Of a DNA stretch of 64,000 bases, positions 1 to 64,000 are shown piece by piece. The first letter of the stretch is position 1. Every line of letters starts with the position of its first letter. The stretch covers positions 1-64,000 of the forward strand of contig CACNDI010000007.1 of the NCBI GenBank assembly GCA_902619165.1, read 5' to 3'. Made by a program: the position numbers and the translations under genes. The DNA comes from an uncultured Alphaproteobacteria bacterium. Its GTDB lineage: Bacteria; Pseudomonadota; Alphaproteobacteria; Rhodobacterales; Rhodobacteraceae. The notes beneath the pieces were generated by a model. It was not told where the DNA came from. It saw nothing but the letters and a program-made list of their open reading frames with translations, and did no database searches.

Positions 1-83
1 TTGAGAATTTTGACGGAAAACTTGAAATAATCGAATGGTCGAAAACAAAAGGTAAATTGACACCCGTTGAAGGTGTTAAGTAG
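1..83 (+). CDS. plcP: PlcP-type metallophosphoesterase, C-terminal end only (cut by window edge)
   Basis: The first 83 bases carry an open frame (codons starting at base 3, stop TAG at 81-83) whose last 26 residues include FDGKLEIIEWSK. This matches the C-terminus of the complete PlcP at 35385-36245, which has YDGKLELLNWDK at the same place. It is directly followed by a glycosyltransferase, the same pairing as at 34-36 kb. PlcP enzymes are phospholipases C that strip phosphate headgroups from membrane phospholipids under phosphate limitation. Only the tail is visible, so no catalytic residue can be checked. Identity rests on the tail similarity plus the neighbour. Confidence 0.7.
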   Translation, partial: ENFDGKLEIIEWSKTKGKLTPVEGVK

Positions 84-90
84 AGCCGAT

Positions 91-1083
91 TTGTCAAAAA
101 TAGTTATTATAACCGATGCGTGGACACCTCAAGTTAATGGGGTTGTCGTTTGTATCCAGCAAACTGTTAAACACCTTAGAAAGATGGGACACGATGTTTT
201 TGTTATCGGACCTGACCGCTTTAAAAATATTCCCTGCCCAACCTATCCGGAAATAAGATTGGCCCTCTTCGCAAGAAAGAAGGTTTTTGCTATCCTTGAT
301 GATTTAAAACCGGACGCACTCCATGTTAATACAGAAGGTCCTCTCGGAATAGCAGCTCGATCGTACGCTCAGAAAAATAAAATGCGTTATACAACCGCTT
401 TTCAAACACGTTTTCCAGAGTACATAAAAGCGCGAACAGCAATCCCATTGTCCTGGACATACGCTTTTCTGAGATGGTTCCATAAAAACTCTGAGAGAGT
501 GCTTGTTCCTTCCAAAACAGTTCAAGAAGATCTCATCAAATGGAATGTGGGAAAACCTGAGGTATGGTCCTTGGGAGTGGATCTTTCAACATTTCAACCA
601 AAGAAAAGAACTTCTAGAAAGAAAAAAGTATATGTGTGCACAAGTCGACTAGCTATAGAGAAAAATTTAGATGCGTTCCTAGGTCTGAAACTCGATGGGG
701 AAAAATGGATGATAGGCAGTGGCCCAGAAGAAAAAAGGCTCAGAGAAAAATATCCAGACGTCAAATTTCTTGGAAATAAAAGTCATGAGGAAATAGCAAA
801 TATTTATCAAGAGTGTGATTATTTCGTCTTTCCATCAAAAACCGATACTTTTGGATTGGTGTTGCTCGAAGCAATGGCATGTGGGCTCCCTGTTGCTGCA
901 TATAATGTTTCCGGTCCGAAAGATGTTATCGGCAAATCGAAAGCAGGAATCCTAAGAGAAGATTTGGCTGAAGCAGCACGAGGATTAGAATCGCTTAGTG
1001 CATCGACTGCTATAAAACATGCAAAGAAGTTTTCGTGGGAAAAAGCATCAGAAAATTTTTTTTCTTATCTACATATAGGATGA
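91..1083 (+). CDS. agt: Glycosyltransferase family 4, Agt-like glycolipid synthase (copy 1)
   Basis: A GT-B fold family 4 glycosyltransferase of about 330 residues. The N-terminus has the VIITDAWTPQVNGVV pattern of the SqdX/Agt-like group, and the C-terminal half has the nucleotide-sugar motif FPSKTDTFGLVLLEAMACG. In marine bacteria such enzymes glycosylate the diacylglycerol released by PlcP, making glucuronosyl or glucosyl diacylglycerol in place of phospholipid. The TTG at 91 is preferred because it aligns with the start of the paralogue at 35388. A TTG at 67 and a GTG at 73 are alternatives that would overlap the plcP end. It follows plcP directly and converges on phoB with an 8-base gap. 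The exact sugar donor cannot be told from sequence. Confidence 0.85.
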   Translation: MSKIVIITDAWTPQVNGVVVCIQQTVKHLRKMGHDVFVIGPDRFKNIPCPTYPEIRLALFARKKVFAILDDLKPDALHVNTEGPLGIAARSYAQKNKMRYTTAFQTRFPEYIKARTAIPLSWTYAFLRWFHKNSERVLVPSKTVQEDLIKWNVGKPEVWSLGVDLSTFQPKKRTSRKKKVYVCTSRLAIEKNLDAFLGLKLDGEKWMIGSGPEEKRLREKYPDVKFLGNKSHEEIANIYQECDYFVFPSKTDTFGLVLLEAMACGLPVAAYNVSGPKDVIGKSKAGILREDLAEAARGLESLSASTAIKHAKKFSWEKASENFFSYLHIG

Positions 1084-1090
1084 GAAGTCG

Positions 1091-1786
1091 CTAACTATAG
1101 TTTTCATTAAGTGAATAACCTGCACTTCTTACAGTTCGTATAGGATCCTTTTTCACTTTACCCCTATTGAGCGCTCTTCGTAAACGCCCCACATGGACAT
1201 CAACAGTTCTTTCCTCAACGTAGATCTGATTGCCCCAGACTTTATCTAACAATTGCTCCCTGTTAAATACTTGTCCTGGCCTCATTAGAAAAACTTCAAG
1301 TAACTTAAATTCCACAGGCCCTAATTTTATTTCCTTTTTACCTCTAAATACTCTTTTGTTATCACGGTTTAATTCAATGTCATGAAAATTTAAAGTGTCT
1401 GTAAAACTGTCTTCACTCACGCGTCTAAGAAGAGCTTTCGTTCGGGCAATTAATTCAGAGTTTGAAAAGGGCTTGGTTATATAGTCATCAGCTCCGGTGT
1501 CGAAAGCTCTCAATTTATCACTTTCTTCAGTTCGCGCTGTGAGCATTATGACAGGTATTTTTTTTAATTTCTTGGATGAACGTATTTGCCTTAATATTTC
1601 CGAACCAGATAGATTTGGAAGCATCCAATCCAAAATGACAAGGTCCGGTGTCTCATGCCTAACTAAGTCAATAGCGCTTTCACCATCAGAGCATTTAGTT
1701 ACCTCGTAGCCTTCCTTAGAAAAATTGTATTCTATAATTTCTTGAATGTCCTTATCATCTTCAACAAGCAAAATTTTATGTTTCAT
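1091..1786 (-). CDS. phoB: Phosphate regulon response regulator PhoB
   Basis: An OmpR/PhoB-family response regulator of 231 residues. The receiver domain (about 1-120) has the acidic pocket EDD at 9-11, phosphoacceptor D53 in LVILDWMLP, T83 and K105. The C-terminal winged helix (about 130-228) ends with the RTVRSAGYSL pattern of PhoB. When phosphorylated by PhoR it binds PHO boxes as a dimer on direct repeats 11 nt apart, and many such repeats occur in this window. It is the last gene of the leftward pst block, 14 nt after phoU. The split placement, with phoR at the other end of the block, is a common alphaproteobacterial order. Confidence 0.96.
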   Translation of the reverse strand: MKHKILLVEDDKDIQEIIEYNFSKEGYEVTKCSDGESAIDLVRHETPDLVILDWMLPNLSGSEILRQIRSSKKLKKIPVIMLTARTEESDKLRAFDTGADDYITKPFSNSELIARTKALLRRVSEDSFTDTLNFHDIELNRDNKRVFRGKKEIKLGPVEFKLLEVFLMRPGQVFNREQLLDKVWGNQIYVEERTVDVHVGRLRRALNRGKVKKDPIRTVRSAGYSLNENYS

Positions 1787-1800
1787 TATTAAAAAAACCT

Positions 1801-2484
1801 CTATACAGGCAGGTTAACTTTTGGTCTTATTGCCACTAAATTCTCACCTGTTATTGCAAAGTGTGTCATTTCTCCAATATGAGTGGTATGATCTCCGATG
1901 CGCTCATAATTTTTTGCTATAATCATGAGGTGGGAACCAGAGGCCACTCGTTTTTTCTTTTTTAAATATACGAGAAGATTTTCAAAGAGATCAGTATACA
2001 TTTGATCAATTTTATAATCATTTTTCCATACTTTTGTAGCTAACTTAATATCTTGATTGGTATATGAATTGATAGATCGAGTAAGCTGTTTTTTTACTTT
2101 ATCACCTAGCTCGAATATTTCTCTTCTTATGTCTATCTGGTATTCATCACTTAGAAGTTGGGTGCGCTTTGCTATGTTTTTGCAAAGATCACCGACCCTT
2201 TCAAAGGCTCCAGAAATCTTGATAGCCGAAAATAAAACCCGTAAATCATCGGCAACAGGTTGTCTCAAAGCAATTGCTTTTATCACGGACTCGTTGATTT
2301 CGTTTTCTAGAAAATCAAGTTTCTCGTCTAAAAGAACAGCCTTTTCAGCAAGTTGAACGTTATTATCCCTTATCGACAGATTCGTGTTATTTATTATCTG
2401 CTCACACAAGCCACCCATCTCCACGATTTTACTGTTAATATAAATGAGGTCTTCGTTATATGCTGATGAAATATGTAAAGTCAT
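1801..2484 (-). CDS. phoU: Phosphate transport regulatory protein PhoU
   Basis: A protein of 227 residues with two tandem three-helix PhoU domains. Each contains the metal-cluster motif ExxxD: FERVGDLCKNI in the first half and YERIGDHTTHI in the second. PhoU links the Pst transporter to PhoR and keeps PhoR in its phosphatase state when phosphate is plentiful. It lies 12 nt after pstB and 14 nt before phoB on the same strand, so it is almost certainly cotranscribed. Length and motifs are normal for the family. Confidence 0.96.
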   Translation of the reverse strand: MTLHISSAYNEDLIYINSKIVEMGGLCEQIINNTNLSIRDNNVQLAEKAVLLDEKLDFLENEINESVIKAIALRQPVADDLRVLFSAIKISGAFERVGDLCKNIAKRTQLLSDEYQIDIRREIFELGDKVKKQLTRSINSYTNQDIKLATKVWKNDYKIDQMYTDLFENLLVYLKKKKRVASGSHLMIIAKNYERIGDHTTHIGEMTHFAITGENLVAIRPKVNLPV

Positions 2485-2496
2485 CCTATTTCCTTA

Positions 2497-3255
2497 TCAT
2501 CCAAATCGCCCGGTAATGTAGTCCTGTGTTTTTTGATTCTCGGGTTGAGTAAAAATTTTATCTGTGTCGTTATATTCAATTAAGTCTCCTAAATGAAAAA
2601 AGGCCGTTTTCTTTGATACACGTGCCGCTTGCTGCATTGAATGGGTTACAATAATTATGGTATAAGACTCACATAGTTCATTCATAAGTTCTTCGATTTT
2701 TGCAGTGGCGATCGGATCAAGTGCAGAACAGGGTTCATCCATGAGAATAACTTCAGGGCTAACGGCAATGGCTCTGGCAATACATATTCTCTGTTGCTGA
2801 CCCCCTGAAAGCCCCGTTGCTTGATCATTTAACCGATCTTTGACTTCATCCATAAGTCCTGCTTTTTCCAAACTATTGTGGACTATATCTTTCAACTCGC
2901 TGTCATTACTAGCCAAGCCATGAATTCTTGGGCCATAGGCAATGTTGTCAAAAATAGATTTCGGAAACGGATTTGCCTTTTGAAAAACCATTCCAACGCG
3001 TGCTCTGAGTTCGACAGGATCTATGTCTGGCCCATAAATATCTTGTTCATCAAGATGTATACTCCCTTTTATTGAGCAATTCTCTATGACATCATTCATT
3101 CTATTTAGACAACGCAAAAAAGTTGATTTTCCACACCCAGAGGGACCAATTAGCGCCGTAATTATATTTTTTTCTATATCAAGGCTTATATCTCTTATCG
3201 CTTTTTTGTCGCCGTAAGATACCTCAACTTTTTTTGTTCTAAATTTGCTAGTCAT
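2497..3255 (-). CDS. pstB: Phosphate ABC transporter ATP-binding protein PstB
   Basis: ABC ATPase of 252 residues. It shows Walker [10 protein letters not shown] (37-45), the Q-loop in [15 protein letters not shown], the signature LSGGQQQR, Walker [14 protein letters not shown] and the switch histidine in [11 protein letters not shown]. The Pst-specific [10 protein letters not shown] and the C-terminal TGRFG ending identify PstB among ABC ATPases. It energises high-affinity phosphate import through PstC and PstA. It starts 4 nt after the end of pstA. Confidence 0.97.
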
Positions 3256-3259
3256 TATT

Positions 3260-4525
3260 TCACCATTTCTTCTCGAATTTTTTCCTCAATACAACGGCTA
3301 AGAGATTCATTGAGATTAAAAACGCCACTAAGAATAGTATAGCTAAAGAACTCCTTTCATAAAACGCTCTTTCTGCGCTGTCAGACCACATATATATTTG
3401 AACTGGCATGGCTGTGGCACTAGAGGTAAAGGTTGTTGGAATATCAATTATAAAGGCCACCATCCCAATCATTAAAAGAGGTGCTGTCTCGCCCAATGCT
3501 TGAGCCATACCTATAATTGTGCCCGTTAAAATGCCAGGGGTTGCTAGGGGTAATACATGATGTAGTGCTGCCTGCATTTTTGAAGCGCCCAGCCCCAAAG
3601 CAGCCTCTCGTATAGATGGAGGAATAGAGCGTATAGATGCTCTTGAGGCTATAATTATCGTAGGTAGCGTCATCAAACCTAACACAAGTCCACCGACAAG
3701 AGGTGCTGATCTAGGAAGACCAAACGTAGATAGAAAAACTGATAAACCAAGCAATCCAAATACTATAGATGGGACTGCCGCTAAGTTGTTAACATTTACT
3801 TCAATAAAGTCTGTTATCTTTCCAGGTTTTGCAAAATACTCGAGGTATATCGCGGCCATAACAGCCAGTGGAAGTGCAAACATTATCGTGACGAAAAGGG
3901 TTAAAGCTGAACCAATAACCGATCCGAGAATTCCAGCGCTCTCAGGCTCTCTGGAGTCAGCAGATGTGAAAAATGTTTTGTTAAATTTAAGTTTTGCAAT
4001 ATCTCTCTCCACCAAGCTATTTACCCATGCTATTTGCTTATTATTAATCCTTCTATCTTTCTCTGGAATATCAATGCTTAATCTACCTTTTAAATACTGA
4101 TCTGCGTCGTCAGATAAATGAAGCCAAACTGACAAAGTATGAGAGCCACTACCAAGGGCTTTCTTTTTAATAATTTCCTTTAGATCATAGCCAGCATTAG
4201 CAGAGATAATTGCAAACAATTCTTTTTTTTCATCTCTATCTTTTACCTCTGGAAAAAATTCTCTTAATGCGCTTTGCACTAAACCATCCCAGTTAAAAAG
4301 ATTCATCTTATTGTTGTCAGGAGCCCCACTGTCATCAACGAACTTTTCCGTGTTTACAGATATATCTAACTTAAAGTAGGCTTGCTGAAGTGCGCTATAC
4401 CCATTAAGCCCTATCGATATAAGTAGCGTTGCAAGCATAATAAGAGCAAAACAAATGGAGGTAATTCCATAGATCTTTAATCTGGTTTCACGGGCTCTTC
4501 TTGATTGTATACTTTTTCTAATCAT
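3260..4525 (-). CDS. pstA: Phosphate ABC transporter permease PstA (long N-terminal region)
   Basis: An inner-membrane permease of 421 residues. One membrane helix near residues 18-42 is followed by a hydrophilic stretch of roughly 150 residues, then the conserved permease core with the EAA loop around [21 protein letters not shown]. The core matches PstA. The long extra N-terminal region is typical of alphaproteobacterial PstA rather than the roughly 300-residue E. coli form. Its start overlaps the end of pstC by 8 nt, which points to translational coupling. Confidence 0.95.
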
Positions 4526-5900
4526 ATCTTTCAGCTAACCTCCGCGATATAGAAAGAGCAAAAATATTGAGTAACAGGGTAAAGAAGAAAAGTGCTAGCC
4601 CTAGGCCAAAGGCTGACAAGGTTTTAATATCATCAAACTCTGTATCTCCAGTAAGGAGTGAAACAATTTGAACTGTGACGGTTGTTACGGACTCTAATGG
4701 ATTGACTGTCAAATTTGCGCTTAATCCCGCGGCCATTACAACAATCATTGTCTCTCCGATAGCACGACTAACGGCCAAGAGAACCGCGCCGACCAAACCA
4801 GGAATAGCAGCGGGCAGTATAACGATGTAAATTGTTTCAGCTTTTGTGGCACCAAGTCCCATTGAACCGTCTCGCAAGCTTTGCGGAACAGCTCTAATAA
4901 CGTCGTCGGATAAAGAGGAAATAAACGGAATAATCATTATACCCATTACAGCACCAGCTGCTATAGCTGACTCAGATGAAACATCTAAACCCAGTGAAAA
5001 ACCAATTTCCCGGAAAAATGGAGCGGCAGTCAAAGCAGCAAAATATCCATACACAACAGTTGGAATACCAGCTAAAATTTCCAAAGTTGGTTTTACGAAA
5101 TCTCGAATTTTAGGCGTAGCAAACTCCGCAAGATATATTGCAGAGAAAAGGCCAATTGGGATAGCCACACACATTGCTATGAAAGAAATTAGTAATGTAC
5201 CTAATAGCACAGGTATCATGCCAAATGAACCTTCAGCAGCCACTTGATCTGTTCTTATAGCTACATTTGGAGCCCAATGAAGTCCGAATATAAAATCAAA
5301 AAAATTATATAAATTAAAAAATCTTAACGCTTCAAAAAATAGACTTAATATAATGGCTACCGTTGTAAAAATAGCAATAACTGCTGAAGCGAAGAAAATA
5401 TTAACTATAAATTTTTCAACCTGTTCCCTTGCGTTTGAGCCAGGTTTCTGTCTATAGGAAATAATCATTCCCAATAACGCAGCGCATAAAATAACCACTA
5501 ATCCACGATAAAAGTGCAGTTGCTCGAAAGCTATTTTATAGTCCTTTGCGAGCATTATTATATTCTCTTCACCAGTGGAAATTTTTCCATTTGAGACATT
5601 AATAACTTTTGCCAAGATAAGACTTACAAAAGATTCATTAAATGTGGGATTTAATTCTTGAATTTTATTATAGAAAATTTGATCTATATAGTTTGGCCCA
5701 CCGATTGTTAGAACCAATAATATTAGGAAAGAGGGTATGAAAGCCCAGAGGAAGGATTGTTGTCCATAGTGAGACGGAAGTGCTTTTGTACGATCGCTAA
5801 GTAATGCAGCTTTTCTAACTATACCGCTTTTTGCGTGATAATAAAAATATACAGATAACCCCAGAAGCACAAAAAAAACGAAACTTAGAGGAAGGGTCAT
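4518..5900 (-). CDS. pstC: Phosphate ABC transporter permease PstC (long N-terminal region)
   Basis: An inner-membrane permease of 460 residues. Extra N-terminal helices (near 2-20 and 48-68) and a soluble stretch come before the transport core. The core contains RDGSMGLGATKAETIYIVILPAA in place of the usual EAA motif, read here in two overlapping parts, and the family segment ILAGIPTVVYGYFA. It pairs with PstA to form the phosphate channel. The gene follows pstS after an 85-nt gap that carries a strong stem-loop. The long N-terminus is shared with pstA here. Confidence 0.94.
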   Translation of the reverse strand: MTLPLSFVFFVLLGLSVYFYYHAKSGIVRKAALLSDRTKALPSHYGQQSFLWAFIPSFLILLVLTIGGPNYIDQIFYNKIQELNPTFNESFVSLILAKVINVSNGKISTGEENIIMLAKDYKIAFEQLHFYRGLVVILCAALLGMIISYRQKPGSNAREQVEKFIVNIFFASAVIAIFTTVAIILSLFFEALRFFNLYNFFDFIFGLHWAPNVAIRTDQVAAEGSFGMIPVLLGTLLISFIAMCVAIPIGLFSAIYLAEFATPKIRDFVKPTLEILAGIPTVVYGYFAALTAAPFFREIGFSLGLDVSSESAIAAGAVMGIMIIPFISSLSDDVIRAVPQSLRDGSMGLGATKAETIYIVILPAAIPGLVGAVLLAVSRAIGETMIVVMAAGLSANLTVNPLESVTTVTVQIVSLLTGDTEFDDIKTLSAFGLGLALFFFTLLLNIFALSISRRLAERYD

Positions 5901-5932
5901 TGAAGTGAAAATCCTGTCTGGAGATTAACGTG

Positions 5933-5964
5933 CCATAAAGCCGATATGTTATCCGGCTTTATGG
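5933..5964 (-). other. Stem-loop between pstS and pstC
   Basis: A perfect 11-bp inverted repeat: arm CCATAAAGCCG at 5933-5943 and its complement at 5954-5964, with a 10-nt loop. It lies just downstream of the pstS stop on the transcribed strand, without a clean U-run. The likely role is to protect the pstS message from 3' decay, or partial termination, so that binding protein is made in excess over permease. Equivalent structures occur after the four other binding-protein genes in this window. Confidence 0.8.
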
Positions 5965-5985
5965 TCCAAGTAAATGGTTAAAAAA

Positions 5986-6951
5986 CTATGGCTTTGGAAT
6001 AAGGCCAGCAGCTTCTAAGGGGCTACCGCTCACTGCTAAGCTCATAAAATAGTCAGAAAACTCTTGAAGTCCTGGAACTACCCCAACGTGTTCTTTTTTA
6101 ACATAAAAGAATAGTGGCCGAGAAACTTTGTACGAACTATCAGCAATTGTACCCATTGATGGAGCTACACCGTTTATGACAGAACCCTGAACCTTATCTT
6201 TATTTTGGTCAAGAAATGAATATCCGAAAATACCAAATCGATCCTGATTTGCAGCAAGCTTTTCTATAATCAGGTTGTCATTTTCTCCTGCCTCGGTAAC
6301 AGCACCGTCTTCTCTTAGTGCGGAACAAAGGGCCTTGTACCCGTCATCACCTTTTTTAGGCATTTTATAAACCTTCTTGCAAGTATCGTGCATGACCAAC
6401 TCTACGAAAGCATCTCGTGTGCCGGAAGATGGTGGAGGAGCCAAAACATCTATTTTAACACTCGGCAAGGACGGATTAATGTCGCTCCATCTCTTATAGC
6501 CATTGTCTACCATTTTCCCGTTGGACATTATTTTAGCTGACACAGCTTTGAAAATCTCTTCCTTAGTTAAAGAATACTTCTGTGCTTTATTGCTGTTTGA
6601 GAAAGTTATCCCATCAAAGCCGATCATATACTCAACCGGCGTTATACCGTTTGCAGTACAAGTCTCTTTTTCGCTTGATTTCATTGCCCTACTTGCATTG
6701 GTTACGTCTGGATGATCAAGACCGATCCCTGCACAAAATAGTTTCGCGCCCCCACCGGTACCCGTTGATTCTATAACTGGGGCTTTAAAGTCAGTGTTTT
6801 TCGCAAAACGCTCTGCAACGATGGTTGAAAATGGGAATACAGTTGAGGATCCAACGATCGATATTTGATCGCCTTCCCTAGCCATCAGCGAGCCAGTGCT
6901 TAAGCCTACCCCTACAACTGCAGCAGTAAAAATTTTTAAAATATTGTTCAT
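5986..6951 (-). CDS. pstS: Phosphate ABC transporter substrate-binding protein PstS
   Basis: A periplasmic phosphate-binding protein of about 321 residues with an N-terminal Sec signal (hydrophobic core AAVVGVGLSTGSLMA). Phosphate-binding motifs include GSSTVFPFS near the mature N-terminus, ESTGTGGG, and PPPSSGTRDAFVEL. The ATG at 6951 is chosen because AAAGGAG lies 9 nt upstream; an in-frame TTG at 6960 would sit too close to it. It captures phosphate for PstCAB. A PHO-box-like array lies upstream, and the divergent motif order and length are normal. Confidence 0.95.
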   Translation of the reverse strand: MNNILKIFTAAVVGVGLSTGSLMAREGDQISIVGSSTVFPFSTIVAERFAKNTDFKAPVIESTGTGGGAKLFCAGIGLDHPDVTNASRAMKSSEKETCTANGITPVEYMIGFDGITFSNSNKAQKYSLTKEEIFKAVSAKIMSNGKMVDNGYKRWSDINPSLPSVKIDVLAPPPSSGTRDAFVELVMHDTCKKVYKMPKKGDDGYKALCSALREDGAVTEAGENDNLIIEKLAANQDRFGIFGYSFLDQNKDKVQGSVINGVAPSMGTIADSSYKVSRPLFFYVKKEHVGVVPGLQEFSDYFMSLAVSGSPLEAAGLIPKP

Positions 6952-7021
6952 TATTGACAACTCCTTTGTTAACTCAAAAGTCTAATTACATCGAACAATG
7001 TCACTAGATCCTCACTTAAAT

Positions 7022-7050
7022 GTGTCAAAAATATTAAAATTTTATGAATA
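7022..7050 (-). promoter_or_regulatory. Candidate PHO box upstream of pstS
   Basis: Read on the minus strand, 7-nt half-sites TATTCAT, TTTTAAT and TTGACAC start exactly 11 nt apart with 4-nt spacers. This is the geometry of PhoB sites (CTGTCAT repeated every 11 nt). Match to the consensus is moderate, but the pattern resembles the array in front of ugpB. It would place pstS under PhoB control independently of the phoR gene upstream. Confidence 0.5.
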
Positions 7051-7092
7051 AATAAGATATTGAAAACATAAATTTTTTTTTAAATTTTTAAT

Positions 7093-8385
7093 TCATTTTA
7101 TTTTTTTTTGTTTACCCAAATTCCCTTTTGGTAGCCAAGCAGTAAATTGACTGCCTTTGTCAAGTTTGGAATCAATCTGGAGTTTTCCGCGGTGTCTGAT
7201 TAAAATATGCTTCACTATCGCCAATCCTAAACCAGTACCCTCTTTTTCAGCTTTAGAATTTGTGTTAGCTCTATAAAATCTCTCCGTAAGTCTAGGTAAA
7301 TGTTCCGCAGAAATTCCACGCCCGTTATCCTCAATCACTATTCCAACCATACCTTTGTGTTTTTCTTTGGACAGAAAAATTTTTACTTCACATTCAGATC
7401 CTGAGTATTTAATAGCATTCTCTATTAAGTTTGAGAACAGTTGTCGCAATTGATCAACTTCCCCCATTATTGGCTTCATTTTTTTTGGAATATTATTAAC
7501 TAGTTTAACATTATTGTCTTGTGCGTATTCTTGTAAACTCTCCGTTAAGTCACTAATAAGCTCACCTAATGAGCAGACAGACGTAATAGGTTTAGTCTCC
7601 AGTATTTCCAATTTGGAAAGAGACATCAAATCTTTAATTAAAAGTTCCATTTTACTAGCCTGTTTGGCCATAAGGTTTAAGAAAAGATCATTTGCCTTCG
7701 GATCATTTTTTGCGTGCCCTTGTAATGTTTCGATAAAGCCTGTGATCGACGCTAAGGGAGTTCTAAGCTCATGACTAGCGTTTGCAACAAAATCCGTCCG
7801 CATTTTTTCGGCTCTTATATGAGTTGAGTCATCTGTTAGTTGGATAAAAATGTCATTGAAATTGTTTGATATTTTATTTGATGATATGAAAAAAATATTT
7901 GCACTAAATTGACGAAATTGCGGACTTTGAACTTCAAAAGACAGCTTTATCTGCTTATCTTTTTTTATTGCATTCTCAACAGCAGCTAAAAAAATTGGCG
8001 ACCTGAAAACGTTCGAAATATGGGAGCCAGTATGAAAATCAGGGACTATTCCTTTAGCCTCTGAATTTATGAATGTTATTCTACCATTTCTGTCGATCAA
8101 AATATAGGGTGAAGGAAGAATGTTCAATAATCCTTTAATTACCCTGTAAGTGATCTTGGCGTTATACGTATCTTGAATCTCTTCCTTGATAGCTTGCTGC
8201 TTTAAGTCATTAACATGGTGCTTTTCGCCTATTTTGTTGGACTTTAAATACATAAAAAATATAACAGAGCACATGAATACCGTTGCAGGGAAAACCCAGG
8301 TTGGATACCCTAAGCTCGCAAAAACCACTGTTAAGCCAATTAGAATAACCGAAAAACCGAAATAATCTGTAAGATTGTCTCTCAT
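7093..8385 (-). CDS. phoR: Phosphate regulon sensor histidine kinase PhoR
   Basis: A sensor kinase of 430 residues. Two membrane helices lie near residues 11-27 and 30-46 with almost no periplasmic loop, as in PhoR. A PAS-like domain (about 85-190) follows, then HisKA with phosphoacceptor H205 in ANASHELRTPLAS, and a HATPase domain with N-box LIENAIKYSG and G-boxes DNGRGIS and GTGLGLAIV. It phosphorylates PhoB when phosphate is scarce, sensing through Pst and PhoU. It lies about 60 nt downstream of arsJ and 141 nt upstream of pstS, same strand. Confidence 0.95.
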   Translation of the reverse strand: MRDNLTDYFGFSVILIGLTVVFASLGYPTWVFPATVFMCSVIFFMYLKSNKIGEKHHVNDLKQQAIKEEIQDTYNAKITYRVIKGLLNILPSPYILIDRNGRITFINSEAKGIVPDFHTGSHISNVFRSPIFLAAVENAIKKDKQIKLSFEVQSPQFRQFSANIFFISSNKISNNFNDIFIQLTDDSTHIRAEKMRTDFVANASHELRTPLASITGFIETLQGHAKNDPKANDLFLNLMAKQASKMELLIKDLMSLSKLEILETKPITSVCSLGELISDLTESLQEYAQDNNVKLVNNIPKKMKPIMGEVDQLRQLFSNLIENAIKYSGSECEVKIFLSKEKHKGMVGIVIEDNGRGISAEHLPRLTERFYRANTNSKAEKEGTGLGLAIVKHILIRHRGKLQIDSKLDKGSQFTAWLPKGNLGKQKKIK

Positions 8386-8445
8386 CTTAAAACCAACTCA
8401 GAATATACATTTTATCTTACAGTGATTCATTGTTAAATCTAGTTA

Positions 8446-9699
8446 TCAAGTCTTTTTCGCCAGAATTGCCATAAAATAACTGGAACAAACTAAAAAGACC
8501 GTCGTAAAGAATAGGCAAAGGCTAAGCCCGCCTAACTGATAGCTAACACCAGATAATAGTGTTCCAACAAAGCGACCCACTGCGTTAGCTGAATAGTAAA
8601 AACCAACATCTTGGGACGCCTTTTTTTTACTTGTTAACTTCAATATCAAATAAGAATGGATGCTTGAATTAATAGCAAAAAAACCTCCAAATATAAAAAG
8701 CAAAGTGATTATGATTAAAATAAGCGTAACTGACAGAGTGTTATCAAAAACAAAAGTTAACAAAGTTAAAAATAAAGTAGGGAAAATTACAATAATGGAC
8801 CAGCGAAAAGCACTAGATTCTATATTTAAATCAGTTTTTCTTTGAATAATTGCTGGCACTTGAGATTGTACGAAGCCATAAAAAATGACCCATAGAGCCA
8901 TGAAGCTACCTACCAAAAGGAAAACAACTTTACCGTTTGATTCCGTAACAAACATAGTTGAAAATACTTCCAATAAAAACAAAGGAATTCCAATTACGAA
9001 CCAAATATCTCGCGCACCAAATAAGAAAATTCTCGACAAAGAAAGATAATTTATACTGGAAATGTCAGAAAAAAACTTTCCTTCTGATTTTACTCTATTT
9101 GATTTTGTATTTAATTCAGGCGCTTTTAACACTGGGCTCAACGCAATCATTAGAGCTACAAACAAAATGAAGGCAAGAATATATAAAGAGATTGAGAAGG
9201 GATGAATGGTAATCAAAAAAGCACCAACAAAAAAACCGAACCCTTTAACAGTATTTTTGGATCCTGTGAGCCAACTTACGTTCCTAAAAAGCTTCCCTTT
9301 AATATTTTCATTGCTTAGAAACTTTACGGCTGTCTTACTTCCTATTTTAGTCAAATCTTTAGCGATACCACAGAGACCTTGAAAAAAGATAAGGCAAAAA
9401 ATCATAAACCATTCTGGGCTATTAATCGAAAGAAGGCCAAGTGATGTTAGGCTTAATACCTGCAGGCTAGTACCGGCTATCAAGAGGGTGGATAACCCAA
9501 AGCGCCGACCAAAAATGCCAGCCATAAAATTTGTAATAACACCCATAAATTCGTAGAGTAGAAATATATAAGCGAGAGTAAAAGGAGAATAGCCTTTATC
9601 ATGAAAATGCATTAGCACTAACATTCGTAAAGCACCATCGGTCAGCATCAAAAACCAATAAATAATCGATACATTTAAAAATGGATTGAATATCAACAA
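8446..9699 (-). CDS. arsJ: ArsJ-type MFS exporter of 1-arseno-3-phosphoglycerate
   Basis: An MFS permease of 417 residues with about 12 hydrophobic helices. The segments FLMLTDGALRMLVLMHFH near the start, GLCGIAKDLTKIGSKTAVKFL and WLTGSKNTVKGFGFFVG are hallmarks of ArsJ as I know the family. ArsJ exports the unstable product made when GAPDH uses arsenate in place of phosphate. The GAPDH gene lies immediately upstream, 9 nt away, exactly the pairing described for ars operons. Start is a TTG; no clear ribosome site. No arsR, arsB or arsC is seen nearby, which is unusual because the pair normally sits in an ars operon. Confidence 0.88.
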   Translation of the reverse strand: MLIFNPFLNVSIIYWFLMLTDGALRMLVLMHFHDKGYSPFTLAYIFLLYEFMGVITNFMAGIFGRRFGLSTLLIAGTSLQVLSLTSLGLLSINSPEWFMIFCLIFFQGLCGIAKDLTKIGSKTAVKFLSNENIKGKLFRNVSWLTGSKNTVKGFGFFVGAFLITIHPFSISLYILAFILFVALMIALSPVLKAPELNTKSNRVKSEGKFFSDISSINYLSLSRIFLFGARDIWFVIGIPLFLLEVFSTMFVTESNGKVVFLLVGSFMALWVIFYGFVQSQVPAIIQRKTDLNIESSAFRWSIIVIFPTLFLTLLTFVFDNTLSVTLILIIITLLFIFGGFFAINSSIHSYLILKLTSKKKASQDVGFYYSANAVGRFVGTLLSGVSYQLGGLSLCLFFTTVFLVCSSYFMAILAKKT

Positions 9700-9708
9700 G
9701 AGGAAAGC

Positions 9709-10713
9709 CTAGTCTCGGATCAATTTAGATAAGATGTCAACCATTCTACATGCATATCCCCATTCATTATCATACCAGGCATAAATCTTAAGCTGGGTTT
9801 TATTTACGACAATAGTTGAAAGAGAGTCGATAATTGCTGAGTGGGGATTATTAACATAATCAGATGACACCAAGGGTTTTTCTTCATAATAAAGAACATT
9901 TCTCAAATAGGTATTTGAAGCTTCGTTAAAAAGTTGATTAATCTTATCAACTTCTACAGTCTGTTTCATTTCGAAAACACAATCAGTCAATGATGCGTTC
10001 AAGAGAGGAACTCTTACAGCATGTCCATTCAGCCTTCCTTTAAGCTCTGGATAAATTAATGAAATCGCCCTAGCTGAGCCCGTGGTCGTAGGGATTAATG
10101 AGTTAATACCTGATCTCGATCGCCTTAAATTATTTTTTGGGGCATCAACAATAGTTTGAGAGTTTGTAATATTATGGATAGTTGTAATTGACCCATGCTT
10201 TATTCCAATATTTTCTTCGAGAACTTTTACAATAGGCGCGAGGCAATTGGTGGTACAGCTTGCGGCTGTAAATATTTTATAAGCACTAGTGTCTATGGAT
10301 TGATGATTTATTCCATAAACAATATTTTGCACATTGGGTGATTCTATAGGGGCAGAAATTAATACGTATGATGCCTTTCTTTCGAAGTATGGCTCAAGTA
10401 ACTTTTCTGATTTATTGACGCCAGTACAATCTACTACCAGAAACTTTTCAGATTTAGGAAAACTAATATTCTCTATAGACCCCTCTGTCATCACATCTAT
10501 AGAATGATCTTTGTAATTAAGACAACCATTTTTAAAACAAAGGTCATCACCCCAAGTCCCATGAACGGTGTCATATCTTAAAAAATACTCTTGGTCAGAA
10601 GCAGACCCTGCTTTCTCATTCACCATTAAAATATTTTTATGGAGGCTCTCATCGCATAGTCTTCTAAAGACAAGCTTCCCAATTCTTCCTAACCCGTTAA
10701 TAATTATTTTCAT
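9709..10713 (-). CDS. Glyceraldehyde-3-phosphate dehydrogenase of the arsenate-detoxification type
   Basis: A GAPDH of 334 residues with the NAD motif INGLGRIGKLVFRR, catalytic C153 in AASCTTNCLAP and H180. The stretch TNSQTIVDAPKNNLRRSRSG and GHAVRVPLLNASLTDCVFE match the GAPDH group that accompanies arsJ rather than the glycolytic group. It would combine glyceraldehyde-3-phosphate and arsenate into 1-arseno-3-phosphoglycerate, which ArsJ exports. It is first in a leftward unit whose promoter region holds a PHO-box-like site. A housekeeping glycolytic role cannot be excluded from sequence alone. Confidence 0.87.
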   Translation of the reverse strand: MKIIINGLGRIGKLVFRRLCDESLHKNILMVNEKAGSASDQEYFLRYDTVHGTWGDDLCFKNGCLNYKDHSIDVMTEGSIENISFPKSEKFLVVDCTGVNKSEKLLEPYFERKASYVLISAPIESPNVQNIVYGINHQSIDTSAYKIFTAASCTTNCLAPIVKVLEENIGIKHGSITTIHNITNSQTIVDAPKNNLRRSRSGINSLIPTTTGSARAISLIYPELKGRLNGHAVRVPLLNASLTDCVFEMKQTVEVDKINQLFNEASNTYLRNVLYYEEKPLVSSDYVNNPHSAIIDSLSTIVVNKTQLKIYAWYDNEWGYACRMVDILSKLIRD

Positions 10714-10741
10714 AATAGACCTCGGACAGACGTTACAAAAA

Positions 10742-10763
10742 AATTATGACAAAAATATGTAAG
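10742..10763 (-). promoter_or_regulatory. Candidate PHO box upstream of the gapdh-arsJ unit
   Basis: On the minus strand, half-sites CTTACAT and TTGTCAT start 11 nt apart, and a TGTAAC-like element continues near the next turn. A CATAAT hexamer overlaps the second half-site and could serve as a -10 element. The ribosome site GAGG lies shortly before the gapdh ATG at 10713. This suggests that arsenate detoxification is switched on by phosphate starvation rather than by an ArsR repressor. Confidence 0.5.
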
Positions 10764-10816
10764 AAAATACAATTAATTGTCTATAGTTGAGGATAGAAAA
10801 ATCACGGATTAAAAAA

Positions 10817-12241
10817 ATGGAAAAGTTAAAAAAATTTTTTATTAATGGGACGTGGGTAAACCCAAGATCAGACGAAACAATGGCTGTGATAAGCCCATCG
10901 GATTTAAGACAAATCGGGACCGTGTCACTAGGAAATGAACAGGATGTCAATGATGCAGTTCAGTCGGCGAAAAAAGCATTTACAAGCTTTTCCAAAACAA
11001 AAAAGAAAGATAGAATAGATCTCTTGAAGGATCTCAAGAGAATAACTGAGAGAAGGTTCGAAGATTTAGCCCAGGCCATGCGCGAAGAGATGGGTGCACC
11101 TATATCAATGGCACGATCTGCCCAAGCGGATGCAGCCCTAGGGCACTTGGAATCATTTATTGGTGCGCTGGCAGAGCTTAAGGAAAGAACAGTTTTGGAT
11201 AGTGGGGATGTTCTTTTAAAAGAACCGGTAGGGATTTGCGGACTAATAACACCTTGGAACTGGCCTGTAAATCAAATCGCACTGAAGGTTATACCAGCTT
11301 TAGCAACTGGCTGTACCTGTATCTTGAAACCGTCAGAGTACACACCCTTATCTGCGATGGTTTATACCGAAATCATTGAAGAGGCCGGCTACCCAGCTGG
11401 TGTTTTTAATTTGGTTAACGGTGTCGGAGATACGGTGGGTAGGGCAATGTCAAAGCATCTAGAAATTGATATGATGTCTTTCACTGGATCGACAAGAGCT
11501 GGAATCATGGTAACCAAAGATTCTTCTGAGACCATTAAAAGAGTTACTTTAGAACTTGGCGGAAAATCACCTAATATTGTTTTTTCGGATGCAAATCTAG
11601 AAAGGGATATAAAATATTCGATCAATGAGTGCATGTTCAATACGGGTCAATCTTGTGATGCACCGACGAGGCTACTAGTTGAACACTCTTGTTACGAAGA
11701 GGTTTTAAAAATAGCAAAGAAGTCAGCAGAAGAAATTTTAATCGGAGATCCAACTAAAGAGGGAGATCACATAGGGCCCTTATTTGATAAAATACAATTC
11801 GATCGAGTTCAAAATATGATTGATTTGGGAATAAAAGAAGGAGCCTCCGTCTTAACAGGAGGTTTAGGTAAGCCTCACGGTTTAGAAAAGGGTTGGTTTG
11901 TTAAACCAACAATTTTTTATAATGTTAGCAATACTATGAGGATCGCTAGAGAGGAAATTTTCGGACCAGTTTTAGTTATAATGCCATTCAAGAATGAGCA
12001 GGAAGCGATATCTATAGCAAATGACTCACCCTATGGCTTAGCGGCCTATGTGCAAACGTCTGACATTAAAAAAGCAGAACGCGTGAGTTCACAATTGAGA
12101 GTCGGGGCAGTTCACATAAATGGAGGTGGATACAATTATGGAACACCTTTTGGTGGATACAAACAATCTGGCAATGGCAGAGAGGGTGGTTTAATGGGTT
12201 TGGAGGATTATTTGGAAACTAAATCGTTACATGGGCTTTGA
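10817..12241 (+). CDS. NAD(P)-dependent aldehyde dehydrogenase
   Basis: An ALDH superfamily enzyme of 474 residues. It has the cofactor motif TPWNWPVNQIALK (145-157), catalytic E246 in LELGGKSPNIV and catalytic C280 in NTGQSCDAPTR. The GQSCDAPTR form resembles the CddD-like branch of unknown or broad aldehyde specificity. ATG 10817 is preferred over a TTG at 10787 because the homologous fold begins here. It is divergent from gapdh and converges on a DMT permease with a 15-nt overlap. Substrate unknown; an aldehyde from phosphonate or lipid breakdown is only a guess from context. Confidence 0.88.
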   Translation: MEKLKKFFINGTWVNPRSDETMAVISPSDLRQIGTVSLGNEQDVNDAVQSAKKAFTSFSKTKKKDRIDLLKDLKRITERRFEDLAQAMREEMGAPISMARSAQADAALGHLESFIGALAELKERTVLDSGDVLLKEPVGICGLITPWNWPVNQIALKVIPALATGCTCILKPSEYTPLSAMVYTEIIEEAGYPAGVFNLVNGVGDTVGRAMSKHLEIDMMSFTGSTRAGIMVTKDSSETIKRVTLELGGKSPNIVFSDANLERDIKYSINECMFNTGQSCDAPTRLLVEHSCYEEVLKIAKKSAEEILIGDPTKEGDHIGPLFDKIQFDRVQNMIDLGIKEGASVLTGGLGKPHGLEKGWFVKPTIFYNVSNTMRIAREEIFGPVLVIMPFKNEQEAISIANDSPYGLAAYVQTSDIKKAERVSSQLRVGAVHINGGGYNYGTPFGGYKQSGNGREGGLMGLEDYLETKSLHGL

Positions 12242-13153
12242 TATGTATTTTGTCGACTTGCTAAATAGTACCTCAATAAAGCCGGCTATCACAATTGCAA
12301 GTGCTCCAAGCCATTGAATTAAAGTCATTCTTTCCTCTGGAAGTAAAATACTAGCCGTAACAACAGCAACTATGATCTCTGACATAAGGAGAATAGCTAC
12401 GCGTCCAGGAAACAAAGTCTGTGAGACTTTAAAGACAACCATAAAGCTTGGCATGAATATAATTGTAGACCATAGAAAAACATAAGGGAAAAAATCAATT
12501 ACAATCTTTGTCGGTATTTCAGTCTGGCCGATGAAAAAAAATACCAATGCTAATGCGCCTGCACTGGTGAATGCATAAACGAAGAACGTTAGAGGAAATA
12601 TTTTTATTCTTGGCGAGCGCTTCAACAATCCCGATCCAATAGCAAAAAGAAGACCTGATAAAAAACCAAAAAAGTCACCTATCTTCAATGTAAAATATGA
12701 AGTATCTTTATTTGATAGAAGCAAAAAAAGCCCGAATAAAGCAAAAATAATTGCGATTGTCCGTCTGACGGTAAATCTCTCTGATAAAAAAATCGTGCCG
12801 AAAATAGTTCCCCAGATCGGGCTAAGATAAAACAAGAGGGTTGCCCTGACAACAGTAGTCTCTAAAATCGCTCCCGCGTAAAGCGTGAAAGCAAGTCCTA
12901 TAGTAAGACCAGATAATAGAGTAGACCAATCAGTAAATTTAAATTGATTGATCTTGAAAAGTGCCATTGGGGATAGAACTAGAAGTGGGCAAGCATTGAT
13001 AAAAAAGATACTCCAATAGCTATCCAATCCTGCCAATGACAGTTCCCTTAATGGTATCCAATAAAGACCCCATAAGCCTCCGCTAATTAAAAGCGCTAAG
13101 CTTAAAGATGTATCTGAGTATTTTGGCTCTATAGTGATTTTTTCACGTATCAT
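12227..13153 (-). CDS. DMT-superfamily (EamA) permease
   Basis: An inner-membrane protein of 308 residues with about ten hydrophobic helices in two EamA repeats. Family features include ISGGLWGLYWIPLRELS near the start and LLFYLSPIWGTIFGTIFLSERF at the end of the first repeat. EamA proteins export metabolites or amino acids; the substrate cannot be read from sequence. Its end overlaps that of the aldehyde dehydrogenase by 15 nt, tail to tail, and it is divergent from the iron-type alcohol dehydrogenase at 13260. Confidence 0.85.
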   Translation of the reverse strand: MIREKITIEPKYSDTSLSLALLISGGLWGLYWIPLRELSLAGLDSYWSIFFINACPLLVLSPMALFKINQFKFTDWSTLLSGLTIGLAFTLYAGAILETTVVRATLLFYLSPIWGTIFGTIFLSERFTVRRTIAIIFALFGLFLLLSNKDTSYFTLKIGDFFGFLSGLLFAIGSGLLKRSPRIKIFPLTFFVYAFTSAGALALVFFFIGQTEIPTKIVIDFFPYVFLWSTIIFMPSFMVVFKVSQTLFPGRVAILLMSEIIVAVVTASILLPEERMTLIQWLGALAIVIAGFIEVLFSKSTKYISKPM

Positions 13154-13259
13154 TTACAGCTTCTCAATGTTTCAGTGTTCCTCAGCCACTTAAAAGTTTT
13201 TCACAAACCTTTCCTAAAACAATCTATTCTGTAAAAAGAAAACAGTAAATTGAGAAAAA

Positions 13260-14435
13260 ATGTTTATAGAGGATGAAAAAATTTTAACACCACAGGATTG
13301 GGTATTCCCAATACCAATAGCTTATGGACCTGGACGTATTTGGGAGGCAGGTGATTATTGCACAAAATATGGTATTTCAAATCCTTTAATTGTCACTGAT
13401 AAAGGAAGCAAAAACCTATCATTTATAGATATTTTAAAAAAGGCTTTGAAAAAGAAAAATGTTTCTTTTGGTTTTTACAGCGGTATAGCGCCTAACCCAA
13501 ATGATAAAGATTTAGAAATGGGGTGCGACCAGTTCTCAAAAGACAAACATGATGGGATAATAGCAATTGGTGGAGGCAGCGCATTGGATGGAGGTAAAGC
13601 CATTGGCTTGACTGTTAATAGTGGTAAAGATCTATGGAGATTTGACTACGAGAAAAATCCTCCCAAAATAGACAATAATAGTGTGTTCCCAAAGCTTATT
13701 ACCATTCCGACAACAGCGGGTACTGGAGCGGAAACCGAAAGTACCGCGATGGTAACGCATTCAAAAAAACTAATGAAGTTCTGTGTTTGGCATCCTATGT
13801 ACAAGCCCTGCCAAACAATATTAGATCCAATGGTAACACTGGATCTCCCTTTTAATTTAACCGCATGGACTGGATTGGATGCACTTACGCATGCAATTGA
13901 AGCGTATTTGGTTCCTGACTTTAACCCTATCTATGATGCAATGGCATTGGAGTCGTTACACCTCATATGGAAATATTTGCCAAGAGCATGTGATAATCTT
14001 AATGACTTGAACGCAAGATCGGGAATGCTTATAGGGTCATGTATGGCCGGTGTGTCATTTTTAAAGGGTCTGGGGTTGGTTCATGCAATATCTCACATGA
14101 TTGGCGCGGAGTTTAACACTCATCACGGCTTGACCAATGCTATTATTTTGCCGACGGTCTTAGATTTCAACTTGGTGAATATGGGTGAAAAGACAAATAG
14201 AATAACCAAATCACTTGGTTTAAAGGAAGATACCCAGCATCATTTAATTTCATGTATTAAACAATTATTAACACAATTAGAAATCCCGGAGTCACTCTCA
14301 GAAATTGGAGTCCCTGATAGTTGTTCCAAAAGGATTGCAAAAAAAGCTATGTTTGACACAGCTACGTCAACAAATCCGGTTAAGGTGAGCGTTACCGACA
14401 TTGAAAAATTAATAAACGCGTCAATTATTAGTTAA
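13260..14435 (+). CDS. Iron-containing (group III) alcohol dehydrogenase
   Basis: A metal-dependent alcohol dehydrogenase of 391 residues. It has the NAD-binding GGGSALDGGKAIG (104-116), IPTTAGTGAETE, and predicted iron ligands D207, H211, H275 and H289 in DALTHAIE, GLVHAISH and NTHHG. It would interconvert an alcohol and aldehyde with NAD(P)H. Together with the nearby aldehyde dehydrogenase it could oxidise an alcohol to an acid, but no substrate is indicated. Some relatives reduce phosphonoacetaldehyde in phosphonate biosynthesis, yet no biosynthetic partner such as phosphoenolpyruvate mutase is present here. Confidence 0.88.
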   Translation: MFIEDEKILTPQDWVFPIPIAYGPGRIWEAGDYCTKYGISNPLIVTDKGSKNLSFIDILKKALKKKNVSFGFYSGIAPNPNDKDLEMGCDQFSKDKHDGIIAIGGGSALDGGKAIGLTVNSGKDLWRFDYEKNPPKIDNNSVFPKLITIPTTAGTGAETESTAMVTHSKKLMKFCVWHPMYKPCQTILDPMVTLDLPFNLTAWTGLDALTHAIEAYLVPDFNPIYDAMALESLHLIWKYLPRACDNLNDLNARSGMLIGSCMAGVSFLKGLGLVHAISHMIGAEFNTHHGLTNAIILPTVLDFNLVNMGEKTNRITKSLGLKEDTQHHLISCIKQLLTQLEIPESLSEIGVPDSCSKRIAKKAMFDTATSTNPVKVSVTDIEKLINASIIS

Positions 14436-14464
14436 AGAATTCATATTTTTAACCTGTTATTTTT

Positions 14465-14504
14465 CTTTCACAAATATGAAATCATTCTGTCACTTTGCTG
14501 ATCT
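14465..14504 (+). promoter_or_regulatory. Candidate PHO-box array upstream of phnC
   Basis: Four elements begin 11 nt apart at 14465, 14476, 14487 and 14498: CTTTCAC, ATGAAAT, CTGTCAC and CTGATCT. The third is a near-perfect PHO half-site. The array ends 25 nt before the preferred phnC start. No clear -10 hexamer stands out, so promoter function is inferred from phase and from the role of the downstream operon. Confidence 0.5.
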
Positions 14505-14529
14505 AATTATGTGTTTAGAAAGTAAAATC

Positions 14530-15336
14530 ATGCATCTACAAGTATCAAAACTTAAAAAAAAATTTGGTTCGACAGTCGCAATAAATAGCGTTTCTTTTGA
14601 ATCTACTAAAAATGAGTTCATAGGTATCATCGGTCGTTCTGGCGCAGGAAAGTCAACGCTCCTCCGGGTTTTAAATAGACTGACTACTGAAACTGAAGGG
14701 AAAGTGTTTGCCGGGAGCATAAATATTCTGGAGCTCAAGGGTTCAGAGAAAAGGCAATGGCAATCTCAATGCGCAATGATTTTCCAGCAATTTAATTTAG
14801 TGCCTCGCTTGGACGTGATCACAAACGTCATATTGGGTCGCTTGTTCTACCAGTCTACCTTGCGGTCAACACTCAGATTTTTTACTAAAGAAGAGCGTTC
14901 GGATGCCCTTGATTTGATGAATCGTTTCGGTGTCGCTCCTACAGCTTTGCAAAGAGCAGAAACTTTATCTGGAGGTCAGCAACAGAGGGTAGCGATCTGT
15001 AGAGCGATGATGCAAAATCCAAAAATAATTTTAGCAGATGAGCCAATTGCATCCTTGGATCCATTAAACGCACGGCTAGTAATGGAAGCACTGCAATCAA
15101 TTAATTCGAACGAAAAAATCAAAGTGATATGTAATTTGCACACTTTAGATACAGCAAGAACATATTGCGACAGGATTATTGGAATGCGGTCTGGAGAGAT
15201 AGTATTTGACGGCAAGCCAAGTGAATTGAGCGATGCGAAAGCAAGAGAAATTTACGGTGTTGAGGCTGATGAGGCATTCGAAGCGTCAGTAACCTCAACG
15301 TCCTTAAATACAACCCACATAGGGATTGCAAGTTAA
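14530..15336 (+). CDS. phnC: Phosphonate ABC transporter ATP-binding protein PhnC
   Basis: ABC ATPase of 268 residues from ATG 14530. Walker A is GRSGAGKS (35-42), followed by the PhnC-type FQQFNLVPRLDVITNVILGRL, signature LSGGQQQR and Walker B IILADEPIASLDP. It energises import of phosphonates through PhnE. Starting at 14530 gives the usual PhnC length and removes an odd 18-residue leader from ATG 14476, which overlaps the PHO-box array. First gene of phnC-phnD-phnE-phnE, with phnD 22 nt downstream. Confidence 0.94.
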   Translation: MHLQVSKLKKKFGSTVAINSVSFESTKNEFIGIIGRSGAGKSTLLRVLNRLTTETEGKVFAGSINILELKGSEKRQWQSQCAMIFQQFNLVPRLDVITNVILGRLFYQSTLRSTLRFFTKEERSDALDLMNRFGVAPTALQRAETLSGGQQQRVAICRAMMQNPKIILADEPIASLDPLNARLVMEALQSINSNEKIKVICNLHTLDTARTYCDRIIGMRSGEIVFDGKPSELSDAKAREIYGVEADEAFEASVTSTSLNTTHIGIAS

Positions 15337-15358
15337 TATTTAAAATGAGGAGTTCACG

Positions 15359-16312
15359 ATGTTAAAGAAGTTTTTTTTAGTATCTACTTTGTTTCTGTTT
15401 TTTGGAGCAACCTATGCTGAGCCTAATCCAAACTATAAGGGCCCAACATACGATCTAAGTAAAATACAACCAGAGTTTAGAATTGGCTTTTTAGGTGACG
15501 AAGCCGCACAAGATATAATTGCAAGGAACCAGTGCTTGCCACCGTACTTTGAAGCTGCGTATGGAGTTCCAGCAAAAATGTTTACGTTTACTGACTACGC
15601 TGGAACGATGGAGTCAATGCTAGGTGGTAATATAGATTATGCATGGTTTGGTGCATCGGGCTATGCCGGAATGTACTTAGCAGATCCTGATGCTGCCGTT
15701 CCAGTGTTGACAAGAATGCAACCAACTGGAGATACAGGCTATTATTCAATAATGGTAACTAGAAAAGACTCAGGGATAAACAATCTTGATGATATGAAAG
15801 GTAAAGTGCTCGGCTTTGCAGATCCGAATTCAACCTCAGGATACCTAATCCCATCAGTTGAATTACCTGACATTTACAATATAAATATGGCTGAATACTT
15901 CAAAGATACCCTTTTCATGGGAGGGCACGAAAATGGAGTGCTCGGCGTGTTGAACGGTGATGTGGATGCGGCAGTAACTTGGGTGTCAGGCGTCGGTGAA
16001 TGGGACGAGGGCTACTCTTCAGGTAACTTAAGAAGAATGGTTGAAAAAGGTCTGCTTAATATGGACGATATAAAGCAAATATGGTCATCAAAGCTTATCC
16101 CGAACGGTCCAATGGTTATGCGAAAAGCTATACCAAAAGAAGCAAGAGACGTAATGGTTGGCATGAAGCAGTGGATTCACGAAAACGACCCGAAGTGTAG
16201 CGAAAATATTGCAAACGGTATAGTAAGAGCGTGGGTTCCTGTTGATCACTCCTTTTATGAGGTGGTTGTGAAGGCCAGAAAGGCTAAGCTCGAAGCTAAG
16301 AAGAAAAACTAA
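15359..16312 (+). CDS. phnD: Phosphonate ABC transporter substrate-binding protein PhnD
   Basis: A periplasmic protein of 317 residues with a clear Sec signal (LFLFFGATYA, cleavage near residue 20). The segment FADPNSTSGYLIPS is diagnostic of PhnD, and FGASGYAGMYLADP belongs to the same group. It binds phosphonates, classically 2-aminoethylphosphonate, and passes them to the PhnE permeases. A strong ribosome site (GAGGAG) precedes the ATG. A perfect 11-bp stem-loop follows the gene. This copy resembles E. coli PhnD more closely than the second binding protein at 36.8 kb does. Confidence 0.95.
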   Translation: MLKKFFLVSTLFLFFGATYAEPNPNYKGPTYDLSKIQPEFRIGFLGDEAAQDIIARNQCLPPYFEAAYGVPAKMFTFTDYAGTMESMLGGNIDYAWFGASGYAGMYLADPDAAVPVLTRMQPTGDTGYYSIMVTRKDSGINNLDDMKGKVLGFADPNSTSGYLIPSVELPDIYNINMAEYFKDTLFMGGHENGVLGVLNGDVDAAVTWVSGVGEWDEGYSSGNLRRMVEKGLLNMDDIKQIWSSKLIPNGPMVMRKAIPKEARDVMVGMKQWIHENDPKCSENIANGIVRAWVPVDHSFYEVVVKARKAKLEAKKKN

Positions 16313-16334
16313 GTACTTCATAGTAATTATTTTA

Positions 16335-16363
16335 TAATGTGCCCCAAAAAAAGGGGCACATTA
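16335..16363 (+). other. Stem-loop between phnD and phnE1
   Basis: A perfect 11-bp hairpin: arm TAATGTGCCCC at 16335-16345, loop of seven A, and the complementary arm at 16353-16363. A short T-rich stretch (CTCCTTTT) follows, so it may be a leaky terminator as well as a 3' stabiliser of phnD mRNA. It sits 22 nt after the phnD stop and 24 nt before the phnE start. Confidence 0.85.
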
Positions 16364-16387
16364 CTCCTTTTAAAAAAGAATTATTTT

Positions 16388-17242
16388 ATGTCACAAAACG
16401 CAATAACAATCGAAAGTCTTGAAGAAAATCTAAAAGTTTTAGCAAGACAAAGAGCGATTTATTCGGTCCTCTTTATCGGTGCTATAATTTTCATAGTTGT
16501 GAGTGGTGTTGGTGTTGCAAATCAATATAATGCTGGAAGTTTTACAAGAGGAGTCGAGAATTTTTTTGACTACCCGGCGGATCTTTTCAGTGATGCCTTT
16601 GAGGCTGGTTGGGGATGGTTTGGTATAGTCTTAAGTTTTATCCCTGCTTTATTTGAGACTTTTTCCGCTGCAGTGTTTTCTACCGTAGTTGGTGCTTCAA
16701 TCGCATTAATCCTATGTCCCTTGGCCACCATTAACCTTTCGCCAAATCAGGTTACCGTACAGATCGTAAGAAGGACCTTTGATATTCTCAGATCTTTTCC
16801 AGAGTTAGTTTTTGCGTTAATATTATTATATCTCATGGGAAAATCGATCGTTCCCGCCATTATAGCGGTAACTCTTCATACAATTGGAGCGATGGGTAAA
16901 CTTTTTTCGGAAGCTATAGAAAATATTGATATGAAACCAGTAGATGGTCTCAAATCAGTGGGAGCTCGCTGGTACCAGATTATTTGCTTCGCTGTTTATC
17001 CTCAGGTATTACCTTTGGTTCTCTCCTACTCTCTTTTAAGATTGGAGATAAATGTCAGGGCCTCTACTATTTTAGGTTTTGTAGGAGCTGGGGGAATAGG
17101 AGCATATTTAACAGCATCACTTCAATGGAGATATGGAGATGAAGTATTAGCAATTATGTTTCTACTAGTGGCAACAATAACTGCTTTAGATTATTTTTCA
17201 TCATATGTTCGACATAAGCTTATCGGGAAGATTTCAGCATGA
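16388..17242 (+). CDS. phnE: Phosphonate ABC transporter permease PhnE (first)
   Basis: A permease of 284 residues from ATG 16388. An upstream in-frame ATG at 16337 lies inside the stem-loop and is rejected. It has an N-terminal helix near 18-38 and about five more helices. PhnE motifs are FDILRSFPELVFALIL, GKLFSEAIENID and EINVRASTILGFVGAGGIG. It forms half of the phosphonate channel with the next gene, whose start overlaps its stop by 4 nt (ATGA). Confidence 0.93.
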   Translation: MSQNAITIESLEENLKVLARQRAIYSVLFIGAIIFIVVSGVGVANQYNAGSFTRGVENFFDYPADLFSDAFEAGWGWFGIVLSFIPALFETFSAAVFSTVVGASIALILCPLATINLSPNQVTVQIVRRTFDILRSFPELVFALILLYLMGKSIVPAIIAVTLHTIGAMGKLFSEAIENIDMKPVDGLKSVGARWYQIICFAVYPQVLPLVLSYSLLRLEINVRASTILGFVGAGGIGAYLTASLQWRYGDEVLAIMFLLVATITALDYFSSYVRHKLIGKISA

Positions 17243-18621
17243 GCATAGCGGTATATGATAGAGAGGTTTCTTTTCAAGAGATCTATCAAAGCGTTGAAAA
17301 AAAAGCATACTACCAGAAGTTGACTACCCTGGTGTCCATAGGAGCGATTCTATTATATTTTGTGTTTTCGATTATTCAGTTTGATTTAGGCAGTATATCG
17401 AGAAAATGGAGTCCAGAGAGAGCATCGCGATTATTTTTGGATACATACGCGCACAAAGACCATGTGGTAATGAACTGGAAGGACACTTCGAAAATATCTG
17501 TTAATTTTGAAGGAGATTATAGATATCAGTACCCTAGTTTCCCTGAGTGGTTAGAACGCATAGGAGATGGGAAAGACATCGCTATCCTTACCTTTAACAG
17601 TGGTAGCAAGGCAATCTTTAGAGACGATAAAATAATTTTCGAACAAAGTAAGAGTGAAGATAGAAAATTTATTTTTGGAATAGGTGACAACGGAAAGCCT
17701 TACGCAGAAGCTTATGATAACGATGGAAACGAAAAAGATCTTCCTAACTGGATAAGAGTTACTGAGTCAAAGGTAGAAGTAAGACCATCACTTTACGAGA
17801 GGATTCAAATTTATAAGAGAAAGGTGGAAGTACATAGATATGAATTCGGATGGAAGTATTTTTGGTTCGATTTTTTCAGCCCACTGAAAGATTATTCGCT
17901 TCCAGAGGCCTTATCGCTCATTTTTAGTAATGAAAGAATAGAACCTGACAAAACTAATTTTGAATTAGTTTTCTCTGAAATCAGTGATAACGAACAATGG
18001 ATGCACGGTACAGTCCTGTTCTCGATCTTGGAAACATTGCTTATGGCTGTTTTGGGCACGCTTTTGGCGTCTTTGCTCGGTTTGCCGCTCGCATTTCTGG
18101 CAGCATATAATATAACACCCTTCAAATTTATTCGATTCTCGCTTCGTAGACTTTTTGATATGCTACGAGGAATAGACATGATCATTTGGTGCTTAATATT
18201 TGTAAGATCATTTGGCCCTGGTCTTTTCACAGGAATATTTGCGATAGCTTTCACCGATACAGGAACGTTGGGAAAGTTGATGTCGGAAGCAATAGAAAAC
18301 GCTGATAATAAACAGCAGGAGGGTGTCAAATCTACTGGAGCATCAACTATACTCCAGCATAGATTTGGTATTATTCCCCAGATAATGCCTGTTTTTATAT
18401 CTCAGTCACTGTACTATCTGGAATCCAACACAAGAGGAGCGGTTATATTGGGTGCTATGGGCGCTGGAGGTATAGGCCTTCAACTTCTTGGGGCTATAAG
18501 AACGGGTAATGATTTTGAAAACGTTGGTTATATGGCAGTGTTAATTGTGCTACTGGTAACAGTCATGGATCAAATGTCAGCATTTTTGAGACGTTTTTTA
18601 ATTGGAATAGAAAAAAATTAA
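17239..18621 (+). CDS. phnE: Phosphonate ABC transporter permease PhnE (second, with large N-terminal insert)
   Basis: A permease of 460 residues. One membrane helix lies near residues 30-48. A hydrophilic region of about 200 residues follows, then the PhnE core with FDMLRGIDMIIWCLIF, GKLMSEAIENAD and ESNTRGAVILGAMGAGGIG. The core pairs with the first PhnE. The large soluble insert is predicted periplasmic and could contact PhnD. PhnE proteins of this length occur in alphaproteobacteria, to my knowledge. Its start overlaps the previous stop; the next gene begins 12 nt on. Confidence 0.92.
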   Translation: MSIAVYDREVSFQEIYQSVEKKAYYQKLTTLVSIGAILLYFVFSIIQFDLGSISRKWSPERASRLFLDTYAHKDHVVMNWKDTSKISVNFEGDYRYQYPSFPEWLERIGDGKDIAILTFNSGSKAIFRDDKIIFEQSKSEDRKFIFGIGDNGKPYAEAYDNDGNEKDLPNWIRVTESKVEVRPSLYERIQIYKRKVEVHRYEFGWKYFWFDFFSPLKDYSLPEALSLIFSNERIEPDKTNFELVFSEISDNEQWMHGTVLFSILETLLMAVLGTLLASLLGLPLAFLAAYNITPFKFIRFSLRRLFDMLRGIDMIIWCLIFVRSFGPGLFTGIFAIAFTDTGTLGKLMSEAIENADNKQQEGVKSTGASTILQHRFGIIPQIMPVFISQSLYYLESNTRGAVILGAMGAGGIGLQLLGAIRTGNDFENVGYMAVLIVLLVTVMDQMSAFLRRFLIGIEKN

Positions 18622-18633
18622 AAGGAGGTTTGG

Positions 18634-19056
18634 ATGAAGGTTTTACTGACATTTTTTGTGTTATTTTGTAGTGTCGCTCTCGGTTTCGGGCAGGAACAGA
18701 AGGCTGGCAATGAGGCCAGTAGAAATACAGAGGAAACGTTTCAAAAGATAATAGACCAATGTGATAATACAGAGATTTTAGTTCTTAGAGCAAAAATTAG
18801 ACTTGAAATCAGTAGAGCTACTGAATCCGCTGGGAAAGACGCAATGGGAATGTTAGAAAGTGCTTACAAAGTTTGTAGTGAAGGGCAAGTTGAAAAAGCT
18901 GTTGAAATGGCAAAAAATGCTTATGAAATTGCTCGACAAGGAGTTACGGATAAATTTGGTCAGGTGGGAGATAATGCGGTGACTGAAGTTCAAAAAAACA
19001 GTGAGGATAAAAAAGTTAATAAGGAAGAACAAAAACCTTGGTGGAAGTTTTGGTGA
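18634..19056 (+). CDS. Small exported helical protein of unknown function in the phn transport operon
   Basis: I do not recognise a family. The protein has 140 residues and a Sec signal (hydrophobic 3-18). The mature part looks largely helical, with cysteines C43 and C81 that could form a disulfide in the periplasm. It ends in a lysine- and tryptophan-rich tail, EEQKPWWKFW, that could touch a membrane surface. A strong ribosome site (AAAGGAGG) lies before the ATG, only 12 nt after phnE2, so it is translated as part of the phosphonate import operon. It could be an accessory to phosphonate capture. That role is inferred from position only. Confidence 0.75.
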   Translation: MKVLLTFFVLFCSVALGFGQEQKAGNEASRNTEETFQKIIDQCDNTEILVLRAKIRLEISRATESAGKDAMGMLESAYKVCSEGQVEKAVEMAKNAYEIARQGVTDKFGQVGDNAVTEVQKNSEDKKVNKEEQKPWWKFW

Positions 19057-19078
19057 ATTAGAATTTCAAGACCAAAGA

Positions 19079-19696
19079 ATGACCCAAAATCTCTCAATCG
19101 AAAAACCGCTTATACACCAAGAGTGCAGCATAAAGAATAGCAACTTTGGACGCTTTGTAGAGATTGGAATGGGTACGCATCTTCTAAATGCTTTTGTCGG
19201 TGATTACTCTTACTGTGCAAGATATTGTGATTTTGCGAATGTTGAGATAGGGAAATTCTCTAATATAGCAAGCTTTGTTAGGATCGGTCCAACAGACCAT
19301 CCTATGGATAAAGCATCTTTGCACCATTTTCTTTACCGCTCTAATGATTACTGGAAGGACCAGAAAGAGGATCACGAATTTTTTGCTGCCCGAGAAGCAA
19401 GAATGGCTAATGTTGGCCATGACACCTGGTTAGGCCATGGCTCAATTATTAAACCAGAAGTAATTATTGGACATGGCTCAATTATTGGAGCAGGAAGTGT
19501 TGTTACAAAAAATATTAAACCATATTCAATAGTGGCAGGAAATCCTGCAAGGCTTATAAGAATGCGATTTAACGATAAAGTTGTTGATCAACTTATGGAA
19601 ATGTCTTGGTGGGATTGGGATCATGATACGATAGGTCAACGGTTAAAGGATTTTAGAGAACTTTCAGTAGAGAGCTTCATAGAGAAGTTTTCTTAA
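19079..19696 (+). CDS. Phosphonate-associated hexapeptide-repeat acetyltransferase
   Basis: A left-handed beta-helix acyltransferase of about 205 residues from ATG 19079. An upstream ATG at 19001 overlaps the previous gene and is rejected. Hexapeptide repeats run from about residue 15 to 155, ending in IGAGSVVTKNIKPYSIVAGNPARLIRMRF. The central loop IGPTDHPMDKASLHHFLYRS matches the transferase family known from phn operons (TIGR03308 in my recollection). It probably acetylates a phosphonate or sugar intermediate. No substrate is proven. It meets the leftward phnM1 gene tail to tail with a 4-nt overlap. Confidence 0.88.
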   Translation: MTQNLSIEKPLIHQECSIKNSNFGRFVEIGMGTHLLNAFVGDYSYCARYCDFANVEIGKFSNIASFVRIGPTDHPMDKASLHHFLYRSNDYWKDQKEDHEFFAAREARMANVGHDTWLGHGSIIKPEVIIGHGSIIGAGSVVTKNIKPYSIVAGNPARLIRMRFNDKVVDQLMEMSWWDWDHDTIGQRLKDFRELSVESFIEKFS

Positions 19697-20865
19697 GCAG
19701 CGCTTAAACTACCCACGAGCTCATCAGACACAAAAAAAGGAATTCCCCTACAGAAGACAGCGACAATTTTTCTATTATCGGGGTTTAATATCAGTAAGTC
19801 AGCTCGGGCATTATCTACTAACTCTCCTCTATCAGCTAAATTTAAAAGCCTAGCTGGATTAGTCGAGATCATCTTATACGAGTTCTCAAATGACCTAACC
19901 TTCATATCAGCCATCTTCCATACCGACTCTAAGAGCGCTGGGTAGTAGTAATCAGAAACCAAGCAGTCAACTAGATCACTTTTAACTAATTTTATTGCAT
20001 CTATGTTTCCAGCTTGTGATCCTCCTCTCATGATATTTGGTGCTCCCATTATGACACCGTTGTTATTTTTCTTTGCTGCCTCAGCCGCTTGCAAAGTTGT
20101 TGGAAATTCGCAGATGTAAGCCCCGAGTGAATTATAATACTCTCTGTCTGAAGGGCTATCGTCATCATGTGATCCAAGGGTAATGTTTCTTCTTTTCAGT
20201 TCTCCTGAGAGTTCTTCAAGAAACCCCTTAACTCTCACATTATTCTTCAAGTAACCCTTTACAATGTTTATATGTTGCTCGCCAGTTCTACCTGTTTGAC
20301 CAGCCCAAGCCTCGATCCTCGGTTTATCGTTTTCCCACTTTTTAATTGCCTCAGGCAAATGGTTGTTAAAGACTAAGTAATCAATATTAAATTGATCTAT
20401 AAGATCAATAAGATATTTTTTCTCGTCAATCAGGTGTGTTTCAAATCTTATTTGAAGCCGTAGATCGGGCAAAAAGTCATTTTTTAGTATTTTTAAAGAC
20501 GTTAGCAATTCAGTAGTAAACTCAGGACTTCTGTATCCACCTTCCCAAGAATAGCATTGAGCTAAATAGGCAGTGGTAATTCCATTATATATTAATTCGT
20601 TACTTAAATTTTTGAGGGCTATTGTATGTTTTACCGGAGCGGAAGGTCTTGGGAATAAGTGGCGTTCGAAGCCATCCCCATGAAGATCTATTATTCCGGG
20701 AAGAACGTAGAAATTCCCCATGTTATAATGCCTGTATGGGCTACTTTCCCTATCTAATTGAATTTTACCTTGTTCAATGGTTAAGCTTCCCTTTTGAAGT
20801 TTGCCATCAATTAAAACGTTAGAGCTAGAGAAAGAAAAATCTGAAAACATAGTGTCGGTGTACAT
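19693..20865 (-). CDS. phnM: PhnM-family metal-dependent hydrolase (copy 1, divergent)
   Basis: An amidohydrolase-fold protein of 390 residues. Metal-site motifs are PGIIDLHGDGFERH, LGSHDDDSPSDREY and SDYYYPALL, with the PhnM segments CEFPTTLQAAEAA and GAPNIMRGGSQAGN. PhnM removes pyrophosphate from ribose-1-phosphonate-5-triphosphate in the C-P lyase pathway. It differs from the canonical copy at 28970 (DGFERH against DNLERH), so it may act on another substrate. It is alone on this strand, tail to tail with the hexapeptide gene. A PHO-box array ends only 7 nt before the ATG, so the mRNA may have little or no leader. Confidence 0.88.
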   Translation of the reverse strand: MYTDTMFSDFSFSSSNVLIDGKLQKGSLTIEQGKIQLDRESSPYRHYNMGNFYVLPGIIDLHGDGFERHLFPRPSAPVKHTIALKNLSNELIYNGITTAYLAQCYSWEGGYRSPEFTTELLTSLKILKNDFLPDLRLQIRFETHLIDEKKYLIDLIDQFNIDYLVFNNHLPEAIKKWENDKPRIEAWAGQTGRTGEQHINIVKGYLKNNVRVKGFLEELSGELKRRNITLGSHDDDSPSDREYYNSLGAYICEFPTTLQAAEAAKKNNNGVIMGAPNIMRGGSQAGNIDAIKLVKSDLVDCLVSDYYYPALLESVWKMADMKVRSFENSYKMISTNPARLLNLADRGELVDNARADLLILNPDNRKIVAVFCRGIPFFVSDELVGSLSAA

Positions 20866-20872
20866 TTAAATT

Positions 20873-20901
20873 ATGACAAGAATGTTACAAAAAGTTTACA
20901 A
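20873..20901 (-). promoter_or_regulatory. PHO-box array directly upstream of phnM copy 1
   Basis: On the minus strand three half-sites, TTGTAAA, TTGTAAC and TTGTCAT, start exactly 11 nt apart with 4-nt spacers. The sequence CATAAT overlaps the last site and is a plausible -10 element. Transcription would then begin close to the ATG at 20865, giving a leaderless or nearly leaderless message. One of the best PHO-box candidates in the window. Confidence 0.7.
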
Positions 20902-20954
20902 AAATTTCTCAATTTTTAAGGTTACTTTCCTAATACTACTGATATCGTCATAGG

Positions 20955-22175
20955 ATGACTTTGTGGAAGATTTTCATTACATTTCTTTCTTTAGGCTTTA
21001 CATCCTTTGGAGGACCTACCGCCCATATAGGTTTTTTTAGAGAAAAGTTTGTAGAGCGGATGAAGATTATCGATGATATGAGATTCACGCATTTACTATC
21101 GATAACACAAGCATTGCCAGGACCAACTTCGAGTCAATTAGCATTAGCTATTGGGTTGCAGCAAGGAGGGATTATTAGTGGTCACCTAGCCTTATTAGCA
21201 TTCAGCCTACCATCAACTTTTATAATGATTGCTTTTGCTCTATTTATATCCAACGATTTGGTGGTTTTAAGTTCCTTAACTATTGTTGGATTATCGTCCA
21301 TCTCTATTCCTATCGTGGGGAAGGCGGTCTATTCAATGTTTAAGATGTTTTGTAATGATAACTTGGACAAAATAGGGTTTATAATTTTTTCCGGTATTTT
21401 AATTTTTACTAACTTATTACTATACCCTATCGCGATTCTTCTTATTGGCTGGATATATGGTGTGCTTTCAACCAATGACACTGTTAAAGGACCAAACTTT
21501 TCTAACCAGTTGAAAATAGGGAACAGTATACATTCTATTCTCTGTCTTTTTATTCTTGTGATTTTATTAATTTTTTCGAATATTATCAGTTTAGAAGGCG
21601 TTCCTGCAATATGCCGGGACTTTTTCAATATGAGTTTTTTGGTTTTTGGAGGTGGTCACGTTGTGCTCCCGTTGTTAGAGGGTGTAGTTGTCCAGAATGG
21701 CTTTATATCTTCGGAAGATTTTATGCTTGGCTATGGAATGGCCCAAGCTATTCCTGGACCACTATTTTCTTTTGCAGCGTATCTTGGTGCTCTATTAGGC
21801 GACGTGTCAGATCAGAAAAAGCTCTTGTACTCATTAATTCTACTAATTTCTCTTTATGGCTCCACCTTACTTCTCGTAGCTCCTGCAATAAACTTTTGGA
21901 ATGTTCTTCAAAGACATAGAATTTTTCTGCGGGGAATAAGGGGAGTAAATGTAGCTGTAACCTCAATTCTATTTGTAAGTTTTTTGGCTTTTGTTATACC
22001 ATCGATAGCAACATCAGAAACATCGATTATTTTAATTCTAATTTCCTTCATCCTGATTTTTTATCTACGGATGTCACCTTGGCTATCTCTTATTTTTTTA
22101 GGCCTTATGGGCGCTTGCTTCACTCAACTTAAACATTACGGATTGGATTTAAATACATTGACGAATATTATTTAA
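20955..22175 (+). CDS. chrA: ChrA-family (CHR) anion transporter, two-domain form
   Basis: A membrane protein of 406 residues with duplicated CHR domains. The N-terminal domain has FTSFGGPTAHIGFFREKF and QALPGPTSSQLALAIGLQQGG; the C-terminal domain repeats the pattern with FGGGHVVLPLLEG and GMAQAIPGPLFSFAAYLG. CHR proteins export chromate, a sulfate analogue, and some may move other oxyanions. Divergent from phnM1 and upstream of the C-P lyase cluster. Its real substrate in this oxyanion-rich setting is open. Confidence 0.9.
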   Translation: MTLWKIFITFLSLGFTSFGGPTAHIGFFREKFVERMKIIDDMRFTHLLSITQALPGPTSSQLALAIGLQQGGIISGHLALLAFSLPSTFIMIAFALFISNDLVVLSSLTIVGLSSISIPIVGKAVYSMFKMFCNDNLDKIGFIIFSGILIFTNLLLYPIAILLIGWIYGVLSTNDTVKGPNFSNQLKIGNSIHSILCLFILVILLIFSNIISLEGVPAICRDFFNMSFLVFGGGHVVLPLLEGVVVQNGFISSEDFMLGYGMAQAIPGPLFSFAAYLGALLGDVSDQKKLLYSLILLISLYGSTLLLVAPAINFWNVLQRHRIFLRGIRGVNVAVTSILFVSFLAFVIPSIATSETSIILILISFILIFYLRMSPWLSLIFLGLMGACFTQLKHYGLDLNTLTNII

Positions 22176-22326
22176 ACCCAGATCTATTGACGTGAACCGT
22201 GTTAGACATAAGAAGGCCTTGCCTGATTTTCTCGGCCTTTTTTACTTTTCCTAAAGCGTAAGCTTTCAATAGCTTAGTTTGCTTTTTTCTGAAAAAATTC
22301 TCTGATTTTACTGTTCGAAACCTCAT
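22168..22326 (-). CDS. Possible small basic protein, 52 residues
   Basis: A short open frame on the minus strand: ATG at 22326, stop at 22168, with GAGGGG 5 nt before the start. The product is very basic (about a quarter Lys and Arg), begins MRFRTVKSENFFRKKQ, and has no membrane segment. It is unlike any family I know. Its end overlaps the chrA end by 8 nt. The same DNA holds a possible chrA terminator, so this may be a chance frame. Support is the ribosome site and the length in an otherwise empty gap. Confidence 0.3.
   Translation of the reverse strand: MRFRTVKSENFFRKKQTKLLKAYALGKVKKAEKIRQGLLMSNTVHVNRSGFK
22211..22243 (+). terminator. Possible terminator after chrA
   Basis: AAGGCC at 22213-22218 pairs with GGCCTT at 22234-22239 across a 15-nt loop, and a run of T follows through 22243. 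The stem is short and the loop large, so this is a weak rho-independent terminator candidate for the rightward chrA transcript. Confidence 0.4.
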
Positions 22327-22405
22327 TTTTCCCCTCAATCTGAATTTTTTTACAAATTATGATACATATAAATATAAAAAAATCAACAATAATAATGCTT
22401 TACTT

Positions 22406-22433
22406 AGTCATATTTATGTCATATAAATGTCAT
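22406..22433 (+). promoter_or_regulatory. PHO-box array at the start of the Sel1-repeat gene
   Basis: Three half-sites AGTCAT, TGTCAT and TGTCAT start at 22406, 22417 and 22428, exactly 11 nt apart. CATAAT at 22434-22439 follows and overlaps the annotated ATG. Oriented rightward, toward the Sel1 gene and then phnG. The nearness to the ATG makes either a leaderless start or a start further downstream likely. Confidence 0.65.
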
Positions 22434-22437
22434 CATA

Positions 22438-23205
22438 ATGTATTATTCAAAAAAATACGCTAAGAAATCCCCATACATTTTAGTATTCATAGCATTTGTC
22501 TCGCTTTTAGTGATCGATTTAACTGGTAAAAAAAAAGAGAAAGATGATATTAGTTTCACGGAGCTCAGCTTCAATAAGGTAATGGCCTATTCGGGCCATC
22601 CGGAATATCAATACAAATTAGGAAGGGCGTATGATAAAGGGCTGTTGGTGTTACAAAATAATGAAGTGGCTATAAAATGGTATAAAAAAGCAGCAAAAAA
22701 AAAGCACCCTAAAGCTATGACTAACTTGGCATATTTTTATGATCAAGGATTAGTGCTAGAAAAAAACAAAGGTAGAGCTCTTGACCTTTATTTGGATGCT
22801 GCAAGGTTAGGTAATTCGGTGGCTCAATACAATGTGGCTCTCATGTACGAGAGTGGAGAAGGCTCTCCAGTAAATATTACAAGAGCAAAATATTGGTACC
22901 TTTTGGCTGCCGAGGGTGGAGATTATCATGCACAATATAACTTGGCGCTATTACTTGAAAAAGGTAAATGCATCAAGCAAGACCTCAAGAGAGCTCTTTA
23001 TTGGTATGAAAAAGCTGCCTCATCAGGCTTAGTAGAGGCACAATTTAATTTAGGCTACATGCATCATATGGGAATCGGCACGAAGCAAAGCTTTTCCGAG
23101 GCAATGAAGTGGTATTTGTCGGCTGCTGATAATGGCGATTATGATGCAAAGTTCAATTTGGAGCAAATAAGGATTTTTCTTAAAGAAAAAGCTCATAGAA
23201 CTTAA
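22438..23205 (+). CDS. Membrane-anchored Sel1-repeat (SLR/TPR-like) protein
   Basis: A protein of 255 residues. A membrane helix near 13-28 acts as an uncleaved anchor or signal. About five Sel1-like repeats follow, each with the form A-x-Y-x-L-G/A and W-Y/L-x-x-A-A (for example YQYKLGRAYDKG, AKYWYLLAAEGGDYHAQYNL). Such solenoids bind other proteins. No Sel1 protein is part of the classical phn set, so a link to phosphonate use is inferred from the PHO box and from the C-P lyase operon that begins right after. No ribosome site precedes the ATG, and the start is uncertain. Confidence 0.8.
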   Translation: MYYSKKYAKKSPYILVFIAFVSLLVIDLTGKKKEKDDISFTELSFNKVMAYSGHPEYQYKLGRAYDKGLLVLQNNEVAIKWYKKAAKKKHPKAMTNLAYFYDQGLVLEKNKGRALDLYLDAARLGNSVAQYNVALMYESGEGSPVNITRAKYWYLLAAEGGDYHAQYNLALLLEKGKCIKQDLKRALYWYEKAASSGLVEAQFNLGYMHHMGIGTKQSFSEAMKWYLSAADNGDYDAKFNLEQIRIFLKEKAHRT

Positions 23206-23206
23206 T

Positions 23207-23235
23207 CTGTCATGTTCTTGTCATAATTTTCAAAT
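23207..23235 (+). promoter_or_regulatory. PHO box upstream of phnG
   Basis: CTGTCAT at 23207 and TTGTCAT at 23218 are 11 nt apart and nearly match the E. coli consensus; a third weaker element TTCAAAT starts at 23229. TAAATA at 23235-23240 lies about 10 nt after the second site and fits a -10 element. This should drive the phnGHIJKLN operon. The box begins 2 nt after the Sel1 gene ends. Confidence 0.8.
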
Positions 23236-23292
23236 AAATAACCAATTATAGGTTAGTTTCAACCGATTTAATTATAAACCGTATGGGTAAGC

Positions 23293-23739
23293 ATGTCACT
23301 AGTCAGGTCTAAATGGTTGAGCTATTTAGCAAAATCATCTGAATCCGATCTCGTTGGGTTGTATGAGTCTACTGGGTTAGATCCGAGCTATACTTATCTG
23401 AGAAAACCGGAAATAGGCACAATTATGGCGACAGCGAGGATTGGAAACACTGGGCAAAAATTTAATGCAGGCGAAATTTCCGTTACGCGATGCTCTATTC
23501 AATTAGAAGACGGTAAGTTAGTTGGTCATGGATATGTGCAAGGTAGAAGTAAAAAGAAGTCGACAGTTGCTGCGCTATGTGACGCTTTAATGCAAAGCGA
23601 TAAAAGGACCTTAATTGAAAGTAAAATAGTAATAAAACTAAAAGAAATTGAGAAAAAAAGACATGACTTAATTAAAAGAAAAGCAGAAAAAACAAAGGTG
23701 GATTTTTTTACTCTTGTGCGTGGAGAAGACGAAAAATGA
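23293..23739 (+). CDS. phnG: C-P lyase subunit PhnG
   Basis: A protein of 148 residues with the PhnG patterns KPEIGTIMATARIGNTGQKFNAGE in two parts and DGKLVGHGYVQGRSK. It is part of the PhnGHIJ core complex that activates phosphonates with MgATP and cleaves the C-P bond. Its ATG at 23293 has GGGTAAG upstream. The stop overlaps the phnH start by 4 nt. Confidence 0.94.
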   Translation: MSLVRSKWLSYLAKSSESDLVGLYESTGLDPSYTYLRKPEIGTIMATARIGNTGQKFNAGEISVTRCSIQLEDGKLVGHGYVQGRSKKKSTVAALCDALMQSDKRTLIESKIVIKLKEIEKKRHDLIKRKAEKTKVDFFTLVRGEDEK

Positions 23740-24299
23740 CAAATCCGCTTCCCTTCTTCCAAGACCAGTCCAAGGATGCTGCTAGAGCTTTTAGGATAGC
23801 GTTGAAAGCGATGGCAATGCCAGGAAAAATTCAGAATTTTCAGGTCATTGATGGACTTCCCACCCCTCTATCTATCGCTGGTGCAACGCTTATATTAGTT
23901 TTTTGTGATTTTAATACTAAGATTTTTTTAGGAGAGACCTTTCGAAATAAAAATGTCGAGGATTGGATAAATTTTTATACCGGTGCAAAAATTTCTGGCG
24001 ATAAAAATGTTGATTTCGCAGTGGGGCATATAGAGGAACTACTACCTTTTCACGAATTTCCTATTGGTACGGACGAGTATCCCGACAGGTCGGCCAATAT
24101 TGTGATTGAAAATGCAAGCAAAGATGTAAAAAGTTTTTCTCTAAATGGACCAGGGATTAAAGAGACGCTTCATGTAGAGCTCCCGGAAAAGATTATTGAA
24201 AGAGAAAGTGCTATCAGTTTTCCTTTAGGAGTTGATATTTTTTTGGCAAAAGAAAATTTTGTTATGGGACTGCCTAGAACAACAATGGTAGAGACATAA
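23736..24299 (+). CDS. phnH: C-P lyase subunit PhnH
   Basis: A protein of 187 residues. The N-terminal FRIALKAMAMPGKIQ and the C-terminal FPLGVDIFLA match PhnH. It is a PLP-transferase-like fold without cofactor that forms part of the PhnGHIJ core. It overlaps phnG by 4 nt and lies 1 nt before phnI, so translation is probably coupled. Confidence 0.94.
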   Translation: MTNPLPFFQDQSKDAARAFRIALKAMAMPGKIQNFQVIDGLPTPLSIAGATLILVFCDFNTKIFLGETFRNKNVEDWINFYTGAKISGDKNVDFAVGHIEELLPFHEFPIGTDEYPDRSANIVIENASKDVKSFSLNGPGIKETLHVELPEKIIERESAISFPLGVDIFLAKENFVMGLPRTTMVET

Positions 24300-24300
24300 T

Positions 24301-25383
24301 ATGTATGTAGCTGTAAAAGGAGGCGAAAGAGCGATTGATAATGCACATAGGTGGCTGGAGGATGAACGTCGAGGAGACAGAAAAGTCACAGATCTGAGTG
24401 TCGATCAAATAAAGACTCAATTATCTTTATCAATAGCAAAAGTGATGGCTGAAGGTTCGCTATTTGATCCTGAGCTTGCTTCTTTAGCAATAAAGCAAGC
24501 TAGAGGAGATTTAATCGAAGCGATTTTTTTAATAAGAGCATACCGAACAACCTTACCGAGATTTGGAGTTGGGCAGCCTATAAATACGGACAAAATGATT
24601 GCTAAAAGAAGAATATCCGCGACGTTTAAGGACATTCCAGGAGGCCAGCTTCTTGGACCGACTTTTGATTACACTCATCGACTTTTAGATTTCAAACTAT
24701 TAGCAGATGGCAGCATCGATGAATTTGAGCCTGGAAAAGATACTGAACAAATGTTCCAACACGTCACTCAGTTCCTAAATAATGAAGGAATTATTGAGAC
24801 AGAAGAGACATCATCTAGTGAAGCGGAGTCGCCAGATCTCACTCGACAGCCTTTGGAAATTCCTGCTAATAGAGCATTGCGGCTACAGGCTCTTACTCGA
24901 AGCGATGAAGGGTTTTTATTAGGTATGGCATACTCAACCCAAAGGGGGTTCGGAAGAAATCATCCATTCGTTGGTGAGCTAAGAATAGGACTTATATCTG
25001 TTGAATTTGAAATCCCAGAGATAGGGTTTAATATAGAGATAGCTGAGATAGAGATTTCAGAATGCGAGACGGTTAATCAATTTCTGGGCTCAAAGACCCA
25101 CCCCCCTAAATTTACTAGAGGCTATGGTTTTGTTTTTGGTCAATCGGAGAGGAAAGCGATATCGATGGCTTTAGTTGATCGCGCTCTACGTTGGAAAGAA
25201 TTGGGAGAGGTTAGCGATGGTGCTCCCGCTCAAGATGAAGAGTTTGTTCTGTACCATGGAGATAATATTCAAGCGACTGGTTTTGTAGAGCATATTAAGC
25301 TTCCTCATTATGTCGATTTTCAGGCAGAACTGGAGCTAATTAGAAAGATAAGAAAAACAGCTTTTGAGGCAAAAAAAGGATGA
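24301..25383 (+). CDS. phnI: C-P lyase nucleosidase subunit PhnI
   Basis: A protein of 360 residues starting MYVAVKGGERAIDNAHRWL, typical of PhnI. Other family segments are LTRSDEGFLLGMAYSTQRGFGR split across two lines and FVLYHGDNIQATGFVEHIKLPHY. With PhnG, H and L it transfers the phosphonate to ribose of ATP, releasing adenine. The stop overlaps the phnJ start by 4 nt. Length is normal. Confidence 0.95.
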   Translation: MYVAVKGGERAIDNAHRWLEDERRGDRKVTDLSVDQIKTQLSLSIAKVMAEGSLFDPELASLAIKQARGDLIEAIFLIRAYRTTLPRFGVGQPINTDKMIAKRRISATFKDIPGGQLLGPTFDYTHRLLDFKLLADGSIDEFEPGKDTEQMFQHVTQFLNNEGIIETEETSSSEAESPDLTRQPLEIPANRALRLQALTRSDEGFLLGMAYSTQRGFGRNHPFVGELRIGLISVEFEIPEIGFNIEIAEIEISECETVNQFLGSKTHPPKFTRGYGFVFGQSERKAISMALVDRALRWKELGEVSDGAPAQDEEFVLYHGDNIQATGFVEHIKLPHYVDFQAELELIRKIRKTAFEAKKG

Positions 25384-26216
25384 GTAACTCCGAAGAGGAT
25401 TTCAATTTTGCTTACCTTGATGAGCAAACCAAGAGAATGATAAGAAGGGCTCTAATAAAAGCGATATGCATTCCAGGATATCAGGTTCCCTTTGCAAGTA
25501 GGGAAATGCCAATGCCTTATGGTTGGGGTACTGGCGGCGTTCAGGTCACAGCAGCATGCTTGCAAGAAACGGATGTATTGAAGGTCATAGATCAGGGTTC
25601 AGATGACACAACCAACGCAGTCTCTATAAGAAAATTTTTTGAAAGGGTAGCTGGTGTAAAAACCACTGAAAACACTGGAAAAGCATCTGTAATTCAAACC
25701 AGACACCGCATTCCCGAACAAGTTTTATCAGAAGATCAAATACTCGTTTATCAAGTCCCAATACCAGAGCCCTTAAGATTTTTAGAGCCTAGAGAGACCG
25801 AAACAAGGGTTATGCACGCATTAGAAGAATATGGCTTGATGCATGTTAAATTATATGAAGACATATCTATTAACGGGGAGATTTCCACAGCATACGCTTA
25901 TCCAGTAAAAGTTAACGATCGTTATATAATGGATCCATCACCTACACCAAAATTTGATAACCCAAAAATGAATTTTTGCTCGGCAATTCAGCTTTTTGGA
26001 GCTGGGAGAGAACAAAGGATTTACGCAGTTCCTCCATATACTAAGGTTATAAGTCTTGATTTTGAAGATTATCCATTTGAAGCCTCAAGAGCCGAGAAGA
26101 CTTGTGAAATATGTGGTGCCACCAATACATATCTCGATGAAGTGGTTATTGATGATAAGGGAACTAGAATGTTTTCATGTTCAGATAGTGATTACTGCAA
26201 TAGTCAAAAAAGTTAA
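25380..26216 (+). CDS. phnJ: C-P lyase catalytic subunit PhnJ (radical SAM type)
   Basis: A protein of 278 residues. Four cysteines at C242, C245, C267 and C273 keep the unusual CX2CX21CX5C spacing of the PhnJ iron-sulfur site, and G33 lies in IPGYQVPFASREMPMPYGWG, the glycyl-radical region. PhnJ cleaves the C-P bond of 5-phosphoribosyl-1-phosphonate, giving the cyclic phosphate and an alkane; methylphosphonate gives methane. All key residues are present, so the enzyme should be active. It is translationally coupled to phnI and 3 nt from phnK. Confidence 0.97.
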   Translation: MSNSEEDFNFAYLDEQTKRMIRRALIKAICIPGYQVPFASREMPMPYGWGTGGVQVTAACLQETDVLKVIDQGSDDTTNAVSIRKFFERVAGVKTTENTGKASVIQTRHRIPEQVLSEDQILVYQVPIPEPLRFLEPRETETRVMHALEEYGLMHVKLYEDISINGEISTAYAYPVKVNDRYIMDPSPTPKFDNPKMNFCSAIQLFGAGREQRIYAVPPYTKVISLDFEDYPFEASRAEKTCEICGATNTYLDEVVIDDKGTRMFSCSDSDYCNSQKS

Positions 26217-26219
26217 ATA

Positions 26220-26990
26220 ATGGAACAGATTTTAAAAGCGAAGGCTATAAATAAGAAATTTGGCGATGTGTATGCTTGCAACAACTTAAGTATAGAGCTT
26301 TACACTGGTGAGGTCGTTGGAATTGTTGGAGAGTCTGGCTCTGGCAAATCAACTCTTCTAAATTGCTTGTCTGGAAGCTTGGTACCAGATGGTGGTAATA
26401 TAACATATTTGGATAGAGATAATAATTGGTTGGATCTATTGTCTTTGCCGGAACCCAGAAAAAGAAACCTACTGAGAACCGAGTGGGCCTTTGTCCATCA
26501 AAATCCTCGAGATGGTCTTAGAATGGCAGTGAGTGCTGGAGGGAACATTGGCGAAAGACTAATGGCAATAGGGTATAGAAATTACTCCCAAATTAGGGCT
26601 GAAGCCACCGAATGGATCGAAAAGGTTGAAATAGATGCAATCAGACTGGATGACAAACCGAGTATTTTTTCTGGTGGAATGCAACAAAGACTTCAGATTG
26701 CTAAAAACCTTATAACGAAACCTAGGCTAATATTTATGGATGAACCTACAGGTGGGCTTGATGTATCTGTCCAAGCAAGATTACTTGATCTCATAAGATC
26801 TTTGGTTAGAGAATTAGGATTGTCAGTAATAATCGTAACGCATGATCTTGCAGTTGCGAGGTTCATGGCAAATAGATTGATTGTTATGAAAAATGGTAAA
26901 ATAGTTGAAACTGGATTAACCGACCAAGTTTTGGATGATCCACAGCATTCCTACACGCAGTTACTTGTCTCCTCAATACTAAAGGTGTAA
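26220..26990 (+). CDS. phnK: C-P lyase ABC-type ATPase PhnK
   Basis: An ABC ATPase of 256 residues: Walker A GESGSGKST, signature FSGGMQQRLQ, Walker B LIFMDEPTGGLDVSVQ and switch histidine in IIVTHDLAVARFM. The sequence resembles oligopeptide-transporter ATPases, as PhnK does. It binds the PhnGHIJ core and is not a transporter subunit. Only 3 nt follow phnJ and 2 nt separate it from phnL. Confidence 0.94.
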   Translation: MEQILKAKAINKKFGDVYACNNLSIELYTGEVVGIVGESGSGKSTLLNCLSGSLVPDGGNITYLDRDNNWLDLLSLPEPRKRNLLRTEWAFVHQNPRDGLRMAVSAGGNIGERLMAIGYRNYSQIRAEATEWIEKVEIDAIRLDDKPSIFSGGMQQRLQIAKNLITKPRLIFMDEPTGGLDVSVQARLLDLIRSLVRELGLSVIIVTHDLAVARFMANRLIVMKNGKIVETGLTDQVLDDPQHSYTQLLVSSILKV

Positions 26991-26992
26991 AA

Positions 26993-27667
26993 ATGTTGGA
27001 AGTAAAAAATGTTGCAAAATCCTTCAATCTAAAGAACTTAGACAAAGGGAAATTTTCAGTTATTAGAGATGCTTGCTTTAATGTTAATTCGGGGGAATGT
27101 GTTGCATTGATAGGTAACTCTGGTTGTGGCAAATCAACTTTAATGAGAATGATTTACGGTAATTATGTATGTGCAGTTGGAAAGATTTATATAGATAAGG
27201 AAAATATCCTTGATTTAAAAGCCATTGAAATGTCGATATTAAGAAAACAAAAAATGGGGTATGTAAGTCAATTTTTAAGAGTTTTACCGAGAGTAAGCAC
27301 CATAGATTTGGTTATGGAACCTCTTCTTGATCAATTTGAAAGTCGCGCCAGAGCGAAGGATATCGCTGAGACATTATTGTCTAGGCTAAATTTAAGCTCT
27401 AAGTTATGGCACCTCTCGCCACTGACTTTTTCAGGAGGGGAACAACAAAGGGTAAATATTGCTATTGGCTTTTCTAAAGACTACAAGTTGCTTCTTTTGG
27501 ATGAGCCGACGGCAAGCCTCGATCGTGAAAACAAAAGAATTGTTATGGATATGATTTCAGAAAAAAAAGAAAAAGGGTCGGCGATACTTGGTATCTTTCA
27601 TGACAAAGAAGTAAGAGATAAAGTGTGTGATCGAGAAATAGATGTAAGCAACTTTTCAGCAAGCTGA
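26993..27667 (+). CDS. phnL: C-P lyase ABC-type ATPase PhnL
   Basis: An ABC ATPase of 224 residues with Walker A GNSGCGKST, PhnL-type YVSQFLRVLPRVSTIDLVMEP, signature FSGGEQQRVNIA and Walker B LLLLDEPTASLD. PhnL acts with PhnGHI in forming ribose-1-phosphonate triphosphate. It is followed after 12 nt by phnN. Confidence 0.94.
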   Translation: MLEVKNVAKSFNLKNLDKGKFSVIRDACFNVNSGECVALIGNSGCGKSTLMRMIYGNYVCAVGKIYIDKENILDLKAIEMSILRKQKMGYVSQFLRVLPRVSTIDLVMEPLLDQFESRARAKDIAETLLSRLNLSSKLWHLSPLTFSGGEQQRVNIAIGFSKDYKLLLLDEPTASLDRENKRIVMDMISEKKEKGSAILGIFHDKEVRDKVCDREIDVSNFSAS

Positions 27668-27679
27668 GAGAAATCTATT

Positions 27680-28204
27680 ATGCGTAAAGGAACATTATTT
27701 ACAGTGGTAGGCCCTTCTGGAGTGGGGAAAGATTCAATTCTTAATGCTGCTAAGAATAAAGTCGATGCATATTTTCCTAAAAGATATATTTCTAGAAGTG
27801 CTGAGGTCGACAACGAAGACTTTATTAAAGTGGATCAGTCTCAAATAGATATTTTATTAAAAGAAAAAAGAGTAGCTATTCATTGGTATGCGCATAATAA
27901 CTTTTATGGGATACCTATTGATATTATATATCACCTTAATAAGGGAACAAACGTAATTTTCAATGGATCTAGACATGCTATTAAGGAATATAAGCAGCAA
28001 TTTCCAGAGTTGAAAATAATTTACATTGATGCTAAAGAAGAAATCGTTCTGGAAAGATTGAAAAAAAGAGCTAGAGAAAATGCAAAGGATATTCAACTAA
28101 GGTTAAAAAGGGCGAAATTTGATATTCCAACGGGCTCAATTATTATCAACAATGAGGATGATCTAGATAAAGCAGTTATTCAATTATTATCTGTAATGCA
28201 TTAA
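27680..28204 (+). CDS. phnN: Ribose 1,5-bisphosphate phosphokinase PhnN
   Basis: A guanylate-kinase-like protein of 174 residues with P-loop GPSGVGKDS (11-19) and VIFNGSRHAI. It phosphorylates ribose 1,5-bisphosphate to PRPP, recycling the ribose carrier of the C-P lyase pathway. It ends the operon and overlaps the DUF1045 gene tail to tail by 4 nt. Slightly shorter than the E. coli protein. Confidence 0.92.
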   Translation: MRKGTLFTVVGPSGVGKDSILNAAKNKVDAYFPKRYISRSAEVDNEDFIKVDQSQIDILLKEKRVAIHWYAHNNFYGIPIDIIYHLNKGTNVIFNGSRHAIKEYKQQFPELKIIYIDAKEEIVLERLKKRARENAKDIQLRLKRAKFDIPTGSIIINNEDDLDKAVIQLLSVMH

Positions 28205-28893
28205 AGCAGCGAAAATCTTTTCAGTTCACAAAAATACCTATCATCCCTTTGCCCAAAAAGACAGATATCTAAAAAAGGTAAGGGATATCCGATAACTTCT
28301 TGAAAATTTAATTCTATTGTGTCTCGAATATTTTTCTCTTCACCCAACCTTATTTCTCCGGTTAATGTAATGTGAAATTTATATCTATTAAAGACATATG
28401 GATAACCCCACTTCTTTAAGTTTTCCTCCTCTTCAAAGTCAAGTCCACTAGCTCTTCTTTTTTCTAGTTCTGTGGATGTGGGAGGTTCTCTAAACTTATC
28501 TAGAGTTAAAACGCAATCATCTGCTAAAGATTTTAGTGCCTTAGGGCTTCTTTCAGGGACTAAAGCATAAAATCGGCCAAGCTTTTTCAAGACTGGATTT
28601 TGGATTATAAACCTACTATGTCGCTTTGAAATTAATTCCACATCGCTAATGAGATCATTGTATGAATACTTATCTTTTAGGACAAATGGTGCTTTGAGCG
28701 TGCCATGCAAGCCATATATCCTTGCTTTTTCCGTGATAGACTTTAAGTCAACAAATTTTGGGTTTTTTATTTTCTTGTGATTGGTAATCTTACCTTTCTT
28801 TGGATTCCAGCCTAACCATTGAGACCCAACTTTATCGAGAAATGTATCTGGATAGGGAGAAAAATAAATTGCGTATCTGGAATAATTTGTCAT
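28201..28893 (-). CDS. DUF1045 / Phn-operon 2H phosphoesterase-like protein
   Basis: A protein of 230 residues with two HxT motifs of the 2H phosphoesterase fold, GLHGTLKAPF and FHITLTGEIRL. It begins with YSRYAIYFSPYPDTFLDKVGSQWLG, the hallmark of the phn-associated DUF1045 family. It often sits beside phnM and phnN. A role on cyclic ribose phosphates, such as the cyclic intermediate that E. coli PhnP opens, is plausible because no phnP is visible here. That is inference. It is divergent from phnM copy 2. Confidence 0.88.
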   Translation of the reverse strand: MTNYSRYAIYFSPYPDTFLDKVGSQWLGWNPKKGKITNHKKIKNPKFVDLKSITEKARIYGLHGTLKAPFVLKDKYSYNDLISDVELISKRHSRFIIQNPVLKKLGRFYALVPERSPKALKSLADDCVLTLDKFREPPTSTELEKRRASGLDFEEEENLKKWGYPYVFNRYKFHITLTGEIRLGEEKNIRDTIELNFQEVIGYPLPFLDICLFGQRDDRYFCELKRFSLL

Positions 28894-28969
28894 AAAAATG
28901 TCCTAATAACAGAGTACAAAAAATTTGGAATATTTATATGAAACTTTTAAGTCAAGAGTATGAATTTAT

Positions 28970-30136
28970 ATGCATGAATTTATTTTAAGCAATGCACGTC
29001 TCGTTCTGGAGAACGAAGTAGTAAACGGAAGCATCAGGGTAGCGGATGGGGTCATTAAAGAGGTTAACTCTGGAAAAGGATTTATACGTGGTTCTTTCGA
29101 TTGTAATGAAAATTATTTATCACCAGGCCTGATTGAACTACACACAGACAATTTGGAAAGACATATGCAACCAAGAGCAAATGTTAAATGGCCAATAAAG
29201 GCTGCGATTTTATCACATGATAGAGAACTAGAAAGTGCTGGTATTACGACTGTTTTTGACGCATTGCGAGTTGGTTCGATAGTGTCAGATAAAAGGGGTA
29301 ACTATCTTAAATATGCTAGGCAAGTTACGGACACCATTAAGGAGCTCAGAGCAGAGAAAAGCCTGAAAATTAGTCATTTTACGCATCTTAGAGCAGAAGT
29401 TTGTTCTGAAACTTTGGAAATCGAATTGGAAGAGTTTACCCCAGAAGACCGAGTTGGAATAGTTAGTTTAATGGATCATACTCCGGGCCAAAAGCAATTT
29501 AGAGACTTAGATAAAATGGCAGAGTATTTAAAGGGAAAATACTCTATGAGTCCAAAAGATTTGGAAGATCATTTTGAACGTCTTTATAAAATAAAAAAGG
29601 CTTGGGGAGATAGAAACCATGCCGCAACTTTAAGTGCGAATAAAAGACTTGGCGCTATTCTCGCAAGTCATGACGACACGACAGAGAATGATGCAATTAC
29701 ATCAATTGAAAATGGATGTAAAATCGCCGAGTTTCCAACAACTGTTGAAGCTTCAAAGGTATTAAATCGATCATCAATTAATATTATCATGGGAGGACCA
29801 AACATTCTGAGAGGGGAGTCCCACTCCGGAAACGTCGCGGCTAAGGACCTTGTTTCCATGGGTTGCTGTAACATTCTTTCATCGGATTATATGCCTTCTT
29901 CACTGCTAATGGGAGCGGTAAAACTTGGAGATATTTTGGGAGATTTTGCAAAGGGAATAAAGGCGGTTACTGAGACACCAGCAAAAGCAGCTAATCTAAA
30001 TGATCGTGGTTTGATTAAGATTGGTATGCGAGCTGATTTACTTCTTTTTGATGTAAAAAATAATTTTCCTATAATTCAAAGGGTGTGGACTCCTAATTCT
30101 ACTCAAAGCCCACATATCTTTCATGAACGCCAGTGA
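28970..30136 (+). CDS. phnM: Ribose-1-phosphonate-5-triphosphate diphosphatase PhnM (canonical copy)
   Basis: An amidohydrolase-fold enzyme of 388 residues. Motifs are SPGLIELHTDNLERHMQPR, VSLMDHTPGQKQFRD, LASHDDTTENDA, AEFPTTVEAS and IMGGPNILRGESHSGN, as in E. coli PhnM. It cleaves pyrophosphate from ribose-1-phosphonate-5-triphosphate to give the substrate of PhnJ. It has its own start separated from phnN by the leftward DUF1045 gene, so it needs a separate promoter. None stood out in the 76-nt divergent gap. Confidence 0.94.
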   Translation: MHEFILSNARLVLENEVVNGSIRVADGVIKEVNSGKGFIRGSFDCNENYLSPGLIELHTDNLERHMQPRANVKWPIKAAILSHDRELESAGITTVFDALRVGSIVSDKRGNYLKYARQVTDTIKELRAEKSLKISHFTHLRAEVCSETLEIELEEFTPEDRVGIVSLMDHTPGQKQFRDLDKMAEYLKGKYSMSPKDLEDHFERLYKIKKAWGDRNHAATLSANKRLGAILASHDDTTENDAITSIENGCKIAEFPTTVEASKVLNRSSINIIMGGPNILRGESHSGNVAAKDLVSMGCCNILSSDYMPSSLLMGAVKLGDILGDFAKGIKAVTETPAKAANLNDRGLIKIGMRADLLLFDVKNNFPIIQRVWTPNSTQSPHIFHERQ

Positions 30137-30413
30137 AAAGGGATTTTAGTATCTGCGATATACCATAGGTTATTTTCAGTATCATATCTGGTCACATATT
30201 CGAATTATATTACTACCGGGTTTCATTTGACAGTAGATATCATTAATTCAATTTTCCAACTTCTTCAAAAGGGCCTAGACAATAAATTTAAGCTGCAGAC
30301 TTAATCGTAGACCAATGGATCTATCTTTTGTAAAATGCAACTTTAGAAGAGCTATAGAGTCACGTCGTGGGCGGGGCGGACATTTAGACCAATAAATTTT
30401 TCGAGAGCTAAAA
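30137..30413 (+). other. Gap between phnM and the phosphodiesterase gene
   Basis: No convincing gene. A rightward frame of 26 codons from ATG 30315 includes a locally GC-rich stretch near 30365-30380 that stands out from the AT-rich surroundings. It could be a decayed gene end or part of a structured RNA. I could not draw a stable hairpin or a promoter with confidence. Confidence 0.3.
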
Positions 30414-31187
30414 ATGAAAAAAATCATAGTCTTTTCAGATATTCACTTAAACTCTGCTGATGAACCAAGTTTAAAAAAATCATCTCAAAAACTTGAGAAA
30501 GCTATACTGCACTTGCAAGGCAATCATAATGATTTTGATACGCTAGTCTTTACAGGCGACTTAGCGGATAGTGGTAAAATTGAAGAATATAGTGCCTTAA
30601 GAAATTTGGTCTCGGTAATAAATAGACCCATAAAATTTATGCTTGGAAATCACGATAACCGAAAGAACTTCCTCGATGTATTTCCATACTACCAACCAGA
30701 TCATAATGGATTCTTACAGAGTAGTGAGGCTTATGAAAATCTTGATTTTATATTCTTAGATACGCTTAAAGATCCTCACGATGACATACCCAAAAGCTGT
30801 GGTTACTTATGTGAAAAAAGACTCGACTGGTTGAGTCAAAAACTTAAAGAAGCGGATCATAAAAAAGTAATTTTGTTTATGCACCATCCCGCTTTTACAA
30901 CGGGAATGCAGGCTATGGACTTACTAAGACTAAAAAATTCCCACGATTTTTTTTCAACTATAAAAAATTTCAATAATGTAAACCATCTAATATCTGGTCA
31001 CATACATCGAAGTATGTGTGGTCTTTACGAAGGATATAATTTCTCCACGTTCAAAAGCATAAATCAGCAAATGGTCCTAAAGTTCAAAGCTGATCGAGTA
31101 GAATATGCCAAAGGTGAAAATTCGGGATATGGCATTATCCTACTGGATGGTAAAAACTATACCATCCATAACGAAGAGGTAAATTAA
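30414..31187 (+). CDS. Class III metallophosphodiesterase, GpdQ/CpdA-like
   Basis: A calcineurin-fold protein of 257 residues with the metal motifs FSDIHLNSADE, FTGDLADSGKIEEY, MLGNHDNRK, LFMHHPAF and ISGHIHRSM. The group includes GpdQ glycerophosphodiesterases and CpdA cAMP phosphodiesterases. GHIH and GNHDNR fit both. In a phosphate-scavenging region a phosphodiesterase acting on glycerophosphodiesters is the simpler reading. No signal peptide, so it works in the cytoplasm. Confidence 0.85.
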   Translation: MKKIIVFSDIHLNSADEPSLKKSSQKLEKAILHLQGNHNDFDTLVFTGDLADSGKIEEYSALRNLVSVINRPIKFMLGNHDNRKNFLDVFPYYQPDHNGFLQSSEAYENLDFIFLDTLKDPHDDIPKSCGYLCEKRLDWLSQKLKEADHKKVILFMHHPAFTTGMQAMDLLRLKNSHDFFSTIKNFNNVNHLISGHIHRSMCGLYEGYNFSTFKSINQQMVLKFKADRVEYAKGENSGYGIILLDGKNYTIHNEEVN

Positions 31188-31570
31188 TCCTTTGAAAAAC
31201 CTTTTTTGCGATGCTAAACAATTGTCAGAATAAACGGGAAACGACTTGGGCTATGTGAAAACTTTAATAAAGATGGAAGAGTTTATAGCAGAAGAAGTAT
31301 TACATTAATTCAAGAAATAACTATTAAATAATTTAACAAAGCAGAAGGTTGAAATTCTTTGTTTAGTGGATTTTCAGCAATATAGTTGTTTAGTACCTTT
31401 TGTGATATCCCAACAATCATATCTGCCATATTCTTTCTCGTGAAACCCCGTTTCTATAATTGCAAATACCGAGCTTGCTGAAATCACTTGCTAAGTTATT
31501 TTTTTAGTTAGTCGCATTTATGTAATAATTTTATGATATCAACAAAATCAATTTATAGAAAATCGAGGCA
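31188..31570. other. Sparse gap with one very short open frame
   Basis: No gene that I can support. A minus-strand frame of 39 codons (ATG 31429, stop 31310) has a purine-rich stretch before the start but no recognisable product. The stretch is AT-rich and low in coding signal, and it opens the accessory segment that runs to about 33.4 kb. Confidence 0.3.
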
Positions 31571-31576
31571 ATGTTG

Positions 31577-31798
31577 ATGAAAAATTATTTTTTGTTAAAT
31601 GTTTTAGATAACGAGCCGTTTGATGAAGGCAAAGAGTATTGTACTGCGGCGGAGTATTTTCAATATTTATGCGATTATTACTCGAAATTTCAAAAAGAAA
31701 ACCCAGATGAATATGTATTTCTTTATGGAGATAGATTTCCAGAAGAGTTGGCCTACTTCGAACTCGATAAAGGAATGCAAGATGATATTGTCCATTAA
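31577..31798 (+). CDS. Small acidic protein of unknown function
   Basis: A protein of 73 residues. ATG 31577 is preferred because GAGG lies 8 nt upstream; ATG 31571 would be too close to it. The product is acidic and aromatic-rich with TAAEYFQYLCDYYSKF and YVFLYGDRFPEELAYFEL, likely helical, with no membrane segment. I recognise no family. The ribosome site and compact composition favour a real gene. It is alone, with wide gaps on both sides. Confidence 0.5.
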   Translation: MKNYFLLNVLDNEPFDEGKEYCTAAEYFQYLCDYYSKFQKENPDEYVFLYGDRFPEELAYFELDKGMQDDIVH

Positions 31799-31927
31799 TT
31801 TTGAGTAAAATTCATAATTTTGCCATTACCTATAGCTACCGCTTGGTCTAGCCTTTCAACGCATGGGACGCATGGGATGCTCATGTAGCATGTTCTTGGA
31901 GTGAGCAGCAGATGGTAAGTTACTTTA

Positions 31928-32170
31928 ATGTATCAAAAAGAAAACGGCCCAGTGGGAAGGGAAATACACGCGACTGTTTGGGTATTATCTATCTTATTAA
32001 TGTTAAGATTTATTACATTCAGATAAAAATTTTTTAAACCATCACTTGAGTTAATAATTTTCATTCAATCTAAATTAATTGAAAAAATATAGATAGAATC
32101 TGAGAACTTTCTTACGTACAAGTCATTAATTTTTCATAAATTCATCAATAATTTGTTGCATATTTTTTTC
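31928..32170 (+). repeat. Direct duplication, copy A
   Basis: This stretch and 33188-33441 share a common order of similar blocks: ATGTATCAAAAAGAAAA, a CGGCCCAGT block, GGGAAATACA, a TTGAGTTAATAATTTT block, ATTCAATCTAAATT, GAGAACTT, and a GTCATTAATTTTTCATAAAT block. Copies differ by scattered substitutions and a 17-nt indel. In copy A the left arm of the copy B hairpin is absent. It ends just before the ribosome site of the gene at 32196. Confidence 0.85.
32121..32159 (+). promoter_or_regulatory. PHO-box-like array in repeat copy A
   Basis: Elements AGTCAT (32121), TTTCAT (32132), CATCAA (32143) and TGTTGC (32154) start 11 nt apart. TTATAA at 32174-32179 could be the -10 element. Only the first two resemble PHO half-sites well. 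The same array is kept in copy B. Confidence 0.45.
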
Positions 32171-32195
32171 ATTTTATAAGGCAAAGGAGTCGGCT

Positions 32196-32549
32196 ATGAA
32201 TTTTAAGAAACTTGAAGCAATGTTTGAAACCGCAAATAATGGAGACGTATCTCTTCTTAAAAAATATTTGTCTGAAAATTTTTTTTGGCGATCAATAACT
32301 CAATCAAGTCTTACAAAAAATAAACGTGATAAGTCGGAAACTATCGCCTGGTTCGAAGAACAGCCAAGATCAAATATTGGAAAAATAACTTGTCATTTCG
32401 AAAACGATAAAATTATAGTTTACCAACACTCGGTTCCAGATCATGTCGAACCTGATGGAGTGATCTTGGGGTTTGTAAAAATTGAGAAGAATGAAATTAT
32501 AGAAATGTCTCATGCAAGGGGTAAAAGACCTTTAAGCAAGAAAGGGTAG
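32196..32549 (+). CDS. SnoaL/NTF2-like protein
   Basis: A protein of 117 residues with the alpha-plus-beta pattern of the NTF2/SnoaL fold: an N-terminal helix FKKLEAMFETANNGDVSLL, then strands ending in EIIEMSHARGKRP. The family includes small-molecule isomerases and many proteins of unknown role. A strong ribosome site (AAAGGAG) lies before the ATG. It directly follows repeat copy A, in the same place that the acyltransferase gene follows copy B. Function unknown. Confidence 0.65.
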   Translation: MNFKKLEAMFETANNGDVSLLKKYLSENFFWRSITQSSLTKNKRDKSETIAWFEEQPRSNIGKITCHFENDKIIVYQHSVPDHVEPDGVILGFVKIEKNEIIEMSHARGKRPLSKKG

Positions 32550-32627
32550 TCTTGAACTCAGTCCAGTCTGTAGTTCTAGTCGTGAGTTTCTTTATGCTGC
32601 CAATACCAAAGATGGTATTAGGATTAT

Positions 32628-33050
32628 TCACCTTGAAAAAAGCAGATACAAGTCGGGATTGTCTATCAACAGCATGGCAACTGCAGTACCACATATCGCG
32701 GATCCAATCATTAGTGCTCTGTCGCTCCATTGCATGCCGACATATATCCATCCGATGGCACTAAAGAAATAACACAATTGCCCCAAAATATACATTTTTC
32801 CTGATGTAAGAAATACTCCTAATACACACAATAGCATGGCTCCCCATTTAACATACCAATCTTTTGTACCAGTAGGCGTAAGAGGTTTAATGTCATCGTA
32901 CTCGCCTTGTAATTCTTCTAGCTCTTGAGCAAGCCTCTTTTTTTCAGACGCTAACTCCATTGCTAGTCTTCCTGCTTTAGTAGTTATATTATGTAATTTT
33001 CCGTCTTCACCTAATTCAGTGATGGTATCAGCGTCTTTTTCCTTCGACAT
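32628..33050 (-). CDS. Coiled-coil and membrane protein of unknown function
   Basis: A protein of about 140 residues from ATG 33050, which has AAAGGAAA upstream; a longer reading from 33116 is rejected. Residues 28-52 (LAMELASEKKRLAQELEELQ) look like a coiled coil. Three or four membrane helices follow from about residue 68 (KWGAMLLCVLGVFLTSG, FFSAIGWIYVGMQW, IGSAICGTAVAMLLI). Small proteins of this design occur in phages and in marine bacteria. I recognise no specific family. It is the only gene oriented leftward between the two repeat copies. Confidence 0.65.
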   Translation of the reverse strand: MSKEKDADTITELGEDGKLHNITTKAGRLAMELASEKKRLAQELEELQGEYDDIKPLTPTGTKDWYVKWGAMLLCVLGVFLTSGKMYILGQLCYFFSAIGWIYVGMQWSDRALMIGSAICGTAVAMLLIDNPDLYLLFSR

Positions 33051-33088
33051 TTTATTTCCTTTTGAGGATTTAATTTCAATCGCGCCAA

Positions 33089-33116
33089 AATTTAGCAATA
33101 CTAATAATTTAGTCAA
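33089..33116 (-). promoter_or_regulatory. Possible sigma-70 type promoter for the membrane protein
   Basis: On the minus strand TTGACT and TAAATT are separated by 16 nt, about 40 nt upstream of the ATG at 33050. A reasonable vegetative promoter in AT-rich DNA, where chance matches are common. Confidence 0.35.
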
Positions 33117-33204
33117 ATAAAAATTAAAAATAGTCTTACAACACGCTTCTAAAGTCCAATTTTATATATTGATTAGCTGTTACATCAATGTATCAAAAAG
33201 AAAA

Positions 33205-33227
33205 GGGCCGTCTGCTTACAACGGCCC
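33205..33227 (-). terminator. Hairpin with T-run on the minus strand
   Basis: GGGCCGT at 33205-33211 pairs with ACGGCCC at 33221-33227 across 9 nt. On the minus strand it is followed by TTTTCTTTTT, the shape of a rho-independent terminator. No leftward gene ends close by; agt copy 2 ends about 1 kb earlier. A second inverted repeat, AAATACA and TGTATTT, lies at 33239-33256, so the stretch may also be part of a small structured RNA. Confidence 0.5.
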
Positions 33228-33399
33228 AGTTGGGAGGGAAATACATGCGTGTATTTACAGATTGTCTAACTTTTAAATGTTAAAGATTGATGACAATTTG
33301 ATGAAAATTTTTAAATCATCATTTGAGTTAATAATTTTATTATTCAATCTAAATTTGTCGAAAAAGTACAATCAAAATTTGAGAACTTACTCACGTGGA

Positions 33400-33440
33400 T
33401 GTCATTAATTTTTCATAAATTCATCAATTATTTGTTACAT
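33400..33440 (+). promoter_or_regulatory. PHO-box-like array upstream of the acyltransferase
   Basis: TGTCAT (33400), TTTCAT (33411), CATCAA (33422) and TGTTAC (33433) start 11 nt apart, rightward. The first and last elements resemble PHO half-sites. The array lies 34 nt upstream of the preferred acyltransferase start and overlaps the longest possible reading frame, so that frame's upstream ATG at 33399 is unlikely to be the start. Confidence 0.5.
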
Positions 33441-33473
33441 CTTTTAACAATCAACAGGCTAGGAGTATTGATT

Positions 33474-34316
33474 TTGCAAAATAGCAGTCAGACACACCCT
33501 GTGTTTTCATTCGCCGACGGAGAAATGGGTGTAATTCTCAACAAAATAATCCGCTACTTAGAAAAATTAACGGGTCAACCGCGTATAGAAAAACTGTATT
33601 TTGACTATGTAAATGACAATCTAAATCCAGAATATTTTTGGTCAGATGCACTTGACCGACTGCGTATCGAACTAGATGTTCGTCGAGAGGTTTCAAATGG
33701 AATAATGGCATCCATACCGTCTACTGGACGGGTCGTGACCATCGCTAATCATCCATATGGAGTCATAGATGGACTTGCCTTGTGTTCAATTATGGCCGAG
33801 GTGCGGCATGACTATAAAATCATTACCCACAGGGTATTGAGACAGGCACCAGCGGTAATGGATAAAATTCTGCCAATAGATTTTGCAGAGACTAAAATTG
33901 CGCTTAAAACAAATATGGAGTCTCGTCGCAGAGCGTTGGAGCATCTCAGAAATGGCGGAGCACTTATCATCTTCCCAGCAGGTGCCATATCATTGGCGCC
34001 AAATATATTTGGGACTGCGAGTGATGCGCCGTGGAAAACATTTGTTGCGAAATTAGCATTGCAGCCTGACACAACTACTATTCCGTTCTTCTTCGAGGGA
34101 CGTAATTCAGCGTTATTTCAAATTGCAAGAAGAGTAAGCTTTACTCTTGGTTATTCTCTGATGTTTAGAGAAATTTGTAGAAGAATTGGGACAAATTTAA
34201 CGGTCACGATGCGCCCCCCCATACACAGTTCCGAACTAGCTGAAATGGAAAACCGGAATGTGGTCACAGAATATCTCAGGCGCCAAACCTATAATTGGTC
34301 TTATAAGGCTTTTTAG
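33474..34316 (+). CDS. PlsC-like acyltransferase
   Basis: A glycerolipid-type acyltransferase of about 280 residues with the catalytic block NHPYGVIDG (HxxxxD-like) and the substrate-site block IIFPAGAIS. The TTG at 33474 is chosen because AGGAG lies 8 nt upstream; earlier codons lie in the PHO-box array. It probably transfers an acyl chain to a lysolipid or ornithine-type lipid. Its tail overlaps agt copy 2 by 41 nt on the opposite strand. With agt and plcP it makes a lipid-remodelling cluster. Acceptor unknown; relatives of OlsA are possible. Confidence 0.8.
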   Translation: MQNSSQTHPVFSFADGEMGVILNKIIRYLEKLTGQPRIEKLYFDYVNDNLNPEYFWSDALDRLRIELDVRREVSNGIMASIPSTGRVVTIANHPYGVIDGLALCSIMAEVRHDYKIITHRVLRQAPAVMDKILPIDFAETKIALKTNMESRRRALEHLRNGGALIIFPAGAISLAPNIFGTASDAPWKTFVAKLALQPDTTTIPFFFEGRNSALFQIARRVSFTLGYSLMFREICRRIGTNLTVTMRPPIHSSELAEMENRNVVTEYLRRQTYNWSYKAF

Positions 34317-35388
34317 ATATCTGATACCTGTCTACAATCTTGTGAGCATTGGTTAGATGGCTAAAAAATATATCCGTTGCCGACTTCCATGAGAATTTCT
34401 CCGCATGCATACGAACAATTTTTCGGTCAATTTTTAGGGCAGCTAGACAGCCTTTCTTTAAGTCATTGTCCAAGATGCCTGCACCAGATTCACCTACGAC
34501 ATCTATTGGACCCGTGACTGGAAAAGCTGCTACAGGCAGACCGCAACCCATTGCTTCTAACAGAACAAGGCCAAAAGTATCTGTTCGACTAGGAAACACA
34601 AAAACATCCGCGCGATTGTAGAATGCTGGTAAGTTCTCCGTTGGATGCGCATCATGAAAAATAACTTTGGGATATTTTTTCTTCAGTGTTTTAAGAGCGG
34701 GCCCTTCTCCAACAACATGTTTTTCACCTGGTAGATCCAAATCTAAAAATCCACTAAGATTTTTCTCAACAGCTACTCGCCCAACATAAATAAAAACAGG
34801 TTTCGTTGCGTTATCCAGTTTTGCGATACTCGCGTTTAGCTTTTCGATGTTTCCAGTGGGTTTCTTAACGTTTCTGTTACATGGATTAAAAATGGTAAGA
34901 TCAACCCCTCGCGGCCACAATACAGGGTTTCCGATTTGCCATTTTTCTAGGTCTCTTATAACAGTGTTGGTTGGTGCCATCACATTTTTAGCCGGACTGT
35001 GAAACCAACGCAAGAGTGCGTATGTAGCTCCAAGCGGCAATTTAGTCCTAGAACGTATATACTCTGGAAAACGGGTGTGGAATGCAGTTGTGAAATCTAA
35101 ATTATGTGAAGTTGCGTAACGCCGGGCAGCCAGACCAAGTGGCCCCTCAGTTGCAATATGAATTGCGTCTGGTTGAGACACCTGAATTTTTTCAGCAATC
35201 TTTTTTCCTGGAAAAATTGAAAGTCTAATTTCCGGATAAGTTGGACAAGGAATCGTACGAAACGATTCAGGGGTAATAAGTTCAGCTTTATGCCCCATCT
35301 GGACCAAATGATCGCGTGTTTTTGTTAGTGTTTGTACAACTCCATTGACTTGTGGGTACCACGCATCTGTGATAATTAAAATTTTCAC
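34276..35388 (-). CDS. agt: Glycosyltransferase family 4, Agt-like (copy 2)
   Basis: A GT4 enzyme of 370 residues. It begins MKILIITDAWYPQVNGVVQT and contains IYVGRVAVEKNLSGFLDLD and FPSRTDTFGLVLLEAMGCG. It is clearly paralogous to the gene at 91-1083. It should add a sugar to diacylglycerol made by PlcP. The start overlaps the plcP stop by 4 nt, so the two are translationally coupled. Compared with copy 1 it has a longer C-terminus and central part. Confidence 0.9.
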   Translation of the reverse strand: MKILIITDAWYPQVNGVVQTLTKTRDHLVQMGHKAELITPESFRTIPCPTYPEIRLSIFPGKKIAEKIQVSQPDAIHIATEGPLGLAARRYATSHNLDFTTAFHTRFPEYIRSRTKLPLGATYALLRWFHSPAKNVMAPTNTVIRDLEKWQIGNPVLWPRGVDLTIFNPCNRNVKKPTGNIEKLNASIAKLDNATKPVFIYVGRVAVEKNLSGFLDLDLPGEKHVVGEGPALKTLKKKYPKVIFHDAHPTENLPAFYNRADVFVFPSRTDTFGLVLLEAMGCGLPVAAFPVTGPIDVVGESGAGILDNDLKKGCLAALKIDRKIVRMHAEKFSWKSATDIFFSHLTNAHKIVDRYQISKKPYKTNYRFGA

Positions 35389-36245
35389 GGACTGTTACTC
35401 TTGCTAAGTAGTTCACCAAGCGCTGCTGTTGGCCCCCCATCAATCCCGTCTTTCACTGATGATACATCAGCCACTGAAGCAATATTTTTTGAAATTTTAT
35501 CCCAATTTAGTAATTCCAATTTACCGTCGTAATGCTCTACCAGTGCAGAGCGAGATTCTACCCAATCACCGTCATTTCCGTATATGATTCCGTCTGTAAT
35601 TTTTAACTCTGGTTTGTGTATATGCCCGCATATAATTCCGCTACATCCGCGCCTTCGAGTTTCTGTTACCATTGCATGTTCAAATGCAGAAATGAATGAA
35701 ACTGCCAATTTGACTTTAAGTTTTAAGTATTGAGAAAACGACCAATAAGGCAGTTTGAATGCGTCACGCCAAATATTTAGCCAGCGATTCACGCGAAGCA
35801 AAATCTGATAAGCTTTGTCACCAATATACGCTAACCAGCGCGCATGTTGAATGACATGGTCAAAAAGATCACCATGCACGATCCACAGTCTCTTACCGTC
35901 AGCAGTTTCATGGATGTAGTCAAGGCATATTTTGATCTCACCAAAGGTCACATTAACAAATTGACGCGCTGCCTCATCATGGTTTCCTGGAATAAACACT
36001 ACATTCGTACCATGACGAGCTTTTCTGAGGAGTTTTTGCACGATGTCATTGTGAGCTTGTGGCCAATACCAACGCTTTTTCAATTGCCAACCGTCGATGA
36101 TATCTCCGACCAAAAACAAATTTTCAGATCGCGTACACTTTAAAAAATGCAGAAGTTGATCTGTACTGGCGCCAGGAGTACCAAGATGTATATCTGAAAT
36201 CCAGATACTTCTATAGATCTTGAGGCCATCAAACCGATTATCCAT
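35385..36245 (-). CDS. plcP: PlcP-type metallophosphoesterase (phospholipase C)
   Basis: A calcineurin-fold phosphoesterase of 286 residues related to LpxH. Metal-site motifs are ISDIHLGTPG (D18, H20), VGDIIDGW (D48), IPGNHD (87-90) and CGHIHKPE. In marine bacteria this type cleaves phospholipids to diacylglycerol during phosphate starvation and is paired with agt. Here agt follows with a 4-nt overlap and a PHO-box-like array lies upstream. No signal peptide. An LpxH role is less likely because of the partner gene. Confidence 0.92.
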   Translation of the reverse strand: MDNRFDGLKIYRSIWISDIHLGTPGASTDQLLHFLKCTRSENLFLVGDIIDGWQLKKRWYWPQAHNDIVQKLLRKARHGTNVVFIPGNHDEAARQFVNVTFGEIKICLDYIHETADGKRLWIVHGDLFDHVIQHARWLAYIGDKAYQILLRVNRWLNIWRDAFKLPYWSFSQYLKLKVKLAVSFISAFEHAMVTETRRRGCSGIICGHIHKPELKITDGIIYGNDGDWVESRSALVEHYDGKLELLNWDKISKNIASVADVSSVKDGIDGGPTAALGELLSKSNSP

Positions 36246-36290
36246 GAACCTGCCTTCTACTCTTAATCATCTAGATTGCATCCAAAGTTT

Positions 36291-36330
36291 TTTTCAAAAA
36301 TATTTCAGATTAGTAACATTTTTGTGAATA
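36291..36330 (-). promoter_or_regulatory. Candidate PHO-box array upstream of plcP
   Basis: On the minus strand four elements start 11 nt apart: TATTCAC, ATGTTAC, CTGAAAT and TTGAAAA. The first two fit the PHO half-site best. It would place the plcP-agt pair under PhoB, as shown for such pairs in other marine bacteria. Confidence 0.55.
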
Positions 36331-36728
36331 GAAAAACCTTAAAAAAAAAAAAGCGACATTTAGTTGATCTCAAATCTTCGACGCAAAAATAAAGTGGAGC
36401 TCAGCACAGAGCCCAATAACCAGTCTTTGATGAACAAAAACCTAAATAAAATGTTATTAAAGTAGACTAATCTAAATCAGATTAAGGAGATACCTGCTTT
36501 CTCTTTTAGCCATTTACCCATGCAACCAAGCGCTTCTGACCACTTGAACTTTGGATTGGATGAGAAAACTGATGACTAAAAAAATTCATAATAATGTTAT
36601 CTTTTTGTATTATTTATCTGAATACAATTAGATCTCGTTTCCCTCAAAGGGAGAATCTAGTGCCTGTAGATTTCTCCCTTTTTTCTGAAAAAGAAATAAT
36701 ATCGTGGATCTCTTATGAGGGTATAAAG
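36331..36728. other. Gap between plcP and phnD2
   Basis: No supported gene. A short inverted repeat (TAATCT and AGATTA, 5-nt spacer) lies at about 36468-36484. A terminator-shaped hairpin lies at 36646-36684. A minus-strand frame without a start codon ends near 36480 and reads NPKFKWSEALGCMGKWLKEK, which might be a decayed gene. Confidence 0.4.
36646..36684 (+). terminator. Orphan rho-independent terminator
   Basis: AAAGGGAGAATCT at 36646-36658 pairs with AGATTTCTCCCTT at 36668-36680 with one extra base, and a T-run follows to 36684. It is oriented rightward, but the two genes to its left run leftward. No rightward gene ends before it within 2 kb, so it may close a small RNA or a lost gene. 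Confidence 0.7.
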
Positions 36729-36757
36729 TTGTCAAAAATCTATTAGGTTTTTGTCAC
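36729..36757 (+). promoter_or_regulatory. PHO-box array upstream of phnD2
   Basis: TTGTCAA (36729), CTATTAG (36740) and TTGTCAC (36751) start 11 nt apart. The outer two are good half-sites. The array ends 49 nt before the preferred phnD2 start. Confidence 0.6.
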
Positions 36758-36806
36758 AAAAGCGTTAATGAACTTTTTAATAATTGGGAAAAGCAAGGAG
36801 TTAATT

Positions 36807-37685
36807 ATGAAATTTGTTATTAAAACTATATTGTTAATTTGCTTATCCCTAGGGATAGGCTCAGTAGTTTCAGCGAAAAATTACAAAATGGCTGTTACTG
36901 ATATTGAAGGAATGGATGCTCTTATCTCTGAGTGGGGGCCATTCAAGGACGCTTTAGAAAAAGCCACTGGTGATACTTTTGAATTTTTTGCCGTAAGCAA
37001 TCAAACTGCAACAGCAGAGGCATTGAGAGGAAAGAAATTAGATTTTGCAATAACAGGTCCTGCAGAGTATGTGGCAATTAACAAGCTTACAAACTCTCAA
37101 GCAATGATTGCGATTGCGAGACCAGATTATTACTGCGGTATTGTCGTTAAGACAGGAGTAGGAATAATGAAGATGGAAGATTTAAAAGGTAAAGCAGTCT
37201 CTTTTGCTAAGCCTGGGTCGACATCTGGACATTTTTGTCCGATGCAAGTGATGATGGACCATGGAGTAGACCCAATGAAAGACATCAAAGTAATCCATAC
37301 AAAGAAGGCATTGCAACATGCTGGGCTAGAGAGAGGTGATACAGCGGCAATTGGTGTCCGAATTAGCTCTTGGATCAAATATAATAGAACGCCCGAAAAT
37401 CAAGGTCAGTTCAAGGTGTTAGCTAGGTCAGGTGATCTGCCCTACGATATGATGATGGGTGGAGGTCATTTAACGCAGGCTGAAATAGATAAAGTAACCA
37501 AGGCAATGAAAGATAATGAAGATTCGCTGATTGCTGGAATTTTAGCTGGGCTTGATGATAAAGGTAAGCCAGCCAATGATAAATATATTGGCACAAGATT
37601 GCTGGAAGTTAATGATTCGGACTATGATGTGGTAAGAGCCATGTACAGGACAGCTGGATTGCCCGAATTTGATATTCAAGACTAA
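36807..37685 (+). CDS. Second phosphonate/phosphite-type ABC substrate-binding protein
   Basis: A periplasmic protein of about 292 residues from ATG 36807 (AAGGAG upstream; an ATG at 36768 is rejected). It has a Sec signal (LLICLSLGIGSVVSA). The PhnD-family pattern SFAKPGSTSGHF is present, and the pocket segment DFAITGPAEYVAIN differs from the first PhnD. The PhnD/PtxB/HtxB group binds phosphonates, phosphite or hypophosphite, and this divergent copy may serve one of these. No ptxD-like dehydrogenase is visible. A hairpin follows the gene, then its own ATPase and permease. Confidence 0.88.
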   Translation: MKFVIKTILLICLSLGIGSVVSAKNYKMAVTDIEGMDALISEWGPFKDALEKATGDTFEFFAVSNQTATAEALRGKKLDFAITGPAEYVAINKLTNSQAMIAIARPDYYCGIVVKTGVGIMKMEDLKGKAVSFAKPGSTSGHFCPMQVMMDHGVDPMKDIKVIHTKKALQHAGLERGDTAAIGVRISSWIKYNRTPENQGQFKVLARSGDLPYDMMMGGGHLTQAEIDKVTKAMKDNEDSLIAGILAGLDDKGKPANDKYIGTRLLEVNDSDYDVVRAMYRTAGLPEFDIQD

Positions 37686-37702
37686 TCCATAGATGTATGG
37701 AG

Positions 37703-37728
37703 AGCGCTCTATGCTAGTATAGGGCGCT
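37703..37728 (+). other. Stem-loop between phnD2 and phnC2
   Basis: A 10-bp stem: AGCGCTCTAT at 37703-37712 pairs with ATAGGGCGCT at 37719-37728, one G-U pair, 6-nt loop. It sits 17 nt after the phnD2 stop and ends 6 nt before the phnC2 ATG, so it could also limit translation of phnC2. Confidence 0.8.
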
Positions 37729-37734
37729 TGATAT

Positions 37735-38502
37735 ATGATTGATTTAGAAATAAAAGATTTAAAAAAAAGCTTCGGTAGCGAATCTGTATTAAAAGGTCTT
37801 TCTTTTAGCGTTAATTCGCAAAGTTTATTAGCGATAATTGGTTCTAATGGAGCAGGTAAATCTACCTTGCTGAGATGTTGCAGCCGCTTAATTGAGCCAT
37901 CGAGTGGAAGTATCAAAGTTTTTGACAAGGAAATAACAAATTTAAATAGTCATCGGCTACGACAAATACGAAGAGATGTAGGGTTTATTTTTCAACGGCA
38001 TAATCTAGTTCCTCGACTGAGTGTGTTGTCTAATGTTATTCATGGAGATTTTGGAAATATCACTAGCGGTTTAAAGGGAGTAACACGATGGTTTCATTTT
38101 CTGGCACCCCAAGCTTCTAGGTCAAGGGCAATGGATTGCCTACGGAAGGTGAATTTATCTCACCTTGCGATGAAACGAGTTGACACCCTTTCAGGAGGGC
38201 AATCTCAAAGAGTTGCAATAGCAAGAGTTCTGATGCAAAAACCCAAATTATTACTTGCTGATGAGCCAGTCGCTAGCCTTGACCCAGTAGCTGCAAAAAC
38301 AGTTATGGAGCTTCTCACAGAACTATGTAAAAAAGAAAAGATGACAGTCATATTTACCTCCCACAATGTTGAAGATGCAGTAAAATATTCTGACAAAGTT
38401 TTAGCTTTAAAAGACGGTGAAATAAGTTTCTTCAAAGCAAGTAAAACGATAGATCAAAAAAAATTAATTGCACAATACGACAGCTCTGTAAGATTCGTTT
38501 AA
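37735..38502 (+). CDS. Phosphonate-type ABC transporter ATP-binding protein (second system)
   Basis: An ABC ATPase of 255 residues of the PhnC group: Walker A GSNGAGKST, FQRHNLVPRLSVLSNVIHGDF, signature LSGGQSQRVAIA and Walker B LLLADEPVASLDP. It energises the second importer. The gene starts 6 nt after a stem-loop with little room for a ribosome site, so its translation may be limited relative to the binding protein. The permease gene follows 5 nt on. Confidence 0.9.
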   Translation: MIDLEIKDLKKSFGSESVLKGLSFSVNSQSLLAIIGSNGAGKSTLLRCCSRLIEPSSGSIKVFDKEITNLNSHRLRQIRRDVGFIFQRHNLVPRLSVLSNVIHGDFGNITSGLKGVTRWFHFLAPQASRSRAMDCLRKVNLSHLAMKRVDTLSGGQSQRVAIARVLMQKPKLLLADEPVASLDPVAAKTVMELLTELCKKEKMTVIFTSHNVEDAVKYSDKVLALKDGEISFFKASKTIDQKKLIAQYDSSVRFV

Positions 38503-38507
38503 TTGAT

Positions 38508-39353
38508 ATGAACCAGAAAATGAAAACCCCAAAAAGATTTGAACAAATATCATCCTTTCAATATATGTCCATTATTGTTTTCTTTTTGATTATGGTGTGG
38601 GCTCTTGATGGCTCCGGTTTTTCCTTTAGCAAATTATTTGGAAGCAGTGAGTACATTGGTAGGTTTCTCAGTGAAGCCTTTCCTCCTATTAGCGAGCATA
38701 GATTAAGCTGGAATGATTTTAACAGGTATATTTTGCTCTTAATTGAGACGGCTCAAATGGCAATTTTTGGTACGTTTTTAGGAATAATTGTAGGTTTTTT
38801 ATTTGCGCTGATGGCCTCAAGAGGCTTATTCGGAAATAGCATCCCGGCAAGAATGCTTCAAGTAGTTGCAAAGTTTCTAATAACATTTATGCGAACAATA
38901 CCTGATTTAGTATGGGCAATAATATTTGTAATGGTTGTAGGGCTTGGAGCTTTTGCAGGCACATTAACGATTGCAATAGACACAATAGGATTTGTAGGTA
39001 GATTTTTTGCTGAAGAGATGGAGGATGTTGAAAGGAGTGCAGCTGAAGGTATAGAGAGTAGTGGAGCGTCAAAGCTAGACAGTACTTTTTCAGCAATCAT
39101 TCCTGCCGCCATGCCTGGCTTTATAACGACATCGCTTTTCGCCTTAGAAAAGTCTGTAAGAGGATCAGTGGTGTTAGGTCTAGTTGGTGCTGGTGGAATC
39201 GGAATGGAATTAAACAGTCTTTTTAATTGGATGGCTTACGATAGAGCTGTTGTAGTAATAGGCTTAATGTTTGTTTTAATATTGTTCGTAGAACAAATTA
39301 GCAGTTATGCTCGCTTAAAGATACTTGATGGATCTGTTAAGAGTGGGAAATAA
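38508..39353 (+). CDS. Phosphonate-type ABC transporter permease (second system)
   Basis: A PhnE-group permease of 281 residues with helices near 20-36 and throughout the second half. Family motifs are FMRTIPDLVWAIIFVM, GRFFAEEMEDVE and EKSVRGSVVLGLVGAGGIG. Only one permease is present, so it probably works as a homodimer, unlike the two-PhnE first system. Last transport gene before the methyltransferase, 26 nt away. Confidence 0.9.
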   Translation: MNQKMKTPKRFEQISSFQYMSIIVFFLIMVWALDGSGFSFSKLFGSSEYIGRFLSEAFPPISEHRLSWNDFNRYILLLIETAQMAIFGTFLGIIVGFLFALMASRGLFGNSIPARMLQVVAKFLITFMRTIPDLVWAIIFVMVVGLGAFAGTLTIAIDTIGFVGRFFAEEMEDVERSAAEGIESSGASKLDSTFSAIIPAAMPGFITTSLFALEKSVRGSVVLGLVGAGGIGMELNSLFNWMAYDRAVVVIGLMFVLILFVEQISSYARLKILDGSVKSGK

Positions 39354-39379
39354 CGCATTTGGAAAAGAAAGGTAGAAAA

Positions 39380-40045
39380 ATGTCAAAAACAGATACGGCG
39401 TATCAGTATTGGAATACTGAATGGGATAATAAAATTGTTACCGAGAAATGGACTGTAGCTGAGCCAGAGGTGCTCGCAACTTTCGAAAATATCGGGCCAT
39501 CTAAAAAGGTTTTAGATCTCGGTGCCGGGGTAGGCCGGCATAGCCTTCCTTTTGCGGAAAACGGTTGTGAGGTTACTGCTTTTGATGCAGCAGAAAGTGG
39601 ACTTGCTTCTATTGAGCAGTTAGGAAAAGAAAAAAGTGTTTCTATAAAAACAGTACTTGGAAAAATGGATCAATTACCCTTCGCTAATGAGTACTTCGAT
39701 CACGTGTTATCGTGGAATGTGATTTACCATGGTAATCACAATATTTTAATTGATACTGTAAATGAGATAAAAAGAGTACTTAAACCTGGAGGCACGTTTC
39801 ATGGAACCATGCTCCCTAAGAAAAGAATTGACCTTTTAAAAAGTGAATTCGATTGCAAAGAGATTTCCACAAACACTTGGATAGTCAATTCAGACTCTGA
39901 AAGCGATAAGGCTCATCCTCATTATTATTGTACTGCCAACGAATTAACGTCGATATTTAAGGATTTTGAATTTAATCGGCTTACTATGCAAGAACATGAT
40001 AAACCAAACTCATGGCATTGGCATCTGATGGTCGAAAAGCTGTAG
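39380..40045 (+). CDS. Class I SAM-dependent methyltransferase
   Basis: A methyltransferase of 221 residues from ATG 39380. The SAM motif is VLDLGAGVGRHSLPFA, followed by FDHVLSWNVIYHG and KRVLKPGGTFHGTML. It looks closest to TehB-like or general class I enzymes. It has three cysteines but not the arrangement I would expect of an arsenite methyltransferase. It lies 26 nt after the second permease on the same strand, so cotranscription is likely. Substrate unknown; methylation of something imported by this system is only a guess. Confidence 0.85.
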   Translation: MSKTDTAYQYWNTEWDNKIVTEKWTVAEPEVLATFENIGPSKKVLDLGAGVGRHSLPFAENGCEVTAFDAAESGLASIEQLGKEKSVSIKTVLGKMDQLPFANEYFDHVLSWNVIYHGNHNILIDTVNEIKRVLKPGGTFHGTMLPKKRIDLLKSEFDCKEISTNTWIVNSDSESDKAHPHYYCTANELTSIFKDFEFNRLTMQEHDKPNSWHWHLMVEKL

Positions 40046-40119
40046 CTTAAATGAGTAAATTAGGGCGCCTTTTTATAGTATACAAACATAAGAGGTCCGC
40101 CTAATTCAACCGCATAACA

Positions 40120-40776
40120 TCATTTCCTACCATTTTCAATTAGGTTACAAACAGCAAGTGCAGAAACTCCACCTAATACTTGAAATAATATAAAAAAGGG
40201 AAGATCAGAGAAATTAATGCCTGAAAATGTATCCGTCAAGGTCCTAGCGAATGTTACTGCTGGGTTAGCAAAACTGGTAGAAGAGGTGAACCAATAAGCA
40301 CCTGTTATATATAAGCCTACTAATGCGGGTACCTTTCTGGGACTATATCTTGATCCTAGCAATATAGTAAAAATTAGGCCAAAAGTCGCAACGAACTCGG
40401 CAATATAAATTGGTGAGCCCGTTCTTATCTTTGACGAAAATTGTATGATACTTACATCAAACATAAAATGAGCAACCCAGGTTCCAAAAACTGATCCCGC
40501 TATTTGGGAAAGTAAGTATGTAGAAAGCTCAACATTATTAAGATTCCCTCTTAAACGCATAACTAGTGATACAGCTGGATTGAAGTGAGCGCCCGAAACT
40601 GGAGCTAGAATTGTGATCATAACAAATAAAATCGCCCCTGTAGCTATGGTATTTCCTAATAAAGCCAAAGACTCAATTCCTGCTGAAAGCCTTTCACTCA
40701 TTATGCCTGAGCCGACTATCGTCCCTAATAAAAAAGAGGTACCTATAAACTCTGCTATGTTTTTTTTATATGTCAT
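40120..40776 (-). CDS. Aquaglyceroporin (MIP family), AqpS-like
   Basis: A MIP channel of 218 residues with six helices and two NPA boxes, GAHFNPAVSLVMRLRG and FANPAVTFARTL. The short length, ANPAVTFAR and SRYSPRKVPALVGLYI resemble the AqpS group, which rhizobia use for efflux of arsenite or methylated arsenicals. Because ArsJ is also in this window, a role in arsenic handling is reasonable. Glycerol or water transport is the alternative, and the neighbouring ugp genes would fit that. Convergent with the methyltransferase. Confidence 0.85.
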   Translation of the reverse strand: MTYKKNIAEFIGTSFLLGTIVGSGIMSERLSAGIESLALLGNTIATGAILFVMITILAPVSGAHFNPAVSLVMRLRGNLNNVELSTYLLSQIAGSVFGTWVAHFMFDVSIIQFSSKIRTGSPIYIAEFVATFGLIFTILLGSRYSPRKVPALVGLYITGAYWFTSSTSFANPAVTFARTLTDTFSGINFSDLPFFILFQVLGGVSALAVCNLIENGRK

Positions 40777-40908
40777 TCAATTTTTTCTCTTTTGCTTTTC
40801 TAGTCTTTTAACATTGTATCCGATTATTGAAGTTTATCTTTTTTGCTTACTAATAAGTAAATTTTATTTTAAAAAAGCGACATAAATAATTAGAAATTTT
40901 TGATAAAA

Positions 40909-40937
40909 TTTTCATTTTTTTGTAATAAAACTGGAAG
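40909..40937 (+). promoter_or_regulatory. Candidate PHO box upstream of the TIM-barrel gene
   Basis: TTTTCAT (40909), TTGTAAT (40920) and CTGGAAG (40931) start 11 nt apart, rightward. They lie in a T-rich stretch, which weakens the evidence. A strong ribosome site AAAAGGAG is found before the ATG at 40964. Confidence 0.4.
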
Positions 40938-40963
40938 ATGCTGACCTTAAAAGGAGATCTCAG

Positions 40964-41791
40964 ATGAAACCATTTAAAATTGGGGCGGCAATGCCAATAA
41001 GTGAAGTTGAAAATCATAAACCTTGGTTATTCGATGATGAAAGAGATTTAGAACTTCAAGATTTCGTCAGCAATGAAATTTACATAAACGAAGATTGGAA
41101 AAATATTGCTCAAACTGCTAAAAAGAAACTGAAAGGGTTTAATGGAAGACTGGGGGTGCATGGCCCATTTTGGGGTTTAGACTTTTCTTGCTTTGACTCT
41201 GAGGTTGCAAAAGTAATCTCTAAAAGACTTTGTCAAGGGGTAGAAGCAGCAGCAGAAACCGGTGCGATACAAATGGTTATGCACTCACCATTTGATAACT
41301 GGCACGAATTTAATAGATTCAATATCTACAATGGTAAGCGAGCATTGGAACAAGTCTTTGACGTAGTAGCAAGAATTATTTCTCCAGCTCTAAAGATTGC
41401 AGAAAATGAAGGAGTCGAGTTGGTTATGGAAAATATTAAGGATATCAATCCACAGACTAGAAGGCAGCTAGTTGAGAGCATAGAATCTAATTCTCTAAAG
41501 CTTTCGATAGATACTGGGCATGCACATATAGCAGGGCTTGCTTCTAAAGCCCCACCCGTCGATATTTTTGTTGAAGACGCAGGCAATCTATTGAAGCATG
41601 TTCATATTCAAGATGGTGATGGTTATGCAGACCGACACCAAGCACCCGGCAATGGAACAATTAATTGGCATTCTGTTTTCCAATCCCTAAGTTTCTTAGA
41701 GAGCAACCCACATTTAATCCTAGAACTCAAAAACTATGGAGAAATACCAATAGCATTTTCTTATCTCAGCGAAAGAGGGCTGGCTTTTTAA
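40964..41791 (+). CDS. Xylose-isomerase-like TIM-barrel sugar phosphate isomerase/epimerase
   Basis: An AP-endonuclease-2/xylose-isomerase-fold protein of 275 residues. Metal-site segments are VMENIKD, LSIDTGHAHIAG, HVHIQDGDGYADRHQAPGNG and LILELKN. Members isomerise or epimerise sugars or act on related phosphoesters. It is divergent in style from its neighbours and lies next to ugpC, facing it. A role in sugar or glycerophosphodiester catabolism under phosphate stress is inferred from the location and possible PHO box. Confidence 0.82.
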   Translation: MKPFKIGAAMPISEVENHKPWLFDDERDLELQDFVSNEIYINEDWKNIAQTAKKKLKGFNGRLGVHGPFWGLDFSCFDSEVAKVISKRLCQGVEAAAETGAIQMVMHSPFDNWHEFNRFNIYNGKRALEQVFDVVARIISPALKIAENEGVELVMENIKDINPQTRRQLVESIESNSLKLSIDTGHAHIAGLASKAPPVDIFVEDAGNLLKHVHIQDGDGYADRHQAPGNGTINWHSVFQSLSFLESNPHLILELKNYGEIPIAFSYLSERGLAF

Positions 41792-41974
41792 GACAACGGA
41801 ATGTAACTTAAAGCAAGAACAAGCAAAACATCGTCCTTATTTTTTACCTATTTGTATGGGTACAAACTATGCTTATAGATTAAACAATTAGCATTTAATT
41901 CTTTTGTTGTTTGTCAAATGAACTAAGATGCCCTTGTCTCTCTTCAATAATAAGGCGAAAAAGCTTACAGAAAT

Positions 41975-43030
41975 CTATTTAGTTAACGCTTTAGAAGTTT
42001 CCCTATCAAAAAAATGCAAGGCTTTATTATTTGTAGATATGTGTATGGTGTCTCCTACCTCCACGCTAGCACGTGATTGAGTACTTACGCAAAGTTGATT
42101 TTCCTTCATATCAACACAGTATATGACGGTACTCGAACCAAGTTTTTCAATAAGCTCCACCTTACATTTGACACCGGTTGTAGCTTTAGTGATTGATATA
42201 TCTTCAGGCCTCACTCCTAGGATAACATCATCTTTATCTTCATATTTAGCTGGTACAGCGAAACTCGAAGCTTTAAAGGTCTTATCTTTTATACTGCCTG
42301 TGATGAAATTCATGCTAGGAGTGCCGATAAATTCTGCTACAAATTTAGTCTTGGGGTGGTAATAAATTTCCATTGGAGTACCCACTTGCTCCATCACTCC
42401 TTTATTCATAACAACTAATCGATCACCCAGGGTCATTGCTTCAGTTTGATCATGAGTAACGAAAATACTAGTCGTTCCCATTTTTCTTTGTAATTTTTTT
42501 ATTTCCAGTCGCACCTGGACCCGTAGTTTTGCGTCTAAATTTGAAAGTGGTTCATCGAATAAAAATACTTTTGGATCACGAGCTATTGCTCTCCCCATGG
42601 CAACGCGTTGTCTTTGTCCTCCTGATAGTTGACCTGGTTTTTTACTCAATAGATCGCCAATTTGAAGTAATTCTGAAACATTTGTAACCTGTGCTTCTAT
42701 TTCCAGTTTTTTTATTCCTCTACTTCTTAGGCCATAAGCAATATTATTATAGACTGACATATGGGGGTATAAGGCATAATTCTGGAAAACCATTGCTATA
42801 TCCCTCTCAGAGGGGTCTATTTCATTAATTCTGTTTCCATCTAGGTCTATTTCTCCCTCCGTTACGTCTTCTAACCCAGCTATCATTCTAAGTAATGTTG
42901 ACTTTCCACAACCGCTGGGCCCAACAAAGACAACTAATTCACCCTTCTCAATCGATAAAGAAGAGTTGAAAATAGCCTGGGTTCCATCTGGATATACTTT
43001 TACAACGTTCTTAAGGTTTATAAAACTCAT
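41975..43030 (-). CDS. ugpC: sn-glycerol-3-phosphate ABC transporter ATP-binding protein UgpC
   Basis: A MalK-type ABC ATPase of 351 residues: Walker [10 protein letters not shown], signature LSGGQRQRVAMG, Walker B VFLFDEPLSNLDAKLR and a C-terminal TOBE region with VILGVRPEDISI. It energises import by UgpA and UgpE. It starts immediately after ugpE (adjacent stop and start) with GGAGAAG before the ATG. MalK-type ATPases of other sugar systems are alike, but the ugpB neighbour supports this name. Confidence 0.9.
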   Translation of the reverse strand: MSFINLKNVVKVYPDGTQAIFNSSLSIEKGELVVFVGPSGCGKSTLLRMIAGLEDVTEGEIDLDGNRINEIDPSERDIAMVFQNYALYPHMSVYNNIAYGLRSRGIKKLEIEAQVTNVSELLQIGDLLSKKPGQLSGGQRQRVAMGRAIARDPKVFLFDEPLSNLDAKLRVQVRLEIKKLQRKMGTTSIFVTHDQTEAMTLGDRLVVMNKGVMEQVGTPMEIYYHPKTKFVAEFIGTPSMNFITGSIKDKTFKASSFAVPAKYEDKDDVILGVRPEDISITKATTGVKCKVELIEKLGSSTVIYCVDMKENQLCVSTQSRASVEVGDTIHISTNNKALHFFDRETSKALTK

Positions 43031-43885
43031 TCACTTCTCCGTTTGTATAAGACCCTTAATAAACCAACGTTGCAACAAAACAACAATGAGAACGGGCGGT
43101 ATTATTGATAGTATAATATACGCAAACCTTTGCCCCACTCTAGGTAAAGACACACCTTCGTATAATTCGACATAGATTAATTTCATCCCCATTACAACTG
43201 TCCAGTACTTCTCATCAGTAGTCATTAAAAGAGGCCATAAGTATTGGCTGTATCCAAAAACAAACATAAAAATAAACATCGCTGCAATCATCGTTTTTGA
43301 AAGGGGCACTAAAAAGTCAATAAAAAATCTCCAGCTATTAGCTCCATCAAGCTTGGCTGACTCAAGAAGTTCATCAGGAACTGACTTATAAAATTGTCTA
43401 AAGAAAAAAACTGCAGTTGCCGAGGCAACTAATGGGAGTACGAGGCCAGTATAGCTGTTTGTCAAGCCTATATCAGATACAATTTTGTAGCTGGGAAATA
43501 TTCTGACCTCTAAGGGAACTAACAAAGTTATGAAGATAAACCAAAAAATGGGTGTGGCTAATCTAAATCGGAAATAAACGAGTGAATAAGCAGCCATCAT
43601 CGAAATAATAACCTTAAGTGTGGCGATCCCTAGCCCCATTATAAAACTATTTATCAGCATGCCAGTAGCTGTTATTTCTTCTGAAAACCCCCCTTTTTCG
43701 TTCAACACCTCGTCATAGTTTTCGATAAATAGAGGTCCTGGGTACCACTGCATCCCTTCTGTTATTAGGGTCACATTATCATGGGTTGAGCTTGTAAAGG
43801 CTAGCCAAATAGGAATTACCATAAGTAAAACTCCCAATAGTAATATAAAGTGTGCAAACATTTGAGTAAGACGATTGATCATCAA
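43031..43885 (-). CDS. ugpE: sn-glycerol-3-phosphate ABC transporter permease UgpE
   Basis: An MalG-family permease of 284 residues with six helices. The EAA loop DELLESAKLDGANSWRFFIDFLVP is present (given in two overlapping parts), and GMQWYPGPLFIENYDEV near the start is UgpE-like. It pairs with UgpA. The start overlaps the ugpA end by 4 nt. Confidence 0.9.
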   Translation of the reverse strand: MMINRLTQMFAHFILLLGVLLMVIPIWLAFTSSTHDNVTLITEGMQWYPGPLFIENYDEVLNEKGGFSEEITATGMLINSFIMGLGIATLKVIISMMAAYSLVYFRFRLATPIFWFIFITLLVPLEVRIFPSYKIVSDIGLTNSYTGLVLPLVASATAVFFFRQFYKSVPDELLESAKLDGANSWRFFIDFLVPLSKTMIAAMFIFMFVFGYSQYLWPLLMTTDEKYWTVVMGMKLIYVELYEGVSLPRVGQRFAYIILSIIPPVLIVVLLQRWFIKGLIQTEK

Positions 43886-44766
43886 TTGTAGTGAATCCTC
43901 CTTTCTATGTAACGAAACTGAATTATTGTTATGATGAGTACTAATAGCATCATAATTATTGACTGAGCACCCGCAGCTCCCAAATCTAATCCTCGAAAAC
44001 CGTCTATATATGCTTTATATACTAGAGTTTTAGTTTCCCCTGAAGGCGCTCCAATCGTCGTAGTATCAATAATCCCGAAGGTGTCGAAAAAACCATAAGT
44101 GATATTGATAATCACGAGAAAGAACGTTGTTGGCATTAGTAGGGGGAAAGTGATTGTCCAGAACCGACGCAGACTGCTTCTGCAATCAATTAAAGAAGCT
44201 TCGATAACTGATTTTTGTATCGTTTGCAACCCGGCAAGAAAAAAAATAAAGTTCGCGCTGATTTGTTTCCAAGATCCCGCTATGAATAAGTAGATATAGG
44301 CATCAAAAATATTTGCGGTCCAGTCAAACCCCCATAGAGAATTAAATAGAGCATATAGGATACCAAACCTTTCGCTAAAAAAATATTGAGCAGTTACCCC
44401 AACAACTGCAGGAGCTATAGCATACGGCCAAATCAAAAGGGTCTTGTAAGCGCTTTTTCCATGTATAACTTTATTGGCCTGAACCGCCAATAACAGCCCT
44501 AAAGAGCAAGAGATAACAGTTATGACAAATATGTAAATAAAAGTGAATTTAAGTGCTACAAGATATGAGGGATCTGATAGCACAAATTTAAAGTTGTCCC
44601 ATCCTGCAAAAAACCTACCGAAGCCGAACGCATCTTGCGTCGTGAATGCATCTCTAAACGTTTGCACTATAGGAAGATAAAGAAAAATTGATATAATTAT
44701 TAGCGTTGGAGCTAAAAAAATATATTGGGTATATTTGGATTTAAATTGTACTTTTTTCATTAGCAA
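43882..44766 (-). CDS. ugpA: sn-glycerol-3-phosphate ABC transporter permease UgpA
   Basis: A MalF-family permease of 294 residues with six helices. Family segments are PTLIIISIFLYLPIVQTFRD, ALFNSLWGFDW and IEASLIDCRSSLRRFWTITFP (loop with the EAA-like motif). It forms the channel with UgpE. It is separated from ugpB by a short gap with a GC-rich stem-loop. Confidence 0.9.
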   Translation of the reverse strand: MLMKKVQFKSKYTQYIFLAPTLIIISIFLYLPIVQTFRDAFTTQDAFGFGRFFAGWDNFKFVLSDPSYLVALKFTFIYIFVITVISCSLGLLLAVQANKVIHGKSAYKTLLIWPYAIAPAVVGVTAQYFFSERFGILYALFNSLWGFDWTANIFDAYIYLFIAGSWKQISANFIFFLAGLQTIQKSVIEASLIDCRSSLRRFWTITFPLLMPTTFFLVIINITYGFFDTFGIIDTTTIGAPSGETKTLVYKAYIDGFRGLDLGAAGAQSIIMMLLVLIITIIQFRYIERRIHYN

Positions 44767-44769
44767 AAA

Positions 44770-44793
44770 GGAGGGAGGAAAACCCCTCCCTCC
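44770..44793 (-). other. Stem-loop between ugpB and ugpA
   Basis: A perfect 9-bp GC-rich stem: GGAGGGAGG at 44770-44778 pairs with CCTCCCTCC at 44785-44793, loop of 6 nt. On the transcribed minus strand the 3' arm region also contains GGAGG-type sequence just before the ugpA start, so folding could hide a ribosome site as well as stabilise the ugpB message. Confidence 0.8.
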
Positions 44794-44811
44794 ATATTAT
44801 TTTTGATTGGC

Positions 44812-46119
44812 TTACAAAGTCTTAGCAAACTGAGCAAGCAATTTTGATGCTCCTTCATCGGTTCTTTTCATAGCCTCTTCTACTGAAAGCTCACCAGTCA
44901 AGATTTTTGGGAAATTCTCATAAATAACCTCCCTTATTTGTGGCCAATTTCCTGCCCTATATCCACCAGGAATAGTTGCGCCTTCCAGATTTAACTGTTC
45001 TGGAGCGGTTTTATGATACGGTGAAGTTCTGTAAAAATTTATTGTTTCTGCAAGCTGTCCACCACCTTTGGTCACGACTGTATAACCAGTAGTATTATGA
45101 TAATAAAGGTCCATTTCGGGTGAGCCCATAAACTTGATGAACTTTGCTAGCGCAGCGTATTCCTCTTCAGTATGGCCATTTAAGATCCAGTTTGCCGCGC
45201 CACCAATAAAAGTGGGATATGCCTTGCCGCCTGTAATTGAGCTCCAGTAAGGAATTTGATTGGTAGTAAAATTAATTGGTAAATCCTTTATTCCACCAAA
45301 AGAACCAGAAGAGCCAAACCAAAAAGCCGCTTCACCTGCGTTAAACGGAGCTTGGTTATCACCCCATCCTCTTCCCTTGTAGGCATACCAACCTTTATCA
45401 TGCCATTCTTTTACCTTTGTCCAATGAGTTATAAACTCCGGAGTTTCAGAGAACAAAGTTTTGGTTGGAACGTCATCAAATCCATTGTTTCCATCTGTCA
45501 TTAATAAATTGTGCCTTGAAAAAAAGTTTTCAGTCCAAATCCAGGGATCATGACTTTGAACGAGCGGAATGTATCCTGCGTCTTTAATCTTTTGAGCTAT
45601 TTCTTCAAATTCCTCATAAGTCGTCGGTACGTCAACTCCAACTTTTTTCAGTATATCCATGTTTGCATACATGATACATGTTGAACTATTAAAGGGTACT
45701 CCAATCATTTTGCCATCAGCATCGGCATAAAAGTTTTTTACTTGGGGAATGTAGTTGTCTGCATTTACGTCTATGCCGTATTTTTCCCCCATTTCTTCAA
45801 AACCAATTACCACTCCATTTTTCACTTGAGCAACCATGATAGCGGCGCCTGCATCGTAGACCTGTGTATAGTGTGGATGGTCTCCAGCTCTATAAGCTGC
45901 AATTGTAGCCGATAAGTTATCTTCATAACTTCCTTTGCCAGTAGGAATAACTACGATATCGTCTTGAGACTCATTAAATCTTTTCGCTATTTCAATAATT
46001 ACGTCTCCCAAGAACCCACTATTTCCATACCACCAATGAATCTCTGTTTTGGCGAAGGATGGCGATATCGAGAAAAAGAGCAAGAAAAGTGCGACTGCTT
46101 TAGTCCTTATAAATTTCAT
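44812..46119 (-). CDS. ugpB: sn-glycerol-3-phosphate ABC transporter substrate-binding protein UgpB
   Basis: A periplasmic protein of 435 residues with a Sec signal (VALFLLFFSISPSFA). The mature start TEIHWWYGNSG and the segments VGVPFNSSTCIMYAN, FIGGAANWILNGHT and KTGYTVVTK-like YYHNTTGYTVVTKGGGQ match UgpB. It binds glycerol-3-phosphate and glycerophosphodiesters. First gene of ugpB-A-E-C. A PHO-box-like array lies upstream, as expected for a PhoB-controlled ugp operon. Confidence 0.92.
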   Translation of the reverse strand: MKFIRTKAVALFLLFFSISPSFAKTEIHWWYGNSGFLGDVIIEIAKRFNESQDDIVVIPTGKGSYEDNLSATIAAYRAGDHPHYTQVYDAGAAIMVAQVKNGVVIGFEEMGEKYGIDVNADNYIPQVKNFYADADGKMIGVPFNSSTCIMYANMDILKKVGVDVPTTYEEFEEIAQKIKDAGYIPLVQSHDPWIWTENFFSRHNLLMTDGNNGFDDVPTKTLFSETPEFITHWTKVKEWHDKGWYAYKGRGWGDNQAPFNAGEAAFWFGSSGSFGGIKDLPINFTTNQIPYWSSITGGKAYPTFIGGAANWILNGHTEEEYAALAKFIKFMGSPEMDLYYHNTTGYTVVTKGGGQLAETINFYRTSPYHKTAPEQLNLEGATIPGGYRAGNWPQIREVIYENFPKILTGELSVEEAMKRTDEGASKLLAQFAKTL

Positions 46120-46170
46120 TCTATATATCCTTTCAAAAGCTCAAGGTTGCTGAAGAATTTTTAAGAAATT

Positions 46171-46199
46171 TTGTCAGAAATATGAAATTTTTATGTAAA
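46171..46199 (-). promoter_or_regulatory. PHO-box array upstream of ugpB
   Basis: On the minus strand TTTACAT, ATTTCAT and CTGACAA start exactly 11 nt apart. The array lies 52 nt upstream of the ugpB start. The pattern of spacers is like that in front of pstS. Confidence 0.6.
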
Positions 46200-46406
46200 C
46201 AAATTTATATATCAATTGTTAATAAATGTATGAAATCCCCCTTTAAGTTAAGGCGTTTTTTAAGTGCTTTGTCATTTTTCTACCAGATGGGTCATCCACA
46301 CAAATGAGAAGATTAAGTACACGTATGAATTTTTTTTATGATAAGTATTTCGCAATTTAATAAAGTTAATTATTAAATTGTTAGAAGTCGGACATAAGTA
46401 GCATCA

Positions 46407-47258
46407 ATGGATTTAGAAAATATAGTTGTATCACTGGCAAAAAATAAAAGTGAAGATGTCCAAGAAAATTTAATAAAGATGGTTGGTGGCCACTCTAATC
46501 ATGTTTGGAGGTATAAGGGAGCGCAGGAGATTGTGTTGAAAAAATACCTCAAGGTTCCTCCAGGATCTTTATTTGAGAATTCTTTACAGGAAGAAGAAAA
46601 GGCACTTAAAACTGTGAAACAGATAAATATTGCACCTAAATTTGTGAAATCATGGCCTGATCTTTCTATTATCGCCTACAGATATGTTGAGGGTGTTCCT
46701 TGGCACAATGACATCAAGGCAGTTGCAAAGCTTATTCTGGAAAAAGAGAAGATCAATCCTGAAAAATTTAAGGAGGTCAGTTGTGAACCAACGGAACTTT
46801 TGAGACAAGGAGATGTATTTCTGGCAAAGTGCCAAAAATTGCCTAAAGTGAAAAGACCACACCCGGAACAGATCTCACCAGTTAAAAAATTTTCACTCTT
46901 ACATAGAGATATAAGGCAGAATTTGATAAGTGAATTTAAAGGTGGCATAAAGCTAATTGATTGGCAAACACCAGCAAAAGGAGATATCTGTGAGGATATA
47001 TTTTCATTTATTTCACCAGGTTTCCAGATACTCGCGGACGGAACACCCTTATCCGCACAAGACCTTAATAGTTTTTGGAAATTTGTTGAACGGCCTGATT
47101 TATATGAGCGTTATAGAAAAATTAGGGCAGCTTTTGCATGGAGACATGGGTCATATTGTTGGTGGAAGTCGACAATTGTTGAAAGTAAATATTTAAGAAC
47201 CAAGTATAGGTCAGCTTCCCTTGCAGAATTTGATTACTCTACCTCGAATAGTTTGTAA
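46407..47258 (+). CDS. APH-family phosphotransferase (kinase-like)
   Basis: A protein of 283 residues with the catalytic loop LLHRDIRQNLIS (HxDxxxxN) and the metal-binding LIDWQTPAKGD of the aminoglycoside phosphotransferase/choline kinase superfamily. The N-terminal lobe has VGGHSNHVWRY. It may phosphorylate choline, ethanolamine or a sugar; substrate unknown. It begins 287 nt upstream-divergent from ugpB. A single TTGTCAT in the gap is not in phase with a partner, so no PHO box is claimed for this gene. Confidence 0.8.
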   Translation: MDLENIVVSLAKNKSEDVQENLIKMVGGHSNHVWRYKGAQEIVLKKYLKVPPGSLFENSLQEEEKALKTVKQINIAPKFVKSWPDLSIIAYRYVEGVPWHNDIKAVAKLILEKEKINPEKFKEVSCEPTELLRQGDVFLAKCQKLPKVKRPHPEQISPVKKFSLLHRDIRQNLISEFKGGIKLIDWQTPAKGDICEDIFSFISPGFQILADGTPLSAQDLNSFWKFVERPDLYERYRKIRAAFAWRHGSYCWWKSTIVESKYLRTKYRSASLAEFDYSTSNSL

Positions 47259-47379
47259 TTGTCGAAATTATTAGTTAAAGCTCGACTTGGAACCTTAATG
47301 TTTTACACTTGTCGGAATTATTGCTACTTGGAAAAATTTCAATTGGTTTAAGAAACTAATAAAAGAAATTGATAAAAAA

Positions 47380-47892
47380 ATGAAATCTCTATCCTTTATA
47401 CGTCATGCTAAATCAGACTGGACCTCTCCGTTGGTGTCTGATCATGACCGTGGATTGGCAGATAGAGGGCAAAGAGCGTCAACAATTATGAAAGATTTCT
47501 TTGAATCAACCAATAAGAATTTCGATAGTGTATTCTCATCAACCGCTTTAAGAGCAGTGGAGACAATTGAGATCATTAAACCCTCCATTAAGGATACAGA
47601 GATAATCTACAAAAAAGATCTCTATACCTTTGACGATCATATGATGCTTGATTTTATATCTAAAATAACAGATGACATATCATCAGTACTTATTGTTGGT
47701 CATAATCCCGCTATACAGGAGACGGTTCTGCGTCTCTCAGACACCGATCAAAACTCGAATTTACTGAATAGAGTCGAACACAAGTATCCTACTGCCGCTT
47801 TTTGTAGTCTTACGGCCACAATAGAAAATTGGGCACACGCCGGCGATACGATGTTCAAGATTCAAGAATTCATTTGCCCAAAGGAACTATAA
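47380..47892 (+). CDS. SixA-like histidine phosphatase
   Basis: A histidine phosphatase superfamily protein of 170 residues: SFIRHAKSDW with the RH at 8-9, the second site VGHNPAIQE, and KNFDSVFSSTALRAVETIE. SixA removes phosphate from phosphohistidine proteins; relatives act on small phosphoesters. It stands alone and faces the metal-dependent hydrolase gene across 9 nt. Confidence 0.85.
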   Translation: MKSLSFIRHAKSDWTSPLVSDHDRGLADRGQRASTIMKDFFESTNKNFDSVFSSTALRAVETIEIIKPSIKDTEIIYKKDLYTFDDHMMLDFISKITDDISSVLIVGHNPAIQETVLRLSDTDQNSNLLNRVEHKYPTAAFCSLTATIENWAHAGDTMFKIQEFICPKEL

Positions 47893-47901
47893 AATACCTT
47901 A

Positions 47902-48594
47902 TCAGATTTCGATTGGGCTCATAATTACTGGCTCAACAACTACGTTTGAGCCCAATTCTTCTATTAGAACATCTGCATTTTGTTCGAGCAGAGGAAATGT
48001 TTTGTAATGACAGGGGATTAGTTTCTCAAAGTTAAAATATTTTTTTGCTGCATAGGCTGCCCTTTTCATATCCATAGTGAAGTGTCCACCACAGGATAGA
48101 ATGCCAATATTTGGTTTGTGAAGGTCGTTAATTATTTCCATGTCAGCCATGACGTCGGTATCCCCAGAAAAATAAATTGTGTTATTTTCACCCTCAATTA
48201 CAAAGCCAGCTTCAGCACCAGTGTACATTATCTGGCCATTTTTCATCATAGATGAGCTGTGAACAGCATTTACCATAGTAACTTTAACGTTTCCAAGATT
48301 AACAGTTCCACCTTTATTAAATCCAGTTGTAGTTACTCCTTCACTCTCTTCCCAATACGACATTAGATCTGCTATTCCATAAATGGGGGCATTAGTTTCT
48401 TTAGCTATTTCTAAAGTATCATTCGTATGGTCAAAGTGTCCGTGAGAAATAAGAATATCAGTTATGCCGTGTAAAGCTTCTTGTCTTTTTTCCGCGGGGA
48501 ATAATGGGTTGCCATTCAACCAAGGATCTATAAGCATAACCCGATCTTCAATTTCTATTCCAAAGCTTCCATGCCCCAGCCAAATAATTTTCAT
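47902..48594 (-). CDS. UPF0173-type metal-dependent hydrolase (metallo-beta-lactamase fold)
   Basis: An MBL-fold hydrolase of 230 residues. It begins MKIIWLGHGSFGIEIED and has LISHGHFDHTNDTLEIA, TIYFSGDTDVMADMEII and CGGHFTMD. The family (UPF0173, UlaG-like) includes lactonases and phosphodiesterases of uncertain substrate. It lies 9 nt after the DppD/F fusion gene, same strand, so it may be cotranscribed with the peptide transporter. Confidence 0.85.
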   Translation of the reverse strand: MKIIWLGHGSFGIEIEDRVMLIDPWLNGNPLFPAEKRQEALHGITDILISHGHFDHTNDTLEIAKETNAPIYGIADLMSYWEESEGVTTTGFNKGGTVNLGNVKVTMVNAVHSSSMMKNGQIMYTGAEAGFVIEGENNTIYFSGDTDVMADMEIINDLHKPNIGILSCGGHFTMDMKRAAYAAKKYFNFEKLIPCHYKTFPLLEQNADVLIEELGSNVVVEPVIMSPIEI

Positions 48595-48603
48595 ATTAAT
48601 CTC

Positions 48604-50217
48604 CTAATAATTTCGTGCTTTCAATAGATCCGTTAGCCAATCTGGATCCATTTCGGGCACGGAGGATAGTAGTAATTCTGTATATTCTGGATGTGGTGGT
48701 GAAAATATTTCACTTTTTAATCCCTGTTCAACAACCTCTCCCTCATTCATAACGACAACTTCGTCAGATATTGCCTTAACCGTAGCGATGTCATGTGTTA
48801 TGAAAATATAGGAGAGATTTAAGTCTTTCTGCAAGCGTCCTAAAAGCTTAAGAATTCCCTCTTGGACGATCTGATCCAATGCTGAAGTGACCTCATCGCA
48901 TATTACTACCTCTGGGTTAGCAGCTAAAGCCCTTGCTATACATATGCGTTGTTTTTGCCCTCCAGATAGTTCACTTGGATATCTGTCTATAAAACTTTCA
49001 TCTAGATCTATTTGCTCTAAGAGTTCAATTACTCTTTTTCGTAAATTAGCACCCGTTAAGCCAGCAAAAAAGCTAGCAGGCCGACTGATAATATCATAAA
49101 CGGTCTGCTTAGGGTTCATTGCAACATCAGCCATCTGATAGATCATTTGAATTTTTTGAAGTTGGTCTTTAGTTCTTCCCTTCAGAGATGGAGGCAATTC
49201 ACGATTTTTGAATTTTACAGAACCTATTTTTGGCTCCAGTAATCCAGTAATCACGCGGGCCACCGTTGATTTCCCTGACCCACTTTCACCGACCAATGCC
49301 ACCGTCCGGCCCAAGGGCAATTTTATATTAATATTTTTCAATACATGAAAACTTCCATAAAACGCATCTACATTTTTAACCTCTAAAATAATGTCTTTAC
49401 TTTTTTTCTCAGGCTTTTGAATAGATCGAACAGACCAAAGGCTTTTGGTATAATCTTCTTTTGGAGACTTTAACATTTTTCGTGTCATCGCTTCCTCAAC
49501 TTCTTCACCATATCTCAAAACCTTAATTCTATCCGCCATTTGCGCAACGACGGAAAGGTCATGTGTTATATATATTGCTGCCGTGCCATAGGTTTTAACG
49601 ATATCACGCATTGCGGCAAGAACCTCAACTTGGGTAGTTACATCTAGTGCAGTGGTAGGCTCATCAAACACAATTAAATCAGGATTAGGTGACATAGCCA
49701 TAGCTGTCATTATTCGCTGAAGCTGCCCACCCGAGACTTGGTGTGGATATCTTTCACCAATGGTTTCTGGATTTGGCAGATTAAGAGCATCATAAAGAGC
49801 GCGTGCCTCATCAAACGCCTCATTTTGCTTTTTTAGGCCAGCCCTAATCGTTGACTCAGTAGTTTGATTAATTAAACGATGAGCTGGATTGAATGAAGCG
49901 GCAGCTGATTGAGCTACATACGTCATTCTATTGCCCCAATACTTCCTTTTTTCCGAGTCAGTACGCTTTGTAAGATCAACACCGTCAAAATTAATTTGAC
50001 CTCCTGTAATACGACATCCAGGTTGTGTATAGCCCATGGCTGCGAGACCTAGCGTGGACTTTCCAGCTCCAGACTCACCAATCAGTCCGAGCACCTCTCC
50101 TCTTTTAAGCTCTAAATTCACTCCCTTAATGATTTTATGCCATCTTTCATCGGAAAAACCTTCAATCTTTAAGTTTTTGATTTGAAGTAGAGTAGAATTT
50201 TCTTTTTTATTTTTCAT
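48604..50217 (-). CDS. Dipeptide/oligopeptide-type ABC transporter, fused ATP-binding protein (DppD-DppF)
   Basis: A fusion of two ABC ATPase domains, about 537 residues from ATG 50217. Domain 1 (about 1-265) has GESGAGKST, VSGGQLQRIMTA and LIVFDEPTTALDVTTQ; domain 2 (about 285-525) has GESGSGKST, LSGGQKQRICIA and VVICDEVTSALDQ. Note Glu-Val after the second Walker B Asp-Glu, a mild variation. The start overlaps the end of the preceding permease gene by 11 nt. Substrate is a peptide or other nutrient; family 5 transporters are broad. Confidence 0.9.
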   Translation of the reverse strand: MKNKKENSTLLQIKNLKIEGFSDERWHKIIKGVNLELKRGEVLGLIGESGAGKSTLGLAAMGYTQPGCRITGGQINFDGVDLTKRTDSEKRKYWGNRMTYVAQSAAASFNPAHRLINQTTESTIRAGLKKQNEAFDEARALYDALNLPNPETIGERYPHQVSGGQLQRIMTAMAMSPNPDLIVFDEPTTALDVTTQVEVLAAMRDIVKTYGTAAIYITHDLSVVAQMADRIKVLRYGEEVEEAMTRKMLKSPKEDYTKSLWSVRSIQKPEKKSKDIILEVKNVDAFYGSFHVLKNINIKLPLGRTVALVGESGSGKSTVARVITGLLEPKIGSVKFKNRELPPSLKGRTKDQLQKIQMIYQMADVAMNPKQTVYDIISRPASFFAGLTGANLRKRVIELLEQIDLDESFIDRYPSELSGGQKQRICIARALAANPEVVICDEVTSALDQIVQEGILKLLGRLQKDLNLSYIFITHDIATVKAISDEVVVMNEGEVVEQGLKSEIFSPPHPEYTELLLSSVPEMDPDWLTDLLKARNY

Positions 50218-51127
50218 CTTTAATTCCACTGGTTTTATGTAAAAACCAATCAACCACAAAATTGACGGCTACTGTAAGAAGAGCAATTGCTGCAGCGGGT
50301 AAAAGTGGTGTCATCGCTGCCTTCAAATCATATTGGGCAAACTGTATGAGAGAAGCATTTTCTCTAACCATGGAACCCCAATCCGCAGTTGGTGGTTGAA
50401 TGCCAACTCCTAAAAAAGAGAGCGCAGCAATGGATAGGAATACAAAGCAAAAACGAAGACCAAACTCCGCTATCAAAGGTGGGAGAATGTTTGGTAAAAT
50501 TTCCTTTCGCATCACCCAGCTTATATTTTCTCCACGCAATTTAGCAACCTCTACATAATCCATAACGACAACATTAAGAGAAACTGCTCTCGTAAGGCGA
50601 AATACGCGGGTAGAATCCAACACTGCGATTATTATGATCAAGTTTATAATGGTAGAGCCGAAGATGGATAACAAAACTAATGCAAAAATGAGCTGAGGGA
50701 TAGCCATTAAAACATCTACTGTTCTACTCAAAAGAAGATCCAGATAAGATCTATTAATAGCAGCAGCCAATCCTAATGCGCCTCCAATTAAAAAAGCAAG
50801 AATTGTTGTAGCAAAAGCAACACCAACAGTATTTCGTGCCCCGAATATCAGTCTTGAAAATATATCGCGACCGATCTGGTCGGTTCCAAATATATGATTT
50901 GCACTCCAAGGTGCGTAAGGCTCAGGAAAGACTTCAGCCTCTCCATAAGGCGCTATTAGGGGAGCAAAAATAGCCAACCCTACAAAAACAATTATTATAA
51001 AAATGCCAAATTTTGCGGTAAGTGGAGCTTTATTAAGTTCAATCTTTAGTCTTGTGAAAGTTGAACGGCTCTCTAGAACGGAGCCCACTTCGCCAGCAGC
51101 GGAATATGTGTTGGTATCTTTATTCAT
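50207..51127 (-). CDS. Dipeptide/oligopeptide-type ABC transporter permease (DppC-like)
   Basis: A permease of 306 residues with FGTDQIGRDIFSRLIFGAR and the EAA loop VMDYVEVAKLRGENISWVMR (read in part), plus ALSFLGVGIQPPTADWGSM. It forms the inner-membrane channel with the DppB-like protein. The start overlaps the previous gene by 4 nt. Confidence 0.92.
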   Translation of the reverse strand: MNKDTNTYSAAGEVGSVLESRSTFTRLKIELNKAPLTAKFGIFIIIVFVGLAIFAPLIAPYGEAEVFPEPYAPWSANHIFGTDQIGRDIFSRLIFGARNTVGVAFATTILAFLIGGALGLAAAINRSYLDLLLSRTVDVLMAIPQLIFALVLLSIFGSTIINLIIIIAVLDSTRVFRLTRAVSLNVVVMDYVEVAKLRGENISWVMRKEILPNILPPLIAEFGLRFCFVFLSIAALSFLGVGIQPPTADWGSMVRENASLIQFAQYDLKAAMTPLLPAAAIALLTVAVNFVVDWFLHKTSGIKDEK

Positions 51128-52104
51128 TTAGGATGCAGTAATCTTGGGTTAGTAACTATACCGATTATATCTGCTATAAGGTTTAATAGAATGTACGTAA
51201 CAGCGAAGATAAGAGCACATCCCTGTACAACAGGTATGTCACGTGTCCTTACAGCATCTACCATCAATTGACCAACGCCAGGGTATACAAAAACGACCTC
51301 TACGACCACCACGCCTACGACAAGATACGCTAGATTGAAGGCTATTACAGTTGCGATAGGTGCCCAAGCATTGGGTAACGCATGTTTAAGAATAATTTCT
51401 GTTTGAGAGGCGCCTGATAGTTTGGCCATCTGAATGTAAGGACTAGCAAGTAAGTTTATTATCGCTGCTCGTGTCATTCTCATCATGTGAGCGACGATCA
51501 CTAATGTTAACGTGAAAGCAGGTAGCGCTGTGCGGTAAATTCTTTCACCAAAATTTGTATCAGGATCAACGTTTGCCAGAGATGGAAATATCTGATTAAG
51601 CGAGGCAAAAAATAAAATCAAGATGTAAGCAACAAAGAATTCAGGAAATGAAATTGTTGTCAATGTGGCTGTGTTAACAGACCTGTCAAAAAACGAGTTG
51701 TGGTAGAGGGCCGTTAATATCCCTAATATTAAAGATAGAGGAACGGCAATAAGAGCTGCCATTGAAGCCAGAAACAGTGTATTCCATAATCTTGGAGCGA
51801 TTTTATCTACCACTTCAGCGGATCTGTCGGCGCCAGAAGCATTACGTCCAGAAAAAGACGTTCCAAGATCCCCTTGTATTGCACCTAGTGCCCAGTCGAA
51901 GTATCGAATATATGCAGGTTTATCAAGTCCTAATTCCTGTCGGAAAGCAGCCACTGTTTCGGGTAATGCTGCTTGACCCAGTATTGCTTGTCCGAAGTCT
52001 CCGGGAAGCATTTCAATTGCTGAGAAAATGATTATTGAAACGAAGAAAAGGGTGGCCAAGCCCAACCCCAAACGCTCAAGAACTGTTTTAACTACAGGAT
52101 GCAA
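51124..52104 (-). CDS. Dipeptide/oligopeptide-type ABC transporter permease (DppB-like)
   Basis: A permease of 326 residues with the typical N-terminal LPGDFGQAILGQAA, the EAA loop MAKLSGASQTEIILKHALPN and VEVVFVYPGVGQLMVDAV. It is the first permease after the binding protein, from which a hairpin-containing gap separates it. Overlaps the next gene by 4 nt. Confidence 0.92.
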   Translation of the reverse strand: MHPVVKTVLERLGLGLATLFFVSIIIFSAIEMLPGDFGQAILGQAALPETVAAFRQELGLDKPAYIRYFDWALGAIQGDLGTSFSGRNASGADRSAEVVDKIAPRLWNTLFLASMAALIAVPLSLILGILTALYHNSFFDRSVNTATLTTISFPEFFVAYILILFFASLNQIFPSLANVDPDTNFGERIYRTALPAFTLTLVIVAHMMRMTRAAIINLLASPYIQMAKLSGASQTEIILKHALPNAWAPIATVIAFNLAYLVVGVVVVEVVFVYPGVGQLMVDAVRTRDIPVVQGCALIFAVTYILLNLIADIIGIVTNPRLLHPK

Positions 52105-52123
52105 AGAAATATCTATTTTTTTA

Positions 52124-52147
52124 GAAGGGCAGATAATTCCGCCCTTC
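52124..52147 (-). other. Stem-loop between the family 5 binding protein gene and dppB
   Basis: A 7-bp GC-rich stem: GAAGGGC at 52124-52130 pairs with GCCCTTC at 52141-52147, 10-nt loop. It is weaker than the four others but in the same position between a binding protein and its permease. Confidence 0.65.
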
Positions 52148-52170
52148 CTATTTAAATTAACCTTTAAATA

Positions 52171-53763
52171 TTATGCAAACCACCAACGCTCAACACACTT
52201 GGCGCCATCGCTATCCCAGTTGGCTGCTATTTTGCCATGGGCAATTTTCTTGCTGTTTGCGCTTACGTAACTGTTAAAGAGAGGGCAAAGCAATCCGCCA
52301 TCATCATAAATTAAACGCTGGCATTCATAAAGAATATCCCGCTTCTTGCTCTCATCGAGTTCTTTCCTAGCGTCTTTAACAAGTTGATTAAACTTAACAG
52401 CAGAGTCGGTTGTTTTCCACATTGTGTCATTCCATTTTGACTCGGCGACATAAGCGGCTGAGAACATCATAGTCTCAGCGGGTCGTCCACCCCAGTAACA
52501 TGCACACCAGCCTTTTGCGTCATTATTCCACACATTAGACCAATATCCATCGTTAGGCTCACGGATCACTTCGATGTCAATTCCAGCTTTTTTTGCAGAG
52601 TTTGCCATTAATTGTGCAGCATCTACTGCACCAGCGAATGCGGCATCAGCAGCTGATAATTGTATTTTTCCGGAGTGACCTGATTTTTTGTAGTGAAAAG
52701 CCGCTTTATCAGCATCAAATTCTCTTTGAGGTAAGTCCGAGTTATGGAAATAATTCGCAGTACCGATTGGAATATCGTTACCTACTGCTCCATAACCAAG
52801 AAGGATCTTGTCAACAAGCTCTTGACGATCCACAGCCCATTTCAAGGCCATCCTCAAGTCGTAATCACCAAAAGGATCAACATTTAGTCGCATTGGAAAG
52901 GTATAGTGAGCCGTTCCTGTTGCCTGCATAATGTTTATATTTGGGTTACGCTTCATTAAATTGATAGTTTTCAGATCAACTCTATCCATCGCATCAATTT
53001 CACCACTTATCAAAGCAGTTTGTCTAGCATTTGGGTCAACAATCGATAATAATTCGACCTCATCAAAGTGTGCTGCACCTTCTTTCCAGTAATTTGGATT
53101 TCTCTTCAATACAGACTTTACGCCTGGTTCGAAGGATTGAACGATGTATCCACCTGTACCAACTCCTGAGGTCATGTCACCAGCAGGCCTGATAGAGATG
53201 TGATAGTCACTTACAATGTAAGGGAAGTCAGTATCAGGACTGTCTAATTCCATTATTACTTTGTATTTTCCATCAGCTTTTATACTCTTAACAGGTGATA
53301 GTGATCCCTTTGCAGCAGAAGTTGACTTTTCGCCCATATGATGCTCGTAAGATGCTAAAACATCTTCTGATGTCATTGTTTTTCCGTTGTGAAATTCAAC
53401 ACCTTTTCTTAAGTTAAATACCCAAGTTTTACCATCATCTGACTCAAAGGTTTCAGCTAATTCGCCAACAAGCTTTCCTTCATTATTGATTTCGGTTAGA
53501 TGATTTCCAAAGGTGTACCCATTCACAAGAGTAAAATGGTTTTCCGATGTTCCTGAGTCGAGCGTATCTGTAGTCGAGCCGTGCCCTAAACCCATTCTAA
53601 ATTTTCCACCTTTCTTTGGTGTTGCCGCAATTGCATCACTAGCCAATGACAAGGCTGTTGGTATTGCTATACCCGCAGCGATTGCCGATGTCATAAACTG
53701 TCGTCGATCAATTACTCCAAGCGTCAATTTCTCTTGTTGAGCTTTTATGAATTTATCTTTCAC
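52171..53763 (-). CDS. ABC transporter substrate-binding protein, family 5, Tat-exported
   Basis: A periplasmic binding protein of 530 residues. The N-terminus carries a twin-arginine motif (VIDRRQFMTS) before a hydrophobic stretch, so it is probably exported folded by Tat. Family 5 segments are TFESDDGKTWVFNLRKGVEF, NGKTMTSEDVLASYEHHMG and SPDTDFPYIVSDYH. It binds a peptide, opine, or other small nutrient. First gene of an operon of SBP, two permeases, ATPase fusion and hydrolase. Confidence 0.9.
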   Translation of the reverse strand: MKDKFIKAQQEKLTLGVIDRRQFMTSAIAAGIAIPTALSLASDAIAATPKKGGKFRMGLGHGSTTDTLDSGTSENHFTLVNGYTFGNHLTEINNEGKLVGELAETFESDDGKTWVFNLRKGVEFHNGKTMTSEDVLASYEHHMGEKSTSAAKGSLSPVKSIKADGKYKVIMELDSPDTDFPYIVSDYHISIRPAGDMTSGVGTGGYIVQSFEPGVKSVLKRNPNYWKEGAAHFDEVELLSIVDPNARQTALISGEIDAMDRVDLKTINLMKRNPNINIMQATGTAHYTFPMRLNVDPFGDYDLRMALKWAVDRQELVDKILLGYGAVGNDIPIGTANYFHNSDLPQREFDADKAAFHYKKSGHSGKIQLSAADAAFAGAVDAAQLMANSAKKAGIDIEVIREPNDGYWSNVWNNDAKGWCACYWGGRPAETMMFSAAYVAESKWNDTMWKTTDSAVKFNQLVKDARKELDESKKRDILYECQRLIYDDGGLLCPLFNSYVSANSKKIAHGKIAANWDSDGAKCVERWWFA

Positions 53764-53923
53764 TTTAATTTCTCCCCTAAATTTTTGAGTAAATCTATCC
53801 GTTATGGAAAGATTTTTTTAATTTATTGTAAAGATTAGGTTAAATGTTAAGTAACAATTTACACTATGACAAGAGAAAACATTACTATTTCAAAGATTGA
53901 CCCAACGTAAGCTGAGATTGAAA

Positions 53924-54832
53924 ATGAGCCCAAAATACGAAAAGCTGTTCGATGAAGAAATAAAAGAATTTATACGTATTTCTGAAACTTTCGCACAAGA
54001 ACATGTAGGGGACTCAGTAGAAAAGCTACGGCAAAACTATAATGAAATGGTAAAACATTTTAGACAAGTTAGACCTCCAAACGTACAAGTTGAAGATAAA
54101 AAAGTAGCCTTCAAAGAGAGGTCTTTGACATATCGACAGTACTCTAAGGGCACCGACAATAAGTCTGATCTCATATATTTCCATGGGGGAGGGTTTGTTG
54201 TCGGGGGACTTGAAAGTCATGACGATATATGTGCTGAAATTTGTGAAAGCACAGGGTGTAACGTTTTCTCATTAGACTATTCACTTGCGCCAGAGGTTAA
54301 ATACCCAGAGTTTTTTCTAGACGCCATTCGTTTTTACTACTTTATTAAAAATCCTGAGAGACGACTAATTTTGGTTGGGGATAGTGCGGGAGGTACTTTA
54401 GCAGGTTTTGTGGCAAACAAGGTTAGAAATGTTTCAATTCGCCCAGAAGCGCAAGTGCTCATCTATCCTGATTTGGCTGGTGAGATCAGTGGAGCTAATA
54501 AGAGAAGGTTTTATGATGCGCCGCTTTTAACACAAGATGATATAGATTTTTATCATAAATGTGCTGGCCTTCCATTAAAAAAGGGACTTCATGATCTCAT
54601 TAGAAATTTTGATAATGATAATATGCCTAAGACATTACTGGTCAGTGCTGAAATAGATCCTTTAGCGGATGATTGTCAGTCTTATGTAGAAAGTCTAAAG
54701 CAATACGGGTGCGATATAACTTACCTAGAAGGCTTAGGTTTGCCCCATGGGTTTCTTAGAGCACGTCATTTATCCAAAAAAGCCAGAATGGTTTTTGATG
54801 AGATTATAAGATTTATAAATCAAACAATATAA
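53924..54832 (+). CDS. HSL-family alpha/beta hydrolase (carboxylesterase)
   Basis: A hydrolase of about 302 residues from ATG 53924 (a TTG at 53897 is an alternative). It has the oxyanion-hole motif FHGGGFVVGG, the nucleophile elbow VGDSAGGTLAG (Ser) and the C-terminal Asp and His in EIDPLADDC and GLPHGFLRA. It hydrolyses esters; substrate unknown. It is divergent from the family 5 binding protein and converges on the PHP gene. Confidence 0.88.
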   Translation: MSPKYEKLFDEEIKEFIRISETFAQEHVGDSVEKLRQNYNEMVKHFRQVRPPNVQVEDKKVAFKERSLTYRQYSKGTDNKSDLIYFHGGGFVVGGLESHDDICAEICESTGCNVFSLDYSLAPEVKYPEFFLDAIRFYYFIKNPERRLILVGDSAGGTLAGFVANKVRNVSIRPEAQVLIYPDLAGEISGANKRRFYDAPLLTQDDIDFYHKCAGLPLKKGLHDLIRNFDNDNMPKTLLVSAEIDPLADDCQSYVESLKQYGCDITYLEGLGLPHGFLRARHLSKKARMVFDEIIRFINQTI

Positions 54833-54839
54833 AAAAAGC

Positions 54840-55760
54840 TCAGTAATCATAGATTGGATTTGTCCAAGCCTTCTTTCCCTTATTATCAATGATGGTAATT
54901 CTTAGCCATTTTTCTTGTGGAAGCAGTCCTAAATTAAAAACCGCAGACTCCATAGAAGTTTTATTATTATATATGCTTGCTGATCCGTATCCACTAACAA
55001 TAATTTTTTCAACAGGCGAGCATAACACCTCCAATCGACCATTTTGGATTTTGATATTCTTGAAATTAGGACCTTGAGATGAATAGTAGTGACCGTTTTT
55101 AAGGGCTTCAAGTATCGCCTCTTCACTATTAATCTCTGACTTTACCATAACCCAGCCACCAAACGCATCATCGATATGAAAATGGGAGTCGTCTGTGGCT
55201 ATGATATTAAGTTCTTTTCCATAGTTAAGAATCTGATCCAGTACTGCGACCCCGGACCCTCTGTCACATTCAATAGCACAGCTATGATTATAAATCTCTA
55301 TAGCGTGCGCTTTGTTGATATTAAGTGTGTCTTTGAGGGTCATTCCATTCCATTCTGGGTGTGTAAGTGACACAAAGGCACCCGCATCGAAAAGACGTGA
55401 GCTCAGGTTTTCAATATTCTCTGATCTAGTGTTTATCAAAAAGTTAGGTTGGTTAGGTGGTTTAAAACTGTCATTCAAACCCAAAGCGAGCAAATGCCAA
55501 AGTTCTCCATTTTCCATCTCGCTTGTATGTAACTCAGCTCCAGGTATAACTGTAAAATTTTTTATCTTTAGTTCAGGTGATGTTATCGGATAGTTAAACA
55601 TTTTGAGGAAGTGGTCTGTTATAGAGATAAAGTCATACCCTTTTTCAATATATGCGTTACAAACATCTTCTGGCGTTAGCTTTCCGTCGGAGTAATTGCT
55701 GTGCCCATGCAGATTACCTTTAAAAAAGTTTCCCTTATTACTAAAAAATTCAAACGGCAT
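54840..55760 (-). CDS. PHP-domain metallohydrolase
   Basis: A protein of 306 residues with the PHP metal ligands: NLHGHSNYSDGKLTPEDVC near the start, ISITDH, and IIATDDSHFHIDDAFGGW later. The family includes histidinol phosphatases, DNA polymerase exonuclease domains and nucleotide phosphoesterases. The last 80 residues may form a small beta domain. Phosphoesterase is a fair guess. Substrate unknown. Confidence 0.85.
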   Translation of the reverse strand: MPFEFFSNKGNFFKGNLHGHSNYSDGKLTPEDVCNAYIEKGYDFISITDHFLKMFNYPITSPELKIKNFTVIPGAELHTSEMENGELWHLLALGLNDSFKPPNQPNFLINTRSENIENLSSRLFDAGAFVSLTHPEWNGMTLKDTLNINKAHAIEIYNHSCAIECDRGSGVAVLDQILNYGKELNIIATDDSHFHIDDAFGGWVMVKSEINSEEAILEALKNGHYYSSQGPNFKNIKIQNGRLEVLCSPVEKIIVSGYGSASIYNNKTSMESAVFNLGLLPQEKWLRITIIDNKGKKAWTNPIYDY

Positions 55761-55940
55761 AGAGCTGATCTCCCTTTTTATCAGACACCAATAACAAAGA
55801 TAAATAATAAAAAAATTTATTTTTTCATTGATTTGGCAAACTTAAAATAAGAAATTTTACCAATGTAAATGGTATTCTTATATTTTGATCCCCTTCTATT
55901 AGTGCTTGCAATTGAACTAAAATCTTTGTGTTATGATTTT

Positions 55941-57233
55941 ATGATAGATATTGCTTCCAGAGTATATAACCATAATTGGAAAATTGATCCAATAGTGCGG
56001 TCTTTGCTCGATATAGACTTTTACAAATTATTAATGGCTCAATTTGTGTTGAGAAATGCGCCTAACGTAACCGTTAAGTTTTCCGTTTTAAATAGATCAA
56101 GTAAAATACTCCTCGCAAACGTAATAGATGAAGAAGAATTAAGGGAGCAATTGAACCATATAAGAGATTTATCCTTAAGTAAGGGAGAGTCTACTTGGTT
56201 AAGAGGAAATTTATTCTATGGAAAGCGTGCTATATTTCGACCATCATTTATTGATTGGTTAGAAAAACTAAAGTTACCAGAATATGAGATCAGAAAAAAA
56301 GATGGGCAGTTTGAAATTAGTTTCGAAGGGCCATGGGCCGAGGTTATGTTTTGGGAGGTTCCAGTTCTATCCGTACTGACAGAGTTGAGATCTAAAGCTG
56401 TTTTGAAGAATATGGGGCGTTTCGAGTTACAGGTTCTTTATGCTCGGGCGATGACAAAGCTGTGGGAAAAAATAGAGCAGTTGAAGCCTTTCGATGGCAT
56501 GAGAATAGCTGACTTTGGAACTAGAAGGCGGCATAGTTTCCTCTGGCAAGATTGGTGTGTGCAGGCAATGTGTGAAGGCATGGGGTCAAAGTTTATTGGT
56601 ACCTCGAATTGCCTCATCGCTATGCGACGTGAGCTTGAAGCTATAGGAACCAATGCCCATGAGCTACCCATGATCTTTTCAGCTTTGGCAAAAACAGAGA
56701 CAGCACTAAAACAAGCTCCGTATAAGGTTTTAGAGGATTGGCATGAAGAGCATGATGGGAATTTAAGGGTAATATTACCAGATACGTATGGCACCCAAAA
56801 TTTTTTAAATAATGCTCCTGACTGGCTTGCTTCATGGACCGGAGTAAGAATCGACTCAGGTGATCCTGTGTTGGGAGCCCAGTGTGCCATTGACTGGTGG
56901 CAAAGCAAGGGTGAAGATACCAAAGAAAAATTGATAATTTTTTCAGATGGACTGGACACAAAAAAAATTATTGAGCTTTATAAAAAATTCAACCAAAGGG
57001 TCCAAATAGGTTTTGGCTGGGGAACTTTATTAACAAATGATTTTAGAGGTTTGATTGATAATGGGGCATTGGATCCCTTTTCATTGGTCTGTAAAGCTGT
57101 TTCTGCCAATGGACAACCGACCGTGAAATTGTCAGACAATTCTAATAAGGCAATGGGACCAGAAAATAAAATAAAACAATACAAAAAAACTTTTGGATTA
57201 TCTGAACAGAGTAAAGAAACTTTAATTGTCTGA
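55941..57233 (+). CDS. pncB: Nicotinate phosphoribosyltransferase
   Basis: An enzyme of about 430 residues from ATG 55941; an earlier ATG at 55869 adds 24 residues in an AT-rich leader and is less likely. Motifs are SLLDIDFYKLLMAQ, IADFGTRRRHSFLWQ, GTSNCLIAMRRELEAIGTNAHE (in part) and IRIDSGDPV-like VRIDSGDPVLG. It makes nicotinate mononucleotide from nicotinate and PRPP in NAD salvage. It overlaps the next gene by 8 nt. Confidence 0.94.
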   Translation: MIDIASRVYNHNWKIDPIVRSLLDIDFYKLLMAQFVLRNAPNVTVKFSVLNRSSKILLANVIDEEELREQLNHIRDLSLSKGESTWLRGNLFYGKRAIFRPSFIDWLEKLKLPEYEIRKKDGQFEISFEGPWAEVMFWEVPVLSVLTELRSKAVLKNMGRFELQVLYARAMTKLWEKIEQLKPFDGMRIADFGTRRRHSFLWQDWCVQAMCEGMGSKFIGTSNCLIAMRRELEAIGTNAHELPMIFSALAKTETALKQAPYKVLEDWHEEHDGNLRVILPDTYGTQNFLNNAPDWLASWTGVRIDSGDPVLGAQCAIDWWQSKGEDTKEKLIIFSDGLDTKKIIELYKKFNQRVQIGFGWGTLLTNDFRGLIDNGALDPFSLVCKAVSANGQPTVKLSDNSNKAMGPENKIKQYKKTFGLSEQSKETLIV

Positions 57234-58011
57234 TTTATCCACTTTTTTTAATGATGATATCTCGAGTTATTTTATTTTCCTAACAGCTGCTGTTTTTTTA
57301 AGTGCTGGAATAGTTAAGGGTAGCATAGGGATGGGACTACCTATAGTTTCAATAACACTTCTTTGCCTTTATACCTCACCGAGACTTGCAATGATGATGA
57401 TAATTATACCAACTTTGGTTACGAACTTTTTACAGTATCATAGGTCAACTGATAAGGTTGATATGGTTTTTTCAAATAAATATCTGTTAGTATCCCTTTT
57501 TGTTTGTACTTTCAGTTTCAGTTATTTGTCATTTTCATTAGAGCAGAAAACACTTTCCTTTTTACTGGGCTTAATGATTTTCATTTTTATAATTTATCGC
57601 TGGACGGGCTTTTCTTTATCTTTTGGTCTAGGGTTTGATAAAATAATACAAGTTGTATCAGGAGCTATTATAGGTACAGCGGCAGGGTTCACCCATGTTT
57701 GGGCGCCAACAATTGCTGTACTTCTTCTTATAAGGAAAGCCAACAAAGACCAATTCGTTGGTCTTACAGGTCTTTACATATTCGTTGGCTCACTCGGACT
57801 TTTTTCTACTCACTATTTCTTCGAATTATTGGATAGCCAAACCTTAATACTGTCTACTTTAATGATATTTCCTTCGGTTTTTGGTTTTTTAATAGGAGAA
57901 AAAATAAGATCATTTATATCCGAGAAGTTGTTTGAAACGTTTCTTATGTTTTTTCTTCTTTTTGCTTCTATTAATCTTTTATATAAATCAGATTTTTTCT
58001 CGTTATATTAA
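57226..58011 (+). CDS. TauE/SafE-family membrane transporter
   Basis: A membrane protein of 261 residues with about eight helices. AGIVKGSIGMGLPIVSITLL near the start is the family signature, followed by a second repeat with SGAIIGTAAGFTHVWAP. The family exports sulfite, sulfoacetate or other organic anions. The TTG start overlaps the pncB stop by 8 nt. Its tail overlaps the cysK tail by 9 nt. Confidence 0.86.
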   Translation: MSDLSTFFNDDISSYFIFLTAAVFLSAGIVKGSIGMGLPIVSITLLCLYTSPRLAMMMIIIPTLVTNFLQYHRSTDKVDMVFSNKYLLVSLFVCTFSFSYLSFSLEQKTLSFLLGLMIFIFIIYRWTGFSLSFGLGFDKIIQVVSGAIIGTAAGFTHVWAPTIAVLLLIRKANKDQFVGLTGLYIFVGSLGLFSTHYFFELLDSQTLILSTLMIFPSVFGFLIGEKIRSFISEKLFETFLMFFLLFASINLLYKSDFFSLY

Positions 58012-59040
58012 AACGTTCGGTAAGTCTTGATTTTCGTTTTTAAACCAAACAGGAATAGGTAAATTTCTTTCTTTTAGAAATTCAATATTAAAAAGTTTGG
58101 ATTTATATCTTTGGCTATGATCACACAGTATCGTAACTATGGTGTGGCCGGGTCCAAGCTCTTTGCCCATTTTAATCGCTCCACAGATGTTTATCCCAGA
58201 TGATGTGCCAAGGCTCAGTCCCTCTTCAATTATAAGAGAGTAAATGATTTTTAGCGCTTCATCATCTTTAATATTATAGCTGAAGTCAGGTTTTAGACCC
58301 TCTAAATTTTTAGTAATACGTCCTTGACCAATACCCTCAGTAATTGATGAACCTTCAGATTTCAAAATTCCATCAGTATAATGTTTGAAGAGAGCTGATC
58401 CATCGGGATCAGCCAATCCAATTTTTATATTGGAGTTTCTCTGTTTCAATCCAATGCTAACACCTGCTAAAGTTCCTCCAGTTCCAACAGAACAGATAAA
58501 ACCGTCAATCTTCCCATTTGTTTGCTCAAAAATTTCCTGACTTGTAGTTTTGATATGTGCTTTTCTATTGCTTAAGTTATCAAATTGATTTGCCCAAAAA
58601 GCGCCTGTCTTTGAAACCTTATTTAACTCAGAGGCTAATCGTTCGGAGTATCTGATATAATTATTTGGGTCGCTATATGGCTTTGCAGGTACCTCTACCA
58701 ATTTAGCACCTAGCATTTTCAAGGCTTCTTTTTTTTCTTCCGATTGTGTTTCTGGTATGACTATTACCGATTTAAAACCATAGAAACTAGCTACGAGAGA
58801 AAGACCAATCCCAGTATTCCCCGCTGTTCCTTCAACTATTGATCCACCTGGACCAAGGTCTTTAGAGGCAATTGCTTGTTTTATTATTTCCAAGGCGGCT
58901 CTATCTTTTACCGATTGTCCTGGATTTAAAAATTCTGCTTTACCAAAAATATTACAACCAGTTTCTTCTGATGCCTTTTCAAGTTTTATAAGAGGTGTAT
59001 TACCGATGAGGTCTACAACTTGTCTTTTCATCAAACCCAA
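58003..59040 (-). CDS. cysK: Cysteine synthase A
   Basis: A PLP enzyme of 345 residues. K45 in PGQSVKDRAAL is the PLP-binding lysine; VEGTAGNTGIGLSLVAS and SVGTGGTLAGVS bind phosphate and substrate. It makes cysteine from O-acetylserine and sulfide. An internal ATG at 59031 is an alternative start. Slightly longer than E. coli CysK, as in alphaproteobacteria. Divergent from gyrB. Confidence 0.92.
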   Translation of the reverse strand: MGLMKRQVVDLIGNTPLIKLEKASEETGCNIFGKAEFLNPGQSVKDRAALEIIKQAIASKDLGPGGSIVEGTAGNTGIGLSLVASFYGFKSVIVIPETQSEEKKEALKMLGAKLVEVPAKPYSDPNNYIRYSERLASELNKVSKTGAFWANQFDNLSNRKAHIKTTSQEIFEQTNGKIDGFICSVGTGGTLAGVSIGLKQRNSNIKIGLADPDGSALFKHYTDGILKSEGSSITEGIGQGRITKNLEGLKPDFSYNIKDDEALKIIYSLIIEEGLSLGTSSGINICGAIKMGKELGPGHTIVTILCDHSQRYKSKLFNIEFLKERNLPIPVWFKNENQDLPNVLI

Positions 59041-59088
59041 ACTCCCTTATTTTAATAAAAGATACAAATCATAACATATTATTTTTAA

Positions 59089-62434
<3,346 letters not shown>

Positions 62435-62461
62435 CTAAATCAATTTAGGACAGATTTTTTA

Positions 62462-62752
62462 TTAAGAATTAATTACGTCTTTCAGAGCTTTTGCAATAGT
62501 GACTTTAACTACCCTATCAGCTGGTTTTTTCATTTGTTCGCCTGTAGCAGGATTTCTAACCATTCTCTCAGGTCTGGCTCTACAAAAAAACTTTCCAACA
62601 CTTGGAACGGTTACTGCACCTCCTGCGGCTACCTCTTTGGTAATAATACCTGATAATGCATCTAACATTCTGTTTGAAGATGCCTTATCGGAACCTGTCG
62701 CGTCTGCTAACGTCGATACAAGCTGTGCCTTTGTCATCGGTTTTTGTGTCAT
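62462..62752 (-). CDS. hup: HU-family DNA-binding protein
   Basis: A histone-like protein of 96 residues. It begins MTQKPMTKAQLVSTLADATG and has the DNA-grasping arm RPERMVRNPATGEQMKKPAD. It bends and compacts DNA as a dimer. It contains a cysteine in the position of the second strand, FFCRARPERM, where most HU have Ser, Glu or Val. Whether it is HU or a close relative is not decidable here. Confidence 0.92.
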   Translation of the reverse strand: MTQKPMTKAQLVSTLADATGSDKASSNRMLDALSGIITKEVAAGGAVTVPSVGKFFCRARPERMVRNPATGEQMKKPADRVVKVTIAKALKDVINS

Positions 62753-62821
62753 AATGTACCCTTAAAGTTATATTTATATCTAAGAATCAAACCATTTTTT
62801 TGACCAAAAATCAAATAATAT

Positions 62822-62857
62822 CAAAAAAAAACCCACTCGTTAAAAACGAGTGGGTTT
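62822..62857 (-). terminator. Rho-independent terminator of amtB
   Basis: An 11-bp stem: AAACCCACTCG at 62829-62839 pairs with CGAGTGGGTTT at 62847-62857. On the minus strand the hairpin is followed by a run of T (the A-run at 62823-62830 of the plus strand). It lies just after the amtB stop. The clearest terminator in the window. Confidence 0.9.
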
Positions 62858-62881
62858 AGGAGGAGAAACTATTTCTAAAGA

Positions 62882-64000
62882 TTATTTAGAAAAATCTGGA
62901 TAAGCTTCAATTCCCAGCTCTGTCTTATCAAGACCCTCTACTTCACTTTCTTCACTTACTTTTGCGCCCATCAGCATATCCAAGATCATCCAAGCGATAT
63001 ACGAAACGATAAAAGTGAATACGCAGATGGATACCGTGCCCAGTAATTGGGTCCCAAACGAAGCATCCGAATTAGAAAGGACTACAGCAAGAGTTCCCCA
63101 GATGCCGGCTATACCGTGTACTGATATGGCGCCAACTACATCGTCTATCTTTAGTCTATCGAGTAAGGGTACTGAGAATACAATAATTACTCCACCGATA
63201 GCACCTATTATTGTAGCAAGTCCCAATGAAGGCATCAGAGGTTCAGCGGTTATTGACACGAGACCTGCTAACGCGCCGTTTAATACCATGGTCAAGTCAG
63301 CTTTGCCATACATAATTTGGGTTAAAATAAGAGCTGCGACTGCACCACCGGCAGCTGCCGTATTAGTGTTTGCAAATATTCTTGATACATCAGCAACATC
63401 TCCAATTGTCCCCATAGCTAGTTGTGAACCGCCATTGAAACCAAACCATCCTAACCAGAGTATAAACATTCCTAGTGTTGCAAGTGGCAAGTTCGAACCA
63501 GGCATTGGTATGACGGACCCATCATCTTTATATCTTCCATGTCTGGCACCAATTACCATTGCACCCGCTAAAGCAGCTGCAGCGCCAGTTGCATGCACGA
63601 CTGTTGATCCAGCAAAATCTGAAAAACCAGCTTCTGAGAGCCAACCGCCACCCCACTGCCATGAAGCGCTAATTGGGTAAAATATCCCTGTTAAGACGAT
63701 GGTGAAGATCAAAAAGGGCCAAAGCTTTACACGCTCCGCTACAGTGCCAGAAACTATTGAGGCAGTAGCGGCACAAAACATTAGTTGAAAGAAAAAATCA
63801 GACCCAACCGAGGCATATGTTAAGTCGACGCCATCAGCACCAACACCAGCTGGCTCTAGACCCGTTAGCGAGAAACCTCCCATCCATCCGTCTATAATCC
63901 AACCATCTCCGGGATACATTAAGTTAAATCCTACAATGAAATAGGCGATTGACGCGAGAGAGAACAGCGCAACATTCTTTAAAAGTTGTGTAGATGCATT
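62882..64000 (-). CDS. amtB: Ammonium transporter AmtB (start beyond the right edge)
   Basis: The open frame runs off the right end; the last visible upstream residues are NASTQLLKNVALFSLASIAY, so the ATG at 63919 is internal. Visible segments GWFGFNGGSQLAMG, VHATGAAAALAGAMVIG and SVHGIAGIWGTLAVVL are Amt/Rh signatures; the pore histidines are VH in VVHATG and SVHG. It conducts ammonium across the inner membrane. A glnK gene often sits beside amtB, but would lie outside the window. Confidence 0.94.
   Translation of the reverse strand, partial: NASTQLLKNVALFSLASIAYFIVGFNLMYPGDGWIIDGWMGGFSLTGLEPAGVGADGVDLTYASVGSDFFFQLMFCAATASIVSGTVAERVKLWPFLIFTIVLTGIFYPISASWQWGGGWLSEAGFSDFAGSTVVHATGAAAALAGAMVIGARHGRYKDDGSVIPMPGSNLPLATLGMFILWLGWFGFNGGSQLAMGTIGDVADVSRIFANTNTAAAGGAVAALILTQIMYGKADLTMVLNGALAGLVSITAEPLMPSLGLATIIGAIGGVIIVFSVPLLDRLKIDDVVGAISVHGIAGIWGTLAVVLSNSDASFGTQLLGTVSICVFTFIVSYIAWMILDMLMGAKVSEESEVEGLDKTELGIEAYPDFSK

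Follow-up and report, generated by a model that had tools for sequence, protein, structure and literature searches.

A block of about 250 bp that occurs twice in the window (the whole stretch of 64,000 nucleotides that was analysed) is, with moderate confidence, a cassette head, which starts at the end of a junction element and carries a minus-strand RNA gene and a Pho-box-type promoter. Such a head would begin where a junction element of ~70 bp ends; its minus strand would carry a small structured RNA gene, with a terminator pointing back to the junction, and the opposite side of the head would hold a promoter of the Pho-box type that reads into the cassette gene. Copy B would be an intact head preceding an aminolipid-type acyltransferase gene, in a gene cluster for phosphonates and lipid remodelling. 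Copy A, which precedes a SnoaL-like gene, would be a relative of that head in partial decay, having lost the RNA part and kept the promoter part. It would have arrived with a two-cassette segment next to this cluster, or have persisted as one in a single lineage.

Copy A (31919–32166) and copy B (33179–33445), both on the plus strand, are 84% identical outside 32 gap columns when 31919–32170 is aligned globally with 33179–33450 (278 columns, 206 identities). Their local alignment score of 228, compared with 22.6 on average and at most 37 for 300 pairs of dinucleotide shuffles, rules out a chance likeness in AT-rich DNA. This is the comparison that the earlier note had proposed as a check, and identity lies far above that of shuffled AT-rich sequence; its description of two diverged direct copies ~1.26 kb apart was borne out (1260–1279 nt from start to start), as was the loss from A of 17 nt that include one arm of a hairpin present in B. 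Each block stops just 5' of a gene start, A before the ATG at 32196 and B before a TTG at 33474, or else before position 33471, which is an ATG in relatives, and the likeness spans almost the entire intergenic stretch as far as the ribosome sites. The expectation that further copies would be found before other phosphate-stress genes failed: no third full copy was found in the same genome (51 contigs, 88% complete), and the other copies in the genus sit in gene-cassette islands.

A begins where a dispersed junction element (31852–31918) stops, the two abutting directly. B starts at the base that matches the start of A, but without an adjoining junction element, and a profile search found none there; the cassette nature of B therefore rests on its homology with A and with the island copies. 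Two other identities of the block were discarded. It is not an ancient part of acyltransferase genes, as it could not be recognised by eye in alignments of the 350 bp upstream in the relatives L126 (83%) and L127 (67%), and it does not encode a minus-strand protein, as six-frame translations revealed no long frame shared by A and B.

The hairpin that had been noticed in the duplicated block is real in B, but it looks like a part of a minus-strand RNA rather than of an mRNA leader: read on the minus strand, it has the tail TTTTCTTTTT, so that the terminator has the minus orientation. The predicted structured RNA gene (~135 nt, 33195–33327, minus strand) would end at this intrinsic terminator (33205–33227, 8-bp stem) and may be transcribed from a candidate promoter, TCGACA-16-TAAAAT (33334–33361, minus strand), a consensus match only. 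In three orthologues of B the -10 hexamer is TATAAT (two) or TAAAAT (one), and in A it is GAAAAT; the -35 hexamer is not conserved. Promoter-like sites number 21 in 31200–34600, against 12.1 in shuffles, and terminator-like sites three, against 2.3 expected, the terminator of the predicted RNA having the most G-C pairs.

The minus strand from 33327 to 33195 folds at -27.7 kcal/mol (z -3.3), and one of 200 shuffles folded as well. The corresponding z values were -3.4 for L124, -2.3 for L122, -3.5 for L045, and -2.5 for L044, compared with 0.1 for A and -1.8 for the plus strand of B. Thus, the fold was better than that of shuffles in all five non-A sequences folded singly, namely B, two orthologues, and two of the three island copies, this set leaving out L043 and the remaining orthologues. 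With nine sequences, A excluded, RNAalifold predicted the terminator, which is the best conserved part, and a second hairpin. That hairpin is kept in B, in its second lineage B2, and in the island copies, partly through a compensating or G-U change, and is broken in A. When A is added to an alignment, 96.9% of its cells pair, compared with 36–58% when partners are slid. Covariation is thin, with one pair changed on both sides; the covariation score was reached by 33 of 500 shuffles and the percentage paired by 77 of 500. Cells that can pair on one strand only number 15 for the minus strand (eight of them the invariant closing T-G pair, seven otherwise) and one, in A, for the plus strand.

A covariance model built from the B-type and island sequences, with A excluded, gave 16 matches in 10 of the 22 genomes of the genus (eight B, five A, and three in islands) and no RNA copy beyond these known places. 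A itself scores 80.6 bits with this model. Its promoter part is retained in length and its RNA part reads as decayed; a point against this reading is that the RNA part is only modestly more diverged than the promoter part (81% and 86% identity, respectively). No Rfam family matched the window at gathering scores. We also noticed a second Pho-box-like match (11/14) inside the predicted RNA (33290–33307, minus strand).

It is quite possible, if short of an even chance, that the hairpin is merely a terminator shielding the array or the membrane gene, and that there is no functional small RNA. The terminator being the best conserved part, the thin covariation, and the abundance of sigma-70-like sites in this AT-rich stretch all fit such a role. 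However, a terminator alone would account neither for the second hairpin, kept in B, B2, and the island copies but not in A, nor for the fold of the whole RNA in each of the five non-A sequences folded.

The promoter part of B contains a Pho-box-like site before the acyltransferase gene (33399–33416, plus strand), which consists of two 11-nt units and matches at 11 of 14 positions. This is a fair match, a score that 3% of 500 shuffled B leaders attained. For A the match is 10/14, attained by 19% of these shuffles and no better than chance. Of the 11-nt array that had been reported as the same before both genes, what stands is that both blocks stop shortly before gene starts and that the array in B is a pair of Pho-box-like units; the match in A is unremarkable. 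The window has 13 sites of at least 11/14, compared with 3.9 (sd 1.7) for 20 shuffles, and the best one (13/14) precedes a phnG-like gene. Judging from these matches, PhoB may act at the heads. Strong Pho-box-like sites were seen at 22405–22433, before a SEL1-like gene as judged by eye, and at 23207–23224, before the phnG-like gene; the names of the phn, PlcP, and SEL1 genes come from sequence and position, with no profile.

The acyltransferase gene (33471–34316, plus strand) matches PF19576 and PF01553 above the cut-offs. The NCBIfam models for OlsF (E 8e-37) and GlsA (E 6e-20) match it too, neither reaching its equivalog cut-off, and we call it OlsF/GlsA-like, of the aminolipid O-acyltransferase group. 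The adjoining glycosyltransferase and PlcP-like genes (34304–36441) are absent here from all four readable genomes without the two-cassette segment (G004, G006, G009, and G013). This neighbourhood resembles plcP-agt lipid remodelling clusters in that PlcP-like and glycosyltransferase genes adjoin the acyltransferase gene, and passages of one paper on such clusters report Pho boxes before their genes (PMC4796936). Unlike those promoters, the box described here lies in a head common to two unrelated genes, next to a predicted RNA gene. Farther along, G013 lacks most of the stretch from phnD to the start of a methyltransferase gene, and G006 lacks a similar stretch; the affected stretches of the window are 37048–39635 (L038, L123) and 36569–40039 (L041, L128), and either deletion or an assembly chimera may be responsible.

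The intact junction element, or core (31852–31918, plus strand), was matched by nhmmer with 53.6 bits (E 9e-16), and the same search found no second convincing element in the window (next best E 2.7). A 27-mer of the element is present with up to three mismatches in 18 of the 22 genomes of the genus, and its backward control is present in none. In the fetched loci of the genus we counted 118 non-identical elements (up to four mismatches in the 27-mer, copies with identical near flanks dropped), and 146 pass E 1e-3. Conservation declines at about -38 and +32, giving the length of ~70 bp. Neighbouring elements are arranged head-to-tail in 76 of 84 pairs, with a median spacing of ~0.86 kb. The segments between them recur in different genomes over more than 90% of their length, as exemplified by one of ~435 bp found in seven genomes, and flanks are reassorted: 16 of the 18 left flank families with at least two members have at least two right partners, and all 25 such right flank families have at least two left partners. 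Relative to the element, the longest ORF of a cassette points either way about equally often (32 in one direction, 35 in the other, nine cassettes without one). Two stretches, L149:1416–2281 and L112:3289–4744, resemble two fused cassettes with a decayed inner junction element.

In sequence, the element's left half goes with the flank on its left, and just the final bases go with the flank on its right; this places the switch point within the intervening 27-bp stretch, also the most conserved one. In the loci of the genus, same-orientation sites bound exchangeable cassettes, as in a gene-cassette array in the general sense; the window itself has one intact and one decayed element. The junction elements would be sites of directed recombination. 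The 23-mer of the element, with up to two mismatches, was absent from a sample of 384 other genomes of the class, which included none of the same genus; an exact 23-mer search of viral contigs and a blastn search of phages and plasmids with one copy found none. It is not a tRNA remnant, as it gave no profile match and just a 7-base blast match. We recognised no description of this cassette system in the literature covered, which excluded most subscription journals.

In several respects these loci resemble integron cassette arrays and CALINs (attC clusters without an integrase): cassettes stand in tandem, an element of ~70 bp marks their junctions, one orientation prevails, cassettes recur across genomes while flanks reassort, and the genes are small and of unknown role. 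Unlike in integrons, the element is conserved in sequence and has no attC boxes, and, contrary to textbook cassettes, the genes face either way relative to it. The box GTTRRRY was found in four of the 118 elements and RYYYAAC in two, compared with eight in a control stretch; the missing boxes speak against the element being an attC. Three composite element sequences folded as DNA no better than shuffles (z 0.17, 0.07, and -0.21). Over 115 elements, alifold gave -6.4 for the given strand, lower than any of 20 column shuffles, which averaged -2.3 and reached -5.6 at best; the other strand gave -2.7. The integron integrase model TIGR02249 had no match at its cut-off in any of the 22 genomes (58–91% complete).

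Recombinase genes of another kind lie near the islands. A scan of 16 island loci for tRNAs found genes for tRNA-Thr or tRNA-Leu in 10, and in six of these a gene for a DUF6538-type tyrosine recombinase (four) or a broken gene or remnant (two) begins ~50–80 bp past the tRNA gene. The DUF6538 domain was shown for the L045 protein, and the remaining recombinases are its relatives by tblastn. In a comparison of positions, 11 of the 15 DUF6538-type loci of the genus, remnants included, lie within 10 kb of a junction element, compared with none of the 26 XerC/XerD-like loci of element-bearing genomes. As for the other four DUF6538-type loci, L262, L263, and L264 have no element in the stretch fetched, and G004:C63 was not fetched. 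The recombinases of L045 and L112 gave weak matches to Xer models, far below the cut-offs, and TIGR02249 was not among the hits. The ORF list of the window contains no recombinase between 26000 and 40000, and a DUF6538-type recombinase gene is missing from most of the 40 loci examined together; this recombinase may also act on the tRNA end only.

As separate observations, in L260 the final 18 nt of tRNA-Thr occur as identical copies on either side of 12.2 kb (4091–16297), and this stretch, probably a whole integrated element, contains two junction elements and a gene for a DUF6538-type recombinase, and L044:10643–11992 and L043:3017–4372 encode mutually alike island proteins of ~450 aa, polymerase-like by eye and without a Pfam family.

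The islands can be compared with the tycheposons and other tRNA-anchored islands of marine plankton. Tycheposons were reportedly first described in Cell in 2023. The likeness lies in the tRNA genes in 10 of 16 islands, in the recombinase adjoining the tRNA in six, and in the 12.2 kb of L260 enclosed by tRNA 3' ends. The tycheposon passages of PMC10872708 that were compared, 12 of 14, describe tRNA genes together with a tyrosine recombinase and, in the case of another island, repeats of a tRNA end; unlike the present loci, no internal cassette junction element unrelated to tRNA is mentioned in those passages.

There is a substantial chance, which we put somewhat below even, that the junction elements are nothing more than ordinary dispersed repeats, whose flanks are shuffled by homologous recombination with no dedicated recombinase. 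The want of an integron integrase above the cut-off in the 22 genomes would be expected of such repeats, and so would loci mostly free of recombinase genes and a switch point in the most conserved 27 bp. Ordinary repeats, however, would hardly explain the common orientation of neighbours and the recurrence of whole cassettes, a left half that goes with the left flank when just the final bases go with the right one, or the proximity of DUF6538-type but not XerC/XerD-like loci.

The history of copy A was read from the segment that contains it. The segment (31218–32607, 1.39 kb, limits set by the ends of blastn alignments) carries A, the SnoaL-like gene, and a 73-aa ORF, arranged as two cassettes. 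Among the 22 genomes of the genus, the window's own included, it is present in five (G000, G003, G005, G007, and G016) and absent from five (G004, G006, G009, G011, and G013), the junctions being read directly; the other 12 show no close acyltransferase and neither A nor B at the locus, in genomes 58–91% complete. Assemblies with isolate names AG-... (uncultured Alphaproteobacteria bacterium) we take to be single-cell genomes of the GORG-Tropics set. B was seen in four of the five genomes with the segment (the contig of G016 stops before it) and in four of the five without it (the contig of G011 stops inside it).

At the left end of the insert, 31200–31480 aligns with the cassette starts of three other loci and continues into their junction elements, indicating, by this alignment, a decayed element at about 31223–31292 (plus strand), which the profile search did not report. 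The insert therefore reads decayed element, cassette, element, cassette; its right end has no match elsewhere. The 73-aa ORF of the first cassette (31577–31798, plus strand) belongs to no Pfam family. The SnoaL-like gene of the second (32196–32549, plus strand) is a weak call, with Pfam matches below the cut-off (DUF4440, E 0.025; SnoaL_2, E 0.13). Compared by hhalign with a profile of four cassette-borne proteins, themselves only weak SnoaL hits, its product gave E 5.6e-5 and a probability of 66%; in G016 the gene carries a 1-nt deletion and is frameshifted.

The DUF6552 membrane protein gene (32628–33050, minus strand, PF20189 above the cut-off) lies outside the insert. It is kept in all five genomes without the segment, with 96–98% protein identity in the four compared, and this rules out the proposal of the earlier note that it was inserted together with the SnoaL-like gene. 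The idea of promoter capture, put forward in the same note, survived in part. Relatives without the SnoaL-like gene do show a single copy, B standing alone in four of them and being cut by the contig end in the fifth (G011); however, the membrane gene is not part of the insert, and A is unlikely to be a recent copy of this B. Over the first ~160 nt, A is 81–82% identical to both lineages of B, which are 92% identical to each other. The equal distance of A from both lineages argues against recent copying from this B, and the 18–19% difference between A and B, compared with 8% between the B lineages, indicates that A and B split before the B lineages did, unless A evolved faster. As far as these sequences go, insertion of the segment in one lineage and its loss in the other would both fit.

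Three further heads, in G004, G020, and G003, each follow directly after a junction element. Those of G004 and G020 have an acyltransferase gene remnant of ~54 nt close behind, and G020 has three small, weakly SnoaL-like genes further downstream in the same direction; the profile match of the window's SnoaL-like product (E 5.6e-5) is to these. Taken together, these remnants and genes indicate that the head was joined to an acyltransferase gene in at least two settings, and that SnoaL-like genes stand downstream of it in two.

A plain duplication of the leader, in which the promoter region was copied in tandem, the SnoaL-like gene came between the copies, and the nearby dispersed repeat is incidental, would suit a likeness that reaches almost to the ribosome sites, just two full copies in the genome, and a B without an element, but it is improbable, as A starts within a few bases of the end of an element, the three heads of other genomes are placed likewise, and the insert opens with a second, decayed element.

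Beyond the cassette-head reading of the block, we propose, as a doubtful suggestion, that the genus has its own cassette-shuffling system, with a non-attC site of ~70 bp and a non-IntI recombinase, for which the DUF6538-type enzyme beside tRNA genes is a candidate, and that its cassettes bring their own heads. If this is true, regulation would move along with the cassette, as some heads would bring a small RNA gene together with a promoter for nutrient stress. Streamlined ocean bacteria are thought to leave little space for mobile DNA. With an integron-like array built on an unfamiliar junction element, they would have a means of exchanging single genes, and a head with its own RNA gene and a phosphate-stress promoter would show genes arriving pre-equipped for regulation.
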